From a gamma proteobacterium symbiont of Ctena orbiculata (lineage in GTDB: Bacteria; Pseudomonadota; Gammaproteobacteria; Chromatiales; Chromatiaceae), in the NCBI GenBank assembly GCA_003058525.1, contig QBVD01000063.1, positions 25,842-89,841 on the forward strand: a stretch of 64,000 nucleotides of DNA. The letters run 5' to 3'. Numbering within the stretch: the first letter of the stretch is position 1; every line of letters starts with the position of its first letter. The position numbers were made by a program, and so were the translations under genes. The notes beneath the pieces were generated by a model, which did no database searches, had not been told where the DNA came from, and was given only the letters and a program-made list of their open reading frames with translations. Shown in pieces: positions 1-64,000 of this stretch.

Positions 1-1
1 T

Positions 2-145
2 ACTTTGGCCGGGGGGTATATGGCTGCCCACCTGTCACGCCGGCTATCTCAACGCAGCGTGAGGTCGTTTATCATTTTTGCCGGCAGCGTCATAACACTC
101 TATTTCTTCTACGAGACCTACTTTCAACCCGGCCCGACCGGGTGA
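2..145 (+). CDS. C-terminal end of a probable TauE/SafE (TSUP) family permease, partial
   Basis: The reading frame is open from the first bases and stops at a TGA at 143-145, so only about 47 C-terminal residues are present. They read as a short loop with a Gly-Gly-Tyr turn, a basic stretch with paired arginines, then a hydrophobic membrane helix and a short polar tail. That arrangement (G-G-Y, small residues, an R-R pair, then a last helix ending in aromatic residues) is typical of the last helix of TSUP-type sulfite or organosulfonate exporters. The assignment rests on this short tail only. It is convergent with the next gene, with a gap of about 20 bases. Confidence 0.4.
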   Translation, partial: TLAGGYMAAHLSRRLSQRSVRSFIIFAGSVITLYFFYETYFQPGPTG

Positions 146-164
146 GTGTCAACACCCCCTGTCT

Positions 165-1298
165 CTAGCTCGACAGTTCCTGTCCCACAGGCGTGACTGG
201 GCCCGTCGGTATTGGGTCGGCGGGTCCGACAAATGTTTTTTTGATCTTGAGCATGATATCGCTTGAAAGCGCATCGAGTTTCGCTTCCACTTCATTGAGC
301 TTGCCTTGCCGGTCGTCGGCAGGAACCAACAATTGACGCAGCAATGGGACCAGCTCAAGCGCATAATCGGTTTGATGATTGTTCTCCAACGCCTGCAGCA
401 GCGCCTGGTCGGCATTGATGTAGTCTTTCAGTTTGCAGTAGACACAGGTGGTGCGCAGGTAGATGGCGCACTGTCGCTTTTCCTCATTGTTGAGCCCGTG
501 GTCAAGCACTGCGTAATGCTCCTTTGCCTGGTAGTAGTCTGCCGCGTCGTATGAGGCATCCGCTTCAGCCAGCAGATAACGGTTGCAGACGCCGATCCAG
601 TAATCGATACGGTCACCGTAAAGATTGAATTTATGATTCCTGATTTCGGCTTTTGTCAGCCACTCACGGGCTTCCACGAAATGTCCCAGCCGAATATAGT
701 GGCGGCCGATTGTATAGGCGCTCTGAGCATATTTTTTATTGCCCTGCTCGAATCTCTCTATGACCGTGTTGATGATGCCCTCGGTGTCCTGCAGTTCGAT
801 ATTCATCTCCAGTTCTGCAAAGACATCGAGATGCTTACGTGAAAGCTCGCTCATCTGATGCAGGGCTTCCCTGGCGGCCTTGTGAACCTCCTCGGGCTCC
901 TCCTCATCGGCGATGATGTCAACCAGCACCAGCAAGGCCCCGTCATCCCTTGACTCCCCCAGTGCCCTGGCGGAAGCGCAGCGTTCGGTCACGTCGTCCG
1001 ATCTCAACAGGAACTTCATGCAAAAGAGCATCATTTCACCGATATGATCCTGTTTGCGTCCCCAGAAAACAAGCCCGATGATGAGTGCAGCTCCCACGGC
1101 GAGGGAAATCAGCAAAGCAATGATCAAAGTGGTGGCCATGCCATTGTCATGATTGTTGCCCAGGGCGCCCTCTGCGGCTTGGATGTCGGTTGTGATCACC
1201 AAGGCAACGATCGCGGTTAAGGAGAAGATCCGGGCGGATCGTCCAAAAATACCTGTTTTTATGTGGCGGGTGGTGGCAGTTAGCATATTCGTATCCAT
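165..1298 (-). CDS. Membrane-anchored HEAT/TPR-like protein of unknown function
   Basis: Not recognised as a named family. The N-terminus has two hydrophobic segments: a signal-like stretch ending near a QAA/EG site, then a clear membrane helix (about residues 55-80) ending in F-W-G-R-K. The rest is soluble and alpha-helical. A HEAT-like repeat region (RCASARALGES and following, about 100-150) is followed by TPR-like helical pairs (YTIGRHYIRLGHFVEAREWL and later units). The C-terminus is Pro/Gly-rich. The start at 1298 is an ATG; a GTG 24 bases upstream (1322) is an alternative, and neither has a strong ribosome site. A scaffold or protein-protein interaction role is likely but not shown. Confidence 0.75.
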   Translation of the reverse strand: MDTNMLTATTRHIKTGIFGRSARIFSLTAIVALVITTDIQAAEGALGNNHDNGMATTLIIALLISLAVGAALIIGLVFWGRKQDHIGEMMLFCMKFLLRSDDVTERCASARALGESRDDGALLVLVDIIADEEEPEEVHKAAREALHQMSELSRKHLDVFAELEMNIELQDTEGIINTVIERFEQGNKKYAQSAYTIGRHYIRLGHFVEAREWLTKAEIRNHKFNLYGDRIDYWIGVCNRYLLAEADASYDAADYYQAKEHYAVLDHGLNNEEKRQCAIYLRTTCVYCKLKDYINADQALLQALENNHQTDYALELVPLLRQLLVPADDRQGKLNEVEAKLDALSSDIMLKIKKTFVGPADPIPTGPVTPVGQELSS

Positions 1299-1708
1299 GT
1301 TCGTGTGCGCAGTACCGCTCACAGACCGGGTCTAGATAAACACTGTTACATATGTAATGAAGCAAAGTCCAGAGCTGCCGCTCAGTCAAACAAATTTATT
1401 AAATAATGACATTTCGCCCCGTTCCTGGTGATGCTCATAGTACCGTTATAGTCTTAAATTAGTTCTGAGACAGATAGTTACCATAAATACTTGTGGGTAA
1501 ACCGGTAGACAAATAGCCATAAGCATCCTTTGATACATATTCTATGGATATCCATAGTGTTTTCCATCCGCCATATTTTATATCTTCAACACTGACCGCA
1601 GAAAGGGGTCTATGGGTGGCCGTTTTTCGAGGCTTGGTTATGTACAATAGGCTAAGTAATGGTTACGCATGCACAATATTCATTCACAGTAATAACATAT
1701 AGGCAGAC
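1299..1708. other. Intergenic region between divergent genes
   Basis: This stretch separates the HEAT/TPR gene from the DUF502 gene and should hold both promoters. It contains a perfect 12-bp palindrome, TTACATATGTAA, at 1346-1357, just upstream of the minus-strand gene, a plausible operator. A minus-strand open frame at 1459-1647 (62 codons) has no convincing ribosome site or recognisable motif, and I do not call it a gene. Confidence 0.35.
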
Positions 1709-2377
1709 ATGAGCGGGACAAAATCTCGAACGCTGCATATTCAGCGCTATCTGATCAGCGGAATAATCACCCTGATTCCCCTTTGGGTCACATGGCTTGT
1801 TTTCAAGTATATCTTCAATCAGCTTTCCAAGCTGGGATCGCCATGGGCCAGGATGCTTTCGCGCAGCATCCAGAACGAGTACCCATCAATCGCCCAATGG
1901 CTTCTTGAACCATGGTTTCAAAATACCTTGGCCGTTTTCATCATGCTCCTGGGTCTCTATCTTGTTGGCTGGTTGGTGAGCCGGGTGATCGGCCGCAAGA
2001 TCCTTTTCTTTTTCGAATCGACCGTACAGCGCCTGCCTGTAGTTCAGAATGTTTACGGATTGGTGAAAAAACTGATATCAGCCTTGGAGCAGAAACCGGA
2101 AAATGTGCAGCAAGTCGTGCTGATCGAGTTTCCATCCTCCGATATGAAGACGGTCGGCTTCGTGACGCGAACCATGGTTGACGCCAACAGCGGCAAAGAG
2201 CTCGCGGCGGTGTATGTGCCTACGACGCCGAATCCCACATCCGGTTATCTCGAAATAGTACCGCTTGAAAACCTGGTATCGACGGATTGGAGTATTGATG
2301 AGGCGATGAGTTTCATTATCTCAGGCGGTGCGGTGGCACCTGGTAAAGTGCCTTATACGAGTAAAAAATCAGACTGA
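1709..2377 (+). CDS. DUF502 family membrane protein
   Basis: The 222-aa protein matches the DUF502 layout. A basic N-terminus leads into a first membrane helix with the typical I-P-L-W-V-T-W signature (residues about 14-32). A second helix at about 73-95 ends in a Gly-Trp-Leu-V-S-R element. The soluble half contains P-V-V-Q-N-V-Y-G-L-V-K, V-G-F-V-T-R and Y-V-P-T-T-P-N-P-T-S-G-Y. These three motifs are the family hallmarks. The biochemical role of the family is unknown. It stands alone, and the length is normal. Confidence 0.92.
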   Translation: MSGTKSRTLHIQRYLISGIITLIPLWVTWLVFKYIFNQLSKLGSPWARMLSRSIQNEYPSIAQWLLEPWFQNTLAVFIMLLGLYLVGWLVSRVIGRKILFFFESTVQRLPVVQNVYGLVKKLISALEQKPENVQQVVLIEFPSSDMKTVGFVTRTMVDANSGKELAAVYVPTTPNPTSGYLEIVPLENLVSTDWSIDEAMSFIISGGAVAPGKVPYTSKKSD

Positions 2378-2516
2378 TTTTGTTTTAACATGACTGGAGC
2401 TATTTGAAATGGCTATGTTGAAGTGGTCGTCCAAAATGCCACCTAAGTAGGCTCCTGGCTCTAGCTAAAAAAGAGTCTGCTAATTACCCTAATGTGGATA
2501 TATTTCTAATATAATA

Positions 2517-2540
2517 AAAGGCGACTATTAAGTCGCCTTT
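2517..2540 (-). terminator. Intrinsic terminator, perfect 10-bp stem
   Basis: AAAGGCGACT (2517-2526) pairs perfectly with AGTCGCCTTT (2531-2540) around a 4-nt loop. Read on the minus strand it lies 23 bases past the stop of the PEP-CTERM-type gene and is followed by a T-rich stretch. The symmetrical stem may also stop plus-strand reads leaving the DUF502 gene. Confidence 0.75.
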
Positions 2541-2563
2541 AGATATTCAAAATCATATTATAT

Positions 2564-3223
2564 TTAAGCTTTCTTGCGTCTGGAATATCCAACTAATCCT
2601 ATTAATCCAGAACCAAATAACCATATTGCTGCAGGAATAGGGACAGGGGATGGTGTTTCTCGTACAAGAAAGTAAGAAGTCGTACTATTTATTATTGGAT
2701 CTTCAACACAACAAGATGAGCCATAGTGTACATACTCTATATTCCCATTAATGCTGATGGTATAAGCTGTGAACCCGTTAAGTTCTTCCTCCTGCCCTTC
2801 TATTACGCCAATTACACCACTGTATTGCACGTTGCCTGATGATACTGATGATACGGTATCACCCAAATAGCTAGTTAAAATATTGATCGACGAATCAATC
2901 AATTCAGGATCTGAATGCGATCCATTTAAACTATAATCATATCCAGGAAATCCAAAATTTACCAATAAGCCTACAACTTCGTCTTCTTCGGCAAATCTCC
3001 AACCTTTTAAATACCCATCAGACATCCATGAACTCACTGAATCAATAGGCCTGCCGAGCATACGTTCCAGACTCAACCATTCTAAACTTGTTGACGTATC
3101 TCTTGTAATGACACCTTCCTCGACAATACCTGGAGCTATTAACCAATCGGTTTGAATCAACGCTGAATAGGAAATTATAGGAAATGATAAGAAAATAATA
3201 ATAGTAACAATCCTGATTAACAT
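2564..3223 (-). CDS. Exported protein with VPxPA/PEP-CTERM-type sorting tail
   Basis: A 219-aa secreted protein. It has an N-terminal signal peptide (hydrophobic residues 3-20), a polar body of about 170 residues, and a C-terminal sorting module: a P-V-P-I-P-A-A motif, a hydrophobic helix ending G-S-G-L-I-G-L-V-G, then Y-S-R-R-K-K. That tripartite tail is the VPxPA variant of PEP-CTERM, recognised by exosortase-type enzymes that move proteins to the cell surface. The body contains a conserved-looking L-E-W-L and G-W-R-F-A pattern often seen in PEP-CTERM proteins of gammaproteobacteria. Base composition is visibly more AT-rich than the neighbours, suggesting acquisition. No exosortase is in the window. 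Confidence 0.85.
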   Translation of the reverse strand: MLIRIVTIIIFLSFPIISYSALIQTDWLIAPGIVEEGVITRDTSTSLEWLSLERMLGRPIDSVSSWMSDGYLKGWRFAEEDEVVGLLVNFGFPGYDYSLNGSHSDPELIDSSINILTSYLGDTVSSVSSGNVQYSGVIGVIEGQEEELNGFTAYTISINGNIEYVHYGSSCCVEDPIINSTTSYFLVRETPSPVPIPAAIWLFGSGLIGLVGYSRRKKA

Positions 3224-3415
3224 CTAACTCTCCATCAACTTTTCGTTTCTAACGCTTGGTAAAGTGACAAGCAACCCAATATGTTAGCAGAGATAATTAG
3301 TATACATTAATAATGTCCTAGAAGATAAGAGTTGTAATGTCAACTTATTCGGTCAGTTTTTATATTATCTAGTATATTTAAGTCATCGATTATCTTTGGT
3401 TATAGTAAAAAAACT

Positions 3416-3589
3416 ATGACATGTAACATGTTAGACAATACTAATGGCCTGCTTTGTGGTGGCGGCCGACCCTGCAGTTTCTGGGAAATTTATTCCCCTA
3501 ATGACAGAAATATGACTTGTCCGGTATGCGGCAATTTTATTGAAAAAACGCCATTGGAGTTGATGAATATTATTTCAGAGTTTAGCTAG
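3416..3589 (+). CDS. Tiny Cys-rich (zinc-ribbon-like) protein, 57 aa
   Basis: A 58-codon frame with two Cys clusters: L-L-C-G-G-G-R-P-C-S-F-W and, about 20 residues on, M-T-C-P-V-C-G-N-F-I-E. The second is a classic zinc-ribbon knuckle (CPxCG), and together they could bind one zinc. The downstream part is helical. There is an in-frame ATG 12 bases inside the proposed start, and no strong ribosome site for either. The stop codon lies exactly where the duplicated RND fragment begins. The surrounding DNA is AT-rich. The Cys pattern argues for a real gene, but the short length keeps certainty low. Confidence 0.45.
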   Translation: MTCNMLDNTNGLLCGGGRPCSFWEIYSPNDRNMTCPVCGNFIEKTPLELMNIISEFS

Positions 3590-3776
3590 GAGCGGATATA
3601 CAGATAGTCATGTCTCACTGGCTAGAGGGTTGATCCTGACTCTGTGCTGCCAGTTGTTTTTTAGGGAACGACGAAAAAACAGAGCAACCATGATTAATGC
3701 AGACATGAACGTCAAGGTAACGATCGCAGTTCCAACCAGCCCGTACAGCACGATTACACCAACACCACAATAGAGT
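3586..3776. repeat. Direct repeat copy A: duplicated 3' end of the RND pump gene
   Basis: About 190 bases here align with 5111-5300, sharing long identical blocks and differing at scattered bases. Both copies start at CTAGGAGCGGATA and end at ATAGAGT. The repeat carries about 36 bases of DNA beyond the RND stop codon plus the last 50 or so codons of the gene. The two copies bracket the unrecognised gene at 4005-5075. Confidence 0.88.
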
Positions 3777-3790
3777 AAGGAAATAATCAA
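3608..3790 (-). pseudogene. Truncated, frameshifted RND permease C-terminus
   Basis: Within repeat copy A, one frame encodes GVGVIVLYGLVGTAIVTLTF and on to A-L-F-F-R-R-S, matching the last membrane helix of the intact RND protein encoded at 5147-8317 with a few substitutions. An extra base in the T-run near 3659-3661 shifts the frame after the R-R-S, so the tail differs from the intact copy. Upstream sequence does not continue the RND gene. It is a remnant, not a working gene. Confidence 0.75.
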
Positions 3791-4004
3791 GTAGCGGTGG
3801 GACGTTCAACAACAATTCTCAGCGATCAGGGTGAAAAATGAGCTAATTGACTGTTCAATAACTATCCATCTCAAAGAGAAGGGCTTCTGTTCTTCCTACA
3901 CCCAGGCTATATTTGCTTTTATGGTGCATTAGGGAATCTAGTAAGTTAGACGTATGCCGCGACAGCAATTGAGAGTCGCTGGATGGAAAAAACTTGGTTT
4001 TTAG

Positions 4005-5075
4005 ATGATGTGGCATTTCGGCTTCAAACACCAATACCCGACGCAAAAAACAGGACTCAGTCCTGCCGGAATGTTACTTGAACGAGCCCGGCAGCGAATC
4101 GCCTCCCTGGAATTATTGATTTCCGGTAGTACGCTCTTTTTGGATCGGATGCCACTGCTGCGGATATTTCGACGACAGGTGACTGCAGAGGTTTCCATGT
4201 TGTCTGAAGGGATAAATAGTACCGTGGGATTTCGCGTGGAATTTAAAACTCCCTATCTGCATCTTCCTGTTGAGATCGACAAGACCCAGATCGGCAGCGA
4301 AGAGGATCAGCTCGGATTCAGGCCTGCGGCATTCAGATTTTTTGATTGGCAGTCATGGGTGCACATGACCGGAGAGATCGGCTGGCTGAGGGAACGTCAG
4401 GTTGAAGTCAGTGGTAAGACACACGATTTTGTCTCGGGATTCGAGTATCGGGTTACGGCCGTGCCCACTGCTTCAGACAACTTGGGAATCCGACTGGCAG
4501 AAGGAATCGATGGAACAGCCAGGGTCCTGGTAAACCGCGATATCAGACAAATGAAATTCGAACCGGTTTATTGGATGCTGGAACGAGGGAGTGACGGCTA
4601 TCATATCGTGGCCATAAACAGTAATGAATTGATGGTATTGATCGTATCCCTCTCCGAAATTGGCAGCGGAAAAGAGCAAATATACGAGAAGATGATTTCA
4701 CGCCTGACTGATTGGGTAAGGTTCAGATTTAAAGGAAAAAGTCAGGAACACACCATGTTGGCTTTTCTGGTATACGTCAGGGATTGGGGGCCACTCGGTA
4801 TGGAACCGTTATACCGTGGCTTAAAAGACGTGTTAACGCGATTAGATATTACAGGCGCTGAGCGAATTCTTTTCGATTTTTATGCGGATAATTGGGGTCT
4901 GCGGGATAATCGGCACGGCCGGTTGCTCGTCGTAAAAACACTTGAAGTCTTGGAAACCCAAGAAGCCCATCGTGCCCTCGAAGCCATCAGCGCTCATACA
5001 CAGAGCCAGAGCATCCCGCCCGAGGAATCGCAACTGATTCGAAACGCTATACGCACATACAAAGAAAAAGCATAA
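4005..5075 (+). CDS. Protein of unknown function, 356 aa, between the RND repeats
   Basis: Not recognised. No signal peptide or membrane helix is visible; the protein looks cytoplasmic. Residues about 70-230 look beta-rich with alternating hydrophobic residues and a W-Q-S-W motif. Residues about 245-356 are helical, with Y-V-R-D-W-G-P-L-G-M-E-P and F-Y-A-D-N-W-G-L-R-D-N-R-H-G. The start at 4005 lacks a clear ribosome site; an internal ATG at 4071 (M-L-L-E-R-A-R) is an alternative. It is convergent with the RND operon and sits between direct repeats of the RND 3' end, suggesting it arrived with, or because of, that duplication. No function is proposed. Confidence 0.75.
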   Translation: MMWHFGFKHQYPTQKTGLSPAGMLLERARQRIASLELLISGSTLFLDRMPLLRIFRRQVTAEVSMLSEGINSTVGFRVEFKTPYLHLPVEIDKTQIGSEEDQLGFRPAAFRFFDWQSWVHMTGEIGWLRERQVEVSGKTHDFVSGFEYRVTAVPTASDNLGIRLAEGIDGTARVLVNRDIRQMKFEPVYWMLERGSDGYHIVAINSNELMVLIVSLSEIGSGKEQIYEKMISRLTDWVRFRFKGKSQEHTMLAFLVYVRDWGPLGMEPLYRGLKDVLTRLDITGAERILFDFYADNWGLRDNRHGRLLVVKTLEVLETQEAHRALEAISAHTQSQSIPPEESQLIRNAIRTYKEKA

Positions 5076-5110
5076 GCACGAGCCGCAGAATAAGACACTA
5101 ACGACAGGCC

Positions 5111-5300
5111 CTAGGAGCGGATATTCAGGTAATCAGGTTTCACTGGCTAGAGGGTTGATCCTGACTCAGTGCCACCGGTTGCTTTTGGGGAACGACGAAA
5201 AAACAATGCCGCCATGATTAATGCAGGCAAGAACGTCAAGGTAACGATTGCGGTTCCAACCAGCCCGCACAGCACGATAACACCAACACCACGATAGAGT
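5111..5300. repeat. Direct repeat copy B: 3' end of the intact RND gene
   Basis: Partner of the copy at 3586-3776. This copy includes the true end of the RND gene (stop at 5147-5149). Its outer edge touches the sequence ACAGGCCCTAGG, which resembles the dispersed intergenic motif found elsewhere in the window. Confidence 0.88.
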
Positions 5301-8300
5301 TCAGTACCCTCGCCCGGGATCAGGACAAGCGGCGCCAGTCCGCACACGGTCGTCAATGTCGTCATGGCGATGGGCCTTAGGCGTATGGCGACCGCATCGC
5401 GCACAGCCTGTTGTGCCGCCATGTGGTGTTCCCGGACATTGACCATGGCCTGATGCACAATCAGAATGGGATTGTTGACCACGGTGCCCATAAGGATGAG
5501 AAAACCAAGCATAGTGATCATATCGAATGGCTGGCTCATGGCCGGGTAACCAACGGCTGGCAGCCAGGCGCCGATCTGGTTCATCAACCAGAGCCCAACA
5601 AGTCCGGAAGCGATTCCCAGCGGAATAGTGGTCATGATCAACAAGGGATAACCCCAGTGGGAAAAGATAGCGACCAGGACCAGATAGATAATGACAAGGG
5701 CCACCAGGTAGTTGGCAGTCAGTGATTCGCGGGTGGCCTGCAATTGGTCGCTGGCGCCGGAGATGATGATTTTTACATTGCTGGGTACGACGCCGCTATC
5801 CAACAGATATGTCACCACGTCGCGTTTGACGATCTCCAGCCCTGTCTCCAAGGCGATGTTGTCTGGTGGTATGATGCTTAGGGTTACGGTGCGTTTACCA
5901 TTGACGCGGCGGATGTTGCTGGTATCGACTGACTCCTCGATTCTTGCCAGCGATGCCAGAGGCACCACGGCATTGGAGGGGGTATAGACCGGCAGACTAT
6001 CCAAACTTTCCAACGAAGCGTTGTTGCCCGCACTGCTGTAGAGATAGATATCGATCTTGTCATCTTCAAGGAAGAACTCATCGACAAAGGCGCCGTCGGT
6101 CAAGGCGGCGATGGTGAAGCCCATGTCGGCATTGGATATACCGGACTGCGCCAGTCGCTCCCAATTGGGCTTGATCTCGATCAAGGGTTGAGAGAGGGTC
6201 AGCGAAGCGGGTTGCGAACGGACCCTCGGTTTTTCGAAAACCTGCTTGGCGCGGGATTCGGCTCGTGCCGCAACCGCATAGATGGTCTGCAGGGAGGGAC
6301 CTGAGATGTCGAGGTTAATGCTGCGAGTACCGCCGCTATTGCTGGTTATGATGGAGCCGCGTGATACAAACGAACGCATACCGACATACTTTTCATACTG
6401 CCTGTCAACGGCATCCATCAGCGGCTTGATATGTTTAGGATCCTTTGGCTGAGCGATAATGCGCAGGCGAGTGGCCTGAATGCTCAGATTGAAATAGGCC
6501 ATGGCCGGTACTTCGGTCTCGCCACGGTCAAATCGGCTCGGACCATGCTCCAGGAAGGGCATGAAATACTCCTGCACTTCATGGCCGATGCGCGTCATGG
6601 TTTCGAGATTGTAGCCGGTGGGCGGACTCATGCTGGCAAACAGCTTCGGCTCCTCGCCTTCCGGCAGGTATTCAGCCGGAGGTGTGAGGTAGACGATGAT
6701 CGCGCCACAGATACCGATCACCACCACGATGACGCCCAACTGATGTATGCGTGTCCCGACTATCCATTCGACACGCCTGATCAGGAATTCCCTCCACCCC
6801 ACCTTGTCTGTAGACCGATGCCCCCCCAGGCTGCCGCTAAAGACGTGTGCGGCTGCCGCAGGTATCACGGCAATCGCCACCAGCATGGAGGCGATGATGG
6901 AAGCAGAGATGGCGATGGCCACATCGGAATACAACTGCCCCGCCTCTTCGGCGATAAACACGATGGGCACGAACACCAGCACCGTGGTCAGGGTCGAGGC
7001 GAGCACCGCCGGCCAGACCTTGCGCACTCCGTCAACGGCGGCCTGCCATCGGTCCAGCCCCTTGCGCCATGACAGTTCAATGCTTTCCAGCACCACGATA
7101 CTGTTGTCCAGAGTCATGCCGATGGCGAATGCCACACCGGCCAATGAGATCACATTGATGGTGCGACCCGCCAAGATGAGGCCCATAAAAGCGGCGATGG
7201 TACAGATCGGTATGCCCATCACCCCGATCAGTGTTGCCTTGCCGGTGCGCAGAAACAGGAACATCACCATACTGGCCAATATTGCTCCGATAAGCAGATT
7301 AGTCCAGACGTTATAGATCGAGGCCTCTACATAACCCACGTCATCCGCCACTAGAAACATCTGCATACCTGCTGGTTTGAGCACCTCTTCGTTGATGGCC
7401 TCGACCTCCGGCATCATGGCCCGCTTGATGTCGATGACATTGGAACCCGCTTGACGTCGAACCGACATGCCGATCACCGGATCGCCGTCCGTATAAGAGA
7501 AACGGGTGATCTCGAAATGGCCGAGCCGGATCTCCGCTATCTCACCAAGACGAGTCAGGGCATCGCCCTGATGGTCCACAATCACCTCTTTCAGATCTTC
7601 GACATCGCGAACACGCCCGATGGTACGCAGCAGATAACGCCGCTTGCCGGATTCGATCTCGCCGCCGGAGACGTCACGATTTCGCTGTTGGATGGCACCG
7701 CGCACTTGGGCCACGGTGAGATTGCGTTCAGCGAGTCGAGCGGGATCGACCAGTATCTGTATTTGTCGTTCCGCACCGCCGTAGACAGAGATCTCTGACA
7801 CGCCTGGCACAGTTTCCATGCGCGAGGCCACATGGTCCCGTATGAAATCCTGCATCGGGATCATGTCCAGGTTGCGCGGATTGCCCGCTAAGGGCGTAAC
7901 CCGGAAATACATGAAGGAGTTGGCTGAAAAGGAGGTGGCGTAGATGCGCGGTTCATCCACGTTGTTGGGATAAGAGGGCACGCGGCTCAGCGCGTTGATC
8001 ACTTCGATCAGGGTATCGTTGAGGTTGATACCGAACGGGAACTCCAGTTCGACCTGGGCGCGACCAAAGGAGGCCGAGGAGACGATCCGCTGCAATCCGC
8101 GCACGCTGCGCAAGTGTTCTTCCTGTTCGATGAGGATCTCTTTTTCGACATCCTGCGGCGTAGCGCCTGGCCAGTTGGTGCGGATGGAGATGGTGCGAAC
8201 CTCCAGATCGGGGATCATTTGCACCGGTATTTTCAAAGCGGCGACGATCCCCAGCACGATTATGATGAGCGTGCCCACAGCGACCAGAATTCCGTGTTTG

Positions 8301-8317
8301 ACCATGGCTTCGAACAT
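5147..8317 (-). CDS. RND family efflux permease, inner-membrane pump subunit
   Basis: A 1056-aa protein of normal AcrB-family length. A first membrane helix (about 10-30) precedes a periplasmic pore domain with the family sequence W-P-G-A-T-P-Q-D-V-E. A helix bundle at about 335-475 carries the transmembrane motifs G-M-T-L-D-N-S-I-V-V-L-E and the typical F-V-P-I-V-F. A second periplasmic domain and second helix bundle (about 870-1040) follow. The central helix has the single acidic residue (L-D-N-S) expected of simpler HAE-type pumps. It is coded 20 bases downstream of its adaptor, so the two form an operon. No outer-membrane TolC-type gene is in the window. Substrate cannot be told from sequence. 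Confidence 0.95.
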   Translation of the reverse strand: MFEAMVKHGILVAVGTLIIIVLGIVAALKIPVQMIPDLEVRTISIRTNWPGATPQDVEKEILIEQEEHLRSVRGLQRIVSSASFGRAQVELEFPFGINLNDTLIEVINALSRVPSYPNNVDEPRIYATSFSANSFMYFRVTPLAGNPRNLDMIPMQDFIRDHVASRMETVPGVSEISVYGGAERQIQILVDPARLAERNLTVAQVRGAIQQRNRDVSGGEIESGKRRYLLRTIGRVRDVEDLKEVIVDHQGDALTRLGEIAEIRLGHFEITRFSYTDGDPVIGMSVRRQAGSNVIDIKRAMMPEVEAINEEVLKPAGMQMFLVADDVGYVEASIYNVWTNLLIGAILASMVMFLFLRTGKATLIGVMGIPICTIAAFMGLILAGRTINVISLAGVAFAIGMTLDNSIVVLESIELSWRKGLDRWQAAVDGVRKVWPAVLASTLTTVLVFVPIVFIAEEAGQLYSDVAIAISASIIASMLVAIAVIPAAAAHVFSGSLGGHRSTDKVGWREFLIRRVEWIVGTRIHQLGVIVVVIGICGAIIVYLTPPAEYLPEGEEPKLFASMSPPTGYNLETMTRIGHEVQEYFMPFLEHGPSRFDRGETEVPAMAYFNLSIQATRLRIIAQPKDPKHIKPLMDAVDRQYEKYVGMRSFVSRGSIITSNSGGTRSINLDISGPSLQTIYAVAARAESRAKQVFEKPRVRSQPASLTLSQPLIEIKPNWERLAQSGISNADMGFTIAALTDGAFVDEFFLEDDKIDIYLYSSAGNNASLESLDSLPVYTPSNAVVPLASLARIEESVDTSNIRRVNGKRTVTLSIIPPDNIALETGLEIVKRDVVTYLLDSGVVPSNVKIIISGASDQLQATRESLTANYLVALVIIYLVLVAIFSHWGYPLLIMTTIPLGIASGLVGLWLMNQIGAWLPAVGYPAMSQPFDMITMLGFLILMGTVVNNPILIVHQAMVNVREHHMAAQQAVRDAVAIRLRPIAMTTLTTVCGLAPLVLIPGEGTELYRGVGVIVLCGLVGTAIVTLTFLPALIMAALFFRRSPKATGGTESGSTL

Positions 8318-8337
8318 GATTCTTTCCAGTGGCCTCT

Positions 8338-9444
8338 TTATTCCTCACGCTTGATGATGACATTCTGCCCATCGCGCAACGCTTCATTGCCTTGCACCAC
8401 AACGGTGGTATCGGCGGCCAAGCCGCTGGTGATAGTGACCATGCCGTTGAAACTCAAACCGGTTTGAACCTGTTGTTCAGAGACCGTGGCGCTTTCTCCT
8501 TTCTGATTGACCGCCCAAACGGTGACACGACCGTCTGGGTAGCGTATCAATGCATCTCGATGGATCACGACACCTCGAGTACCTGTATTCAAACGCAGTA
8601 CCGCGCTGGCCGACATCCCCGGCGCCAGCTTCGCTTGGTGATCGTCTAGCGTTGCCCGAACCAGAAAGGTGCGAGTGCCCGGGTCGGTTACCGGGATAAT
8701 AGTCTCGATCACGCCATCAAATGTTCGCCCAGGCAGTGCATCCAAGCTGATAAGGATCTTGGTGGTTTTATCCAGTTTGGCGTAAACGGATTGCGGGACC
8801 CGGAAATCGATGCGCAGTCCCTCGGTAGCGATCAATTCGACGACGGTGTCACCCGGCTGAATCCACTCGCCCTGTTCGACCAGTCTGCGACTGATGACGC
8901 CGGCGAATGGCGCTATCAGCTTGTGGCGCTTCAGTTGCGCCGCCTGGCGTTGCTGCTCTGCCTGGAAACGCTTTACTCCAGCACTGTCAATGCGAACCTC
9001 AGCCGCCAGCGACTCGATTTCATTGACCGACACGCTGTGGCGCTTGGCCAGCACCTTGGCATCGTTCAGACGGCGCTTGGCGTCCTCCAGTTCCTGGATC
9101 GCACTTTCCGTTGCAGCGCGAGCCGCCGCCAGGGAAAGCCTGTCCAGCTCCGAATTGAGCTGCAGGATTTCATCACCGGTCCGCACCTGGTCGCCTATCT
9201 CGATTGATATACGCTCAACGATACCGCTCACCTCAGTCGATAGTTTAGCGATACGTGCTGAGATTACGCTGCCGGTTATTGGAACCTCTTCGATTAGTGC
9301 GACCTCCTCGGCTGAGTCAACCAGAACCATCGGACCGCTCTGTTGAGCAAATGCTAGGTTCCCGCAAATGAACGCCATTAACACCAAGCATCGTCTCAAA
9401 ACAAAGGGGCGTGTCTGGCGCCGATTTTTTTGCGGAATATTCAT
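8338..9444 (-). CDS. RND efflux periplasmic adaptor (HlyD/MFP family)
   Basis: Bridges the RND pump to an outer-membrane channel. A signal peptide (R-R-C-L-V-L-M-A-F-I and on, cut after F-A-Q) is followed by a lipoyl-like half (V-E-R-I-S-I-E-I-G-D-Q-V), a helical hairpin with heptad-like Ala/Leu (about 100-170), the second lipoyl half (A-P-F-A-G-V-I-S-R-R-L-V-E-Q-G-E), and a beta-barrel domain with P-V-T-D-P-G-T-R-T-F. I chose the ATG at 9444 because it puts the signal peptide at the N-terminus; an ATG at 9480 would add 12 residues with two Cys and a His that are unlike a signal peptide. It is the first gene of the pump operon. Confidence 0.93.
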   Translation of the reverse strand: MNIPQKNRRQTRPFVLRRCLVLMAFICGNLAFAQQSGPMVLVDSAEEVALIEEVPITGSVISARIAKLSTEVSGIVERISIEIGDQVRTGDEILQLNSELDRLSLAAARAATESAIQELEDAKRRLNDAKVLAKRHSVSVNEIESLAAEVRIDSAGVKRFQAEQQRQAAQLKRHKLIAPFAGVISRRLVEQGEWIQPGDTVVELIATEGLRIDFRVPQSVYAKLDKTTKILISLDALPGRTFDGVIETIIPVTDPGTRTFLVRATLDDHQAKLAPGMSASAVLRLNTGTRGVVIHRDALIRYPDGRVTVWAVNQKGESATVSEQQVQTGLSFNGMVTITSGLAADTTVVVQGNEALRDGQNVIIKREE

Positions 9445-9871
9445 ATGGCCTTGGCAGGAGAAACAATGATATGACTTCATAAATCTATCACCGAAGCTCG
9501 AAAATGGAGCATTATTTTACTATTGGAAGAATTTGATTTCTCAAGGACTTAATTGTTTATAGTGTCTCCCGCCTGCTGAAGTCAGCTGAGTCCGGCCGAG
9601 ATTTACGTCCGGATTGCCTCCTGCCCTTAGACCGCACTTCCAAAACAATAATCCATCGCAACTGTATTGTCCGTATTTGCACCAAGTTCGGCAGCTTCTT
9701 TCAGAGCGCCGTTCATCAGCATACGCATTTTCTTCCGGTCTTCATACAGTTCTCCGGTATGTTGGCCCGCTTAATTTCGTGGTCAGTTAATCCATTCCAG
9801 TCATGGATGAGCAGTACCGTCGGGCGTCAGATCCGGCGGAGATATAGTATCCCGCGCAGGGTCTTCCATCC
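9445..9871. other. Intergenic region with an unassigned open frame
   Basis: Holds the leader of the RND operon. A minus-strand frame at 9627-9770 runs 47 codons between stops (contains G-E-L-Y-E-D-R-K-K-M-R-M-L-M-N-G and A-A-E-L-G) without a proper start codon at its beginning. It reads like a helical gene fragment, perhaps the decayed 3' end of a lost gene. No promoter or RNA structure was recognised. Confidence 0.3.
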
Positions 9872-10723
9872 TCACTGTAGATAATGACTGATAAAATCAG
9901 CGGCTCGTTGTATGGCATCTTTTGCAGCCAAATCATCAGCAAATGTGCGAATATTCTCTGGACGAAAATCGAAACCACGCCCAACACCGGGATAGATGAA
10001 TAGCTCTACAGGACGATTGTTGGCCTGCATAGACTTGACAGCGGTTTCTATACTCCTCCTTCTTTGGTACTGCTCTTTTTCACCAATAAAGATGAGTGCG
10101 GGAATGACGAGATCATCAGCCTCTTTGGCGTAGCGATAAACCTGCATTGGCTCAGGTGCATTTGGGTCCTGCATATGTGGATAGTAAGAGACGTAGCAAG
10201 CGACTTCTTTGTTTTGCCGCTTCCTGGTAACAGCGACTTTCAGTGTCATGTAACCGCCGCGTGTATGTGAGTAGAGACAGATTTTATCTGAACTGATATC
10301 CGACAGACTAAGTAAATGATCAACTCCCATGCTGACGTCACTTTCCAGTGCGTAGTCATGCTCTATTGGAAATTTTTCGATGAAGCGCGCGGAAAAGACA
10401 TCAGGTGCTAGAATCACGAATCCACGGGCAGCAAGTCTTTGTGCATGGCGTACCACCAAATCGTCAAGGCCGCGCCGTCCATGTTGAAACAGAATGCCGG
10501 GGTATTTCTTGTTGTCATCAGGGCGGATAATCAAGGCAGGTATTTCAACATCTCCATTTGTGTAGGATGTATGACGTATAGTCACTGTGTTGTTGACTGG
10601 TATAGTTAATCTTCCTTTCTCCCACCATTCTTCATCCCACCACTGCTTGTTTGGGTTTAGCGGATCTTCAGCCTTCGCTAAGGGGCAAAGTAACGTTATC
10701 AGGCAAAGAATGATTCTTGACAT
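9872..10723 (-). CDS. Secreted dienelactone hydrolase-like protein, altered catalytic residues
   Basis: An alpha/beta-hydrolase fold protein with a signal peptide (about residues 1-18, cut after A-K-A). The fold signature is intact: P-G-I-L-F-Q-H-G-R-R-G, A-A-R-G-F-V-I-L-A-P-D-V, and a nucleophile elbow region L-Y-S-H-T-R-G-G-Y. At the elbow, where DLH enzymes have Cys or Ser, this protein has Thr. The usual Y-P-G-x-G-H-G-F histidine motif reads Y-P-G-V-G-R-G-F, so His is replaced by Arg, and the acidic position lies in I-G-E-K-E-Q. Either it is a pseudoenzyme that binds ligands in the periplasm or the chemistry is unusual. It stands alone on the minus strand. Confidence 0.85.
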   Translation of the reverse strand: MSRIILCLITLLCPLAKAEDPLNPNKQWWDEEWWEKGRLTIPVNNTVTIRHTSYTNGDVEIPALIIRPDDNKKYPGILFQHGRRGLDDLVVRHAQRLAARGFVILAPDVFSARFIEKFPIEHDYALESDVSMGVDHLLSLSDISSDKICLYSHTRGGYMTLKVAVTRKRQNKEVACYVSYYPHMQDPNAPEPMQVYRYAKEADDLVIPALIFIGEKEQYQRRRSIETAVKSMQANNRPVELFIYPGVGRGFDFRPENIRTFADDLAAKDAIQRAADFISHYLQ

Positions 10724-11164
10724 TTTTATAACTACGGTTCTTTGGTTTCAGCATTATATTGAAGTACAAATAAAGATAAGCCGAAGCAGAAAGCGATTTG
10801 TAAGATATAAAATGATTGTGGATGATATAAACTAAATAAAGACCTTAAGAATATTAGTGGAATACCTCAATCTAACATTTCGATTCTACTTTCTGAATGA
10901 TAGCTATAACATTCAGTTTTAGATGCCTAGGCGACGAGTATCTCGATACCGGAAACGACCGGTTTTGGCCGAAATCGGCTATAACGCCATCCTCAAGAAA
11001 TGCCCACTTCTACCCGTATCATCCTGGTGTTTATTTGTAATGCATTTGGATCTGTCGGTTTGCTTTGTTGAGATGGTTTTAAATTTACAACAATTCTTCC
11101 ACAGATTAGTTCATATAGAAGTACCTGCGGTAAACTTGAGCACCTGACACGAGTAGCGCATTGA
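10724..11164. other. AT-rich intergenic region
   Basis: Lies between the start of the hydrolase-like gene and the stop of nifJ. The left half (10740-10900) is AT-rich and probably promoter DNA for the hydrolase gene. Around 10950-10980 there is a short run of related CCGG/CCGAAA blocks (CCGGAAACGACCGG then TTTTGGCCGAAA) of unknown meaning. No gene is supported. Confidence 0.35.
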
Positions 11165-14100
11165 CTATTTATCTGTCTCTCCCACAGCCAGTTTCGCCAA
11201 CTGTTCATAGAGCTGATAACGGGTCTTGATATGCTGCTGTGCCTGACGCATGAAACGTTCCGAAAGATCCGGGTGGGTACGCTCCAATACACTGAACCGG
11301 GTTTCCGTACTGGCGAAGTCGCGATAGGGGATGGAGGGTTCCTTGGAGTCCATCTTTAAGGGATTCTCACCTTTTTCGGTCCGTCGGGGATCGTAGCGGA
11401 ACAGGGGCCAGTGTCCCGAGTCGACCGCCAGCTCCTGCTGCCGGATGTTGTTCGATAGATCCACGCCATGGGCGATACAGGGTGAGTAACAGATGATCAG
11501 CGAGGGCCCCTCGTAGGACTCGGCCTCGAGAAAGATGCGCAGGGTATGCACGTCCTTGGCGCCGAAGGCCACCTGTCCCACGTAGACATTGCCGTAGGAC
11601 ATGGCCATCAAGGCGATATCCTTCTTATTGGTCGGCTTGCCGCTGGCGGAGAACTTGGCGACCGCACCGAGGGGTGTTGCCTTGGATGTCTGGCCGCCGG
11701 TGTTGGAGTAGGTCTCAGTGTCGAGCAGCAGGATGTTGACGTTGCGTCCGGATGCCAGGACATGGTCGACGCCGCCATAGCCGATGTCGTAGGCCCAGCC
11801 GTCACCGCCCACCAGCCAGACACTCTTTCTCGCCAGGCTGTCGGCCACCGCCAACAGTCTTTTGGCCTCCGGGGTGTCGAGATCGGCCAATTTCTCTTTC
11901 AACATATCGATACGCTGGCGCTGTTCGAATATCTCTGCCTCATTCTGCTGTTCTGCGCCAAGCAGGGCGTCGCACAGTTCACCGCCCAGTTGTTCCTGCA
12001 TCTCATGGATCAGGGTGATGGCATGGTCCCGCTGTTTATCGATGGCGATGCGCATGCCGAATCCGAATTCCGCATTGTCCTCGAACAGAGAGTTTGACCA
12101 GGTGGGGCCTCTACCCTCCGGATTGGTGGTGTAGGGGGTTGTGGGCAGATTGCCGCCGTAGATGGAAGAACAGCCGGTGGCATTGGCGATCAGCATGCGG
12201 TCACCGAAGAGCTGGGTCGCCAGTTTGATGTAGGGTGTCTCGCCGCATCCCACACAGGCCCCGGAGAATTCGAACAGGGGCTGCATGATCATCGATCCCT
12301 TGAGGGTCGTCTGCTTGAGCCGGCTGCGATCGTACTCGGGCAGGGTAAGGAAGAAATCCCAGTTGGCGCGCTCCTGGCGGTGGTAGGATTCATCGTCCAC
12401 CATATTGAGCGCCTTGCGATGAGGATCCTTTTTATCCCGGATCGGACAGATCTCCACACACAGGCCGCAGCCGGTACAGTCGTCGGGCGCCACCTGATAA
12501 CTGATATGGCTCCCCGGCTCGAAATCCTTGCCGCCCTTTACCTGGGTATGGAGGAAGCTGTCGGGGGCATGTTCGGTCAGTGCTTCGGGGAAGACCTTTG
12601 AGCGGATCGCGGCGTGAGGACAGACAAGGGGGCATTTGCCGCAGTGGGTACAGAGGTCCATCTCCCATTTCGGCAGCTGTAGCGCGATGTTGCGTTTCTC
12701 ATAAGCGGTGGTGCCCACGGGCCAGGTGCCATCGGAGGGCATCAAACTGACCGGCACGGCATCCCCCAGGCCTGCGATGATCAGGGAGGTCACCTGTTGC
12801 ACGAAGGGTGGTGCATCGGCGGGCACCACTGCCTTGGGAGTCTCGTCCCTGGTGACTGCCTGCGGCACCTGTACCGGGTGCAGACCGGCCAGCGCCGCAT
12901 CGATGGCGTCATAGTTGCGTTGCAGCAGACGTGCCCCCTTGCGGCCATAACTCTTCTTCACCGCCTGTTTGATCAGTTCAATGGCGCGATCCTGATCCAG
13001 CAGGTCTGAGATAGCGAAGAAGCAGGTCTGCATGATGGTGTTGATGCGCCGGCCCATGCCGGTCTTGTCGGCAATTGCGTAGGCATCGATGATATAGAAG
13101 CTGAGTGCCTTATCGATGATCTGCCGCTGCATCTTACCGGGCAGGGTCTGCCACACCTCATCCGCTCCCGCACTGGTATTGAGCAGAAACACGCCACCCG
13201 GTTTGGCCTTGTCGAGCATTTCGTATCGGTCCGGAAAGGTGGGTTGGTGGCAGGCGACGAAACTCGCTTCGTCCTCGCCGATCAGGTAGGTGCTGTTGAT
13301 CGGCTCGGGGCCGAAGCGCAGATGCGAGACGGTCACTGCCCCCGATTTTTTTGAGTCGTATTGAAAATAGCCCTGGGCATGGTTGTCTGTCTGCTCGCCG
13401 ATGATCTTGATGGAGTTCTTGTTGGCGGATACGGTACCGTCGGCCCCCAGGCCATAGAAGAGGCAGGCGGTGACGCCCTGGCTGGCTGCGGGCCGAAAAC
13501 GGCTGTCCCAGGGCAGACTGGTCTTGCTGAGGTCGTCGATGATGCCGACGGTGAAGGGGTTTCTCGGCCGGTCGAGGGCCAGCTCTTCAAAGATGCCCTT
13601 GACCATCGCCGGGGTAAACTCTTTCGAGGAGAGGCCGTAGCGGCCACCGACGATTCTTGGTAACTGACTCCGGCGCCGGTCGTTGTAGGCCTGGGCTAAG
13701 GCTCCTAGTACATCCTTGTAGAGTGGTTCGCCATCGGCGCCTGGCTCCTTGGTGCGATCGAGGACGGCGATCTTCTGTACCGATGCGGGTACTGCGGCCA
13801 GCAGCCGCGCCGCATCGAAGGGGCGGAACAGGCGCACCTTGACCATGCCCACAGGCTCCCCCTCGGTCACAAGATGCTCCACCGCCTCCTGGGCGGCGCC
13901 GATGCCGGAACCCATCAGCATGATCAGGCGCTCAGGTCGCTCCGCACCCAGATATTCGAACAGGCTGTATTGGCGGCCGGTTAGGCGGGCAAAACGATCC
14001 ATCGTCGATTGCAGGATGGACGGTGCATCAGCATAGAAAGGGTTGACCGTTTCACGCCCTTGGAAATAGACATCCGGGTTTTGCGAAGTGCCGCGAATCA

Positions 14101-14740
14101 CCGGGTGGTCGGGTGAGAGCGCACGTTGCCGATGGGCCGTGATCCACTCTTCGTCGAGTATCGCCCTGATGCTTTCCTCGTTGGGCAGGTGGATCTTGTT
14201 GACCTCGTGTGAAGTGCGAAAACCGTCAAAGAAGTGGAGGTAGGGCACCCGGCTTTCCAGGGTAGCCGCCTGGGCGATCAGGGCAAAGTCCGCCACCTCC
14301 TGCACGCTGGCGGAGCAGAGCATGGCATAGCCGGTGGCGCGGCAGGCCATGACATCGCTATGGTCACCGAAGATGGAGAGGGCCTGAACCGCCAATGAAC
14401 GGGCCGAGACATGCAGAACTGTCGGGGTCAGCTCTCCCGCGATCTTGTACATGTTGGGTATCATCAAAAGCAAGCCCTGAGAGGCGGTGAATGAGGTGGA
14501 GAGAGAGCCCGCCTGCAATGCCCCATGTACCGTCCCGGCGGCGCCGGCCTCGCTCTGCATCTCGATCACATCCGGCACCGAACCCCAGATATTTTTTATG
14601 CCCCGGGCAGACCACTCGTCTGACCACTCCCCCATGGGCGATGCCGGAGTGATCGGATAGATGGCGATGATTTCATTGGTTAGGTGTGCAATATAAGCAG
14701 CGGCTTCGTTACCGTCGATGGTCACCATGTTTTTTTGCAT
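11165..14740 (-). CDS. nifJ: Pyruvate:ferredoxin (flavodoxin) oxidoreductase
   Basis: Homodimeric-type PFOR that oxidises pyruvate to acetyl-CoA and CO2, passing electrons to ferredoxin or flavodoxin. All domains are in one 1191-aa chain: an N-terminal pyruvate-binding domain (Y-P-I-T-P-A-S-P-M-G-E near residue 30), a transketolase-like central domain, a gamma domain, a two-cluster ferredoxin domain (C-T-H-C-G-K-C-P-L-V-C-P and C-T-G-C-G-L-C-V-E-I-C-P, about 670-750), and a C-terminal TPP domain with a fourth cluster (C-V-G-C-G-E-T-P-Y) and GDGWAYDIGYGG. The ATG at 14740 gives the usual M-Q-K-N-M-V-T-I-D-G-N-E-A start with AGGA nine bases upstream. It is divergent from the hydrogenase operon, which suggests shared anaerobic or fermentative electron flow. 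Confidence 0.95.
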   Translation of the reverse strand: MQKNMVTIDGNEAAAYIAHLTNEIIAIYPITPASPMGEWSDEWSARGIKNIWGSVPDVIEMQSEAGAAGTVHGALQAGSLSTSFTASQGLLLMIPNMYKIAGELTPTVLHVSARSLAVQALSIFGDHSDVMACRATGYAMLCSASVQEVADFALIAQAATLESRVPYLHFFDGFRTSHEVNKIHLPNEESIRAILDEEWITAHRQRALSPDHPVIRGTSQNPDVYFQGRETVNPFYADAPSILQSTMDRFARLTGRQYSLFEYLGAERPERLIMLMGSGIGAAQEAVEHLVTEGEPVGMVKVRLFRPFDAARLLAAVPASVQKIAVLDRTKEPGADGEPLYKDVLGALAQAYNDRRRSQLPRIVGGRYGLSSKEFTPAMVKGIFEELALDRPRNPFTVGIIDDLSKTSLPWDSRFRPAASQGVTACLFYGLGADGTVSANKNSIKIIGEQTDNHAQGYFQYDSKKSGAVTVSHLRFGPEPINSTYLIGEDEASFVACHQPTFPDRYEMLDKAKPGGVFLLNTSAGADEVWQTLPGKMQRQIIDKALSFYIIDAYAIADKTGMGRRINTIMQTCFFAISDLLDQDRAIELIKQAVKKSYGRKGARLLQRNYDAIDAALAGLHPVQVPQAVTRDETPKAVVPADAPPFVQQVTSLIIAGLGDAVPVSLMPSDGTWPVGTTAYEKRNIALQLPKWEMDLCTHCGKCPLVCPHAAIRSKVFPEALTEHAPDSFLHTQVKGGKDFEPGSHISYQVAPDDCTGCGLCVEICPIRDKKDPHRKALNMVDDESYHRQERANWDFFLTLPEYDRSRLKQTTLKGSMIMQPLFEFSGACVGCGETPYIKLATQLFGDRMLIANATGCSSIYGGNLPTTPYTTNPEGRGPTWSNSLFEDNAEFGFGMRIAIDKQRDHAITLIHEMQEQLGGELCDALLGAEQQNEAEIFEQRQRIDMLKEKLADLDTPEAKRLLAVADSLARKSVWLVGGDGWAYDIGYGGVDHVLASGRNVNILLLDTETYSNTGGQTSKATPLGAVAKFSASGKPTNKKDIALMAMSYGNVYVGQVAFGAKDVHTLRIFLEAESYEGPSLIICYSPCIAHGVDLSNNIRQQELAVDSGHWPLFRYDPRRTEKGENPLKMDSKEPSIPYRDFASTETRFSVLERTHPDLSERFMRQAQQHIKTRYQLYEQLAKLAVGETDK

Positions 14741-15044
14741 AGCCTGAATTCCTGCTCTGGTTGCCGGGATAATCGTGAAAACCAAACTGATCTGCAGCGG
14801 TCATCGGTTATTTGCGTGAGGGCAATCCCGCTCCTGTTCGGTGCATTTAATATCCATGATTGATGAAGGTCATAGTACGACTGATTTTATGCTTTTTTTG
14901 CCTATGCAGCATGGATTCCTTGGCTAGAATTAAGTCGAAGAAGAATCCGATTCAGATCCTGAATCCTTTAATAGCGCAGGCGCGTATTTTTTAACTTTAC
15001 GCTTTTTCCCAGTGATGACCAAGTAACGGTCACAAGGATCCAGT
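14741..15044. promoter_or_regulatory. Divergent promoter region of nifJ and the hydrogenase operon
   Basis: These 304 bases must hold the promoters of both transcription units. The part at 14870-14960 is T-rich. A degenerate FNR-like dyad (TTGAT-N4-GTCAT, 14860-14873) is present but weak. No sigma-54 element was found. Confidence 0.4.
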
Positions 15045-16175
15045 GTGAATTCTCAGGTCCACCCATCTGTCGAAAGGCGTCCGGGTTTTCTCCCTCGTTC
15101 GTCATTGCAGGCACTCTTCACGGTTTTGTTACAGACCGGCTACAAGATATTCGGTCCCCAGGTTCGTGACGGTGCGATTCAGTTCGTGTATATGGACGAC
15201 CCTGAGTCGTTGCCGATGGGTGTGACCAATGAGCAGCAACCGGGACACTATCGATTGACCAGCGGGGAGAGCCGGCGACTCTTCGACTGGAATCACGGTC
15301 CACAGGCTTTGAAGCCACTCTGTTTCGCTCCTCGTGAGGTGCTCTGGCTGGAGAGTGCGGCGCCCTTCGCCTTCAAGCGCACCCTGCCGGAGGTCACGCA
15401 GACTGCAGTGATAGGCGTGCGGGCCTGTGATTTGGCGGCGCTGGCGATACTGGATCAGCACTTCGAGCTCGAGATGCGGCCGGATCCCCATTACCGGCAG
15501 CGTCGGGATAGCCTGTTGCTGATCGGGGTCGATTGCGCCCATTCAGCCTCGACCTGCTTTTGTGCCTCCACCGGTGATGGCCCGGCTCTGGATGGTGGTT
15601 ACGACATCGGCATGGCGGAACTCGATGAGGGTTTTCTGATCTGGCACCAAAGCGACAAAGGTCAGGCGATCACCGATCAATTGAAACTCCGGCCCGCCGA
15701 CGATGACCAGCTGGAGGCGATGCTGCAGGCCACCACCCGGGCAGCCGGACAACAGAAGCGCCATCTGCCCGGAAGTGAGGAACTGCAAAAACTCTACATG
15801 CGTTTGGAACACAGTCACTGGGATCAGGTGGCAGAACGCTGCCTCGCTTGCGGTAACTGTACCGCGGTCTGTCCCACCTGCTTCTGCTATCAGGTCGAAC
15901 ATGAAATGGCCCTGACCGGCGATAGTGCGGAGATGGTCCGCAGTTGGGACTCCTGTTTCAGTCCGACCCATAGCGATATGGGGCATTTCCAGGTCCGCAA
16001 CAACATCAAGTACCGCTATCGTCAATGGATGACCCACAAGCTCGCCGGGTGGCAGGTGCAGCAGAGACGTATCGGTTGCACCGGCTGCGGTCGCTGCATC
16101 GCCTGGTGTCCGGTGGGAATAGATCTGACCGAGGAAGTAACGGCAGTGTTGGAGGAGGGCAGTCTCGATGTTTGA
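15045..16175 (+). CDS. hydB: Sulfhydrogenase-type beta subunit, 4Fe-4S electron-transfer protein
   Basis: First gene of a group 3b-type cytoplasmic NiFe hydrogenase operon. The 376-aa protein resembles HydB of archaeal sulfhydrogenase and AsrA of anaerobic sulfite reductase: a long N-terminal domain with conserved V-R-A-C-D-L-A-A-L and G-V-D-C-A-H, then two ferredoxin-type motifs, C-L-A-C-G-N-C-T-A-V-C-P (about 265-280) and C-T-G-C-G-R-C-I-A-W-C-P (about 345-360). It carries electrons between the delta/alpha hydrogenase module and the flavin gamma subunit. The end overlaps the next gene by 8 bases, consistent with translational coupling. Confidence 0.9.
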   Translation: MNSQVHPSVERRPGFLPRSSLQALFTVLLQTGYKIFGPQVRDGAIQFVYMDDPESLPMGVTNEQQPGHYRLTSGESRRLFDWNHGPQALKPLCFAPREVLWLESAAPFAFKRTLPEVTQTAVIGVRACDLAALAILDQHFELEMRPDPHYRQRRDSLLLIGVDCAHSASTCFCASTGDGPALDGGYDIGMAELDEGFLIWHQSDKGQAITDQLKLRPADDDQLEAMLQATTRAAGQQKRHLPGSEELQKLYMRLEHSHWDQVAERCLACGNCTAVCPTCFCYQVEHEMALTGDSAEMVRSWDSCFSPTHSDMGHFQVRNNIKYRYRQWMTHKLAGWQVQQRRIGCTGCGRCIAWCPVGIDLTEEVTAVLEEGSLDV

Positions 16176-16998
16176 TCCCCATATGCCACATGTCGCAGTG
16201 ATCGATCGGCGTATTCAGGAATCACCCACAATCTTTACGTTAAGGCTTCAGTACGACTGGGAGGTGCGGCAGGCCTACGAATTCGATCCCGGACAGTTCA
16301 ACATGGTGACTCTCTTCGGTGTTGGAGAGATCCCCATCTCCATCGTCAACGACCCCCTGGACAACCACTACTTCGACCATACGATCCGGGTGGTCGGGCG
16401 TGTCTCGGATGGGTTGTCGAAACTGCAACCGGGTGATCGGGTCGGTATTCGCGGTCCTTTCGGTCGGGGCTGGCCGCTGGCGCGAATGAAGGGCAAGGAT
16501 ATTCTACTGATCACTGGAGGACTGGGCTGTGCCCCACTGGTGTCGGTTATCAGATTCATCATGCGCCGCCGCGAATACTATGGCCGCATCCACATCCTGC
16601 AGGGGGTCAAGCACTCCGATGATCTCATATGGCGCGAACAGTATGACGAATGGGCAAAGCTGAGAGACGTGCATATTCTGCTGGCGGCGGATGTTGTCGG
16701 TAAGGGCTGGAAAGGACAACAAGGGATGGTGACTGAGCTGATCAGCCAGATTTCGGTACGACCCCATCGGACAGTGGCCCTGCTCTGTGGGCCGGAGCTG
16801 ATGATGCTGGCAGCCATCGCCAATCTGCGCGACATGGCGCTGGCCGACGGCAGTATCTGGTTCAGCATGGAGCGCAACATGCAGTGTGGCATCGGGCAGT
16901 GTGGCCACTGCCAGGTCGGTCCGCACTATGTGTGCCAGGACGGGCCGGTATTCTGTTATTCGGATCTGGCGGACTTTTTGGGGGCGAAAGGATTTTAA
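16168..16998 (+). CDS. hydG: Sulfhydrogenase-type gamma subunit, FAD/NAD(P)-binding
   Basis: A ferredoxin-NADP reductase fold protein of 276 aa. The N-terminal FAD-binding barrel contains P-G-Q-F-N-M-V and R-V-V-G-R-V-S. The nucleotide-binding domain has G-G-L-G-C-A-P-L. The C-terminus has a [2Fe-2S] site, C-G-I-G-Q-C-G-H-C with further Cys in Y-V-C-Q-D-G-P-V-F. It exchanges electrons with NAD(P)H, so the hydrogenase is expected to be reversible and coupled to the cytoplasmic NADPH or NADH pool. A gap of about 220 bases filled by an inverted-repeat element separates it from the small-subunit gene. Confidence 0.92.
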   Translation: MFDPHMPHVAVIDRRIQESPTIFTLRLQYDWEVRQAYEFDPGQFNMVTLFGVGEIPISIVNDPLDNHYFDHTIRVVGRVSDGLSKLQPGDRVGIRGPFGRGWPLARMKGKDILLITGGLGCAPLVSVIRFIMRRREYYGRIHILQGVKHSDDLIWREQYDEWAKLRDVHILLAADVVGKGWKGQQGMVTELISQISVRPHRTVALLCGPELMMLAAIANLRDMALADGSIWFSMERNMQCGIGQCGHCQVGPHYVCQDGPVFCYSDLADFLGAKGF

Positions 16999-17003
16999 CT
17001 GAC

Positions 17004-17158
17004 GAGTTTTGAGTTATGAGTTTTGAGTTGGTTGTGTGCGGCAAGCCGCACGGTTCTTTGATTCCCTCTAACACAGGTAGAGGGCACACGTGAGATGAAA
17101 AATCTTGAGCGTAGCGAATACAACCAACTCAAAACTAAAAACTTATAACTTAAAACTT
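17004..17158. repeat. Large inverted-repeat element inside the hydrogenase operon
   Basis: The left arm (17004-17035) and right arm (17120-17158) are imperfect inverted repeats built from GAGTTTTGAGTTATGAG-like units; the inner 15 bases TTTTGAGTTGGTTGT and ACAACCAACTCAAAA match perfectly. Between the arms are two perfect hairpins: GTGCGGC-AA-GCCGCAC (17036-17051) and CCCTCTA-N7-TAGAGGG (17064-17084). The whole could fold into a cruciform or a branched RNA in the intercistronic space. It resembles a mobile intergenic repeat more than a terminator, having no T-tract. Confidence 0.8.
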
Positions 17159-17221
17159 CCGGTACCTGTGGCTGTGTAAGCTGATCTATCTGACATTCTT
17201 TGGAAGACGGAGTTTAGAAAC

Positions 17222-18010
17222 ATGACGGGTACTAAACCAAAGCTCGCGGTCCACAAATTCAGCTCCTGCGACGGCTGCCAGCTGGCGCTGCTGAATTTGG
17301 GTGAGCCACTGCTGCTGCTTCCGCAGTTGGTGGACATTGTTCATTTTGCCGAGGCAGGTCCCAGCGACCCGGTAGCCCAGGCCGATATTGTACTGGTGGA
17401 GGGGAGTGTCTCCACGCCTGAGGATATCGAGCGTATCCGGCAAGTGCGGGAGCACAGCGGTTTGCTGATCTCCATAGGCGCCTGCGCCACCGCAGGCGGG
17501 TTACAGGCACTGGCCAATTTTACTGACCGTGACAGCTGGATTGCGGCGGTCTATGAGCAACCCGACTACATCGACGCCTTGCAACACTCCAATCCCATCT
17601 CCCACTACGTCAAGGTCGATTTCGAGATCCCCGGCTGTCCGGTCAATTCCCGTCAGGTAGTGGCGGCCTTGCGCGACCTGCTGAGCGGCGTCAAACCCCG
17701 CCCGGAGCGCCAGTCGGTCTGTATGGAATGCAAGCGTAAGGGGTTGGTCTGTACCATGGTCAGCAAGGGAGAGCCCTGCATGGGACCGGTGACAGTGGCC
17801 GGATGCGGCGCACTTTGTCCATCCATGGGGCGTGGTTGCTACAGCTGTTACGGACCCCTCGAACAGATCAATGATCGTTCCTTGGCTGAGCGTTTTAACC
17901 AGCTTGGCCTCGACCGGGCAGCCGTCGCACGACGGTTCCATTTTATTGCCAATCATGCCCCTGCCTTTAAACAGGCCGGAGAGCGGCTGAAAGAAACGAC
18001 CAATGAATGA
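17222..18010 (+). CDS. hydD: NiFe hydrogenase delta (small) subunit
   Basis: The 262-aa electron-transfer small subunit of a group 3b-type enzyme. The proximal-cluster motif F-S-S-C-D-G-C-Q-L-A-L lies at about residues 15-25, followed by E-G-S-V and G-A-C-A-T-A-G-G. The C-terminal half is Cys-rich (C-M-E-C-K-R-K-G, C-G-A-L-C-P-S-M-G-R-G-C-Y-S-C-Y-G-P), ligating further Fe-S clusters. No Tat signal is present, so the enzyme is cytoplasmic. Length and motifs match F420-non-reducing or sulfhydrogenase small subunits. The stop overlaps the large-subunit start by 8 bases. Confidence 0.93.
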   Translation: MTGTKPKLAVHKFSSCDGCQLALLNLGEPLLLLPQLVDIVHFAEAGPSDPVAQADIVLVEGSVSTPEDIERIRQVREHSGLLISIGACATAGGLQALANFTDRDSWIAAVYEQPDYIDALQHSNPISHYVKVDFEIPGCPVNSRQVVAALRDLLSGVKPRPERQSVCMECKRKGLVCTMVSKGEPCMGPVTVAGCGALCPSMGRGCYSCYGPLEQINDRSLAERFNQLGLDRAAVARRFHFIANHAPAFKQAGERLKETTNE

Positions 18011-19304
18011 CACAACACGTGATATCCACATCCATGTGCCGGTCTTGACCCGGGTCGAGGGTGAAGGCGCCCTGAAGATCGATGTGGTGGACGGCGCCAT
18101 CCAGAATCTGGCCCTGCACATCTATGAACCGCCGCGGTTATTCGAGAAATTTGTCGAAGACTACGAGTGCAATCAGGTCATCGACATGGTGGCGCGCATC
18201 TGCGGCATCTGTCCGGTGGCCTACCAGATGAGTGCGGTGCAGGCCTTTGAGAGCCTGTTCGGCTTTCAGCCCCCGGACTGGGTGAGGGATATGCGCCGGG
18301 CGATGTACTGCGGTGAATGGCTGCAGAGCCATGCCCTGCATATCCATCTGCTGTCAGCCCCCGATTTTCTCGGTTTCGATTCGGCTATCGCCATGGCGGC
18401 CGACTATCCGGATGCGGTGCGGCGGGGTCTTGAACTGCAGAGCCTCGGCAACGACCTGATTGCGCTTTTCGGTGGTCGTTCGGTGCATCCCGTCGGGGTT
18501 CGTGTCGGAGGATTCTATCGGGCGCCGAGAGAGGATGAAGTAGCAGCCCTACTAAGACGCCTGGAGGCGGCACTGCCGGCAGCCGAGGCCCTGGTAGGCT
18601 GGACTGCCGGGCTCGAATTTCCGGATGACGAACAGGCCTTCACCAGTGTTGCTATGAGTCACCCCGATGAGTACGCCATCAATCAGGGCAACCTGATCTC
18701 GGGGCAGGGCCTGGAGACCGAGATAACCTTCTATGAAAGCTATTTTCAGGAGCACCAGTCCCCCCACTCCACCGCCCTCCATTCGACGCTGGATGAACGT
18801 CCCTATCTGGTCGGTCCCCTGGCCCGGCTCAACCTCAACTTCCATCAGCTGCCCAAGCCGGTGCGCAAGATCATGGACGGGTGCGGTATCCCGTTTCCCA
18901 GCCACAACATGTTCCACAGCATTGTGGCGCGGGCCATCGAGCTTCACCTGGCGGTTTATGAGGCGATCCGGCTGCTGCAAAATTACCATCCGCCCGATGA
19001 ACCCTATATCCCGCTCAAACCCCGGGAGGGTAACGCATTCGGTTGCACCGAAGCGCCGCGCGGTATCCTCTGGCACCGCTACGACGTGGACGACCGGGGA
19101 ATGGTGCGTCATGCCCGCATCGTGCCGCCCACCAGCCAGAATCAAGGGCGGATCGAAGAGGATATCCGCCTTTCACTGGAGCGCTTCGGTCTGGACAATC
19201 CGGATGACGCGCTGCGCCTGAGGGCCGAAAAGGTGATTCGCAATTACGATCCCTGTATCTCTTGCGCCACACATTTTCTCAGACTCGACGTTCATCGCCG
19301 ATGA
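18003..19304 (+). CDS. hydA: NiFe hydrogenase alpha (large, catalytic) subunit
   Basis: The 433-aa subunit carrying the NiFe centre. The N-terminal Cys pair lies in R-I-C-G-I-C-P-V-A-Y-Q (about residue 65), and the C-terminal pair in Y-D-P-C-I-S-C-A-T-H. The upstream E in T-R-V-E-G-E-G is present. The L1 position that is His in many groups is Tyr here. After the terminal His there are nine residues that the maturation endopeptidase should remove. The stop codon overlaps the start of that endopeptidase gene (ATGA). Together with beta, gamma and delta it would oxidise or evolve H2 with NAD(P)(H), and some relatives reduce polysulfide. Confidence 0.94.
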   Translation: MNDTTRDIHIHVPVLTRVEGEGALKIDVVDGAIQNLALHIYEPPRLFEKFVEDYECNQVIDMVARICGICPVAYQMSAVQAFESLFGFQPPDWVRDMRRAMYCGEWLQSHALHIHLLSAPDFLGFDSAIAMAADYPDAVRRGLELQSLGNDLIALFGGRSVHPVGVRVGGFYRAPREDEVAALLRRLEAALPAAEALVGWTAGLEFPDDEQAFTSVAMSHPDEYAINQGNLISGQGLETEITFYESYFQEHQSPHSTALHSTLDERPYLVGPLARLNLNFHQLPKPVRKIMDGCGIPFPSHNMFHSIVARAIELHLAVYEAIRLLQNYHPPDEPYIPLKPREGNAFGCTEAPRGILWHRYDVDDRGMVRHARIVPPTSQNQGRIEEDIRLSLERFGLDNPDDALRLRAEKVIRNYDPCISCATHFLRLDVHRR

Positions 19305-19747
19305 CCCGCGTTCTGGGGGTCGGTTCACCCTTTGGCGCCGATCGACTGGCCTGGCTGGCCATCGATCATCTTGCCGGATTGGGCTGGAAGGATTGTGAAC
19401 TGGTCAAGCTCGATCGACCCGGCAGCCGGCTGGTCAGCTATTTTCATGGTGTTGAGCAGGTGGTGATCATCGATGCCGTATGCTTGTCCGATCAACCGGG
19501 AAGTGTTGTTGCAATAGACCTTGATAGGTTGCAGCAACTGGATTATCCGACCTCCAGTCATGGTTTTGGTGTGGCCGAGGCTGTGGCCCTTGCCAGGCAA
19601 CTGGGTGAACTGCCACCCCGGCTCCACGTGCTGGGTATTCAGACAGGTGAAGATGTCATGCAACTGCCGGCCGTTGATCTACAGGTGCTTGCAAAGCTGG
19701 TTAGCGGCTATTTGGATACGACATCCTTTCAGGGTCGATTGGATTAG
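19301..19747 (+). CDS. Hydrogenase maturation endopeptidase
   Basis: HyaD/HycI/HoxW-type protease of 148 aa that clips the C-terminal tail of the large subunit after nickel insertion. It starts at the ATG overlapping the hydA stop. Family landmarks are G-V-G-S-P-F-G-A-D near the N-terminus (an Asp that binds Ni), V-V-I-I-D-A-V in the middle (second acidic ligand), and S-H-G-F-G-V with the His ligand. The usual G-N-x-L-x-x-D-D is modified to G-S-P-F-G-A-D-R, a form seen in group 3b neighbourhoods. It is the last gene of the operon. Confidence 0.88.
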   Translation: MTRVLGVGSPFGADRLAWLAIDHLAGLGWKDCELVKLDRPGSRLVSYFHGVEQVVIIDAVCLSDQPGSVVAIDLDRLQQLDYPTSSHGFGVAEAVALARQLGELPPRLHVLGIQTGEDVMQLPAVDLQVLAKLVSGYLDTTSFQGRLD

Positions 19748-19761
19748 TGTCAACAGGCCCT
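19741..19761 (+). repeat. Dispersed intergenic motif, copy 1
   Basis: Starts in the last codons of the protease gene and runs across its stop. The core reads GTGTCAACAGGCCCT; a related partial copy, GGTGTCAACAAGCTCT, follows about 20 bases later. Confidence 0.6.
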
Positions 19762-19860
19762 GGTTCGGCAATTCGGTGTCAACAAGCTCTGACACTCGTC
19801 TCATCATCCGCATAAGGTTTTCAGTGAATTGCCGATAAGAGTGATGGGGTTATTCCGGGA

Positions 19861-22245
19861 GTGATGATGAAGCCTAAAAAGATCGGGCGGTTTCAGGTTG
19901 GAGAACAACTGGGTGTTGGCAATCAGGGTACGGTCTATCTCTGTCACGACAGCCAGCTGCAACGCAAGGTTGCGATTAAACTGCTCAACAAGTCGCTGCA
20001 GGAATCATCGTTTCTGGATGAAGCCCGGGCGGCTAGTAAGCTCCAGCATGCCAATATCGTCTCCATCTACGAGGCCGGTGAGCACCAGCAGATACCCTAC
20101 CTGGTGTTTGAGTATGCACAAGGCGAACTACTGAAAGACCTGATCAATGGTGAGCCTTTGGAGGTGGGTGATGCACTGCGGATCTTTCAGGGCCTGCTGG
20201 AAGGCATGGGCCAGGCCCACAAGGCAGGTATAGTCCATCGTGACCTGAAGCCGGCGAACATCATTATCAGCGAGGATAAGGTTCCGAAGATAATGGACTT
20301 CGGCATCGCCCGCCTTTTATCGGAGGCAAAGGGCCCGGATCGTCAACTAATCGGTACACCCAGATACCTGGCGCCGGAGTACATCCAAAGAGGTGAAGTC
20401 GGGCCGCAGGCTGATGTTTTTGCCCTTGGTTTGATTCTGGATGAGATGTTGACCGGAATGCCTGTGTTTAGCGGTCACAATCAGCAGATCGTCATCGATG
20501 CCATTCTCAAGCTGGAGGTGAAGCCCCCATCCCAGTTCAATCCGGCAGTGGATGAGAAGCTCAACCGCTTCATCCTCAAGTCCCTGGAAAAAGATCCTGT
20601 CTTACGTTACAGCGATGCAATCGAGATGTTGCAGGCCTTCAATGAGATGCGTGGCGTGACAGGGGAAAAACTGAGTGTCGAAGAAGATGCGAGCGGTACG
20701 GTGGAGTTCCTGCTCCGGCGGATGAAAAGGAAGAGCGACTTTCCCGCATTGTCGCAGTCGGTGCGCAGCATCAATGCCATGGCCGATGCCAGCAATAAGG
20801 ATGTCAATCAGATGGCGGGCGTCATCGTCAAGGATTTTGCATTGACGAACAAGATCCTGAAGGTGGTCAACTCCGCCTACTATGGACGCTTCTCCGGAAG
20901 AATCGGAACCGTATCGCGGGCAGTCGTGGTTTTGGGTACACAAGCTATCCGCTCGTTGGCGGCCTCTTTGATTTTTTTCGAGCATATCGAAAACAAGCAG
21001 CAGGCCGAACACCTCAGGGAGCTGGTCTCTTCGGCGATGTTCCGTGCAACCCTGGCACACAAGGTGGCGGATGAAATCGATCAGAAGGAGGCCGAGGCCT
21101 ATTTTCTTACCGGTTTGTTGAACGACCTGGGTAAGTTGCTGGTGGCATTCTATCTACCTGATGAGTCACAGGAGATTGATCGGCTGATCAAGGTCGATGG
21201 CAAGGAACCGGTCGCGGCGCAGCACAGCGTGCTGGGTGTCAGTTTCGAAAAGATCGGGATTGAGATCGCCGGGCAGTGGAATTTTCCCAAGTCACTCATC
21301 GATAGTATGAAGCATTGGCAGGGGGATCATAAACCGGTCAACCGATTGGAGCGCAGACGTCTGGTCACCGCATTTGCCGATGATGCCATGGCGGTGATGA
21401 TTGAATCGGGGCTCGACAGCAAATCCGCAATGGAAAGCCTGGCTAAAAAATATGATAAGGGGCTCAACATCACGAACAAGCAGATCTCTCGATTCGCCAC
21501 TCGGTCCATAGAAGAGTTTCAGGAAGTGGCGAAGGCGATATCGGGCGATATATCAGATCAATTCATACAAAAACTCACCTCAAAAACCGATGATTTGCAA
21601 TCCCATAAGGGGGTTGAAAAAAGTAAACCTAAAGCTATGGACAAGGACGGTTTGTCCGAAACACAGATTCTGGATGAAGAGGGTACCCAGACAGTCCGAT
21701 CGACAGCCTCCGAGGATAATCCTCCAGCAACTCCGGAAGATGCGGAAACCCTGCTGATGGATGGCCTGCAGGAGGTGACGGGCATGCTGGTGGGAAACCA
21801 CAGTGTATCCGAAATCTTCAACGTGGTGCTTGAAACCATGTACCGCGCGGTTGGCTTTCAAAGAGTCGTGTTGGCGCTACTGGATCGCAAGCGGGGGGAG
21901 ATGGTGGGCAGATTGGGTTTCGGCAGTTCCGCCGATGAGTTTGTCGAGCTGTTCCACTTTCCCACGGTATATAGCGTGGATGTCTTTCATGGGGCATTGA
22001 AGAATGCCGTGGATGTCTATATCGCAGATACCACCGAAGGGAAGATTCAGGCCGATATTCCCGAATGGTACAAGCAGATCTCCAGTGCGGGATCATTTCT
22101 GCTCTTTCCCCTGGTGGTTAAAAACAAAGCGGTCGGTTTGATCTATGCGGATCATTCCAGTCCGCACGGTCTGGATATCGATAAAAAGAGACTCAATCTG
22201 CTGAAGTCTCTCAGAAATCAGATTGTATTGGCGGTGAAATCCTAG
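19861..22245 (+). CDS. Ser/Thr protein kinase fused to HDOD and GAF domains
   Basis: Three modules in one 794-aa cytoplasmic protein. Residues about 8-265 are a complete Hanks-type kinase: G-V-G-N-Q-G-T-V-Y loop, V-A-I-K lysine, H-R-D-L-K-P-A-N catalytic loop, D-F-G, and a Y-L-A-P-E activation segment end. Residues about 285-490 are an HDOD domain (F-A-L-T-N-K-I-L-K-V-V-N-S-A-Y-Y and G-L-L-N-D-L-G-K). A linker of acidic and Lys-rich sequence leads to a C-terminal GAF domain (about 640-790). All kinase catalytic residues are present. HDOD domains work in signalling, so this looks like a signal integrator with a small-molecule input. Start codon is GTG, with two ATGs following directly. Confidence 0.92.
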   Translation: MMMKPKKIGRFQVGEQLGVGNQGTVYLCHDSQLQRKVAIKLLNKSLQESSFLDEARAASKLQHANIVSIYEAGEHQQIPYLVFEYAQGELLKDLINGEPLEVGDALRIFQGLLEGMGQAHKAGIVHRDLKPANIIISEDKVPKIMDFGIARLLSEAKGPDRQLIGTPRYLAPEYIQRGEVGPQADVFALGLILDEMLTGMPVFSGHNQQIVIDAILKLEVKPPSQFNPAVDEKLNRFILKSLEKDPVLRYSDAIEMLQAFNEMRGVTGEKLSVEEDASGTVEFLLRRMKRKSDFPALSQSVRSINAMADASNKDVNQMAGVIVKDFALTNKILKVVNSAYYGRFSGRIGTVSRAVVVLGTQAIRSLAASLIFFEHIENKQQAEHLRELVSSAMFRATLAHKVADEIDQKEAEAYFLTGLLNDLGKLLVAFYLPDESQEIDRLIKVDGKEPVAAQHSVLGVSFEKIGIEIAGQWNFPKSLIDSMKHWQGDHKPVNRLERRRLVTAFADDAMAVMIESGLDSKSAMESLAKKYDKGLNITNKQISRFATRSIEEFQEVAKAISGDISDQFIQKLTSKTDDLQSHKGVEKSKPKAMDKDGLSETQILDEEGTQTVRSTASEDNPPATPEDAETLLMDGLQEVTGMLVGNHSVSEIFNVVLETMYRAVGFQRVVLALLDRKRGEMVGRLGFGSSADEFVELFHFPTVYSVDVFHGALKNAVDVYIADTTEGKIQADIPEWYKQISSAGSFLLFPLVVKNKAVGLIYADHSSPHGLDIDKKRLNLLKSLRNQIVLAVKS

Positions 22246-22315
22246 GGATTGTAAGATCTGTCCAATAAACATCAATCGCCGTCAATAATCAAAAACAGCT
22301 ACGGCTCGGCATATT

Positions 22316-22337
22316 GGATTTGTGTTAACAGGCCCTA
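22316..22337 (+). repeat. Dispersed intergenic motif, copy 2
   Basis: Core TGTTAACAGGCCCTA between the kinase gene and the next gene. It matches copy 3 (38096-38117, opposite strand) at all but one of 22 bases. Confidence 0.65.
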
Positions 22338-22357
22338 TAATTTGAAGCTACCGGAAT

Positions 22358-23083
22358 ATGTCTGGTGCTCGGATTTCAGTCTCACAACTGGAAGCCGTAA
22401 TGTTGGGATTCAACGCCATATTTAACATAGTGAAAGCATATAGCACTAAAGATTCGCTGATCTTGTTTCTGACATGCATCATGCTAATGTCTCCGGGACA
22501 TATCAGTGCATGTGGTTGGTGGGGTGACGGTGAAGTCAATAGGGAGGATAACGAAGAAATAACGACACCGGATGGAAGGGTGTTGCCCCACATAGTAAAC
22601 CATCACTCATCAAAGCTTCCGGGACGGATGGGTTACGGCATTGCAATACCTGATCCGGGTCGTGCCATTCCTTATCTGCAGGCGACCATGGGACGCCCGC
22701 TCAATCGTATTGCGGAGCTGAGCGCGTTCGGGTTTAAAACGGTCATCGATATCGGTACATCTGAAAAGAGTGCTCGTCTGCACCGAAAGGAGACCGAAGT
22801 GCTTGGTATGCGCTATATAAGCATACCGGTAGACGGCAACCTGCCGAGCCGGGAGCAGGTTGAGGATTTCACTCAACATGTTGTAGATGCCAGCCATGGA
22901 ATGCTGTTGGTCTATGCCCCAAGATCAGAACTGCTTGGGACTATGTGGGCGGCCTACCGGATGAATCTTGGCGCACCTGTCGGCTTCGCCATTAAGGAAG
23001 GCAGAGAACTCGGTATGCTGCCTGATCAAGAGATTACTCTTCGTAATCGTTATGGATCAAAAAAAGACCCTGAAACGCCCTAG
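22358..23083 (+). CDS. Exported phosphatase-like (DSP/DUF442-type) protein lacking catalytic Cys
   Basis: A hydrophobic stretch (about residues 40-50 from this start) ends in H-I-S-A-C-G-W-W-G-D-G-E, a possible lipobox (I-S-A-C) or signal cut, so it is probably periplasmic; the true start may be internal. The folded part (about 105-225) resembles dual-specificity phosphatase/DUF442 domains: F-K-T-V-I-D-I-G-T early, Y-I-S-I-P-V-D-G in the middle, and V-Y-A-P-R-S-E-L-L-G-T-M-W where the P-loop should be. Aligned to the usual H-C-x5-R, the Cys is Ala and the Arg is Leu. Catalysis as a phosphatase is unlikely. The last codons overlap a minus-strand terminator. Confidence 0.75.
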   Translation: MSGARISVSQLEAVMLGFNAIFNIVKAYSTKDSLILFLTCIMLMSPGHISACGWWGDGEVNREDNEEITTPDGRVLPHIVNHHSSKLPGRMGYGIAIPDPGRAIPYLQATMGRPLNRIAELSAFGFKTVIDIGTSEKSARLHRKETEVLGMRYISIPVDGNLPSREQVEDFTQHVVDASHGMLLVYAPRSELLGTMWAAYRMNLGAPVGFAIKEGRELGMLPDQEITLRNRYGSKKDPETP

Positions 23084-23103
23084 CTGAACAGGGGTTTCGG
23101 GTC
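23059..23103 (-). terminator. Intrinsic terminator of the molybdoenzyme operon
   Basis: On the minus strand a stem of GACCC-GAAAC-CCC type (23066-23081 with 23090-23103) is followed directly by seven Ts. It lies about 50 bases past the TorD-like stop codon and overlaps the end of the convergent gene. Confidence 0.8.
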
Positions 23104-23153
23104 GATAAAAGTCCTTAAATAGCTGCCTTCATCGGATGGTTTGTATTGCTTAT

Positions 23154-23807
23154 CTAGGCGGCTGTTTCGGTTACTAGACTCTGCTCTTCGAGCTTAAGGA
23201 AACTGTTTGTCAACTTAGCCAGTTCCCGGTAAAAAGGAATACCTGCCTGCGCTATCACCGCATCACAGAACTTGGGTATCCAACCCAGAATATGCTGTTG
23301 CAAGAACATGCGCTGAATTGACAGGCAGTACTCGGCACTGATGCGATCCATCTCTATCCACTTGTCGGTTTCCCAATCGGCCAGCTTCTGCATGAACTCA
23401 AGTTCAACGCTGATATGATCAGGCAGCCCCGTGAACTGGGAAGCGTAATCAAGTCCGGTTGTCTCGATAAACTTCTTCACTTCAACTGTTCTGGCGCCCC
23501 ATAAACCACCTGAGTCACCATCCACTTCAGTGAAAATCGATTCATGGGCGGAAATATGCCGTCCAGGACCTATGAACAGGCGCGAAAATTCAAGCGCAAG
23601 TTGATCGGCTATGGTTGATACGGGTTCGCTGTAAAAAGAGCTCCCCATTTCCAGCTCCATGTCCGAGAAGGCCCCCGCCAAGCGGGGCCCCCTCAGTTCG
23701 TTGATGAAGGCTTCGCTGGGCTCCTGCCGAAAGACCAGGGTCAATAACCCATACATGTCACTTCTTGTTTTGGCGTTATCGGCCATTTTATTCCAGTCGG
23801 TTCCCAT
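23154..23807 (-). CDS. TorD/DmsD-family molybdoenzyme chaperone
   Basis: A 217-aa all-helical cytoplasmic chaperone that usually binds the Tat signal of a partner molybdoenzyme until cofactor is loaded. Family landmarks are Y-G-L-L-T-L-V-F-R-Q-E-P near the N-terminus, the central E-F-S-R-L-F-I-G-P-G-R-H-I-S-A-H-E-S, and the D-H-I-S-V-E-L-E-F-M motif at about 130. These last two are the classic TorD signatures. It is the last gene of the operon, 29 bases downstream of the molybdoenzyme, its evident client. Confidence 0.93.
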   Translation of the reverse strand: MGTDWNKMADNAKTRSDMYGLLTLVFRQEPSEAFINELRGPRLAGAFSDMELEMGSSFYSEPVSTIADQLALEFSRLFIGPGRHISAHESIFTEVDGDSGGLWGARTVEVKKFIETTGLDYASQFTGLPDHISVELEFMQKLADWETDKWIEMDRISAEYCLSIQRMFLQQHILGWIPKFCDAVIAQAGIPFYRELAKLTNSFLKLEEQSLVTETAA

Positions 23808-23836
23808 TTCAGCTCTCCTCTTTCAGTAGACTCAAT

Positions 23837-26362
23837 TTATGCCTTGGCTACCCTGACGACGGTATCCATCCACCGCTGTGTGCCGCTGATAGGATCTGAT
23901 GAGTTGGGGATGATGGTATTGGGATGAGTACCATGCTTTTTCCACCATATATTCTTCACATCCGGATCAGCCGCGGCGCCTCCCGGTGTGGGAGAACGCT
24001 TGCCCGAACCATAGACCCCCGAGTGCTTGCGACCCAGGTGATGGGATATGGCGATCACACCCGGAATGATGCCTTCGGTAACATAGGCTGTGGTGGTGAT
24101 CTCACCCAGGCTGTTATAGACCCTGATCTTGTCTCCATTCTTAATACCGCGTGCTTCAGCCGTCTTGGTATTGATCCAGCCGGGATTGTCGTGCTTGATC
24201 TCGGTGAGCCACTTGCAGTGCGCGGTCCTTGAATGGGTATGTACCGCCACCTTGTAGGTGGTGAGATTCAGCTCATCATCCGCCATCTTCTGGTGTTCGG
24301 GAATCGGCGTATAGGATGGGAATGCCGGAAAACCCTTGTTGGCGAAATTATCTGAATAGAAGTCCAGATAACCTGCCTTGACGAACTTGGTATTGGGTGG
24401 ATAGGCCAGGTAAGCCGTGCCATCGATATTTTGCGCGACATAGGCCTTTTTAGCGCCTTTCGTACCCAGATACCCTTGACGCTTGGCTTCGGCTTCACTG
24501 CCGACACCTGCCTTTTTCCAGTTCCAGTAGACACCGGTCTTCTCATCGAGAATCACGCCATCGCCGGACACGTCCACCTTGGCCTCATAGAAGCCGTAGT
24601 TGGGTTTGGCCTTCGGATCGTGCCATACGCCTTGCTTCTTCATATACTCGAAGCCTCCGGCTTCCCGCACACCGGGTGTCATCTCACAGGACTGACGTAC
24701 GAAGTCTTCCTTGCTTGAGTATGCCAGTTCAAAGCCCATGCGCTTGGCCAGCTCAGGCCAGACATCGCCCTGGCAACGTGATTCTCCCAGGGGTTTAACC
24801 AACGGCTGCCGGATATAGAACTCGGCGATCTGGTTTGCCGACACCATGTCCTCCCAGTCCCAGCGCTCCAGGTATGTGACGTCGGGTAGGATCAAGTCTG
24901 CATACTGAGATGATTCGTCATAGACGATGGTTGTTGAAATAAGGAAGGGGATAATACTTTCATCCCGCATAATCGACTGCAGTTCCTTGTTGTCGCCATT
25001 GATGAATCCCGGGTTGTAGCAACTCCACCAGTAGACCTTCGGTCGACCCGCCTGGCCATCCTTGATCATCGGTAGCACCTGGTGGCTTACATGGTGAGTC
25101 GGGTAGGCCGCTTCACCCGGAAACCCGTCCTTGACGTGGAGCGTTTTGTGGACCTTCGCCTTGGGGGAGGAGGGATGTTTCCAGCCTGCTCCAACACCCA
25201 TGACACGTCCACCCGGACGATCGAGATTGTTGGTGATCGCTGACAACAGCATTGCCGCCCGCTCCTGATCCGCGCCGTGATAGTGCATTACGGTTCCACG
25301 GTAGGTGACCAGGCAGGCTGATTTGGCTTTTGCGAACCCGCGAGCGATTTTGCGTATGGTATCGGCTGGCACACCACTCTGTTTCTCTGCAAACTCGGGG
25401 GTATACTTAGCGACATTTTTCTTCACCGCTGCAATCTTCTCATCGACAGTCGCTTTGTAGTTTTCGCTGACACGCATGAATTTGAAGTGATCCTTCCTGT
25501 AGAGTTTCTCGTTCATGATGACATTACACATGGCCAGCATCACCAGTCCATCATGTCCCACTTTGATCGGTACCCACTGATCGGCCTTGGCCGCTGTGTT
25601 TGTCAGGCGCACGTCAAATACATATAAGGGTACGCCACGATCAACCTTGGCCCGGATCAGTCTCTGGGCAGTCGGAATATGGTTGGTATGGGTCTCAAAC
25701 TGATTACTGCCGAAAATCACTACGTAATCGGTGTTGTCATAATCCCAGTTGTCATACATGCCACCCCACAGACTCTCCTGTCCTACCCATTTTGCCGCCT
25801 CACAGACAGAGGTGTGATTACCGATGGTGCCAGTGCCGTAGGCCTGCATGAAGTCGTACATGGTGGCAGCCTGGGACGCCTTGTGTCTGCCGTACTGATA
25901 CATGAACAGCTCAGGGGTACCCGCATCGCGCAGGGGTTTCAGCTTGGATACGATCAGGTCAAGGGCCTCATCCCAGGAAATACGCTTCCATTTGTGCTCG
26001 CCACGTTTGCCTGCGCGTTTCATCGGGTGCAGGATCCGGTCGGGGAAGTAGACCTGGTTGATGCCCGCCTGTCCCTTGGCGCAGAGTTTGCCGAGTGTAC
26101 GGATGGAATCGGGATGTCCTTCGAGCTTTACCAGGCGTCCATCTTCTACATAACCGATCATGGAGTCTCGGGTTACACACTGCCAGCAGGCCGTGGGAAT
26201 TGCCTGTCTCTCCTTACCTGTTGTGGGTGAAAAATCCTTGCCGCCCGCCTGCAGTTTAAGCGATCCGGCAAATGCACTCTGACTGCAGCCCAATCCGGCT
26301 GCCAATGCGCAACCGCTGCCGGCGGTCAGTTTCATGAAATCACGACGATTTAACTTTTTCAT
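23837..26362 (-). CDS. Tat-exported molybdopterin oxidoreductase, catalytic subunit (DMSO reductase family)
   Basis: An 841-aa periplasmic enzyme. A Tat signal, N-R-R-D-F-M-K-L, starts the protein. The Fe-S region reads A-C-W-Q-C-V-T-R-D-S, with L-C-A-K-G about 30 residues later. Compared with the family C-x2-C-x3-C pattern the third Cys is Asp, so the cluster may be non-standard or absent. The likely Mo ligand is the Cys in H-T-S-V-C-E-A-A (about residue 190). The MGD-binding C-terminus has H-T-H-S-R-T-A-H. The layout places it near the PsrA/PhsA/ArrA/ArxA group; the arsenate (R-G-R-Y) and ArxA-type motifs are not seen at Y-R-G-T-V-M-H-Y-H-G. Substrate unknown. Confidence 0.92.
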   Translation of the reverse strand: MKKLNRRDFMKLTAGSGCALAAGLGCSQSAFAGSLKLQAGGKDFSPTTGKERQAIPTACWQCVTRDSMIGYVEDGRLVKLEGHPDSIRTLGKLCAKGQAGINQVYFPDRILHPMKRAGKRGEHKWKRISWDEALDLIVSKLKPLRDAGTPELFMYQYGRHKASQAATMYDFMQAYGTGTIGNHTSVCEAAKWVGQESLWGGMYDNWDYDNTDYVVIFGSNQFETHTNHIPTAQRLIRAKVDRGVPLYVFDVRLTNTAAKADQWVPIKVGHDGLVMLAMCNVIMNEKLYRKDHFKFMRVSENYKATVDEKIAAVKKNVAKYTPEFAEKQSGVPADTIRKIARGFAKAKSACLVTYRGTVMHYHGADQERAAMLLSAITNNLDRPGGRVMGVGAGWKHPSSPKAKVHKTLHVKDGFPGEAAYPTHHVSHQVLPMIKDGQAGRPKVYWWSCYNPGFINGDNKELQSIMRDESIIPFLISTTIVYDESSQYADLILPDVTYLERWDWEDMVSANQIAEFYIRQPLVKPLGESRCQGDVWPELAKRMGFELAYSSKEDFVRQSCEMTPGVREAGGFEYMKKQGVWHDPKAKPNYGFYEAKVDVSGDGVILDEKTGVYWNWKKAGVGSEAEAKRQGYLGTKGAKKAYVAQNIDGTAYLAYPPNTKFVKAGYLDFYSDNFANKGFPAFPSYTPIPEHQKMADDELNLTTYKVAVHTHSRTAHCKWLTEIKHDNPGWINTKTAEARGIKNGDKIRVYNSLGEITTTAYVTEGIIPGVIAISHHLGRKHSGVYGSGKRSPTPGGAAADPDVKNIWWKKHGTHPNTIIPNSSDPISGTQRWMDTVVRVAKA

Positions 26363-26395
26363 ATCAATTCCTCTCTTAATACAGGCTCTCAGGGT

Positions 26396-27247
26396 CTATG
26401 GAATCTGGTCCACAAAGTGGTCCAGTTTGCCCTTCTTTCGCTGTGTATAGAGGGTTTTCAACATGTTGTCGGGATCGATGTAGAACACATGAGGAATGGT
26501 TCCCTCTTCCGGAAGCAGCACGTTGTCAGCCTTGGCCAGGTTGTGCTCTTTTACAAGCTTGGAGACTTCACTGTTCGGGTCGTTGAGGTCACCGAAAATT
26601 CGTGCACGTCCCTGGCAAGTGTTGACACAGGATGGCTCGACCCCGTTATCGACACGATGAGCACACATATCGCATTTGTCCGCAGCCTGCTTTGTAGGAT
26701 CAGCACCCGCTTTGACAAAGGGATCAAATGAACGGACGCCGTAAGGGCAGGCATCGATACACTTGCCGCAGCCGATACATTTTTCTTTGTCTATCAGGAT
26801 CAAGCCATCAGGACGTTTATAGGTCGCACCCGTGCGATAACGTATGGTTTTGCCATCAGCCGTCTTGAACTTGGCCCGTTTGCCTGGAAATTCCGGACAG
26901 GCTTTGACACAAGGTGGAACACCATCTTTCTCATTGCCCTCGCAGTGATTGCACATCAGGGGCAGGAATTCCTTCTTGGTATTTGGAAATGTACCCATGG
27001 TTTTCTCTTGGACGACAGCCCGGAAACGGCCCAAAGAGACGTCGTTTTCAGATTTGCAGGCCACGGTACAGGCCCTGCAACCTATGCAGCGCCTGAGGTC
27101 CATCACCATCGCCCAACGGGGTGCTTTTGATTGAGCCGCTTCAAGACTCACCTTCGGTGTCGCCAATGTCGCAGCGCCTATCGCGGCTGTGCCTACACCA
27201 CTTAGAAATTTGCGACGGTTGACGTCTGGTGTTTTGTTGTCACTCAT
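26396..27247 (-). CDS. Four-cluster 4Fe-4S subunit with Tat signal
   Basis: The electron-transfer beta subunit for the neighbouring molybdoenzyme. A twin-arginine signal (N-R-R-K-F-L-S-G-V-G) is present, unusual for beta subunits that ride piggyback but known in periplasmic DmsB/PsrB-like proteins. Four Cys groups follow: C-I-G-C-R-A-C-T-V-A-C, C-N-H-C-E-G with C-V-K-A-C-P, C-I-G-C-G-K-C-I-D-A-C-P, and C-D-M-C-A-H-R with C-V-N-T-C. The ATG at 27247 has AGGAG eight bases upstream and overlaps the cytochrome stop by 8 bases. Confidence 0.94.
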   Translation of the reverse strand: MSDNKTPDVNRRKFLSGVGTAAIGAATLATPKVSLEAAQSKAPRWAMVMDLRRCIGCRACTVACKSENDVSLGRFRAVVQEKTMGTFPNTKKEFLPLMCNHCEGNEKDGVPPCVKACPEFPGKRAKFKTADGKTIRYRTGATYKRPDGLILIDKEKCIGCGKCIDACPYGVRSFDPFVKAGADPTKQAADKCDMCAHRVDNGVEPSCVNTCQGRARIFGDLNDPNSEVSKLVKEHNLAKADNVLLPEEGTIPHVFYIDPDNMLKTLYTQRKKGKLDHFVDQIP

Positions 27248-28829
27248 ATCGTATTCTCCTACGCATCTCCTCACCCTCCGCTACAGTTGATTGTGTGGTT
27301 TTTGCAAGATCATCACTACTTCTCGTCTCTTCCAATAGCTCAATGGTGTCTTCAAAATTGCCGAATGCACCGTCGAGAATGTTTACTGCGTACTTTTTGT
27401 TATGTACGCCGTTTCCAACGCGTACAATATTGAGAAGCTCACTTCCCTTGGCTAGCATTTCCTCTGCTTGGGTCAAACTCTCATTGTCCAATCTATCCTT
27501 CAGTTCGGCGAAGAGATCTCTGGCTTCCTTCTCAACCTCTTCCACGTCCGCTACTTCAGTTGTGAGTAATTCCTTCCAGTCACTGAGCATTTTTCTGTGC
27601 TGTTCGGTATGGCAGGCAGCACAGGTATCGCCTGATGCAGTTCTCACATCATGCCCTTTACTCAGCGTCTTCTTGAGATGACAGCCCATACAGTTTGTGT
27701 TGACTTCATACATAAGATGCGGGTCACCCGAGATGTCCTCATCAACAGGAGAGCCTGAAAGTAATAACCTTTGATACTTATGCTGGTCGACATGACAGAG
27801 CTGACAATCATTGCGTACGAAATCAAGATGGTCAGTTCTGTTCTTATGTTCGATCACGCTGTGACAATCGAAGCAGTCAGCCTTGTTCGGCACATGCTTG
27901 CCATGCATGAGTTCGCGGTCGCCTGCGGTTGCCAGTAACGTCTGACTTCTGTTATGGCAGGTAAGACAGCCGTTCGAGACGACATTTCCGGTATCAATCG
28001 CTCCCTCCCCGCTCACCATTTCGAAGTGGCAACTCTCACACGCAACGCCTGATTCCTGTATTGTCTGATGGGTGATCGGTTTTTTGGTACTGGCGGGGTC
28101 GCCTGCCTGTAACTGGCTTTGAAGCGATTTTGTCGGGATCGTGTGGCAGATATCACAACGGGAGACCCCTTGATTGAAATCGATGGCCGGTTTGTTGACA
28201 AAAGTGATTTTCTTAATGTCCCCATTGGCCATCTCCGCTTTGTCAAGTGTGGGTTTGTCCAGTTTAAGGTGACAAAGGAAACAGATATCTTCAGGCACCT
28301 CGAAGTGCTTTTTCTCCGTTGTCTTGAAATGGCATGTATCGCAGGTGATTTGGTGGCCGTCGAGAGCCTTATCACTAAAGTGAACCTGGTGTTTGAAACG
28401 GACCCGGTCAGTAAACTGTATCTCCACCAGTGACAGTTTTTCACGGTTGTGACAGCCGGACTGTAAACATGCGCCATCCTTGATCACAGGGCGGATGGGT
28501 AGGGGAGCATCCCGGTCATAAAGGTAGGCTGCAAGGTGGCGTAATCCTTCGTACTTGGCCTTCATGGAATGCTTCTCGCCTGGTAAAAAGTGGCAATCGA
28601 CACACTCCGCTTGCATGCCGTCCGGATTATTGCTCTTGTAGTGATAGTTTGACTTCCAGGCTTCGTACTGTTCTGTCATGGTGTGGCAGCTGCCCCCACA
28701 AAAAGACGACTGCGATGTGTAATACTCAAAACCGCCCCAGGCTGTTAAGAGAAACAGAACTGTTCCCGTGAAGATCAGTACCATCAGTCGCCAGGTAACT
28801 CTTAATTCAATTCCAGCGCCACTATTCAT
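27240..28829 (-). CDS. Membrane-anchored 12-haem c-type cytochrome with NapC-like N-terminus
   Basis: Opens the operon. One N-terminal membrane helix (about 13-32) anchors a periplasmic domain. I count twelve haem motifs in 529 aa: ten standard CxxCH (CVDCH, CDTCH, CFLCH, CDICH, CESCH, CLTCH, CFDCH, CQLCH, CMGCH, CAACH), plus CGGSCH (CX3CH, in the position of NapC haem 1, followed by T-M) and CLQSGCH (CX4CH). The last 120 residues have no haem and are helical and acidic. No NrfD-type quinol subunit is coded nearby, so this protein probably passes quinol-pool electrons to or from the Fe-S subunit. The 8-base overlap with the next gene indicates coupling. Confidence 0.92.
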   Translation of the reverse strand: MNSGAGIELRVTWRLMVLIFTGTVLFLLTAWGGFEYYTSQSSFCGGSCHTMTEQYEAWKSNYHYKSNNPDGMQAECVDCHFLPGEKHSMKAKYEGLRHLAAYLYDRDAPLPIRPVIKDGACLQSGCHNREKLSLVEIQFTDRVRFKHQVHFSDKALDGHQITCDTCHFKTTEKKHFEVPEDICFLCHLKLDKPTLDKAEMANGDIKKITFVNKPAIDFNQGVSRCDICHTIPTKSLQSQLQAGDPASTKKPITHQTIQESGVACESCHFEMVSGEGAIDTGNVVSNGCLTCHNRSQTLLATAGDRELMHGKHVPNKADCFDCHSVIEHKNRTDHLDFVRNDCQLCHVDQHKYQRLLLSGSPVDEDISGDPHLMYEVNTNCMGCHLKKTLSKGHDVRTASGDTCAACHTEQHRKMLSDWKELLTTEVADVEEVEKEARDLFAELKDRLDNESLTQAEEMLAKGSELLNIVRVGNGVHNKKYAVNILDGAFGNFEDTIELLEETRSSDDLAKTTQSTVAEGEEMRRRIRYE

Positions 28830-28898
28830 TGCCTTTGTTTTCCCCCAGTCGGGCAGACTGTGTTCACTCGGCTTTGCGTTTATATGTCTCAGGACATC

Positions 28899-28914
28899 AG
28901 CAAGAGTCGTTCCA
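28899..28914 (-). promoter_or_regulatory. Sigma-54 (RpoN) promoter of the respiratory operon
   Basis: On the minus strand the sequence is TGGAACG-N4-TTGCT, one base from the consensus TGGCACG-N4-TTGCW, with correct GG/GC spacing. It points at the 12-haem cytochrome gene; the start site would be about 60 bases before the ATG. A sigma-54 activator is coded 2.8 kb away in the divergent operon. Confidence 0.85.
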
Positions 28915-28977
28915 GGTTATTATCTGTTTGAAAAAAAGAGAAAAATATAAAGGTGAATAATTATTGATCCGGATTTT

Positions 28978-29087
28978 GTTACCTGTTGGTTACTTTTCGC
29001 TGAATTGCGTAACCATTGTGGTTTGTTCTTTAATTACATGCTGTTAGCAAAACAGCGCCTCACAGTATGTTACCGATAAGTAACATA
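28978..29087. promoter_or_regulatory. Phased GTTAC/GTAAC array, probable activator binding sites
   Basis: The strongest site is a perfect dyad, TATGTTAC-N6-GTAACATA (29066-29087). Further half-sites are GTTAC at 28978 and 28989 and GTAAC at 29009. Starts are 11, 20 and 11 bases apart within the groups, close to whole helical turns. They lie about 65-170 bases upstream of the -24 element, the usual distance for sigma-54 enhancer sites. Confidence 0.6.
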
Positions 29088-29377
29088 TCGAGATGTGGAG
29101 AGGCGCTCCGGAAAAGGCCTCTTCACTGTTCCTGAAAAAGCGCGTACAAACAGCTGGTCTGGATGCGGACAGTGGACGTATGCAACTAAAAAACAACAAC
29201 TTCCTGATTAAATAATGGATTCTGCTATCCTTGCAGAATAGCAATTATAAAAGTATGGGAAAGCGTAGCCGTTGACGATCTTTGTTCTCTGCAGGGAGCG
29301 TATGACGTTTGTCGTAATGCAGCTACCGTGACATAACTTAGCAGTATCCTGAGTAGTTGTTTTAGTGAGGATCCCAA

Positions 29378-30247
29378 GTGCGATTGACCTTTTTAATATT
29401 TCTTTTCTGGATTACTCCAATTTATGCAGTTGATACGGAAGCACCTATCCGTTTTGGTTTAACGGCTGTTGTGCCCACTGAAAATCTAAGATTTCTGGAT
29501 CAATGGAGTCAATACCTGGAGCAAAAAACAGGTCGCAAGGTCGAGTTTGTGCAGAGAAAATCTTATCGGGAAGTAATGGATCTGTTGGGCACGGGTGTTA
29601 TCGATTTCGCTTGGATCTGCGGTTATCCCTACATCCAGGCAAGAGAACCTGAATCACTTCAGCTCCTGACAGTGCCTATTTACCGGGGAGCACCACGTTA
29701 TCACTCTTATATAATTGTCCACCATAACAGTCCCTATAAACGCTTTAGCGACCTGAGAGGGAAGAGTTTTGCCTTCTCTGATCCTGATTCGAATTCAGGT
29801 TTCCTCTATCCACTGGCCTTGATTGCAAAAAAAGGTGAGAAGCCTGAGTCTTTTTTCCGTCAGACATTCTTTACCTTCAATCACGCTGAGACGGTACAAG
29901 CCGTTTCCGAGCAGGTTGCAGATGCTGGAGCCGTCGACTCGTATATATGGGAGTACATTGCCGTCTTCAAGCCGGATATTACTGAAAAAACCCGAATAAT
30001 AAAGAAATCGCCAAGCTTTGGTTTTCCACCTGTTGTTTACCGTTTAGGTGTAGATAGCGACATAGTAAAACAAATGAAACATACACTTGAAAATATGAAT
30101 CAGGATTTAACCGGACAGGAACTGCTCGGCCGGCTCAAACTGGATGGCTTCGGTGATTATTCCGATTCGTTGTTCAACGAAATCCGCGCTTTGGAAAATA
30201 CAGTTCAAAGCGTCGACCCCAGGTATTCCGTGGTACAAACAGATTAA
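29378..30247 (+). CDS. PhnD-like periplasmic binding protein, probable ligand sensor
   Basis: A 289-aa secreted protein of the phosphate/phosphonate/oxyanion-binding class. A signal peptide (about 1-17) is followed by F-G-L-T-A-V-V-P-T-E, a first lobe ending F-A-W-I-C-G-Y-P-Y, and a second lobe with L-R-G-K-S-F-A-F-S-D-P and A-V-D-S-Y-I-W-E. It is not next to ABC transporter genes but to a histidine kinase and response regulator, like AioX, ArxX and TtrS sensors for oxyanions. The Cys in W-I-C-G-Y is a candidate ligand residue. The start is GTG with GAGG nine bases upstream. Confidence 0.9.
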   Translation: MRLTFLIFLFWITPIYAVDTEAPIRFGLTAVVPTENLRFLDQWSQYLEQKTGRKVEFVQRKSYREVMDLLGTGVIDFAWICGYPYIQAREPESLQLLTVPIYRGAPRYHSYIIVHHNSPYKRFSDLRGKSFAFSDPDSNSGFLYPLALIAKKGEKPESFFRQTFFTFNHAETVQAVSEQVADAGAVDSYIWEYIAVFKPDITEKTRIIKKSPSFGFPPVVYRLGVDSDIVKQMKHTLENMNQDLTGQELLGRLKLDGFGDYSDSLFNEIRALENTVQSVDPRYSVVQTD

Positions 30248-30262
30248 TTATTCAGTATACAA

Positions 30263-31738
30263 ATGCCCATGATTAATCCGAAATCCTGGCCATTGGCGAT
30301 AAAGTTGTCCCTTACCATAACGGCCGTTGTTACATGCGTCGGATTCCTGATCGGAGTACTCATGGTTGTCCAGGACTGGAAACGATTTCAAAATGATCTG
30401 GGTGAAAAAGCACTGCTGCTATCTGAATCCATTTCAATCACTGCGCCAAAGGCGATGCTGCGAAAGGACTACTGGTCTCTTTACCTCAGTCTCAAGAATA
30501 TGGCATCCAAGGGACCTGGGGCCAGAAGCGAACACGAAATCACAGATGCGATGATATTGGATGCTGAAGGTATGGTTCAGGCCCATCTTCATCCCGCGAG
30601 GCATCCGATAGGTCTTGTCTTTTCACCGGATAGTGAAACTGAGAAAGCTATAACCAGCCAGGCGATGGCCGCAAGAACACCGACCGTGTTGAGCAGCGGC
30701 GGTTTTTCCAAAGATGGTTTTCAGGAGGGGGTCGTACCGCTGTTTTCAGATCAAAAATACCTTGGTGTGGTTCGGGTTCGTCTCTCTGTCGCCAGCCTGT
30801 TCGAAAAGGCGAAATCGACAGCCGTTATCGTTCTTCTGTCGATATTGCTCTTCGTCTTCATCGGCAGCCTGCTGGGTACCATAGTATCCAGGCGGGTTGT
30901 CGGGCCTCTGACCGCCATCACTCACGGACTTGAGGCGGTAGGACGAGGAGAGATGACCGACTTTTCGCCAATACCGGTGAAAGAGGGAGATGAAATAGGA
31001 AGGCTTAGTGTGACCTTCAATCAGATCATGTCTGAACTGGCGGAAAAAAAGATGCTCGAGGAGGAGATCGCAATGAGCGAGAAACTGGTTGCCTTGGGAA
31101 GAATTACTGCGGGTGTGGCGCATGAGGTGAATAATCCACTTGCAGGGCTTTTAAACTGCATAGATACACTGCGTCAGCATCCAAACGACAAGGAGTTGAT
31201 CGATCGTTACCTGCCGGTTATTGACCAGGGACTGCATCGGATTAAAGATATTGTTCATAACCTTCTCGTTGGACTTAGGAACGAGGAGAGTGATGAAATG
31301 ATAAACATCCAACAGGTCGACAAGCTTCATGATTTGATCCTGGCGGAAATAGGTGAAAGAGATATCAAAATATTCTGGAACAATACAACAGACAGAGATA
31401 CCTGTATTCCAGGAAAGACCGAACAGATAATCTGTAATTTGCTGAAAAACGCCGTTGAAATCATTCCCGAAAACGGAACCATTGATTTCAACATGCATCA
31501 AGAGGGAAGTCTTCTCGTCATCAAAGTCAGTGATAATGGCCCTGGAGTTGCCTCAAATATACGAAACCAACTGTTCGACCCTTTCTTTACAACCAAACCC
31601 AACGGCACCGGATTGGGACTGTGGGTTGTCTACCGTCTGGTTCAGAATATGCAAGGTATCATCGAGGTTGAGAGCGAGTTGGGAAAAGGTACGACTTTCC
31701 TCATCGAACTACCCGTAATCAGAAGGCAGGCAGCCTGA
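30263..31738 (+). CDS. Membrane sensor histidine kinase
   Basis: The 491-aa partner of the PhnD-like sensor. The order is: first membrane helix (about 11-31), periplasmic domain (about 35-190), second helix (about 193-210), HAMP (V-V-G-P-L-T-A-I-T-H-G-L), a HisKA domain with V-A-H-E-V-N-N-P-L, and an ATPase domain with D-N-G-P-G-V and G-T-G-L-G-L-W-V-V. Kinase boxes are intact. The stop shares one base with the following response regulator (TGATG), so the two are made together. Confidence 0.94.
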   Translation: MPMINPKSWPLAIKLSLTITAVVTCVGFLIGVLMVVQDWKRFQNDLGEKALLLSESISITAPKAMLRKDYWSLYLSLKNMASKGPGARSEHEITDAMILDAEGMVQAHLHPARHPIGLVFSPDSETEKAITSQAMAARTPTVLSSGGFSKDGFQEGVVPLFSDQKYLGVVRVRLSVASLFEKAKSTAVIVLLSILLFVFIGSLLGTIVSRRVVGPLTAITHGLEAVGRGEMTDFSPIPVKEGDEIGRLSVTFNQIMSELAEKKMLEEEIAMSEKLVALGRITAGVAHEVNNPLAGLLNCIDTLRQHPNDKELIDRYLPVIDQGLHRIKDIVHNLLVGLRNEESDEMINIQQVDKLHDLILAEIGERDIKIFWNNTTDRDTCIPGKTEQIICNLLKNAVEIIPENGTIDFNMHQEGSLLVIKVSDNGPGVASNIRNQLFDPFFTTKPNGTGLGLWVVYRLVQNMQGIIEVESELGKGTTFLIELPVIRRQAA

Positions 31739-33126
31739 TGCAGAATAGTATGGATCAGGCGATGGAGGCGGATAGCTACAAAGACTTGTGCCTGTTGTTG
31801 GTTGAAGATGATGAGATCATGCAAATATCGCTTGTTGACAGGCTGCGTATAGAATCAATACCCGTGCGTGCGGTAAGTGATATAGCGAGTGCAAGAAAAG
31901 AGTTGGAAAAAGGAGATATAGATCTTGTGGTAACCGATATCCGCCTGCCGGATGGCACAGGGATCGAACTCTTTACAGATATCTCAAACAATTATCCAGG
32001 CATACCCGTCATCCTGATGACGGCTTACGGCGATATATCGGATGCAGTCGCCACGGTTAAAGCCGGCGCTTTGGATTATCTGACAAAACCTTTTGACATT
32101 AATGAGTTCATCAAGAAGGTGACGCATCAGCTCTCCTGCATTTCCGATATTCAGTTAACGATCAACAACTCTGGCACTGATGATAATTACTTCAAACCGG
32201 GTAGTGGTTGTTTGGGAAAAAGCAACGCCATGCGAAAGATCGAGAGACTTGTGGCGCGACTCAGAGAGAGTGACAGTTCAGTATTGCTTACCGGAGAGTC
32301 CGGGGTTGGCAAAGAGGTCGTTGCAAACCTGATACACAACAATAGTCTCAGGTCACAGGGTCCCATGGTAAGTGTAAACTGTGCCGCTCTACCTGCCACA
32401 CTGATCGAAAGTGAGCTCTTTGGCCATGAAAAGGGGGCTTTTACCGGAGCGACACAACAACGAAAAGGACGTTTTGAGCAGGCCCAAGGCGGCACCATCT
32501 TTCTTGATGAGATCGCGGAAGTATCGTCCGATATACAGGTAAAACTATTAAGAGTGCTGCAGGAGAGGGAGTTCGAACGTGTTGGCGGATCTGTTTCAAT
32601 TGCACTTGATGTGAGGGTGATTGCCGCAACTCAGGCCAATCTCGATGTCGCTATTGAAAAAAATGAATTCAGGTCGGATCTTTACTGGCGTCTCAATGTA
32701 ATCAATATCGAAATTCCACCACTGCGGCAACGTAGGGAGGACATAGTCTATCTCGCCAGACAATTCGTCAGCCAACTGGGGCGATGCAAAAAGGGTGGCA
32801 TCAAAGGTCTGTCGAAGGAGGCTGAGCTCTGTCTTCAATCCATGTCATTCCCTGGGAATGTTCGTGAACTGAAGAATGTCATCGAAAGAGCTGTCGCCCT
32901 GTGCGAAGGGCCTTGGATAAGCCAAAGCGATCTTTCGATCACTGCCAGCAATACCCACACTCACGATACAACTACACTAAAAGAGACTATCGAAGAGGCT
33001 GAACGAAAGTCAATAACCAGGGCATTAGCGGATCATAACGGTAAAATCAATCAGACAGCAGATTCCTTGGGTATCTCGCGTAAAAACCTGTGGGAGAAGA
33101 TGAAACGCTACGAAATAGATAAGTAG
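31738..33126 (+). CDS. Sigma-54-dependent response regulator (NtrC family)
   Basis: The 462-aa activator expected to drive the adjacent operon. The receiver domain (about 15-130) has acidic pocket V-E-D-D-E, phospho-acceptor V-V-T-D-I-R, and the Lys in L-T-K-P-F-D. The AAA+ domain (about 160-390) has G-E-S-G-V-G-K-E, the sigma-54-contacting G-A-F-T-G-A loop, and D-E-I-A-E. The C-terminal Fis-type helix-turn-helix reads N-Q-T-A-D-S-L-G-I-S-R-K-N-L-W. All parts for phosphorylation-dependent activation are present. Confidence 0.95.
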   Translation: MQNSMDQAMEADSYKDLCLLLVEDDEIMQISLVDRLRIESIPVRAVSDIASARKELEKGDIDLVVTDIRLPDGTGIELFTDISNNYPGIPVILMTAYGDISDAVATVKAGALDYLTKPFDINEFIKKVTHQLSCISDIQLTINNSGTDDNYFKPGSGCLGKSNAMRKIERLVARLRESDSSVLLTGESGVGKEVVANLIHNNSLRSQGPMVSVNCAALPATLIESELFGHEKGAFTGATQQRKGRFEQAQGGTIFLDEIAEVSSDIQVKLLRVLQEREFERVGGSVSIALDVRVIAATQANLDVAIEKNEFRSDLYWRLNVINIEIPPLRQRREDIVYLARQFVSQLGRCKKGGIKGLSKEAELCLQSMSFPGNVRELKNVIERAVALCEGPWISQSDLSITASNTHTHDTTTLKETIEEAERKSITRALADHNGKINQTADSLGISRKNLWEKMKRYEIDK

Positions 33127-33240
33127 CTGCCACGGCTATGCATGAAGGTTGACCAATGATCTAAAGATGGATTCTTCTGGTGGCTGAACGCCTATGCGCC
33201 GGATGAAATGGATCCTTATGAGGCTGAAATTCGGGAGGTA

Positions 33241-33288
33241 AAAAAGAATGCACCGGATTTAAGGATCGTAATCCCTGGAATCCGGTGC
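33241..33288 (-). terminator. Intrinsic terminator after the Ig-repeat gene
   Basis: On the minus strand GCACCGGATT (33279-33288) pairs with its perfect complement at 33250-33259, with an inner GGAT/ATCC stem. A run of six Ts (33240-33245) follows after four bases. It lies about 65 bases past the stop of the repeat protein. Confidence 0.75.
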
Positions 33289-33353
33289 CTAGTATAGCCA
33301 ACCAATCGACTATCTGGTTGCAGCTATATTCTCATGGCCGCTTCGGTCGTCAA

Positions 33354-35144
33354 TCACATGGTGCTCTTCATGGCAACGTTGGAGTAATCGCTCTCATTGC
33401 CTTCGGTATCATAAGTGGTGACTGCGAAGTAGTAGTCGCCGACATCGAGATTGTCGATGACATAGTCGTGGATGGTGCAGTCTGCCAGGTCCATGACCTG
33501 TTGCAGGTTGTCTTCGGTTGTTCCCATATAGATCTTGTAGCCGGCGATCTCGCTCATATCGAGTACTGAGCCGTCTGTGCGTGTTGATGGCGGAACCCAT
33601 GCCAGTGATACGCTGCCCACGGTGGGTTCCGGTTCCACTACCTCGATGCTCAGTGGGTTCAGTGATGCACTGTCGGTTCCATCCGTTACCGTGATGACGA
33701 TTGCGTCGTAGCGTCCGATGTCCTCACTGTTGGGGGTGCCGCTCAGTACACCGGTTTGGGTATTGAAACTGGCCCATGTCGGTAGGTTGGATGCGCTGAA
33801 GGTCAGCTCATCGTTGTCCGCATCGGAGGCATCGGGTGCAAACCTGTAATCATTCCCGGCGATGACGCTGGATTCGGCTGTACCGCTGATGACGGGGGCG
33901 TTGTTCGGCTCAGTCACATCATTGATGGTGATGGTGAATCCATCGAGGCTTACACTGTCACTGCCGTCAGACACACTGATGACGATATTCTCGTATGTGC
34001 CTGCAGACTCCGAATCAGGCGTGCCGCTGAGGCGTCCGCTGTTGGGGTTGAACGCTGCCCAGTATGGCCGGTTGCTGATCGAGAATGTCAGCGCATCGCC
34101 GTCGGGATCGCTGGCGGCCGGTGTGAAGCTGTAACCGTTACCCTCTTCAATGGTGGTATCAGGTGTGCCGCTGATGCTGGGGGCGCGATTGGTATCGCTG
34201 ACAGTGATGCTGAAGGCATTCAGGGAAGCGGTGGCATTACCGTCGGAGACGCTGATGACAATATGGTCGGTAGTGCCAGCGGAGCCATAGCCAGGGGTGC
34301 CGCTGAGAACACCGGTCGAGGGATTGAAGCTGGCCCAGTCCGGTCTGTTATCGATGGAGAAGGTCAGGTTGTCGCCATCGGCATCATGTGCCTGAGGTGC
34401 AAACCGATAACCGGCGCCCTCTGCAACCCTGGTGGCCGGTGCGCCACTGATTGTGGGTGGCTGGTTGCTGTTGTCGACAGTGATACTGAAGGCATTGAGT
34501 GATGCGCTTGCGGAACCGTCAGAACAGCTGATCACGATGTTGTTGGTGGTACCGGCATCGTTTTGATCGGGTGTGCCGCTCAGTTGCCCTGTGGATGTAT
34601 TGAAATTCGCCCAGTTGGGTCTATTGGTGATGGAGAAGATCAAAGCGTCGCCATCGGCATCGTTTGCGCTGGGGGTAAAACGGTATGCCTGGCCCTCGGC
34701 AACCTGGGTCTGCGGTGTGCCGCTGATTACAGGAGGCCTATTCTCAGCGGGTGGCTCCGGCTCCGAGCCGCTGACGCAGTCCGCCGGTGCCCGAACAACG
34801 GCTCTTTCCTGAACAAGCGTTCCATATTCGGTACGCACGCCGCAGGGTACGTTGGCCGGATTATAGAACTTTAATCTCCAGTAGCCCCGTCTGTTGACGG
34901 TTTTGCTTCCCAGATAAAGATCTGTGCCGGCGATGAAAGCGTCTACCTTTGCGCCTGGCGTTCCACTGCCCTTGAGGACCAGCAGATCTTTTCTTTTCCG
35001 CCATACGGCTTTGTCGAAACTGAATGATTCAGCCGGTTCGACATAGCTCTCTTCAGCGACGGTTCCGGCTTGCAGTTGGCTCATTTCGGTCAGGAAAAGT
35101 GCGGGGAGAACAACAAGTGGTAGCAGGGTGTGTAGTGCTTTCAT
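33354..35144 (-). CDS. Secreted protein with four Ig-like (He_PIG/cadherin-like) repeats and an Fn3-like end
   Basis: A 596-aa protein with a signal peptide (about 1-27). An N-terminal beta domain (about 40-125) is followed by four tandem repeats of about 92-96 residues, each built on P-x-I-S-G-T-P, G-x-x-Y-x-F-x-P, D-x-D-G-D-x-L-x-F-S-I, N-R-P-x-W-A-x-F-N and G-x-L-S-G-T-P. The last 95 residues resemble a fibronectin type III domain (S-V-S-L-A-W-V-P-P and Y-K-I-Y-M-G). D-x-D-G-D patterns suggest calcium binding. No sortase or PEP-CTERM tail is seen, so it is either released or held non-covalently at the surface. Confidence 0.88.
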   Translation of the reverse strand: MKALHTLLPLVVLPALFLTEMSQLQAGTVAEESYVEPAESFSFDKAVWRKRKDLLVLKGSGTPGAKVDAFIAGTDLYLGSKTVNRRGYWRLKFYNPANVPCGVRTEYGTLVQERAVVRAPADCVSGSEPEPPAENRPPVISGTPQTQVAEGQAYRFTPSANDADGDALIFSITNRPNWANFNTSTGQLSGTPDQNDAGTTNNIVISCSDGSASASLNAFSITVDNSNQPPTISGAPATRVAEGAGYRFAPQAHDADGDNLTFSIDNRPDWASFNPSTGVLSGTPGYGSAGTTDHIVISVSDGNATASLNAFSITVSDTNRAPSISGTPDTTIEEGNGYSFTPAASDPDGDALTFSISNRPYWAAFNPNSGRLSGTPDSESAGTYENIVISVSDGSDSVSLDGFTITINDVTEPNNAPVISGTAESSVIAGNDYRFAPDASDADNDELTFSASNLPTWASFNTQTGVLSGTPNSEDIGRYDAIVITVTDGTDSASLNPLSIEVVEPEPTVGSVSLAWVPPSTRTDGSVLDMSEIAGYKIYMGTTEDNLQQVMDLADCTIHDYVIDNLDVGDYYFAVTTYDTEGNESDYSNVAMKSTM

Positions 35145-35585
35145 TGTACAACCTCGATTGCGATATCTCTTAGTTGTTCACTATGGCGGTCAGCACCTGT
35201 TTTTATTCATTCACGAGGTCACAGTTTTAGAGGACCAATTTCACACATTTTGTAGTGGCGCTCCACAGTGTGAAAGAGCTCGAAAATATGAAATTTAATT
35301 TGTAAAAAATCCACGGAATAACACTCGATGCTCTTGCCTTTTTCACACATTGAGAATGGTGATATGAGAAGTGAGAACTGGTCGGAATAGACTATGAGAG
35401 TCAATTCTAAAAAAACTTCGTTTTGGCCCTTTTTTTGGGAATTTAATGTTGTTTATTACCTGCATTCATATTCGGTTTTCTTATGATGTTTATAACAATA
35501 AATTAACTGAATGATGTTTGAATAAAAGCAAGGTTAATCAGCTATTTTTATAACACTGGAAATATAAATAACTTCGGAGCAGGAT
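35145..35585. other. AT-rich divergent intergenic region
   Basis: Promoter DNA for the Ig-repeat gene (minus) and yceI-like gene (plus). The sequence TTTCACACATT occurs twice in the same direction (35239-35249 and 35341-35351), and its inverse AGTGTGAAA lies at 35267-35275. These may be operator sites. No gene is supported. Confidence 0.35.
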
Positions 35586-36212
35586 ATGATTAAAATTCCT
35601 ATCGAGTCGGCACTGGTTCTGTTCCTGGCCTTTAGTCTGTCGCAGTCGGTTTCGGCATCCGATTATGTTATCGATACGGAAGGTGGACACGCCTATATCC
35701 AATTCAAAATCAGCCATCTCGGTTTTAGTTGGCTGACCGGGCGATTCAATCGCTTCTCCGGTGATTTCAGTTACGACGAAAACAACCCGTCAGCGGCGAA
35801 GATCGAAGTCGTGATCGATACCCGGAGTATCGACTCCAACCATGCCGAGCGAGACAAGCATCTCAGGGATGAGGATTTCCTGAATGTCGCTACCTATCCG
35901 GAAGCCAGGTTTATCAGCAGATCGTATAATGAGCATGGCGAGGGTAAGGCAACCCTCGTCGGTGATCTGACCTTGAGGGGCGTTACCCGGCCAGTGCGAA
36001 TCGAAGTGGATCATGTCGGTGAAGGGACAGATCCCTGGGGTGGCTATCGGCGTGGATTTTCAGGCAAGACCCGCATCATCCTGGCGGATTTCGGCATAAC
36101 CAAGTATCTTGGCTCCACCGCCAAGGCGGTGGAGTTGAGTCTCGGTATCGAAGGCATACGTAAAAGATCGAAAAACCGCTCGAGAAGGCCGGGCGGATTA
36201 CGCACTCGTTAG
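35586..36212 (+). CDS. YceI family periplasmic lipid-binding-like protein
   Basis: A 208-aa lipocalin-like protein. A signal peptide (cut after V-S-A-S) is followed by the family pattern Y-V-I-D-x3-G-H-A-Y-I-Q-F-K-I-S-H-L-G-F and G-R-F-N-R-F-S-G. Later landmarks are the F-L-N-V-A-T-Y-P-E-A-R-F motif and L-T-L-R-G-V-T. Members bind polyisoprenoids or other amphiphiles in the periplasm. The C-terminus is basic. The ribosome site GGAG-CAGG precedes the ATG. Confidence 0.93.
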   Translation: MIKIPIESALVLFLAFSLSQSVSASDYVIDTEGGHAYIQFKISHLGFSWLTGRFNRFSGDFSYDENNPSAAKIEVVIDTRSIDSNHAERDKHLRDEDFLNVATYPEARFISRSYNEHGEGKATLVGDLTLRGVTRPVRIEVDHVGEGTDPWGGYRRGFSGKTRIILADFGITKYLGSTAKAVELSLGIEGIRKRSKNRSRRPGGLRTR

Positions 36213-36252
36213 GGCCGCGGATTCTGATCGGATGGGTGAAGCGCATTCAGCA

Positions 36253-36654
36253 CTATCCCGAATGTAGCCATTCGACACGAAAACGGATTTTACGCCATGG
36301 ATTTTCCTCTTCAAGAAGGCGTACGATGGTGGTTTCCAGCCGTTCGCCCTGGTCCAACAGCCGGGCAAGGGTGCGGTTTTCACGACGTGGGATGTATCCC
36401 AGATGCTCATTTTTAAACCACACGGCGACAGCATAGCGGTCATGGGGATTACTGGGTTCACGTTTGAGATGGAGATGCTCGCCGACTCGGAGAAAGGGCC
36501 AGATCGACGCAGCACGATGGTATTGAAACCCCGCCAGGGGTGATTCCTGAAGCACCACCCGGCGCCGAGCTGGGGATGTCAGGCCGTGAGGCGTCAGCCG
36601 TAGAGCCAATCCCGCCATCCGCAATATTGAGAATAGGATATTTTTTCTCTTCAT
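36253..36654 (-). CDS. HIRAN domain protein
   Basis: A 133-aa protein. The last 95 residues show a HIRAN domain: S-P-L-A-G-F-Q-Y-H, G-E-H-L-H-L-K-R-E-P-x-N-P-H-D-R-Y-A-V-A-V, and L-G-Y-I-P-R-R-E-N. HIRAN domains bind DNA ends or single strands when attached to helicases; stand-alone bacterial versions are common and uncharacterised. The N-terminal 25 residues are hydrophobic and basic, like a signal or anchor. I chose the ATG at 36654 because GGGAG lies eight bases upstream, over a GTG at 36663. Confidence 0.85.
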   Translation of the reverse strand: MKRKNILFSILRMAGLALRLTPHGLTSPARRRVVLQESPLAGFQYHRAASIWPFLRVGEHLHLKREPSNPHDRYAVAVWFKNEHLGYIPRRENRTLARLLDQGERLETTIVRLLEEENPWRKIRFRVEWLHSG

Positions 36655-36678
36655 AGGGTACACTCCCCGAAGCTTTTG

Positions 36679-36699
36679 GGATTAGTAACAGGTCCTGTA
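36679..36699 (+). repeat. Dispersed intergenic motif, divergent copy
   Basis: GGATTAGTAACAGGTCCTGTA resembles the dispersed motif but lacks two bases of the core and has a C-to-T change. It lies between the HIRAN gene and the next gene. Confidence 0.4.
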
Positions 36700-36766
36700 C
36701 GAGAAGTTGAAGAATAACCCGGGTGCAGGCTCAAACCGTGAGCCCGCGGGGGAGGTGGCGACTGTC

Positions 36767-37168
36767 ATGTTGGAATATATCTTGTTCGATGAACACTCTT
36801 GGCGTGGATTCATCGACTATCTGCGCCAGCTGGGTCTGGATCCGCAAACCTCTGTTGCGGAAGAGGGATGGCTGATTGCCTTACCGGAAGACCTGGTTGA
36901 AGCGTTGGATGTAAAGATCGAGGCCTATTATGATCAGTTGCTGGAGGGCGATGAGGCTGCGGTAGCGGAGAGGGAAGGGGAAGCGCATCTGCATGCCGCC
37001 GGCGTGAATGTTACCCTGGCGGATGGACGTATCGTTCAGGCCGTCATCGATCCCAAGCTGATGCAGCGCCTGTTGGGGGCCGTTTCACCGCAGGAGTTGG
37101 GCGAGTTTGTGGATGCCATAGCCGCCGCTGTGGAAAATCCGGACGAACGTCCCTTGTGTCAACGTTGA
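36767..37168 (+). CDS. Conserved-looking small cytoplasmic protein, 133 aa
   Basis: Not recognised by family name. No signal peptide. The body is helical and acidic with W-R-G-F-I-D-Y-L-R-Q-L-G-L-D-P and a small beta element (N-V-T-L-A-D-G-R-I-V), ending in P-x-x-L-G-E-F-V-D-A-I. A start at 36767 has GGGGGAGG 11 bases upstream and is preferred over an in-frame ATG at 36707. Its end overlaps the following minus-strand gene by 10 bases, tail to tail. Confidence 0.75.
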   Translation: MLEYILFDEHSWRGFIDYLRQLGLDPQTSVAEEGWLIALPEDLVEALDVKIEAYYDQLLEGDEAAVAEREGEAHLHAAGVNVTLADGRIVQAVIDPKLMQRLLGAVSPQELGEFVDAIAAAVENPDERPLCQR

Positions 37169-37380
37169 GTACCTGTCGCCTGCTCTGGCTGACCCTGTTG
37201 CCCCTGTTTCTCACGGTTCTCAGTCGAAAGTCGTTCCGCCTTTCTCTTTTCCACCATCTCTATATACTCTTTCGGTGTCTGGTGGATATTGGTTTCAGGA
37301 GGATTGTCGCTGCTTTTCATGACATACAATATGCCGAGAATGAGCACGATCAGCACGGCAAAAAAAGCGGTGTTTCCCAT
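37159..37380 (-). CDS. Small membrane protein, 73 aa
   Basis: One N-terminal membrane helix (residues about 4-22, A-V-L-I-V-L-I-L-G-I-L-Y-V) and a charged helical tail rich in Glu, Lys and Gln. The start has an AGGAG ribosome site eight bases upstream. It is likely an inner-membrane accessory protein, and no function can be inferred. It could share a transcript with the HAD gene that lies just upstream on the same strand. Confidence 0.65.
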   Translation of the reverse strand: MGNTAFFAVLIVLILGILYVMKSSDNPPETNIHQTPKEYIEMVEKRKAERLSTENREKQGQQGQPEQATGTQR

Positions 37381-37399
37381 AATGGATCTCCTGGCCTGC

Positions 37400-37420
37400 T
37401 AGGGCCTGTTTACGCGAGTC
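37400..37420 (-). repeat. Dispersed intergenic motif, copy 4
   Basis: Minus strand GCGTAAACAGGCCCTA, placed just past the stop of the HAD phosphatase gene. Confidence 0.5.
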
Positions 37421-38075
37421 AACCATGTAATTGCAGAATCCGCCAGTTACGCTCCCTGGCGATCCCTGAGAGGATTTCGTCAGGGTTCACGGCAACCGGG
37501 TGTTCAACGGTCTCCAGAAGGGGAAGATCGTTGTGTGAATCGCTGTAGAACCAGCTTCCCCGCAGATCCTCTTGATGGTCATGCAGCCAATCGCGGAGGC
37601 GATTCACCTTGCCTTGCTTGAAGCTGGGTTCTCCCTCTACCTCTCCGGTATAGTGGCCGTCCAATCTCTCCGGCTCTGTGGCAATCAGGTGGTCGATTCC
37701 GAACTGTTGGGCGATTGGGGATGTAACAAATGCATTCGTGGCGGTAATGATCAGCAGTGTATCCCCTGCGTTACGGTGTTTTTCCACCAACTGACGGGAT
37801 TGAGGACTGATGATGGGCAGGATTTTTGATTCGAGGAACTCTCTGCGCCAATCGAGTAGATTTTCCATCGTATTGTCACGCAGCGGTCTCAGGGAGAAAC
37901 GCTGAAACTCGAAGATATCCAGGCGGCCAGCCTTGTAGTCCTGGTAGAAACGATCGTTCTCCAGCTTATAAGCCTTGCCGTCCACAATCCCCCTTTCCAC
38001 CAGGAACTCACCCCAAAGGTAATCCGAGTCCCCCGCCAGTAGGGTATTATCCAGGTCAAAAATTGCCAACGTCAT
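37419..38075 (-). CDS. HAD-IB family phosphatase (SerB-like)
   Basis: A 218-aa cytoplasmic phosphatase of the HAD superfamily. Motif I, F-D-L-D-N-T-L-L-A-G-D-S, starts at residue 5. Motif II is I-I-T-A-T-N, motif III the Lys in F-K-Q-G-K, and motif IV Y-S-D-S-H-N-D. The helical cap between I and II fits HAD-IB enzymes such as phosphoserine phosphatase and CicA. The exact substrate is not clear. The ATG at 38075 is chosen because it puts motif I at the N-terminus. Copies of the dispersed motif lie on both sides of the gene. Confidence 0.92.
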   Translation of the reverse strand: MTLAIFDLDNTLLAGDSDYLWGEFLVERGIVDGKAYKLENDRFYQDYKAGRLDIFEFQRFSLRPLRDNTMENLLDWRREFLESKILPIISPQSRQLVEKHRNAGDTLLIITATNAFVTSPIAQQFGIDHLIATEPERLDGHYTGEVEGEPSFKQGKVNRLRDWLHDHQEDLRGSWFYSDSHNDLPLLETVEHPVAVNPDEILSGIARERNWRILQLHG

Positions 38076-38095
38076 ACTCGTGTAGTGTCCTGTAC

Positions 38096-38117
38096 TAGGG
38101 CCTGTTAACACTAATCC
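38096..38117 (-). repeat. Dispersed intergenic motif, copy 3
   Basis: Minus strand copy with core TGTTAACAGGCCCTA, upstream of the HAD gene. Another partial copy (TGTAACAGGGCCTGA) is at 38235-38249. Confidence 0.65.
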
Positions 38118-38410
38118 ACTCCGCCCTGCAGGGACAAATATTTTGTCCACTAAGGCGATATGAGCGAAGTGTAGTCGATCTGATTGAGTGGATGATAATA
38201 CCTCTGGGCGGTCAAACAGCTCCAGCCCTTCAGGTGTAACAGGGCCTGATGCCCATTTCTTTTCCTTTACTTGCGACTTACAAGTGTTTAAGTCGTGAAC
38301 AGTAACGGAATATCCATAATCAGCAAAGGCTTATGTTTTACCACCTTGCCGCTCAAGGGTGAATATGGAAGAATCCACTGTAGAGATTCCATAATAAATC
38401 GGCTGCTACC

Positions 38411-38935
38411 TTGATTGACACTGACGGTTATCGACCCAATGTAGGTATCATCCTGTGCAATGACAATCGCCAGCTGTTTTGGGGGCGTCGGGTCGGGCAG
38501 GATGCCTGGCAGTTTCCTCAGGGCGGCATAAAGTCGGACGAAACCCCCGAAGAGGCTATGTTTCGCGAGTTGCGAGAGGAAGTGGGACTAGGGGCAGAGC
38601 AGGTTAAGATCATGGGCACAACCCGGGATTGGCTGCGCTATCGCCTTCCCGAACGCTATATCCGCCGCAACCGTGAGCCTTTGTGCATTGGGCAGAAACA
38701 GATCTGGTTTCTGCTGCGGGCACAATGCGGTGAGGAAGCCTTCTGTCTCGATAACTGCGAAACTCCGGAATTCGAGGAGTGGCGTTGGGTCAACTACTGG
38801 CAGCCCGTCCGCGAGGTGATCTACTTCAAGCGTAATGTCTACACCAAGGCGCTTGAGGAGCTGGCACCCCTGCTCTATCCGGAAGGGACGCCAAACCGAA
38901 TTCATACAAACTATTTGAGACAGCAGCGACGTTGA
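38411..38935 (+). CDS. rppH: RNA pyrophosphohydrolase
   Basis: Nudix hydrolase of 174 aa that removes pyrophosphate from the 5' end of mRNA and starts decay. The family N-terminus [14 protein letters not shown] is followed by W-Q-F-P-Q-G-G-I and the Nudix box G-G-I-x5-E-x5[10 protein letters not shown]. The start codon is TTG, fixed by alignment with the standard M-I-D-x-D-G-Y-R-P-N start; there is no ATG nearby and the ribosome site is weak. It is followed by ptsP, the same pairing as in many gammaproteobacteria. Confidence 0.94.
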
Positions 38936-39082
38936 ATCGCCTTTTTTCGACAGCCGATCATCAGAATGCTAGTCGATGTTCCAATATATCCCGTATACCC
39001 ATGATTACCTTTAAAAAGGATCGGGATGGGTCGAAACGGCCATGCTCACCTATAACCCACCATTCGCGCAAGGAGCGCTGGC

Positions 39083-41347
39083 ATGCTTGATACCCTCCAT
39101 CGTATCGTGAAAGAGGTCAATGCAGCGCCCGACCTGGAACAGGCCCTTGATATCATCGTGACGCAGGTGAAAGGGGCGATCAACACGGATGTCTGTTCGG
39201 TCTATCTAACCGATTTCGAGCGGCGTGAACATGTACTGATGGCGACCAAGGGCTTGCATCGGGATGCTGCCGGCAAGGTAAGACTGCCTTACCACCGTGG
39301 ACTCATCGGCCTGGTCTGTGAGCGGGCGGAACCGGTCAACCTGGCGGATGCGCCCAGTCACAGCCGTTATCTGTTTACCCATGAGACGGGTGAGACCCAG
39401 TACAAGGGTTTTCTTGGCGTGCCCATCATCCAGAATCGCAAAGTGCTGGGCGTGCTGGTGGTGCGTCAGCATATTCAGCGTAGTTTCGAGGATCAGGAGG
39501 TTACCTTTCTTTTTACCCTCGCAGCGCAACTAGCCGGCGCCATCACCTACGCACAGGCCAGTGGCAATCTGGTGACTCAGAGTGATGACCTTGCACCGCC
39601 CAACCGATTTCTTCAGGGGAGACCGGGATCTCCGGGTGTGGCGCTGGGTACTGCCGTTGTCGTCTATCCCCCGGCTGATTTGGATGCGGTGCCGGACAGA
39701 TCGTCGAAGGATCCGGATTGTGAGGAGGAGGAGTTCCGTACAGCGGTTGCCGCCGTGATTCAGGACCTGATGGCAATAGAGGATCGTTTCGAGGAGACGC
39801 TGCCGGCGGAGGACCGTGCTCTGTTCGACGCCTGGCTGATGATGTTGGGAAGTGATTCGCTGATCGGTAATACGGTCAAAAGAATCCATGAGGGTAACTG
39901 GGCGTCGGGGGCGTTGCGTGAAACCATAGAGGAGCATGCCAAAGTCTTTGATGCCATGGAAGATGTCTACCTGAGAGAGCGTGCTTCCGATGTTCGGGAT
40001 CTGGGCAGGCGTATTCTGATGCATCTGCAGCAGAAGGTCGCGGGTCCGACCGACTATCCGGAAAATACGGTACTGGTAGGCGATGAGGTCAGTGCAATGC
40101 AGATGGCTGAGGTACCGCAGGGGCGTCTGGCGGGGGTTGTCTCGGCCCAGGGGGCCAGTTTTTCCCACGTGGCGATATTGGCACGGGCGATGAACGTGCC
40201 GGCTGTGATGGGGCTTAGCGATCTGCCTGTGAATCGGGTTGACGGCCGGTTCGTGATTCTCGAGGGCTATCTTGGTCGTCTCTATGTCTCTCCTGCGTCG
40301 TCAGTGATCCAGGAGTATCAACGACTTGCCAGCGAGGATCAGGCTCTCTTCAAAGAGCTCGAAGCGGAGAAGGACCTGCCCTGTGAGACGACAGACGGCG
40401 CCAAGATACCGCTGTATATGAATACCGGACTGATCTCCGAGCTGGGCTCCCAAGGCAGCTACGAGTCGGAAGGTGTCGGTCTGTATCGCACAGAGCTGCC
40501 ATTCATGGTGCGTGACAGCTTTCCCGGCGAATCGGTGCAGGTGGCAAATTATCAGAGGGTAATGAGTGCTTTTCATCCCCGTCCGGTAACCATTCGCACC
40601 CTCGATATCGGTGGCGATAAACCGCTTCCCTACTTTCCGGTGGAGGAGTCGAACCCATTTTTGGGTTGGCGGGGAATACGCATCTCTCTGGATCATCCCG
40701 AAATATTCCTTACCCAGGTGCGTGCTATCCTGCGTGCCGCTATCGGTCTGGATAACGTCCGTATTCTTCTGCCGATGATCAGCCATGTGCAGGAGGTGGA
40801 TGACGCACTGCTTCTGATTCAGCGTGCCCACGATGAATTGATAGAAGAGGATTATGCCGTAACCATGCCGAAGATCGGTGTGATGATCGAAGTGCCGTCC
40901 GCTGTCTATCAGGTTGATGCTCTGGCGCGCCGGATCGATTTCGTCTCCGTCGGCACCAATGACCTGACCCAGTATCTGCTTGCAGTGGATCGGAACAATG
41001 CCCACGTTGCGGATATCTACGATGATATGCATCCGTCGGTACTGCGGGCGCTTATCCAGATCGTCTCCGGGGCCAAAGCGTATCAGCGTGAAGTCAGCGT
41101 CTGTGGCGAGATGGCGGGTAATCCCGCTGCCGCTGTGCTGTTGATCGGCATGGGTGTGGACAGTCTGAGTATGAATGGGGGCAGTCTGTTACGTGTGAAG
41201 TGGGTATTACGATCAGTCTCCCGCTCCAGGGCCAGGGAATTGCTGCAGGCGGCATTGCGTTGCGAAAAGGTATCCGAAGTCAAACTGCTGCTTGGCAATG
41301 CCTTGGAAGAGATGGGATTGGGTGGCCTGATGCGTGCGGGCAGGTAA
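39083..41347 (+). CDS. ptsP: PTS-Ntr enzyme I with GAF domain
   Basis: Phosphoenolpyruvate-protein phosphotransferase of the nitrogen PTS. Residues about 1-150 are a GAF domain (A-P-D-L-E-Q-A-L-D-I-I-V). The enzyme I part follows: the N-terminal phosphohistidine domain with G-A-S-F-S-H-V-A-I-L-A-R-A-M, whose His is phosphorylated, and the PEP-binding barrel with T-L-D-I-G-G-D-K, N-P-F-L-G-W-R-G-I-R and G-T-N-D-L-T-Q-Y. The C-terminal Cys lies in C-G-E-M-A-G. Length (754 aa) is normal. It phosphorylates NPr and then EIIA-Ntr, which link nitrogen and potassium status to regulation. Confidence 0.96.
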   Translation: MLDTLHRIVKEVNAAPDLEQALDIIVTQVKGAINTDVCSVYLTDFERREHVLMATKGLHRDAAGKVRLPYHRGLIGLVCERAEPVNLADAPSHSRYLFTHETGETQYKGFLGVPIIQNRKVLGVLVVRQHIQRSFEDQEVTFLFTLAAQLAGAITYAQASGNLVTQSDDLAPPNRFLQGRPGSPGVALGTAVVVYPPADLDAVPDRSSKDPDCEEEEFRTAVAAVIQDLMAIEDRFEETLPAEDRALFDAWLMMLGSDSLIGNTVKRIHEGNWASGALRETIEEHAKVFDAMEDVYLRERASDVRDLGRRILMHLQQKVAGPTDYPENTVLVGDEVSAMQMAEVPQGRLAGVVSAQGASFSHVAILARAMNVPAVMGLSDLPVNRVDGRFVILEGYLGRLYVSPASSVIQEYQRLASEDQALFKELEAEKDLPCETTDGAKIPLYMNTGLISELGSQGSYESEGVGLYRTELPFMVRDSFPGESVQVANYQRVMSAFHPRPVTIRTLDIGGDKPLPYFPVEESNPFLGWRGIRISLDHPEIFLTQVRAILRAAIGLDNVRILLPMISHVQEVDDALLLIQRAHDELIEEDYAVTMPKIGVMIEVPSAVYQVDALARRIDFVSVGTNDLTQYLLAVDRNNAHVADIYDDMHPSVLRALIQIVSGAKAYQREVSVCGEMAGNPAAAVLLIGMGVDSLSMNGGSLLRVKWVLRSVSRSRARELLQAALRCEKVSEVKLLLGNALEEMGLGGLMRAGR

Positions 41348-41468
41348 TGGGGTGTTGTAAATCATGGTAATAGGTTCAGCCATTACCAATGATCTACCTC
41401 TTGTCGCGACAGTTTCAGGCTCATATCCGATTCACCGATACTTGATCACAACTTCCTTGGATGATCGC

Positions 41469-42224
41469 TCAGGCGGGTTGATAGGTCAGCGTATCCATTA
41501 AGTCGATCATGAATTCCATCTCTTCCTCCTCGACCTTTACCCAGCTATCGAAACCCAGAGATTGAAGCACTCCACTCCCCTTAGGATCCTCAGACATAGC
41601 CGCCAGCAACTCGCTCAGCCGCTGTTGCTTGTCTGCCAGCTTGGGGCCTATCAATAAGGCATGGTGGATTATATGGATCTGACTGGTGACGAGTGGACGC
41701 AACTGCTTGCGGGTGACGCCAGACAGCGAGTTAAATGCCTCAGCCAGAAAGAAACCCAGATCAACCTGGCCTTGGATCACAGCTTTAGCAACAAGTGGGT
41801 AGCTTTCCTTCTCGTCGCGTTGCGTATTCTCGGCATTGAGTTCGGCCGGTTCAAGCATGATGGCGCACATGAGGTTGACATCGGGATCATCGGTAGCGGC
41901 GATTCGTATTCCGCTGCTTAGGTCTTCCACTACCTGTGTTGGGCTGTCATCCCGTACAGCAATAATCGCTTCATCCGCCACACCGCCGGGCCTGGCCACA
42001 GGCAGGAATCCTTTTTCGCGCACCAGCATGGCCGCATCGTAAGGATTGGCATAGATCAGATCCACCTGGTCGGATTGGATCGCGGATCGCTGATCGTTGA
42101 AATTATTGTATAGCTCCAGATGGATCCCTTCATCAAGGGCCTTCTGCAGCCAGGTGTTGAATATATACCAGCCGGAGATATGATCGGGTGTAAAGTCGGG
42201 GCTTACAGTGAGTTGAAATGGCAT
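41469..42224 (-). CDS. PhnD-like binding protein without signal peptide
   Basis: A 251-aa protein with the two-lobe phosphonate-binding fold (L-T-V-S-P-D-F at the start, D-L-I-Y-A-N-P-Y-D-A in lobe one, L-R-P-L-V-T-S-Q-I-H-I-I in lobe two). The chain begins directly with the fold, with no hydrophobic signal, so it should stay in the cytoplasm. It is the last gene of the GTPase/roadblock operon. A role as a cytosolic ligand sensor is an inference. Confidence 0.82.
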   Translation of the reverse strand: MPFQLTVSPDFTPDHISGWYIFNTWLQKALDEGIHLELYNNFNDQRSAIQSDQVDLIYANPYDAAMLVREKGFLPVARPGGVADEAIIAVRDDSPTQVVEDLSSGIRIAATDDPDVNLMCAIMLEPAELNAENTQRDEKESYPLVAKAVIQGQVDLGFFLAEAFNSLSGVTRKQLRPLVTSQIHIIHHALLIGPKLADKQQRLSELLAAMSEDPKGSGVLQSLGFDSWVKVEEEEMEFMIDLMDTLTYQPA

Positions 42225-42239
42225 TTTGGAATCTCCAGC

Positions 42240-42728
42240 TTAGAATAGGGTTGGGTAGGTCTTGATGCACTCCTCGACCTTTCTCCGCGCAGGTTTACGG
42301 CGGACAGAGGTGTAACCGGTAATCTTGCCGTTACGCACATTGGGGATAACCGTTGCCAATACCCAATAGAAGCCGCCATCTTTTCGCAGATTTTTCACAT
42401 AACCATGCCACTTTTCTCCTTTTTGCACCGTATCCCATAAATCCTTGAAGGCAGCCGGAGGCATATCCGGATGACGCAGTATGTGGTGAGGCTGGCCCAG
42501 CAGCTCATCTTCACTGTAAACGGCCATCTCCACAAAGGAGTGGTTGACCTGGGTGATGATGCCGGCGGGATCGGTACGGGAAACGATGAGGCGTCCATCC
42601 GGATATGGTGACTCGATATCCGTCACCAAAATATGGCGACTGCTGCCATCCTGGAAAGTGAGCGTATGCTCACGGTAATCGCCGACAATGTCGTCAGGGT
42701 TCATATCATGCATGGTAATGAGCTCCAA
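42240..42728 (-). CDS. PAS domain protein, Aer-like
   Basis: A 162-aa soluble protein with a single PAS domain (about 45-150): D-P-A-G-I-I-T-Q-V-N-H-S-F-V-E, G-Q-P-H-H-I-L-R-H-P-D-M-P, W-H-G-Y-V-K-N-L-R-K-D-G-G-F-Y-W-V. The H-x2-L-R-H-P-D-M-P and the end G-Y-T-S-V-R-R-K-P are typical of Aer-type PAS domains, which often hold FAD and sense redox or energy state. There is no output domain. Internal ATGs at 42713 and 42704 are possible starts. It is part of the GTPase operon. Confidence 0.85.
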   Translation of the reverse strand: MELITMHDMNPDDIVGDYREHTLTFQDGSSRHILVTDIESPYPDGRLIVSRTDPAGIITQVNHSFVEMAVYSEDELLGQPHHILRHPDMPPAAFKDLWDTVQKGEKWHGYVKNLRKDGGFYWVLATVIPNVRNGKITGYTSVRRKPARRKVEECIKTYPTLF

Positions 42729-42748
42729 GTGATCTCACTGAATCAAAG

Positions 42749-43111
42749 TTAGATGAGTTTTGAGATACCTTCCGCCGCTCGTTTTACATCAAGGAAGATC
42801 AAACCAAGTTTTGTGCTGGATTTTGCCAGAACGGATATGACCGCCTCTTCACCTGCATGGGTCATGATGACATAGCCTTGATTACCCTTAATCAATACCT
42901 GTTCAAGTTCCCCACGGGCCAGTTCTTGGGCAGTTCGGTCACCCAGGGAGAGCATGGCTGCACTCATCGCGCCCACCCGGTCCTCATCCAGATTAGCGGG
43001 TAGCAGGGAGGCCATGATCAGGCCGTCAGTAGAGATGACTGCAGAGGCCTCAATGTCTGCAGAGGTGCCGTTGAGTTCACTCAGTATCGATGCCAACATG
43101 TCTTCACGCAT
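42749..43111 (-). CDS. Roadblock/LC7 domain protein
   Basis: A 120-aa Roadblock/LC7 fold protein: A-S-A-V-I-S-T-D-G-L-I-M-A-S, D-R-V-G-A-M-S-A-A-M-L-S-L-G, and G-Y-V-I-M-T-H-A-G-E-E-A-V-I-S-V. In bacteria these proteins (MglB-like) control small Ras-like GTPases, and one such GTPase is encoded 0.8 kb upstream in the same operon. It is likely its regulator or scaffold. Confidence 0.9.
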   Translation of the reverse strand: MREDMLASILSELNGTSADIEASAVISTDGLIMASLLPANLDEDRVGAMSAAMLSLGDRTAQELARGELEQVLIKGNQGYVIMTHAGEEAVISVLAKSSTKLGLIFLDVKRAAEGISKLI

Positions 43112-43157
43112 TGTCGTTTACTCCTGGAGTGGTATAAAAAAAATTACAGCTAAGGTT

Positions 43158-43292
43158 CTATTTGGTGTAAGTACTGACCATATTGTTGAGCTGTGTCCGG
43201 CTCATGCCCGTTATCCGGAAGAGTTGGTCAAGCTCTTCGGCCAGGCGGAATGAATCACAGAGCTTTCGCTCCACCCTGTTGATGTCAACCAT
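43158..43292 (-). CDS. Small helical protein, 44 aa, inside the GTPase operon
   Basis: A short frame missed by length filters. The ATG overlaps the stop of the preceding gene (AATGGTTGA), as expected for coupled translation, and the stop leaves 46 bases before the roadblock gene. The peptide begins M-V-D-I-N-R-V-E-R-K-L and is amphipathic and helical. No family is recognised. The coupled position is the main evidence. Confidence 0.55.
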   Translation of the reverse strand: MVDINRVERKLCDSFRLAEELDQLFRITGMSRTQLNNMVSTYTK

Positions 43293-43947
43293 TGTCGGTT
43301 TGGTTCTCCCATAGTTTTTCTGTCGAGTAACGCAGGGTTAGTGTCCACACCAGATCGCGAAATGCCGGTTGATTGAGACAGGGACGGTCTTCGATAACCA
43401 GCACAAAGCGTTGTTGGCCGATATGCAGGGGCCAGAATCCAAGCTGGCTGTTGCCTGAGGCGTCAGCCAGCGTCCAAGCTTGTTGATTAAGGCCCAAGTT
43501 ATTGGCGAGCAAGTGTTGGTGTCGTTCATAGAGGGAACCCAGATCGGCACTGACGGCGGATAGCGCTTCGGCGGCTTCATGCGGTATACCACTGGTTGCA
43601 AGGTAGAATCCCTGGTTGTCTGCCAGCAGCGCCTTGCCAGTGAAGGAAACCTGCTTCAACAGTTCAGGCAGTACATCCTCCAACGGGCCCACCGGTGCCG
43701 ACAGGGGGGAGTCGAGTCCAGTTAACCAGCCGAGGTCCTGTAGCCTGGAGATCAGCTCCACAGTCGCTTGCTGATCCAGTCCACTCCAGTTGGTAAGACG
43801 TTCACTATCTGCAATCGGACATCTGTTTTGCGCCAGAATGCCAAACAACAATCGTCTTGCCGGTTCCATATGGCTTGAACTCGCCGCATAGAAGGTGCCT
43901 GCAGGGGTGGGTTCCAAATAGGCAGAGGTATCCAGGTTCATGGTCAT
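43285..43947 (-). CDS. Roadblock-like protein with winged-helix-like N-terminus
   Basis: A 220-aa protein. The N-terminal half (about 25-80) looks like a small helical or winged-helix segment (L-L-F-G-I-L-A-Q-N and L-I-S-R-L-Q-D-L-G-W-L). The C-terminal half (about 95-215) has a roadblock-like strand order with L-L-A-D-N-Q-G-F-Y-L-A-T-S-G and R-F-V-L-V-I-E-D-R-P. No named family was recognised. It follows the GTPase gene by 4 bases, suggesting the products act together. Confidence 0.72.
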   Translation of the reverse strand: MTMNLDTSAYLEPTPAGTFYAASSSHMEPARRLLFGILAQNRCPIADSERLTNWSGLDQQATVELISRLQDLGWLTGLDSPLSAPVGPLEDVLPELLKQVSFTGKALLADNQGFYLATSGIPHEAAEALSAVSADLGSLYERHQHLLANNLGLNQQAWTLADASGNSQLGFWPLHIGQQRFVLVIEDRPCLNQPAFRDLVWTLTLRYSTEKLWENQTDNG

Positions 43948-43951
43948 GTCA

Positions 43952-44491
43952 TTAGTTCGCCAACGTGGGATCTAGGGAGTAGAGCAGAGACTGCACCAGT
44001 AGAGAGACATCGCCCTTTTTGCGGGCATCCACCTCCAATAGCGGCAGCGTGGACCAGCCGAGGGCAGACAGTTCTCGTTGATAATCGCCAATTGTCGGGG
44101 TGGACTTTTCATCCATACGGGTAATACCGATGGAAACCGCTGTACAGCCGATAAAATCTTTAAAGGCATCAAGAAAAAAGTGGAGATCGCGAAACGGTTC
44201 GATCCGTGAATTGTCGATCAGCAATACCAAGCCGAGTCCGCCTTGTGTGAGAATGTCCCACATAAAGTCAAAACGCTCCTGACCGGGGGTGCCGTATAAG
44301 TGGATGCGCTCTTCTCCAGCCAACTGCATAATGCCGTAATCCATCGCGACTGTGGTTTGGGATTTGCGATCTTTCGTCATGTCGCTGGCCAACTCATCAG
44401 TGGTAACCATGGGCACATCTGACAGCACGCTGATAGCCGTTGTTTTACCGGCGCCTACAGGGCCGGTGAATATGATTTTATAATTTGCCAT
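43952..44491 (-). CDS. Small Ras-like GTPase (MglA/Rab-like)
   Basis: A 179-aa soluble P-loop GTPase. G1 is G-P-V-G-A-G-K-T-T at residues 10-18. G2 is a Thr in the T-T-D-E-L region. G3 is Y-G-T-P-G-Q-E-R-F, with Tyr-Gly in place of the usual Asp-Thr start. G4 is T-R-M-D. The core resembles the bacterial group of Rab/Arf-like GTPases paired with roadblock proteins. No lipid anchor is evident. It is the centre of the operon and is predicted to switch with one or more of the roadblock-type neighbours. Confidence 0.93.
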   Translation of the reverse strand: MANYKIIFTGPVGAGKTTAISVLSDVPMVTTDELASDMTKDRKSQTTVAMDYGIMQLAGEERIHLYGTPGQERFDFMWDILTQGGLGLVLLIDNSRIEPFRDLHFFLDAFKDFIGCTAVSIGITRMDEKSTPTIGDYQRELSALGWSTLPLLEVDARKKGDVSLLVQSLLYSLDPTLAN

Positions 44492-44520
44492 AGGGTTTCA
44501 TGATCCGGTTTCAGTATTCA

Positions 44521-45732
44521 TCATGCAGCACGCAGATGATTCAGGATGCGCCCCAGCAGTCCTTTACGCGAAGGCTCCGCTTTTTGCATCTGAACCATTT
44601 CCTCACCCCCGGGTACTTGTTGAAGTTGTACCAAGCCCAAGTTATGGCAAGCGGAGTAAAAGGCACAGACATAGCGCGCTTCCATGCCCAAGGTGTCCGC
44701 AGTCTGGGCCAGGGAAACCGGGGTTCTGGACCACAACGCGGCGATACGAAGAAATGGTGAAATGCTCAATAGCCGGGTTAAATTAGGCCACTGCCGTAGA
44801 TGTACCGGAGCATGAATGTCCGTGTTAAGCGGGAGGCGGCCGCGGGCACTCCATAAGGTCACTTTCCAAAGCAACGCATCCATATTCTGAGGTGTCTGCT
44901 TACTGAGTCGCAACAGGTTGCTTTCGCTGACGCGAGGATTCTCGAAATGAATCTCGTCCGGTTTGACTGCCATGAGGCAGCGTGGGCGTAGCCTGGAATC
45001 ACTGAGGTCAGTCAAAGCAACACCGGCTTTTGGCAGCAGGGTGATACTTTTTCCACCAGGCAGGTGGAGTGCGATCGGATATGCATCTTTCCGGCAGCGT
45101 GCTATGGCGGTCTCCAGGATGTGTTGGAATAGGTTTTGGGAATCATAAAAAAGCTTGTCGCGGTCTGCTCCATTGACTAAGTCTGTACTGGTTTCAGTAC
45201 CGCAACACTCATGGGTGATACGGGTTAGAGTTTCAAGGTTGCGTACGGCATTTTGAGTGTCGTTGGCTGCGAACCCTACCGGCATTCGTTTCTCTTCAGT
45301 ATCGGGCTGTCCGATAGTGATCGGTTGTACTGATGGCTTGGGGGGAGAGTCGGCTTTTTGGATTTTAACCGGTGTTTTTGTTTCGGCATCTGCGTTTTTA
45401 TGGATTGGTTCATTGCGATAAAAGTCAATAATTGTCTTGAGTGAATCGACCTTTATGGGTTTACGCAGGAACTGCACACCATCAATCTCTCGATCACGCA
45501 CCGAGAGTGCGAGCATAGGGCGGTGAGGATAGTGGTTGCGCTGATGCTGAAGTAGTTTTTTACCGTTTAAACTGTCTAAATCCAGGATACACAACTGCGC
45601 CTGTTGTTCCGGCACTATGGTATACTTATCTTTGTTCTGCCTTTGGAGGAACAGTTCGAGCATGGCCATATCCCTATCGCTTACTCCCAATAGTGCTATT
45701 TTGAATAGCTTTTGATCGTTTCGAGCAGACAT
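44521..45732 (-). CDS. Protein with degenerate receiver-like N-terminus
   Basis: The first 110 residues of this 403-aa protein resemble a response-regulator receiver: F-K-I-A-L-L-G-V-S at the start, L-C-I-L-D-L-D-S-L with a possible phospho-Asp, and F-L-R-K-P-I with the conserved Lys. The acidic pair at the beginning is missing. A proline-rich linker (about 120-155) leads to an unassigned domain, with a small winged-helix-like segment near residue 345. The function is not known; it may take a phosphorylation-independent signal in the GTPase system. Confidence 0.72.
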   Translation of the reverse strand: MSARNDQKLFKIALLGVSDRDMAMLELFLQRQNKDKYTIVPEQQAQLCILDLDSLNGKKLLQHQRNHYPHRPMLALSVRDREIDGVQFLRKPIKVDSLKTIIDFYRNEPIHKNADAETKTPVKIQKADSPPKPSVQPITIGQPDTEEKRMPVGFAANDTQNAVRNLETLTRITHECCGTETSTDLVNGADRDKLFYDSQNLFQHILETAIARCRKDAYPIALHLPGGKSITLLPKAGVALTDLSDSRLRPRCLMAVKPDEIHFENPRVSESNLLRLSKQTPQNMDALLWKVTLWSARGRLPLNTDIHAPVHLRQWPNLTRLLSISPFLRIAALWSRTPVSLAQTADTLGMEARYVCAFYSACHNLGLVQLQQVPGGEEMVQMQKAEPSRKGLLGRILNHLRAA

Positions 45733-45741
45733 AAATATTCC

Positions 45742-46473
45742 TCAATTTTCCAGCTTACTGCGTGTCTGATTCCATTCTTCAAGCGCAATAGCAATGTTGT
45801 TGCCAAGCCTCTCCTGCATGCGTATCAGGTCTTCAAGTGAACGTGTATGGCTATACAGTTCCAGTAATTCGTGATGCAGTTCAGGTGTTTTTGGTGCTTC
45901 TATCAGTGCCTCTTCCAGGATCTGCTGTGCCTTGGATACATCGCCAAAATTAAGCTCTTCTCTCGCTAGGTCCAATGGGTTTTGTCGTTTTAAGCTGGGC
46001 GCGGTTCGAGAGGTTTCTTTTTTTACGAGAACTGTATTCCCCGCAAAAAAGTTGCCCAGTACAGAGTGGCGGCTGGTGGGCAGCGGTTGATCAGGCCGCA
46101 GACCAGGCTTATAGTGCTTGAGAAACAGGTCATAGCGGTCTTGCGGCAGTATTTTTTTCAATTGTCGTAAAAGGCTGCCCCGTAGACTGATGCCCTTGTC
46201 GCCAAGTACCAAGTGAAGGTCCAGCATGGCGCCGAATGATGCATCAGCCTCATTGCATGCCAAGTGTAAGCGGACTCTACGCACATGGTTGATCAGGTTG
46301 AATGGTTCGCGTGCGACAGAATATGCTAGATGTTTCGCCCACAAGTTCAGGTCAACACCTTTCGGAATGGTTAAATCCCATTGAGGCTGATCAATGAAGG
46401 CCATCTGCATCGGATATCCGGCCATCTCAGCAGAGTGTTCATCAATTTGAGGATTTTTTAGAGCGTCTGACAT
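45742..46473 (-). CDS. FimV/TPR-like protein, first gene of the GTPase operon
   Basis: A 243-aa cytoplasmic protein. Residues about 160-200 carry N-P-L-D-L-A-R-E-E-L-N-F-G-D and A-Q-Q-I-L-E-E-A-L, the motif of the FimV C-terminal domain, which occurs in polar and twitching-motility scaffolds. The N-terminal 130 residues are unassigned. I chose ATG at 46473, which has AGGTGG five bases upstream, over GTG at 46482. The start codon lies inside one arm of a long-range inverted repeat. Confidence 0.78.
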   Translation of the reverse strand: MSDALKNPQIDEHSAEMAGYPMQMAFIDQPQWDLTIPKGVDLNLWAKHLAYSVAREPFNLINHVRRVRLHLACNEADASFGAMLDLHLVLGDKGISLRGSLLRQLKKILPQDRYDLFLKHYKPGLRPDQPLPTSRHSVLGNFFAGNTVLVKKETSRTAPSLKRQNPLDLAREELNFGDVSKAQQILEEALIEAPKTPELHHELLELYSHTRSLEDLIRMQERLGNNIAIALEEWNQTRSKLEN

Positions 46474-46582
46474 TAAAGCCACCTAATATCCATGTTCCCC
46501 TGAATGTCGCGAAACCGGGCAAGCAGAGGCCCCTTCATTAATCCAGGGTAAAGAGTTGATTAAATTAAGCTTTAATGTCAGA
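46466..46582 (-). promoter_or_regulatory. Leader inverted repeat covering the start codon
   Basis: GCTTTAATGTCAGA (46569-46582 on the plus strand) is a perfect 14-bp inverted repeat of TCTGACATTAAAGC (46466-46479). On the minus-strand mRNA the second arm includes the ATG of the FimV-like gene. If the transcript begins upstream of 46582, pairing would bury the start codon. Confidence 0.55.
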
Positions 46583-46975
46583 TAGAAGGATCAGCCTACA
46601 CCCTTGAGTGCATCCCTTCAGTATTCCGTATGGTGGTCTGTCGCTCCAGAGAGGTTCTGGACATGTATCAGCCTAAAGATTTCCAGTTTTAACGGTAAGG
46701 ATGACAATATCTTTAGTACTTTTGTGACTTAGATCACGCATTATTCGAAGTAATGGTTGAAAGAAGAAGTTAATTCTGGATGTGTTTTCACGCGGTTGAA
46801 TATGTGATGTCTGATTTATAGGCGGCCGTCGAGGGCTGTGGCGGCTAGTTCCTTAAAGCATGCAGGCACTTGCCGCACACTGGTCATGCTCATGGCGTAG
46901 AAGGAATGGAGAGTTTATGTGCTGCCTTTTCAGGTCACGGGTATAAAGTTGTAGATAAGGCAGCAACTCAATTGT
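46483..46975. other. Intergenic region upstream of the GTPase operon
   Basis: Nearly 500 bases with the leader repeat on the left and a CRP-like site in the middle, both listed separately. Nothing supports a gene here; the right third is unremarkable. Confidence 0.4.
46723..46738. promoter_or_regulatory. CRP/Vfr-like binding site
   Basis: TGTGACTTAGATCACG fits the CRP consensus TGTGA-N6-TCACA at nine of ten half-site bases. It lies about 250 bases upstream of the GTPase operon start, which is far for direct activation. Confidence 0.5.
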
Positions 46976-47644
46976 TTAAAGAGAACCCCAGCTGCTGCGG
47001 CGTCTTTGGAATCGCAGATGCGGCAGGATCAGGCCAATCAAAATGCCGGCAATGATGACACCCGCACCGATAAGGAACCAGTCACGTGTGGCCTCATTGC
47101 TGAGATCGCGGTTTTCCTGCTTTAGCTCCTCCGCTTCACGGGTCAGATCGGCAACCTGTTTGCGCAGTTCATTGCGTTCGTTGGAGATGCGAATCGCATT
47201 GGAAGCGGTTCTCTGGATGCTTTGCAGCTCCTGTTCCTGCTTGTCCTTGGTCTGTTGCAGCTTTTTGTGTGAGGCAAGCAGTTCACGGTGATTCTTCTGC
47301 AGGTCGGCAAGGTTACGCCGCAGTTCTCCCGGAGCTGCCTTCAACGCATCAATCTCTTTGCGCATGGTCTCCAATTGGGTACGGGCGACAGGTTCACTCA
47401 GCAGTTGCCTGGTTAGCACGAAGCCCTCTTTGGTGCCCACCCGAACCTTGCTGTAGCCGCTCTCCTTGTTGGTGGAGATGACCTCCACTGCAGTGCCGGT
47501 GTTGATGTAGCGGGTTATGCGGTGTTTGATACTCTCGCCGGTACGCATGGCGATTTTGAAGTCGTCGGTAACATAGTAGGTTTTTGCCTGAACCACCGCA
47601 GGCAGTAGCAGCAGGCAGAAGATCGAAATAGTGAATCTCTTCAT
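46976..47644 (-). CDS. SH3-domain and coiled-coil protein (TIGR04211 type)
   Basis: A 222-aa envelope protein. It has a signal peptide (about 1-20, cut after V-Q-A), a bacterial SH3 domain (Y-Y-V-T-D-D-F-K-I-A-M-R-T-G to F-V-L-T-R-Q-L), a coiled coil of about 100 residues (L-E-T-M-R-K-E-I-D-A-L onward), and a C-terminal membrane helix with the family end W-F-L-I-G-A-G-V. This is the usual layout of the YgiM-like family. The role is thought to be in the envelope; substrate unknown. Confidence 0.92.
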   Translation of the reverse strand: MKRFTISIFCLLLLPAVVQAKTYYVTDDFKIAMRTGESIKHRITRYINTGTAVEVISTNKESGYSKVRVGTKEGFVLTRQLLSEPVARTQLETMRKEIDALKAAPGELRRNLADLQKNHRELLASHKKLQQTKDKQEQELQSIQRTASNAIRISNERNELRKQVADLTREAEELKQENRDLSNEATRDWFLIGAGVIIAGILIGLILPHLRFQRRRSSWGSL

Positions 47645-47730
47645 GGCAATCTCTCAGTCCGACGATTATCGGGCATTTTACAACTCTAAGCGTTCCTTGT
47701 TACCAAACAGACCACATTTTAACAGGCTGT

Positions 47731-48636
47731 TTACCTGCCGAGCAGTAGAAACTCCATCAATGCCTTTTGAGAGTGGAGACGATTTTCCGCTTCGTCCCAT
47801 ACCACGCTCTCTTCTCTGTCAATGACGGATGCGCTTACCTCTTCACCGCGGTGGGCAGGCAGACAGTGAAAGAAAAGCGCGTCATCGGTGGCCCGTGCCA
47901 TCAGCTCGTCGTTCACCTGGTAACGGGCGAACGCCTTCTCCCGCTGCACCTGTTCCTCCTCCTGTCCCATACTGGCCCAGACATCAGTGACGATCAGGTC
48001 GGCATCTTCTGCCGCAAGCAGGGGATCTCTCACAATGGAAACCTGTTCCTTCGCAGCCTGCAAGACCGTTGGATTGGGATCGTAACCCTCCGGACATGCG
48101 ATGTTCAAGTGGAAGTCGAACCGTCTCGCTGCGTTGATATATGAGTGGCACATGTTATTCCCGTCGCCGATCCAGGCCACACGTTTGTCGCGGATATCAC
48201 CCCGATGCTCGAAATATGTCTGCATATCCGCCAGCAGTTGGCAGGGATGGAGCAGATCGGTGAGTGCATTGATGACAGGCACCTTGGAGTGGGTGGCGAA
48301 TCGCTCCAGGACAGATTGATCGTAGGTGCGGATCATGATGATATCGAGCATACGCGACAATACGCGCGCACTGTCTTCAATCGGTTCGCCACGCCCCAGT
48401 TGAGTATCCCTCGGTGAGAGAAAGAGGGCGTGTCCACCCAGCTGCGACATCCCCACCTCAAAGGAGACGCGGGTACGGGTGGATGATTTCTCGAAAATCA
48501 TGCCGAGATTTTTGCCCTTCAGCGGCGTATGGGTATCGCCTCGATGCTGTATGCGCTTGAGTTCACTGGCTCTGCGGATCAGCGCATGCAGTTCATCGCT
48601 GCTGAGATCGAGAAGTGATAGAAAATGCCTTGTCAT
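47731..48636 (-). CDS. argF: Ornithine carbamoyltransferase
   Basis: Arginine biosynthesis: makes citrulline from ornithine and carbamoyl phosphate. Family sites are S-S-T-R-T-R-V-S-F (carbamoyl-phosphate binding), H-P-C-Q-L-L-A-D at about 130, D-V-W-A-S-M-G-Q-E, and [10 protein letters not shown] at about 270. The 301-aa length is normal. It follows argD by about 20 bases on the same strand, so argDF form an operon. Confidence 0.97.
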
Positions 48637-48658
48637 AGTTACTGTCTCAAACCGACAA

Positions 48659-49828
48659 TCAAAGATATCCCAGGATCAATGCACTGACCTTGTCGATGAT
48701 CTCTTCGCATTCGGCGTCACTGATGATCAGTGGAGGTAACAGTCGTACAACCTTATCGGCAGTGACATTGATCAGTATGCCCTGATCAAGGGCGCGGGTT
48801 ACCAGCTCAAAGCATGGCCGGTCAAGTTCGATACCGATCATGAGGCCGGATACGCGAATCGAGACCACTCCCTGTTGTTCGCCAAGCTTGGATTGAAAGC
48901 CGTTTCGCATGCGTTCACCCAGCTGTGCGGCCCTTGCTGCCAACTGGTGGGACTCAATTTGCTCCAGTACCGTCAGAGCAACTCGGCAGGCGAGTGGATT
49001 GCCGCCGAAGGTGGAGCCGTGATTCCCGGGTGAGAACATCTCGGCCGCGGCACCCCTCGCCAGGCAGGCGCCGATAGGAACGCCGTTGCCCAATCCTTTC
49101 GCCAGGGTCATGACATCCGGCAGGATGTCGTTATGCTGGTGACTGAACATGCGGCCGGTACGCCCGATCCCGGTCTGGATTTCATCCAGCATCATCAACC
49201 AGTCGTTTTCATCGCAGATCTCGCGTATCCGATTGAGGTAATCCCCGTCGGGGATGTTGATCCCGCCTTCACCCTGGATGGGTTCAACAAGCACCGCTAC
49301 CACGTTGTTGCTGTTATTGGCGATTTCGGTGATCGCTTCGATATCATCGTATGGAACACGCACAAAACCCTGAACCAGGGGTTCGAATCCGGCCTGAACC
49401 TTGCGGTTGCCGGTGGCGGTCAGCGTGGCAAGGGTGCGACCATGGAAACTCTGGTCCATGACTATGATAGCGGGATTCCTGACCCCTTTTTTGTTGCCAT
49501 GGAGACGGGCGATCTTTATCGCCGCTTCGTTGGCTTCGGCACCGGAGTTGGCGAAAAATACCCGGTCCATCGAGGCCATTTCGCAAAGTTTGGCCCCCAG
49601 CTTTTCCTGGTAGGCAATGCCATAGATATTGGATGTGTGGAGCAGGGTTCCGGCCTGGTCACACAAGGCATCTCGAATCTCAGGGTGTGCATGTCCCAGC
49701 CCGCAGACGGCAATACCGGCAATGGCGTCTAGATAGGAACGGCCCTGATCATCCCACAGCCGGGCGCCCTCACCCCGTAGGAAGGTTATAGGTAACCGAT
49801 TGTAAGTCGTCATCAGAGAGTCGACCAT
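48659..49828 (-). CDS. argD: Acetylornithine aminotransferase
   Basis: PLP-dependent class III aminotransferase of arginine biosynthesis, which also serves in lysine biosynthesis. It has the family start [39 protein letters not shown], the Asp of D-E-I-Q-T-G, and the Schiff-base Lys in [10 protein letters not shown] use the ATG at 49828; another at 49813 (M-T-T-Y-N-R) is equally possible. It is followed by argF. Confidence 0.94.
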
Positions 49829-49844
49829 GTGCATACCCATAAAA

Positions 49845-49940
49845 CAAAAAAGGCATCCGTTTAGGACGCCAGTCAATGCGTTAGTCCCGCCAAATCGACA
49901 GGGAATCGAATAGTTTACCTAGCCAGATGCAGTTTTTCAA
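49845..49940 (-). promoter_or_regulatory. argD promoter and leader with a terminator-like hairpin
   Basis: On the minus strand TTGAAA and TAAACT are separated by 17 bases (49912-49940), a sigma-70-type promoter. The leader then has a hairpin, GGCGTCC-N5-GGATGCC (one G-T pair), at 49852-49870, followed by a T-tract TTTTTTGTTTT. The hairpin ends about 20 bases before argD. This could be a transcription attenuator or a short stand-alone RNA. Confidence 0.55.
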
Positions 49941-50099
49941 ACTTCTGTGCTGGCAGGGTCTGTGGATACCGATCTTGATTTCATAACCATGCAATGAGAT
50001 GAATGACGGCCTTCGACTATACGGCAGTTGGAGATTGGATGGCGGTTAGGCACAATGGACGATCCTTCTTGAATCAACCCCTTGTAGAGGTGGAGAGTT

Positions 50100-50558
50100 A
50101 TGTCGATTGCTATGACCCTGCATATCATTGGTGTCATTATTTGGGTTGGAGGGATGTTTTTTGCGCATATGGTTCTGCGTCCCGCGCTCAATGATTCTCT
50201 GGAGGCCCCACAACGTTTATCGCTTCTTTTGCGAGTATTTGATGGTTTCTTTCCCTGGGTTTGGGCGGCTGTCATTGCCATTGTGGCCAGCGGATTCTGG
50301 ATGTTGTTCATGTTCTATGAAGATAACATCGGATTGTGGTTGGGATTTATGACGGTAGTGGGTATCTTGATGTCCGCTATTTTCGTTTTTATCTATGCCA
50401 TTCCCTACAAACAGATTAGGGTGGCGCAAAAAGAGGATGACAAGCCGAAGTTAGTGGAGGCCGTCAGCCTGATACGACAACTGATACTGATTAATCTCAC
50501 CTTTGGAATGCTGGTCACTGTAGTTGCTGTCGTGGGTAAGTATGGCCTGCATCAATAA
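50100..50558 (+). CDS. CopD-family-like integral membrane protein
   Basis: A 152-aa protein with four membrane helices (about 1-22, 48-68, 78-100, 125-147). The first carries T-L-H-I-I-G-V-I-I-W-V-G-G-M-F-F-A-H, the His-rich motif of CopD/HemJ-like proteins that can bind haem or copper. It is a single gene; its role is not clear. Confidence 0.85.
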   Translation: MSIAMTLHIIGVIIWVGGMFFAHMVLRPALNDSLEAPQRLSLLLRVFDGFFPWVWAAVIAIVASGFWMLFMFYEDNIGLWLGFMTVVGILMSAIFVFIYAIPYKQIRVAQKEDDKPKLVEAVSLIRQLILINLTFGMLVTVVAVVGKYGLHQ

Positions 50559-50639
50559 TCCGCGAGGGATGTTTCTCAAATCACTGGTCGTGTCTGAGAA
50601 TGATGCCTGAAAACACAGAGTACAGATATTTATGGTGAC

Positions 50640-52334
50640 ATGATTATGGCTATGTCGATTTACTTGTTCTGCCGGCGCCTGATTGGAATTAGTATCGTTG
50701 CGCTCTTTCTGATCATGCCTTGTCCGGTTCTTGCGGAGGAGGATGCCGGAGGGGCCACAGACAAAGAGAGAAATACCCTCTCTACACTGCTCAATCTGGT
50801 AACCATCAGAGAGAATATAGAAGGGGATATTGCATCATTAAGCAGATCCGTCGCCGCTGCGGAGTCGGAGACGCAAAAGGCTTCATTGAAACAACAGCTG
50901 CTGAAACTAGATGCCGAGCTATCACGCACTGTTGAGAGTTTTGAGAATATCTCCGCGGGGATCGATCTGACAAGCCTGCGTAGCGAGGATGAGACTCAGT
51001 TCGATCTCAAGCGGGAGTTGTTCTCTTTGCTCAAGCCTGCCATCGACGAGATGAAGGATATGACATCGAAGGTGCGTCAGAAATCGGAGTTGAAGGAGAA
51101 GATCGCCTATTACGGTGAAAGGCTGAAGATACTCGATGACGCCCTTAAAAATATTGAAGCTTTGCGTATGGAAAGTGATTCGGACAAGTTGAAGGAGTCC
51201 CTCGATACGCTTGCTGAAAAATGGCTCAAGAGTCACGCATTCATGAGCAGCGAATATCAAGCGGCAGAATTACAGCTTGATGAAATACTCGCTTCCGAGG
51301 TCTCGATCACCGATGCATCACAGGACTATTTGAAACAGTTCTTTCAGCGCCGCGGGCTCTATCTGATTGAGGCGATATTGGTGGTTGTGATCGTTATTTT
51401 CCTCTCCAGGATGAGTGACAAGGCGATGAGACGCCTGATGCCTGGCTTCAAAAAGAGACACCGCAGTTTTCGTGTCAGGCTCTTGGAGCTTGTGCATCGG
51501 ATAGTGACCACCCTGCTGATCATTATTGGACCCATGGTGGTTTTCTATGTTGTCGAAGATTGGGTGTTGTTCAGTTTGGGTATTCTGCTGCTGTTGGGAA
51601 TGGCATGGGGGCTTCGCCAGGCCTTGCCCAGATACTGGCACCAGATACAGTTGTTTCTGAATATCGGCTCAGTGCGTGAGGGGGAGCGCATTTTTTTGGA
51701 TGGATTGCCCTGGCGGGTTGAGCAGATCAATGTCTTTACCATCCTGGAGAATCCGGATGCAGGACTTGGCCTGCGTGTACCAATCGATGAACTGGTTGAT
51801 CATAAATCGAGACCCAGTAATCCGGATGAGCCATGGTTTCCTTGCCAAAAGGGCGACTGGGTGATTCTCAGTGATGGAGTCAGGGGTCGAGTGACCGGAA
51901 TTTCCCCGGAACTGGTGCAGTTGGTGGAACGGGGCGGCGCACAATTGACCTACCAAACCAGTGATTTCCTTGCCGCATCACCACGCAACCTGGCAACAAA
52001 CTTCCGTATTAAAGAGGTGATTGGCGTCAGTTATGCACTCCAGGAGAAGAGTACGGATACTATCCCGGAAATCCTGCGGAACACGATTCAGCTGCGACTG
52101 GAGCAGGAGGGTTATACTGAACATCTGCTCAATTTGCGTGTTGAATTTTCTCAGGCCAACAGCTCTTCACTCGATATCACCGTGATTGCGGATTTCAGCG
52201 GTGAACTCGGGGAACTCTATAATCGCCTGCGCCGTGCTATTCAACGTTGGTGCATGGTTGCCTGTACTGAAAACGGATGGGAGATACCGTTTCCTCAAAT
52301 GACCCTGAGTGGCAGTCTAGGCAAACTCCCTTGA
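50640..52334 (+). CDS. MscS-like mechanosensitive ion channel family protein
   Basis: A 564-aa protein. It has a signal peptide (residues about 5-33, cut after V-L-A), a coiled-coil periplasmic domain (about 45-220), membrane helices (about 235-260, 285-310, 315-330), and an MscS-type beta domain. The usual pore helix with a run of Gly/Ala is weak: the region L-G-M-A-W-G-L-R-Q-A-L is short of it. Such large MscS-like proteins may release solutes at hypo-osmotic shock or signal. Confidence in family is good; in channel function, moderate. Confidence 0.8.
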   Translation: MIMAMSIYLFCRRLIGISIVALFLIMPCPVLAEEDAGGATDKERNTLSTLLNLVTIRENIEGDIASLSRSVAAAESETQKASLKQQLLKLDAELSRTVESFENISAGIDLTSLRSEDETQFDLKRELFSLLKPAIDEMKDMTSKVRQKSELKEKIAYYGERLKILDDALKNIEALRMESDSDKLKESLDTLAEKWLKSHAFMSSEYQAAELQLDEILASEVSITDASQDYLKQFFQRRGLYLIEAILVVVIVIFLSRMSDKAMRRLMPGFKKRHRSFRVRLLELVHRIVTTLLIIIGPMVVFYVVEDWVLFSLGILLLLGMAWGLRQALPRYWHQIQLFLNIGSVREGERIFLDGLPWRVEQINVFTILENPDAGLGLRVPIDELVDHKSRPSNPDEPWFPCQKGDWVILSDGVRGRVTGISPELVQLVERGGAQLTYQTSDFLAASPRNLATNFRIKEVIGVSYALQEKSTDTIPEILRNTIQLRLEQEGYTEHLLNLRVEFSQANSSSLDITVIADFSGELGELYNRLRRAIQRWCMVACTENGWEIPFPQMTLSGSLGKLP

Positions 52335-52425
52335 AAATGGCCTATGCTTACCGGTGCGGGGACGCGTAAGAACGCCTCCCAGGTGTTACCACCTGCTTCA
52401 CTCTAATAAAAGAATAGGGGGTAGT

Positions 52426-52623
52426 ATGAAACTGGAATACGAAGTCATCGAAGATCAATACGACGATACCACGCACATCAGAAGCATGACGGAACAGGCC
52501 CGTATACCGGGAGGTGGGTGGTTGATACGTACCACGCTCTATACACCCCACCAAATCGGTGTAGATGTACTGAGACTACCTGCCGTTAAAAAGAAAGGCG
52601 CCCTGTATAAACCCGTCGGCTGA
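52426..52623 (+). CDS. Small conserved-looking protein, 65 aa
   Basis: A soluble beta-rich peptide with R-I-P-G-G-G-W-L-I-R-T-T. The start has AGGGGG four bases upstream. It is followed by a convergent moaA. A function cannot be given. Confidence 0.6.
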   Translation: MKLEYEVIEDQYDDTTHIRSMTEQARIPGGGWLIRTTLYTPHQIGVDVLRLPAVKKKGALYKPVG

Positions 52624-52630
52624 TGCTTAT

Positions 52631-53605
52631 TCAGCCGCCAAGGGCCGACATCGGGCGAATGATCGCGGTCGGCGTTTCGCCGAAATGGTGTCGTTCCGGT
52701 TTGCGTGCAATGGCGGAGTGAATCGCCGCCTGTATGTCTGCATCCGTTGCACCCTCGCGCATCAGGGGGCGCAGTGCCAGCTTATCTTCCTGTCCAAGGC
52801 AGAGATGGAGATCGCCGCTCACGGAGACTCGTACACGATTGCAGGTTGCACAGAAGTGTTGTGACTGCGGGGTGATGAACCCGATTACGAGATCGGAGTC
52901 ATCGATCTGGAAATAGCGAGCCGGACCGCTTCCACGCATCGCCGCGGGTTGTAATTTATAGCGTTTATTAAGCCGTGCCTCGATCTCGGAGAGCGGCATG
53001 TAATGCTCAGAGGCGGACAGTCCGCCCTGACCGACCGGCATGGTTTCGATAAAGCGCAGGGTGAGGCTCCGTTCCATGCAGTACTCGATCATGCTCTCGA
53101 CTTCATCGTCGTTGATGCCCCGCATGATGACCATGTTCAGTTTTATCGGTGTCAGACCAACCGCCTGTGCACTGGCTATACCTTCCAAAACCGGTTGCAA
53201 CCGGCTGCCGGTGATCGTTTTAAATTTTTTCTCGTTGAGTGAATCGAGACTGATATTGAGTCGTGTCACGCCCGCATCGCTCAATGGTCCGGCAAATTGG
53301 CTGAGGCGGGAGGCATTGGTGCTGAGGGACAACTCCTCGATACCTTGAAGGGCGGCGATACGGCGGGCAATGTCCTCCAGCTCCTTGCGGACGAGAGGCT
53401 CACCTCCGGTGAGTCTGACATGTTTGACGCCAAGCGCGGCAAATTGAGCGATGAGCCGTTCCACTTCATCGGTAGTGAGCCAATCATCGGGTGTCTCGAA
53501 CGTTCTATGGCTCCTGGGAAGGCAATAAAAACAGCGAAAATCACAGCGATCTGTGACGGATAGGCGCAGGTACTCGATCCGTCTGCCGAACGTGTCACTT
53601 AGCAT
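52631..53605 (-). CDS. moaA: GTP 3',8-cyclase, molybdenum cofactor biosynthesis
   Basis: Radical-SAM enzyme of 324 aa that starts molybdopterin biosynthesis. The SAM cluster motif is C-D-F-R-C-F-Y-C-L-P; the second cluster is C-A-T-C-N-R-V-R with a later Cys in L-H-L-C-L-G. The chain ends in Gly-Gly, which is required in the family. Two molybdoenzymes in this window need its product. It lies just downstream of nap on the same strand. Confidence 0.96.
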   Translation of the reverse strand: MLSDTFGRRIEYLRLSVTDRCDFRCFYCLPRSHRTFETPDDWLTTDEVERLIAQFAALGVKHVRLTGGEPLVRKELEDIARRIAALQGIEELSLSTNASRLSQFAGPLSDAGVTRLNISLDSLNEKKFKTITGSRLQPVLEGIASAQAVGLTPIKLNMVIMRGINDDEVESMIEYCMERSLTLRFIETMPVGQGGLSASEHYMPLSEIEARLNKRYKLQPAAMRGSGPARYFQIDDSDLVIGFITPQSQHFCATCNRVRVSVSGDLHLCLGQEDKLALRPLMREGATDADIQAAIHSAIARKPERHHFGETPTAIIRPMSALGG

Positions 53606-53859
53606 GGCCGCCTCTCACACAATCATTTTCTGTCATTATAGACCTATCAGTCAAACTAATCATTCAACGGGATTGGGAAAAGGTCAACCGTTTTCCCTCA
53701 GTCGCTGAATATGCCGCTACAGCTTCTCAAAGACTGCATTCATAACCTGGGTGGCTGACGGTGCACCCTGCTAATAAGGGATTTACCGACAGGATTTCTT
53801 AACCGTTTGATTACAAAGTACTTTTAATTGAGTGCTGGAAAAATGCCCGTATGTCCATA

Positions 53860-54432
53860 TCAAAACTCGGCGTTGGGATCGAACCCTTCGGGGAGTGAAT
53901 GGGCAATCCCTTTATGGCAATCGATACAGGTTTTTTGCGGTTCCTTTCCATCCACAGCGTCCCAGTAGTGAGGATCGTGCTGCTCGGAACTGCGTGGTGC
54001 CTGTCTGTCCAGATCCATTGAGACGAACTTGTGGCAGTTACGGCACTCCCGGGAGTCGGTCTTCTTCATCGAGCGCCAAACATTCTGTGCCAGCTCGAGA
54101 CGCTTGGCTTCGTACTTCTCCGGCGTGTCGATGGTTCCCAGCATCTTGTGGTAGAGCTCATTGGTCGCCTGAATCTTGCGCACGACTTTGTGGATCCACT
54201 CCTTGGGGACATGGCAGTCAGGGCAGGTGGCGCGAACACCGGTCCTGTTGGTGAAGTGGATCGTCTCCTGCAGCTCTTGGTAGACCGTCTGTTCCATTTC
54301 ATGGCATGAGATACAGAAGGTTTCGGTATTTGTCATCTCCATTGCGGTATTGAATCCGCCCCAGAGTATGATACCGGCAACGATACCGACGGCTATCAGG
54401 AACAGCCCGCCTTTTTTCTTACTTTCGTTCAT
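53860..54432 (-). CDS. napC: Tetrahaem quinol dehydrogenase of the Nap system
   Basis: NapC/NirT family cytochrome of 190 aa. One membrane helix (about 9-30) is followed by four haem motifs (C-I-S-C-H-E-M, C-P-D-C-H, C-R-N-C-H, C-I-D-C-H). It takes electrons from menaquinol or ubiquinol and passes them to NapB. It is the last gene of napFDAGHBC. Confidence 0.96.
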   Translation of the reverse strand: MNESKKKGGLFLIAVGIVAGIILWGGFNTAMEMTNTETFCISCHEMEQTVYQELQETIHFTNRTGVRATCPDCHVPKEWIHKVVRKIQATNELYHKMLGTIDTPEKYEAKRLELAQNVWRSMKKTDSRECRNCHKFVSMDLDRQAPRSSEQHDPHYWDAVDGKEPQKTCIDCHKGIAHSLPEGFDPNAEF

Positions 54433-54517
54433 ACTTACTTTTCACTAGTTGAATTGTCTACTGCTATTCAGTGAATCGTGGCCGCCTCCATTCGAGGCGA
54501 CCCGATTCGGCTGAATA

Positions 54518-54943
54518 CTATTTGGCACCTTGAAAGCTGTTTTGCACCAGGGGATCCGCGCCCACCTGGGGTGCATGGCACTGGTTACAGAAGTATCGGC
54601 GGCTGGAGATAGTCTTCAGAACCTTGCCCTCACGATCCTCATAGTGGCTATCACCCACCTTGGGCGCCTTCTCTTTCTCGTAGGTGGCTTCGCTGTGACA
54701 TTTCATGCAACCGTTGTTCTTCAGGTTGACTTCGTATTTGTCCACTTCGTGCGGCACCATGGGCGGTTGCAGCTTGAAGCTTCTTTCGATGCCGCCTTTC
54801 ACATTGACGAGCTTCAGGTCGGCCGGTTTTTTCGCCATGGTGTCGAGTGCATCGCCACGCAGCGATTGAACGTCGGCCAACAGGGCAGTCGACAGGAACA
54901 TGGTTGCGATTGCCGCAAGTGTCAGTAGTGCGATTTTTTTCAT
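54518..54943 (-). CDS. napB: Dihaem electron-transfer subunit of periplasmic nitrate reductase
   Basis: A 141-aa periplasmic cytochrome with signal peptide (about 1-23) and two haems, C-M-K-C-H and C-N-Q-C-H, plus the family P-P-M-V-P-H motif. The ATG at 54943 has AAAGG directly upstream; an upstream start at 55087 would bury the signal peptide. It donates electrons to NapA. Confidence 0.96.
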   Translation of the reverse strand: MKKIALLTLAAIATMFLSTALLADVQSLRGDALDTMAKKPADLKLVNVKGGIERSFKLQPPMVPHEVDKYEVNLKNNGCMKCHSEATYEKEKAPKVGDSHYEDREGKVLKTISSRRYFCNQCHAPQVGADPLVQNSFQGAK

Positions 54944-54992
54944 ACCTTTCTCCATCATCACTCTCATAAACAGAATTGGTTTGATGTGCCGG

Positions 54993-55901
54993 TCAGGCCC
55001 GGACACCCCGATTGACTTCAACCTCTCGCTTGTACTCGTCGATTTTTTTGGCGTGACGTCCGCCATAACTGAAAACCTCTGGTGCACAGATATCGATACA
55101 GCGCCCGCAGTTGGTGCAGTCGGAAGAGAGGATTACCGGGGTCAACCCCTTCTTCTCCCCCTTCAGCGCCGGCTTGATCACCTGCGGTTCCGGACAGACC
55201 ACGTAGCACTCCATGCAATCGTTGCAGGCCTGCCGCTGAGCGGCGTTAACCCGCAACAGGCTCTTACTGCCGACCAGGTTGTAGAAGGCGCCCACCGGGC
55301 AGATGTGTCCGCACCAGCCGTCCTTCGCCACAATCAGATCGAACAGAAAGATCCCCAGGACCATGATCCAGGCCGCACCCATGCCGAAGACAATGCCGCG
55401 GAACATCATGGAGACCGGATTGACCAGTTCCCAGATGATGCCTCCGGTCACCACCAGCGGCAGGATCAACGTCAGCGCCAACATCCAGTAGCGGGTGGAA
55501 CGCGAGAGCTGCGAGGTGGTTCTGATCCCCAGCTTGCGCCGCAACCAGGCGGCCAGGTCGGTGACCATGTTGACCGGGCAGACCCAGGAGCAGTAGACCC
55601 GGCCTCCCACCAGGAAGTAGAACACCAGCACGATGACCACGCCGATAATGGCGGCAGTCTCCGGAACCACTCCCGACAGACTGGCTTGCAGCAACACATA
55701 GGGGTCTGTCAGCGGCAGCACGTCCAGGGTCAGGTTTGAGGCCAGGTTGCCCTTCACGATCCAGATGCCGAGCCAGGGACCGGTCAAGAACAGCGCCAGA
55801 ATCCCGAGTTGACTGAGTCGCCTCAGGATCAGAAACTTGTGGGCCTTGAACCAGCCTTTTTCGGCAATGGCATCGTCACCCAATGTCTTCATGTCTAACA
55901 T
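54993..55901 (-). CDS. napH: Ferredoxin-type membrane quinol dehydrogenase NapH
   Basis: A 302-aa membrane protein with four or five helices, two cytoplasmic Cys-x3-Cys-Pro motifs (Y-C-S-W-V-C-P-V-N and G-H-I-C-P-V-G) and two C-terminal 4Fe-4S clusters (C-N-D-C-M-E-C-Y-V-V-C-P and C-T-N-C-G-R-C-I-D-I-C). With NapG it forms an alternative quinol-oxidising route to the Nap reductase. A one-base gap separates it from napG. Confidence 0.95.
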   Translation of the reverse strand: MLDMKTLGDDAIAEKGWFKAHKFLILRRLSQLGILALFLTGPWLGIWIVKGNLASNLTLDVLPLTDPYVLLQASLSGVVPETAAIIGVVIVLVFYFLVGGRVYCSWVCPVNMVTDLAAWLRRKLGIRTTSQLSRSTRYWMLALTLILPLVVTGGIIWELVNPVSMMFRGIVFGMGAAWIMVLGIFLFDLIVAKDGWCGHICPVGAFYNLVGSKSLLRVNAAQRQACNDCMECYVVCPEPQVIKPALKGEKKGLTPVILSSDCTNCGRCIDICAPEVFSYGGRHAKKIDEYKREVEVNRGVRA

Positions 55902-55902
55902 G

Positions 55903-56760
55903 CTACTTGTCCATGAAACCGCTATTGAGTGTATCCAGAGGATTGGAGGAGAAGGGTGTCTCCCCGGTCTCGCCTTCGATGATCAAGCCTTCACCCTGCA
56001 GGTCGTAACGCACCCCTTCGGGCAGGTTGTAACGATGCTCGGTGTCGGGGGTGACCAGTGACTTGCCCGCTTTCTCTTTCTCCTTCCAGCCCAAACGGTA
56101 GTGCTTGCCCAATTCACCCTTCGCAAGGTGCATGGGAAAGACCTTGATGGCCGCCTCTTCCAGAATGCATGCGCGTTCACAGAGTCCGCAGCCGGTACAG
56201 GCTTCGGAATGGACCACGGGAATGAACAGGGCATGCTTACCGGAACGGGTGTTATGCTGCATGTCCAGGGTGATGGCGCGATTGCGGATCGGACAGACGT
56301 TGAAGCAGACTTCACAACGCAGCCCGTGGAACGCAATGCAGTTCTCCTGGTCGATGAGCACAGCCAGGCCCATACGCGAATCTTCGATATCTTTCAGGTC
56401 ATGGTCGAGGGCGTTGGTGGGACAGGCCACCACACAGGGAATGTCCTCGCACATCTCACACGGCCCGGTACGGGCGATGAAATAGGGCGTTCCCGTGGCG
56501 ACTTCATCACCGACCTCACCCAGAAACAGAATGTCGTAGGGACAATCGCGCACACAGAGGCCGCAGCGAATGCAGGCGCCGAGAAAATCCTCCTCCGGCA
56601 AGGCGCCGGGGGGGCGAATGTAGTTGGCCGGCATGGTTGAGGCCCGTTTCGAATAGGCGCCCAGTCCCAGTCCGACCAATCCTACACCACAGGCGGTCTT
56701 GAGCATATTGCCCAGAAACTGCCGGCGGTTGATCTCGTTTTTTCTCTCTGTTTCTGACAT
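55903..56760 (-). CDS. napG: Ferredoxin-type periplasmic protein NapG
   Basis: A 285-aa Fe-S protein with Tat signal (N-R-R-Q-F-L-G-N). Four cluster motifs follow: C-I-R-C-G-L-C-V-R-D-C-P, C-E-M-C-E-D with C-V-V-A-C-P, C-E-V-C-F-N-V-C-P, and C-T-G-C-G-L-C-E-R-A-C. The start at 56760 is the ATG beginning M-S-E-T-E-R. It couples NapH to NapC or NapB. Confidence 0.95.
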   Translation of the reverse strand: MSETERKNEINRRQFLGNMLKTACGVGLVGLGLGAYSKRASTMPANYIRPPGALPEEDFLGACIRCGLCVRDCPYDILFLGEVGDEVATGTPYFIARTGPCEMCEDIPCVVACPTNALDHDLKDIEDSRMGLAVLIDQENCIAFHGLRCEVCFNVCPIRNRAITLDMQHNTRSGKHALFIPVVHSEACTGCGLCERACILEEAAIKVFPMHLAKGELGKHYRLGWKEKEKAGKSLVTPDTEHRYNLPEGVRYDLQGEGLIIEGETGETPFSSNPLDTLNSGFMDK

Positions 56761-56838
56761 GACTGATGTGATACTGCGATTCAGTGCTCCGTTTTCAGTT
56801 AACCGCCGGTCCGGTTGCCCGGACCGGCACCGCACAAG

Positions 56839-59409
56839 CTATGCGCGTGTCACCTTGACACCGCACTTCTTGTAGTCCGTCTCTTTCGAGAGCGGATCGG
56901 TCTGGTCGAGGGTCAGTTTGTTGACCAGGCGTCCGGCATCGAACCAGGGCACGAAGATCAGGCCCTCGGGACACTTGTTGCGACCCTTGGTGTCGACCTT
57001 GCACACGATCTCGCCACGACGGGTGGTGAGCTTGGCCAGCGCACCGTTACGCAGACGACGTTTCTTGGCGTCTTTCGGGTGCATGTAGACCACCGCGTCG
57101 GGTACCGCACGATAGAGTTCGGGAATGCGACGGGTCATCGAACCGGAGTGCCAGTGCTCCAATACACGGCCGGTACAGAGCCACAGATCGTACTCTTTAT
57201 CCGGCGGCTCGGCGGCCGCCTCATAGGGCGCCGTGATGATGTTGGCCTTGCCGTCAGGCTTGCCGTAGAACTTGACCCCTTCGCCCTTGGCGACATGGGG
57301 ATCGTAGCCTTCGCGGAAACGCCACAGGGTCTCCTTGCCGTCGATCACAGGCCAGCGCATACCGCGGACCTTGTGGTAGGTATCGAAGTCGGCCATCTCG
57401 TGACCCTTCTTCGGGATGCCCTCGACGGAATTGAAGAGACGATACTCTTCGAACAGCCCCTTCTGTACATAGAAACCGAAGTCAGCCGACTCGTCGTTGT
57501 CGTACTTGTTGCCGCGGCTGTCGGTGACCTGTTCCACCGGGAACTTGTCGACCTGGCCGTTGGCGTAGAGCACGTCAAACAGGGTCTTGCCCGCATACTC
57601 AGGCATTTTCGCGATGAGGTCTGCAGGCCAGACATCCTCGACCTTGACGTATTTGGCGAACTCCATGACCTGCCAGACGTCAGATTTGGCCTCACCCGGT
57701 GCGGCAACCTGCTGACGCCAGAACTGGGTACGACGTTCTGCGTTACCGTAGGCACCCTCTTTCTCGATCCACATGGCGGTCGGCAGGATCAGGTCTGCGG
57801 CCTGGGCCGATACCGTCGGATAGGGGTCGGAGACGGTGATGAAGTTGTCCGGGTTGCGCCAACCGGGATAACTCTCGTCATTCATGTTGGCCGCAGCCTG
57901 CATGTTGTTGTTACACATGACCCAGAAGGTATTCATCTTGCCGTCGTTGAGGGCGCGATGCATGGCGACCGCATGGATCAGGGTCTTGCCCATGGGCTTG
58001 CCGCTGATGTCGGTCTGATCGGCGCCATCGGTTTTACCGTTGGCCCTGGGGATCGTACCGGCCGGCAGCTTCCAGGTCTTCTCGGCGAACTTACAGTGGG
58101 CATCCTTCTTGGTCACCAGGTCTGCGGGCAGACGGTGGGTGAAGGTGCCGACCTCGCGTGCGGTACCGCAAGCGGAGGGCTGACCAGTAAGGGAGAAGGG
58201 GCTGTTGCCGGGTTCTGAGATCTTGCCCATCAACAGGTGGACGTTATAACAGAGGCCGTTGACCCAGACACCACGGGTATGCTGGTTGAAACCCATGGTC
58301 CAGTAAGAGGAGACCTTCTTCTTGGGATCGGCGTAGGCTTTGGCCAGTCTCAGCAGTTTGTCCTTCGGTACCTTGGAGAGCTTGGAGGTGTACTCCAGGG
58401 TGTAGGGTTCAACCGACTTGGCGTACTCTTCGAAACTGATCTTGGTGAGCTTGCCCTTGTTCCGGTTCTTGGCCGCCTTCTCGCGGGGATCATTGGCACG
58501 CAGACCGTAACCGATATCGGTCGGGGTCTTGGTGAAGTTGACGTGCTTGTCGATGAACTCCTTGTTATAGGCCTTGTTCTGGATGATGTAGTTGGCGATG
58601 TAGTTGAGGATCGCCAGATCGGTCTGTGGTTCGAACACCATGCCGTTGTCCGCCAGCTCGTAGCAGCGATGCTCGAAGGTGGAGAGCACATGGACTTCGC
58701 AGCCGGGCTTGGTCAGGCGGGTGTCGGTGAGACGGGACCAGAGAATCGGGTGCATCTCCGCCATGTTGGCGCCCCACAGCACGAAGACATCGGCGTGCTC
58801 CAGATCGTCGTAACAGCCCATCGGTTCATCGATACCGAAGGCGCGCATGAAGGCGCCCACCGCAGAGGCCATGCAGTGGCGGGCGTTGGGTTCAAGGCTG
58901 TTGGAACGGAAACCGGCCTTCAACAGTTTCTGTGCGGCATAGCCTTCCCACACGGTCCACTGACCGGAGCCAAACATGCCGACGCCTTTCGGACCCTTGG
59001 CCTTACGGGCAGCGACCCATTTCTCGGCCATCGTCTTGAAGGCCTCTTCCCAGGAAACGGCTTCGAATTTACCGTTCTTGTCATACTTGCCGTTGGTTTT
59101 GCGCAACAGCGGTTTGGTCAGCCGATCCTCACCATAGAGGATCTTCGGCAGAAAGTAGCCCTTGATACAGTTGAGGCCCTTGTTGACCGGTGCGTCAGGA
59201 TCGCCCTGACTGGCCACGACTTTACCGTCTTTTACACCCATCAGTACGCTGCAGCCGGTACCGCAGTAACGGCAGGCAGCCTTGTCCCAACGAATGCCGT
59301 CGTCTGCATCGGCAGCAACGGTTTGGCTGACCGGCAGGGTAACACCAGCCACGGAGGCTGCTGCGGCCACTGCATTACTCTTAATAAAATCTCTTCTAGT
59401 TAATTTCAC
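56839..59409 (-). CDS. napA: Periplasmic nitrate reductase catalytic subunit
   Basis: An 856-aa molybdoenzyme reducing nitrate to nitrite in the periplasm. Tat signal T-R-R-D-F-I-K; cluster motif C-R-Y-C-G-T-G-C-S with L-N-C-I-K-G; Mo-ligand Cys in A-R-H-C-M-A-S-A; and the C-terminal [12 protein letters not shown]. Overlap with napD is 14 bases. Its length is normal for NapA. Confidence 0.97.
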
Positions 59410-59665
59410 GGTTCATTTCCTCCATCGACTCTTCACCGCCAAAGTGATAAATCAAAACAGTGTTCACGACGCCTTTCACGTCACGAAGGGCATTCATGGT
59501 GTCTGACACGGGTGACATCGACTCACCCTCGTCCTCAATAGTGACAATCAATTTGTCTTCCTCGGTTCCTCCATGGACCTCGACTCCCTGGAACCCTTGC
59601 AGGCGTTGGCACACCTCGGCTCCCTGGGTCGGTTTGGTATGGACGATCAAGCTGCATATATTCAT
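59396..59665 (-). CDS. napD: NapA-signal-binding chaperone
   Basis: An 89-aa ferredoxin-like-fold protein that binds the Tat signal of NapA and prevents early export. It starts M-N-I-C-S-L-I-V and has G-V-E-V-H-G and [10 protein letters not shown] family segments. It overlaps both napF (4 bases) and napA (14 bases). Confidence 0.93.
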
Positions 59666-60213
59666 GGATTGAGCATCTCCTCACGGACTTTTGTTGATAC
59701 CGCGTGGTCATTTGAAATGGGGGTAATTGTTATTGATTTACCCGGACAAACTGCGACGCAGGCCCCGCAGCCGGTACAGATTGAGAGATCGGGTTGCGGC
59801 TGTGAGCGGCCGCCCGTCTGAAGCTGAAACCGAATTGCACGTTCCTCGCAGATGTCGCCGCAGCTTCTGCAGACAACGCCATTGAGGGAGAGGCACGACT
59901 GTTCGATTTCGATCTCAAGCAACCAGGGTGGAGTGGATAAATCGTCGGGGAATTCCAAAGCCTTGGGTTGGCACGCCTTTACGCAGTCGCCGCAAAATGT
60001 GCAATGGCCCCGTGTGAAGTCAATCACAGGGAAACCGCCAGACCCGTTGATGATAATTGCGGGTTGGCATGCCTTGATGCACTCATCGCAACGGTTGCAG
60101 AGTTCCAGGAAGCTGGAATCTCCAATCGACCAGGGTGGATGTATGCCTCTGTGGCGACTGTTGACGTCGCCACGGAGGAACTGAACTCTGTCTATGGATA
60201 TATCCACAATCAT
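59662..60213 (-). CDS. napF: Ferredoxin-type protein NapF
   Basis: A 183-aa cytoplasmic iron-sulfur protein, first gene of the nap operon. Four Cys groups are seen: C-N-R-C-D-E-C-I-K-A-C, C-T-F-C-G-D-C-V-K-A-C, C-R-S-C-G-D-I-C and C-T-G-C-G-A-C-V-A-V-C-P. NapF is thought to help mature NapA. The upstream 280 bases contain the FNR-like and NarL-like sites listed separately. Confidence 0.95.
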   Translation of the reverse strand: MIVDISIDRVQFLRGDVNSRHRGIHPPWSIGDSSFLELCNRCDECIKACQPAIIINGSGGFPVIDFTRGHCTFCGDCVKACQPKALEFPDDLSTPPWLLEIEIEQSCLSLNGVVCRSCGDICEERAIRFQLQTGGRSQPQPDLSICTGCGACVAVCPGKSITITPISNDHAVSTKVREEMLNP

Positions 60214-60309
60214 GCCTCAATCGAGGTAGTCGAATCGGCGAAAGCTCACCGGATTAAGTGACAATTTCTCAATGAGCCTAAAGTGTTTCACCAGAGGGGT
60301 GCGACCGCT

Positions 60310-60323
60310 TTGACACGGATCAA
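60310..60323. promoter_or_regulatory. FNR/ANR-like site upstream of nap
   Basis: TTGAC-ACGG-ATCAA matches the FNR consensus TTGAT-N4-ATCAA at nine of ten positions. Its centre is about 103 bases before the napF start, suitable for oxygen-responsive activation. Confidence 0.7.
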
Positions 60324-60369
60324 GGATTGAATGGAAAAGATTAAGAAATTATTAATAGAATCAAGAAGT

Positions 60370-60385
60370 TACCAATATTTTGGTA
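60370..60385. promoter_or_regulatory. NarL/NarP-type 7-2-7 site 1
   Basis: TACCAATATTTTGGTA is a near-perfect inverted repeat of two heptamers spaced by two bases, the arrangement used by NarL/NarP dimers. It lies upstream of the FNR-like site. Confidence 0.6.
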
Positions 60386-60393
60386 GTCTCTGT

Positions 60394-60409
60394 TACTACT
60401 ATTTGGGTA
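60394..60409. promoter_or_regulatory. NarL/NarP-type 7-2-7 site 2
   Basis: TACTACTATTTGGGTA has the same 7-2-7 spacing; the right heptamer (TACCCAA on the other strand) is closer to consensus than the left. Its centre is 24 bases from site 1. Confidence 0.5.
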
Positions 60410-60493
60410 GATTGTATATCGTATGAGGTAGAGAATCGGGTTGATGGACGAAAATAATGACTTGAACGGATCGGTTAGAGGCGGTTGAAATGA

Positions 60494-61156
60494 CTAACGG
60501 CCAGCGGTGATTCCCTCTTTCAGTGCCCGCACAGCCGCTTCGGTTCGGGAGTGCAGGTTGAGCTTCTTGAGTAGATGCTTGACATGTACCTTGACCGTTC
60601 CTTCAGAGATATTCAGGACATTCGCAATCTGTTTGTTGCTCTGGCCCTGGGCGATGCATTGCAAAATCTCCTTCTCCCTGGCAGTCAGCGAGGTGATGGG
60701 ATCCTTCACTTTGAGTTTGTCATCCTCCCTCAGTGCTTTCGCCAGTAATTGAGTCAGGTGGTCGCTGATCACCAGGGAGCCTTTCACCGCCTTACGGATC
60801 GATTTCAGGATATCCTCGGGTTCCATATCCTTCAGCAGATAGCCGTCCGCACCCAGGCGTAAGGCGGTCAGTACATCCTCTTCATTATCGGACACGGTGA
60901 GCATAAGTACCCTGGAATCGATCTCCTGTTCTCTGATCGCCTTCAGGGTTTCGAGTCCGTTCATGCCCTTCATATTGATATCCAGCAGGATCAGGTCCGG
61001 ATTGAACTGTTTCGCCACTACCAGACCGTCCGGTCCGTTGGCGGCCTCACCCACCAACTCCAGGGTATCATCCATATCGATCAGATCGGATACACCCTTC
61101 CTGAACAGAGGATGATCATCGATAGTGAGTACGGTGTAGGTTTGTTGTTCAGCCAT
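60494..61156 (-). CDS. NarL/FixJ-family response regulator (NarL/NarP-like)
   Basis: A 220-aa two-domain regulator. The receiver has D-D-H-P-L-F, phospho-Asp in L-I-L-L-D-I-N-M-K-G, and Lys in Y-L-L-K-D. The C-terminal LuxR-type DNA-binding helix-turn-helix reads L-T-A-R-E-K-E-I-L-Q and S-E-G-T-V-K-V-H-V-K-H. It overlaps the sensor gene by 8 bases and sits directly upstream of nap, so it probably controls it in response to nitrate. Confidence 0.93.
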   Translation of the reverse strand: MAEQQTYTVLTIDDHPLFRKGVSDLIDMDDTLELVGEAANGPDGLVVAKQFNPDLILLDINMKGMNGLETLKAIREQEIDSRVLMLTVSDNEEDVLTALRLGADGYLLKDMEPEDILKSIRKAVKGSLVISDHLTQLLAKALREDDKLKVKDPITSLTAREKEILQCIAQGQSNKQIANVLNISEGTVKVHVKHLLKKLNLHSRTEAAVRALKEGITAGR

Positions 61157-63083
61157 GTTTTAACTGCTCGATCAACATCTTCTTGGATTCACTGTTGGAG
61201 GCGTCCGTAATATTGAAATTGAGATCTATGCGGGTGCCGCCACCTGCCGGTTCGTTGATGGTCAATGTTCCGCCCAGCCACTCAGCACGCTCTTTCATGA
61301 TAGGCAGTCCATAATGTTGCATCATATCACTTTCGTCATTGATTCCGATGCCGTCATCCTCGATGCTGACATTGACCCGTCCCGTCTGATTGCACTCCAG
61401 CACCACCCTGGCCCGTCTTGCATTGGCATGGCGAATGACGTTCGAGAGCGCCTCGCGGATGATCTGTATGATGTGAATCTCCGCATTGGGCGTGAATTGA
61501 CAATTTCCGATATGGTTGGTGTATTCAATAACAATTCCTGATCTGTTTTCAAACTCCTCAACAGTCTCCTTGATCAGTTTGCCCAGGTCGGCGTCGGTCA
61601 CCCTGAGCCTGAAGGTGGTCAACAGTTCCCGTAGTTGTCGATAGGCGCCGTTGAGTGCAGAGCGCAAGGCCGCGCTAACCAACAAAATATCTTTTTTATC
61701 ACGCTCATCGTTTATCGACTTCTCCAACTTGGCTACCTGGATCTTCAGGTAGGAGAGGGATTGGGCAATGGAGTCATGCAGCTCTCTTGCGATGACACTG
61801 CGTTCCTCCATTAATGAGAGCTTTCGACTCTGGGTCACTTGCTGTGCGACGTTGATTGCCAGGGCAATATGGCTGGCAACGGTCTCCAACAGGCGCTCCT
61901 GCCACTCCTCCAGCTGCGTGGATACGGGAAATTCCACCAGCAATACGCCGTATTGCTGGGTCTTGTCCCTGATTGGTGTGGAAAACACATTGACAGGCGC
62001 ATGGGTATCTGACTTGGCGATTTTGAAGGTATGTGATCTGCCCTCACCGAGGCAGACCGCACACTGATTGTCCGGTTTTTCCTTTGAAAGGATATCGGTG
62101 TCTCGCGTGGAGGCATATCGATAGGCATGTTGATCGCCGGGTTGACCGAGACAGATTGTGCCGTTATTCACGCCCAATAACGCCTCGATATCGTGTATCA
62201 CCGCGATCAGTACATCTTCGCTCAACGTGGAGTCGCTCAACCGCTTGGTCGCGGAATAGAGCAGTTCCAGTGTGCGATTGCTCTGTTCCAGATCATGGGT
62301 CTTTTTTCGTACCCGGTTTTCAAGATCCGCATAGATCACGGAAAGATCCTCGGCCATTACATTAAACGCCTGACCCAGTTGACCCAGTTCGTCATCACTG
62401 AGATAGCGGCTACGTATGGAAAAGTCGCCGTGTCGTGCCGCATTGGCGCAGGCCAGCAGATCACGCAGCGGATTGAGTACCCGTGTCTTGGTCAGATAGA
62501 GGCTGATCAGTGCAACCAGAAACGTCAGGGTCAACAGTATGATCTGGATGATTCTGAGTTGTTGATTTATCTCTTCGGCATCGAATTCGAGGGCCTCGAC
62601 AAATCTGTGGATATCGTCGACGAAGTTGTCCACCAATGACAGATAGTTACGCTGACTGATGTCGAGTTGGCGCCTTTCATTGTTCGATAGGGAAGTGGAT
62701 GCGCTCAATTTCAGGTAATCTTCCAAATTGGGCAGCATCAGCTCCCGCCATTGGGATTCGACTTTTTCATAGCTTTCGGTGACTTTTTTATGGGGTCCCT
62801 TTGTCAGTACATCGTGGATTCGGTGACTGAACAGGCGTTGATTATATTCAGTGACCAGCTCCCTGGTCCGGGTGGTGGCCAATTCGTCATGGAACTTCGT
62901 TCTATGCACCAGGCTGCTGGCGATACGATAGGATTGCATGCGCAATGTACCGGCCTGATTGATGGCTGCGGCGTAGCCTTCGGCGGTTTCAGCAATGATC
63001 ATCGAACTCACCATTCCCGATACCGCCAGGATGAAGAGGATGGTGATAACCGTTCCGAATCGGAGTAGAAGAGAGTTTTTCAC
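61149..63083 (-). CDS. NarX-like nitrate/nitrite sensor kinase
   Basis: A 644-aa membrane kinase. After the first helix (about 6-28) comes the P-box, A-I-N-Q-A-G-T-L-R-M-Q-S-Y-R, the nitrate-binding signature of NarX/NarQ. The rest is: second helix near 175-195, HAMP, a central GAF-like region with C-A-V-C-L-G-E-G, a HisKA_3 box R-E-L-H-D-S-I-A-Q, and an ATPase domain with D-D-G-I-G. It overlaps the regulator by 8 bases. Confidence 0.94.
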   Translation of the reverse strand: MKNSLLLRFGTVITILFILAVSGMVSSMIIAETAEGYAAAINQAGTLRMQSYRIASSLVHRTKFHDELATTRTRELVTEYNQRLFSHRIHDVLTKGPHKKVTESYEKVESQWRELMLPNLEDYLKLSASTSLSNNERRQLDISQRNYLSLVDNFVDDIHRFVEALEFDAEEINQQLRIIQIILLTLTFLVALISLYLTKTRVLNPLRDLLACANAARHGDFSIRSRYLSDDELGQLGQAFNVMAEDLSVIYADLENRVRKKTHDLEQSNRTLELLYSATKRLSDSTLSEDVLIAVIHDIEALLGVNNGTICLGQPGDQHAYRYASTRDTDILSKEKPDNQCAVCLGEGRSHTFKIAKSDTHAPVNVFSTPIRDKTQQYGVLLVEFPVSTQLEEWQERLLETVASHIALAINVAQQVTQSRKLSLMEERSVIARELHDSIAQSLSYLKIQVAKLEKSINDERDKKDILLVSAALRSALNGAYRQLRELLTTFRLRVTDADLGKLIKETVEEFENRSGIVIEYTNHIGNCQFTPNAEIHIIQIIREALSNVIRHANARRARVVLECNQTGRVNVSIEDDGIGINDESDMMQHYGLPIMKERAEWLGGTLTINEPAGGGTRIDLNFNITDASNSESKKMLIEQLKHG

Positions 63084-63305
63084 AGTGGGATACTCTACTG
63101 ATTAGTGTCTCAAGGTGATCGATGTTATCAGTGTGGGATACAGCCGTCAGCCACGATGCCGCAATGGGAGCGATCCTGGCCAAGGGAATGTCGGTCCACT
63201 CTGGTCCGGGAGTGGGTAAGGGTCAGGGAAAACGACTATATTTACCATTGATTGGTGTCACTCGTACGCCGCATCCCTAATGTTTCCGTCAATCAGAGGT
63301 TGAAT

Positions 63306-63677
63306 ATGTCGTCGGAGCAGTCAAAAGAGAAACTGGACCGGATCGTCGCCCAGGCACGTCGCGACAGGGAACAGCGGGAGAAGGGTTATCGGGAACAGGC
63401 ACTGAAGCTCTATCCATGGGTTTGCGGCCGTTGTGCGAGGGAGTTTACCCGGGAAAATCTCAGGGAGCTGACGGTACATCATCGCGATCATAATCATGAT
63501 AACAATCCTCCGGACGGTAGCAATTGGGAATTGCTGTGTATCTATTGTCATGATAATGAACATTCGCGCCACCTCGATGCGGATGCCGGGTACTCCTCTG
63601 CCGAAACAGCTGCGAACCGTGCCAGTACCTATCAGCCTTTCGGTGAGTTGGCCGATCTACTGAAACAGAAAAAGTAA
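63306..63677 (+). CDS. yajD: YajD-type HNH nuclease family protein
   Basis: A 123-aa protein with an HNH-type zinc site: C-G-R-C-A-R-E-F, V-H-H-R-D-H-N-H-D-N-N-P-P, W-E-L-L-C-I-Y-C-H-D-N-E-H. Family members resemble restriction-type nucleases, but cellular function is poorly known. The ATG at 63306 has AGAGG six bases upstream and is preferred over an upstream ATG at 63252. Confidence 0.92.
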   Translation: MSSEQSKEKLDRIVAQARRDREQREKGYREQALKLYPWVCGRCAREFTRENLRELTVHHRDHNHDNNPPDGSNWELLCIYCHDNEHSRHLDADAGYSSAETAANRASTYQPFGELADLLKQKK

Positions 63678-64000
63678 TCTATTTGGTCGCCGGGTTAATA
63701 GGCACTGTCTGGGAAGAATAGCGCTTACTTAAACCAAGAATCACCGTCATCCCGTATATGGTCTCCTCCCGTTTTGCAAGACAGGGTAAGGTCGTTGACA
63801 GGGACAGGGTTGCTTCCGTATATCCGGCCTATTGACGAAGGTATCACTTCCCTTCTGGCCCCGATGAAGTGCGCGCGTATTGTCCTCTTCGGCGTAACGG
63901 CCTTTCCGGCCACCGGAATGATCAGGTTTTCAATACGCTGGTCTCACCTGTTATGTCATCGTCCACTACCATGTCATCGCAATTCCGGACAGGTTAACTG
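63678..64000. other. Window-end region without a clear gene
   Basis: A minus-strand open frame ending at 63725 runs about 70 codons from a TGA near 63943 and reads as a basic domain with a polar end (I-G-R-I-Y-G-S-N-P-V-P). It has no good start and may be a gene remnant. Nothing else is recognised. Confidence 0.3.

Follow-up and report, generated by a model that had tools for sequence, protein, structure and literature searches.

Two divergent operons in a 64,000-nucleotide stretch of DNA from a clam symbiont (the window) face each other across a promoter-like site, one encoding a molybdoenzyme with a multihaem partner and the other a sensor, a kinase and an activator; the question raised by this locus is which substrate the enzyme handles, and in which direction. 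The first-pass annotation left the choice at a sulfur or metalloid oxyanion. Within that choice the metalloid arsenic now leads, because the sensor belongs with the arsenic sensors AioX, ArxX and ArrX, and sulfur oxyanions have lost the leading place because of that kinship and of a Gly-Arg motif in the enzyme.

Gene order, promoter and electron carrier

All seven genes annotated earlier were found in their two facing operons, with Pfam in agreement. The minus-strand operon encodes a 12-haem c-type cytochrome with a NapC/NirT-type N-terminus (27240–28829; PF03264 and haem motif count), an Fe-S cluster subunit (26396–27274; TtrB/DsrO/ArrB-like by score, all below cut-off), a molybdopterin oxidoreductase catalytic subunit of 841 residues (23837–26362; ORF, Pfam, alignments and model) and a TorD/NarJ-type chaperone (23154–23807; PF02613 and curated models). 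The plus-strand operon encodes a periplasmic sensor X of the AioX/ArxX/ArrX type (29378–30247; Pfam, PDB search, pocket alignment and tree) and, from Pfam and curated models, a sensor histidine kinase S with a HAMP domain (30263–31738) and a response regulator R with sigma-54 activator and Fis-type HTH domains (31738–33126). As annotated, there is no NrfD subunit in the block (ORFs and Pfam), nor was a Rieske gene found there (ORFs, curated models and Pfam); napA is present within the same window.

The sigma-54 promoter proposed between the operons is matched by a -24/-12-like site, TGGAACGACTCTTGCT, on the minus strand (28914–28899), 85 nt upstream of the cytochrome start codon. Of 38 equivalent upstream regions, counting that of the window, 31 match at least 10 of the 12 consensus positions, compared with 0.3 regions expected from single-base shuffles, although the 38 are not independent trials because they are mutually related; a site of that quality is absent from the other seven. 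The earlier picture of a regulated respiratory-type system, unlike Arr, Arx, Ttr and Psr in layout and AioXSR/ArxXSR-like in its control, is supported as a prediction. What the sequence establishes is the gene order, the domains, the haem motifs, the kinship and pocket of the sensor, the sigma-54 site and how widely it is conserved, and a place for the enzyme outside the clades compared.

The system had also been called self-contained. The seven genes do stand together, but a further gene had been overlooked (22358–23083, plus strand; Pfam, alignment and motif search), whose relatives are located near the operon elsewhere. It encodes a predicted signal peptide (judged by eye), a CGWWGDGE motif and a DSP-phosphatase-like domain (PF22741; 27.0 bits, at cut-off). 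Alignment and motif searches place CGWWGD genes beside the operon in many relatives, and this accessory gene seems to belong with the operon. The HCx5R signature of phosphatase active sites is absent from its phosphatase-like domain; a role as arsenate reductase was rejected because none of the 17 aligned phosphatase-type rows, of which the window's is one, has the catalytic Cys.

The cytochrome carries 12 haem motifs (ten CXXCH, one CX3CH at residue 44 and one CX4CH at residue 121), as do 42 of 44 related ORFs, the two exceptions (L003 and L020) being truncated at a contig end or having a late start. Its Cytochrom_NNT domain (PF03264; 59.9 bits against a cut-off of 24.1) covers residues 14–101 only, and the NrfH model scores 51 of 134 bits. 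N-termini of the NapC/NrfH type are typical of proteins carrying electrons from quinol to reductases. An anchor helix is predicted, together with a conserved C-terminal helical region containing GxGVHNxKY. The structure model is of low confidence (pLDDT 61.5), and the Foldseek matches of this poor model are all weak (E 0.064 at best). NrfA, octahaem nitrite reductase and MccA make up the top eleven, which hints at a possible resemblance of the C-terminal helices to that class.

The molybdoenzyme and its lineage

The catalytic subunit is a member of the DMSO reductase (MopB) superfamily (PF00384, PF04879 and PF01568, all over cut-off), with an Fe4S4 domain and an N-terminal RR motif that predicts Tat export; the Fe-S subunit has an N-terminal RR motif as well. 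Cys187, invariant across 43 aligned members, lines up with the Cys of ArrA and ArxA and is the predicted molybdenum ligand, as in the sulfur/arsenic/selenium branch. The arsenate motif RGRY is missing, as had been noticed, with YGRH at the corresponding residues, within a YGRHK...HTSVC motif. A passage of PMC6549141 gives XGRGWG as the Arx signature and (R/K)GRY as that of Arr; XGRGWG too is absent from the window's enzyme (YGRHK), and GRGW occurs in none of the best 120 relatives listed. The enzyme keeps a Gly-Arg motif common to ArrA and ArxA, which was not found in the tested thiosulfate (PhsA-type), tetrathionate (TtrA-type), PsrA and DMSO enzymes. This motif is not exclusive: L105 and L122, uncharacterised rows from outside the family, have it, and L120, a row of the looser circle, does not. 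The same genome encodes a separate, RGRY-type enzyme on the ArrA side.

Among curated models, PhsA is the top NCBIfam match, at 338 bits of a 694-bit cut-off; those for ArrA (171 of 1600 bits), TtrA (113 of 1750) and the arsenite oxidase (Aio) large subunit (27 of 359) also score below cut-off. In the trees ArxA and ArrA group together (100/100), separate from the window family's own 100/100 clade; a single clade of the enlarged group with ArxA/ArrA (22 rows) was not rejected (p-AU 0.268). The earlier expectation of a place outside characterised clades agrees with these trees, where the family lies inside none of those included, AnrA, SrdA and SrrA being missing and TtrA-type and PhsA-type rows standing in for the SrdA/SrrA lineages. 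Judged from its sequence, the enzyme forms its own lineage, separate from the arsenic enzymes compared. Its predicted model (pLDDT 85.7) has ArrA (6cz7) and PsrA (2vpw) tied as nearest folds, and PsrA 2vpw came first in the PDB sequence search.

The layout is not peculiar to this genome but conserved in many alpha- and gammaproteobacteria. The cytochrome gene occurs in 45 of 80 related loci, and of these 45, 35 have all three regulators; the gene set is carried by 17 of 21 same-genus genomes, and many relatives come from marine samples. In a sample of 395 genomes from the phylum of one relative (L076), 20 had an enzyme match at E ≤ 1e-70, with identity no higher than 31–43% in 18. Database names of lineage members ('thiosulfate/polysulfide reductase', 'DMSO reductase', 'anaerobic selenocysteine-containing dehydrogenase', 'molybdopterin-dependent oxidoreductase') included no characterised member among those seen, and no paper on the lineage was noticed in the openly licensed literature.

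Searches with nine seeds found no ars genes in the window. With 14 seeds such genes were clear in 6 of 85 loci (L003 and L004, which are close kin, L031, L038, L103 and a contig-edge fragment, L069) and doubtful in two more (L016 and L049); uniform ars linkage was rejected on these counts. ArsJ lies away from the window in this genome, and of the 15 same-genus genomes (out of 16) that have it, only G005 has it beside the operon, so that linkage general in the genus was rejected too. From the one to two ArsJ copies per same-genus genome, an ars gene is estimated to occur by chance at less than 1% per locus, the count being without a formal control. ACR3 genes adjoin the operon in relatives.

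The sensor and the candidate substrates

The sensor had been described as PhnD-type and as related to that of TtrSR. It is indeed PhnD-like, but not of a generic PhnD type: a PDB search gave 213 bits for AioX and 145 for ArrX against 58 for PhnD, and the tree likewise places it with AioX, ArxX and ArrX (identities of 41% to AioX 6esk, 40% to Sulfuricella ArxX and 30% to ArrX). The tie to TtrSR did not hold, and TtrS-like sensing was rejected: phmmer gave no match at E=100 to two TtrS-like ORFs, one of which scores 274 bits where the TtrS model asks for 750. Of the AioX arsenic pocket residues defined in a passage of PMC5908839, Cys106 and the others are kept, seven of seven; at the AioX Val56 and Phe57 positions the window's sensor has Val, whereas ArrX has Met and Ile. 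In the sensor tree, where rooting depends on a very long outgroup branch, it falls in its own group (6 rows, 92/91), inside none of the AioX, ArxX and ArrX groups. The enzyme's relatives are wired to sensors of all three of these characterised arsenic classes; a close relative with an 80% identical enzyme has a sensor 52% identical to AioX, and relatives from Desulfobacterota, Nitrospirota and Aminicenantes have ArrX-type sensors. Because the adjoining sensor gene matches known arsenic sensors, the gene set is likely to respond to arsenite. However, XSR sensor type partly follows taxonomy, according to a passage of PMC5908839, so that in Proteobacteria a resemblance to AioX says less in favour of arsenite than it might seem to.

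Arsenic is probably the substrate and, given arsenic, oxidation is the favoured direction. The full reading, in which the two-operon system is switched on by arsenite, oxidises it to arsenate in the periplasm and delivers electrons to the cytochrome, is a plausible prediction that falls a little short of probable. Arsenite would bind sensor X, and kinase and activator would in turn switch on the sigma-54 promoter ahead of the cytochrome-first operon; Tat would export the enzyme and the Fe-S subunit; the molybdenum site would oxidise arsenite; and electrons would pass from Fe-S clusters through the NapC-type 12-haem protein to the quinone pool or other c-type cytochromes, with oxygen or nitrate (napA in the same window) as final acceptor. 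Against an arsenite oxidase stand the NapC/NrfH-type N-terminus, which favours reduction; the absence of XGRGWG and (R/K)GRY and the family's place outside ArxA/ArrA; a sensor outside the AioX, ArxX and ArrX groups; the lack of an ars gene in the window; and a best curated match to PhsA, at half its cut-off.

That N-terminus (PF03264, with the NrfH score of 51 of 134 bits) would suit a respiratory arsenate reductase taking quinol electrons through the NapC-type cytochrome, with arsenite or arsenate as signal, as would the ArrX-type sensors of the Desulfobacterota, Nitrospirota and Aminicenantes relatives and ArrA 6cz7 as one of the two nearest folds. Yet the sensor is nearer AioX and Sulfuricella ArxX than ArrX and has Val where ArrX has Met and Ile, the host genus is sulfur-oxidising, and the genome already has its RGRY-type ArrA-side enzyme; arsenate reduction is considered unlikely. 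An enzyme for antimony (antimonate or antimonite), its family being AnrA's or a sister of it and arsenic only a co-signal, is improbable. The gene for AnrA has Fe-S, membrane, chaperone and regulator genes as its partners, in an arrangement like that of the NrfD-bearing relatives, and ACR3, found beside relatives, may also export antimonite. AnrA is named an Sb-specific respiratory reductase in a passage of PMC13284237; however, its name is on none of the best 120 matches listed per protein search, most of which are nameless, and in a passage of PMC5908839 neither AioX nor ArxX showed binding of antimonite.

A sulfur oxyanion or polysulfide, rejected as first choice on sensor kinship and the Gly-Arg motif, is distinctly unlikely, even with PhsA as top NCBIfam match, PsrA 2vpw as tied nearest fold and first PDB sequence match, and thiosulfate/polysulfide reductase among the database names. 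The hosts are also sulfur oxidisers. A passage of PMC5408782 gives tetrathionate and thiosulfate as the signals of the PhnD-like kinases TtrS and ThsS, but the window's sensor has no phmmer match to the two TtrS-like ORFs, the 338 bits for PhsA are less than half of the cut-off, and the Gly-Arg motif kept in the family is missing from PhsA-type, TtrA-type and PsrA sequences. Very unlikely as substrates are other oxyanions of trigonal or tetrahedral shape (selenite, selenate, iodate) and organoarsenicals: a passage of PMC10100899 describes one neighbouring superfamily branch (TtrA/SrdA/alternative ArrA) as catalytically versatile, and many relatives are of marine origin, but their sensors cluster with arsenic sensors.

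Arsenite oxidation can be extended, more tentatively, to a separate arsenic-respiring molybdoenzyme lineage, with no arsenic link in the literature searched, that would span Proteobacteria, Desulfobacterota, Nitrospirota and other phyla, with sensor class (AioX-, ArxX- or ArrX-type) and electron carrier (12-haem NapC-type cytochrome or NrfD) swapped repeatedly; marine alpha- and gammaproteobacteria, clam symbionts included, would oxidise arsenite via the 12-haem wire and the CGWWGD-tagged accessory protein. If true, existing counts understate arsenite oxidation (or arsenate respiration) at sea and in symbionts of animals: a survey probing for aioA, arxA and arrA should overlook the lineage. 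One enzyme family coupled to three arsenic sensor classes would then be a natural experiment in the co-evolution of sensor and enzyme direction. A candidate substrate is now proposed for a large group in which none of the names seen is that of a characterised member.

Comparison with known systems

PsrABC and PhsABC are approached by the top PhsA score and the tied PsrA fold, whereas the window's enzyme, at half the PhsA cut-off, has its own clade and a Gly-Arg motif missing in Phs and Psr; no XSR was seen beside the E. coli phs genes, unlike in the window. ArrAB (Shewanella ANA-3, 6cz7) differs in that the window has no RGRY, a separate clade and an operon cytochrome with 12 haems. AioXSR (AioX 6esk) shares a 41% identical sensor, the seven pocket residues and the adjoining kinase and sigma-54 activator, but the AioBA enzyme itself is absent, and the block has no Rieske subunit. 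NrfD-bearing sister operons (Sedimenticola, Aromatoleum and the Azoarcus sp. KH32C plasmid) share the Fe-S subunit, TorD, X-S-R and homologous enzymes (53–54% in L071 and L070, 39% in KH32C), and in them an NrfD membrane protein (PF03916) replaces the 12-haem cytochrome; no function for them was found in the literature searched, and an ars operon adjoins that of KH32C.

The Arx system (arxB2ABCD with arxXSR), represented by the Sulfuricella denitrificans pSCD cluster named arx in a passage of PMC6549141, resembles the window in its MopB enzyme, Fe-S subunit and TorD, in the Gly-Arg motif, and in a divergent X-S-R set with a sigma-54 activator and an arsenic pocket in X, binding by the window's sensor being predicted. 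It differs in that ArxA belongs to another clade and has GRGW in place of YGRH, and in that an arxC-type NrfD membrane subunit, along with an additional Fe-S protein, ArxB2, takes the place that the 12-haem cytochrome has in the window.

Gene block and its neighbours

All seven genes of the block proposed in the first-pass annotation are found in the window, each confirmed by Pfam (source genome: 112 contigs, 4.7 Mb). The - strand carries the genes for cytochrome, Fe-S subunit, molybdoenzyme and chaperone, and the + strand those for sensor, kinase and sigma-54 response regulator. The cytochrome (27240–28829) does carry the 12 haem motifs ascribed to it (ten CXXCH, one CX3CH, one CX4CH), as do 42 of 44 related ORFs. 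Its C-terminus includes an invariant GxGVHNxKY in a confidently modelled helical bundle, and Foldseek with the model returned weak matches to NrfA and MccA. The sigma-54 promoter noted between the operons corresponds to a promoter-like site, TGGAACGACTCTTGCT, on the - strand 85 nt upstream of the cytochrome, which agrees with the consensus at 11 of its 12 positions. Of 38 homologous upstream regions, 31 agree at 10 or more positions, where single-base shuffles predict 0.3; these regions are related to each other, so the count shows conservation more than independent trials, and 7 of the 38 have no such site.

A scan using one genome per species confirmed 113 enzyme relatives, and gene content of the best 80 loci was scored by tblastn with the window's proteins. 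The 12-haem cytochrome occurs in 45 of the 80; sensor, kinase and regulator accompany it in 35 of those 45 (some of the remaining ten stop at a contig edge), and all three regulators occur in 8 of the 35 loci without it. An NrfD-type gene cluster (PF03916 in the two members tested) is found in 17 of the 80, none of which has the cytochrome. Within the window's genus, 17 of 21 genomes (G000–G020) encode an enzyme sharing 78% or more identity with the window's, and the enzyme of Candidatus Thiodiazotropha endolucinida (L001, NZ_MARB01000013.1) is 99% identical. Larger operons comprising Fe-S, membrane-type, 8-haem, 12-haem, Fe-S and enzyme genes occur in L040, L043 and L052, Desulfobacterota among them, L040 additionally encoding a protein with 18 haems and domains resembling MtrC and NrfB. 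L054, L055 and L058 show diverged enzyme copies in pairs close together within one gammaproteobacterial locus, the copies lying in two separate family clades.

An accessory gene lies at 22358–23083 (+ strand), next to a gene (19861–22245) whose product joins a protein kinase domain to HDOD and GAF domains. The accessory protein is predicted to be secreted and has CGWWGDGE behind its signal sequence, then a phosphatase-like domain; HCx5R is lost from all 17 of 17 aligned phosphatase-type rows. In L059, L069, L071, L072 and L117 the same N-terminal CGWWG[DE] motif is borne instead on Sel1 repeats, so that predicted secreted proteins with this motif near the enzyme family have two unrelated scaffolds, one phosphatase-like without its active site. 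A six-frame search for C.W[WGA]G[DE] in frames above 100 codons found it in the window, in L117 and in 19 of the 80 loci, all of which encode a member of this enzyme family, although the 2.09 Mb searched consists mostly of such loci and is thus a small control. A short tag common to unrelated domains may have a docking role.

Sensor kinship and arsenic genes

The kinship of the sensor (29378–30247, + strand), as read from its sequence, is the main new evidence. Among structures, the protein earlier assigned to the PhnD type scores 213 bits with AioX, 145 with ArrX, 61 with PtxB and 58 with PhnD. phmmer gave no match between the window's sensor and two TtrS-like ORFs at E=100. The AioX pocket, according to PMC5908839, consists of Tyr88, Cys106, Tyr131, Ser161, Ser163, His192 and Asp210, of which PhnD is without Cys106; the same paper describes arsenite as bound by AioX and ArxX and arsenate by ArrX, and AioX and ArxX as not binding the other oxyanions tested, including thiosulfate, tetrathionate, selenate, sulfate and antimonite. 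None of the seven pocket residues is missing from the window's sensor, and across 46 other sensors they vary little or not at all.

In the sensor tree the window's sensor groups apart with those of L009, L011, L012, L016 and L031 (92/91), and some core-clade sensors remain unplaced. The sensors neighbouring other enzymes of the family fall with all three characterised classes: L007 with AioX (100/100); L070, one of two in L071, L072 and L117 with Sulfuricella ArxX (100/99); and L043, L052, L067 and L074 with ArrX (100/100), ArrX and the outgroup being long rows, which makes the root and their precise positions uncertain. L007 pairs an enzyme 80% identical to the window's with a sensor that shares 52.4% identity with AioX and only 37.8% with the window's own, as though one arsenic sensor had taken the place of another.

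Arsenic genes adjoin several relatives. L038 has arsC, arsA, arsD and ACR3 immediately past the chaperone. ArsJ occurs together with its GAPDH in L003, L004 and L031, the last of which has ACR3 as well, and in L069 an ACR3 fragment lies at a contig edge. NCBIfam cut-offs are passed by ArsJ (L003, L031), GAPDH (L004), ACR3 (L031, L038) and ArsD (L038), while L038 ArsA passes the broader TRC40/GET3/ArsA model only and L038 ArsC no NCBIfam model. A search with nine seeds found no such genes in the window itself. On plasmid pAZKH of Azoarcus sp. KH32C a sister operon adjoins arsC, arsD, arsA and ACR3, with X-S-R in between. This sister group (P0121–P0240, L103, L118), whose enzymes are about 39–42% identical to the window's where compared, has named members in Rhodocyclales (Azoarcus, Thauera, Sulfuricystis) and includes NrfD, the XSR set and an ars operon in KH32C; among the matches listed no characterised member appears by name.

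Active-site motif and direction of the reaction

According to PMC6549141, the motif close to the catalytic pocket that distinguishes ArxA is XGRGWG, and that of ArrA is (R/K)GRY. The window's enzyme has YGRHK, then HTSVC. The pattern xGRxx with downstream H[TS]x[VIL]C is present without exception in the best 120 relatives listed and in the 120 KH32C-group members listed. Mismatches occur in 13 of 68 tree rows: six PhsA-type, three TtrA-type, DmsA, NapA, L120 (of a looser circle) and Sulfuricella ArxA, which has YGRGW in the alignment and H-S-S-M-C downstream. Since the uncharacterised rows L105 and L122 match from outside the family, the Gly-Arg pair, by this motif comparison, is common to the family and arsenic enzymes and not exclusive to them; the flanks are particular to the family.

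In the proposed mechanism X would bind arsenite and signal through S to R, the sigma-54 promoter would open, Tat would export enzyme and Fe-S subunit, and arsenite would be oxidised at the molybdenum site, its electrons passing to the 12-haem cytochrome. Direction is the weak point. The cytochrome's NapC/NrfH-type N-terminus counts for reduction, as do the ArrX-type sensors of relatives from Desulfobacterota, Nitrospirota and Aminicenantes; arsenite oxidation, the favoured direction, is supported by the resemblance of the proteobacterial sensors to AioX and ArxX, by ArsJ, which exports an arsenate product, adjoining relatives and, in L112, an arx-type operon (612 bits there, cut-off 400), by the presence of napA in the window (1461 bits, cut-off 904), and by a separate RGRY-type enzyme on the ArrA side in the same genome. 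It is possible that family members run in different directions, matched by sensor class.

The nap (periplasmic nitrate reductase) gene set spans 52631–60213; NapA passes its model, a NapC/NirT-type cytochrome falls below cut-off, and the remaining genes and moaA were judged by eye. The second MopB enzyme (L109, G000:C49:20000-39219) has the RGRY motif and scores 1133/1600 bits with the ArrA model; its operon encodes a multihaem cytochrome of the octahaem tetrathionate reductase type (PF11783), along with a cytochrome b561, an Fe-S protein and a TorD-like protein, with no XSR within the stretch.

Comparison with known systems

In the openly licensed literature searched we noticed no account of this combination, its lineage or its arsenic link; the MopB enzyme, the NapC-type cytochrome and the XSR regulators are each of known kinds.
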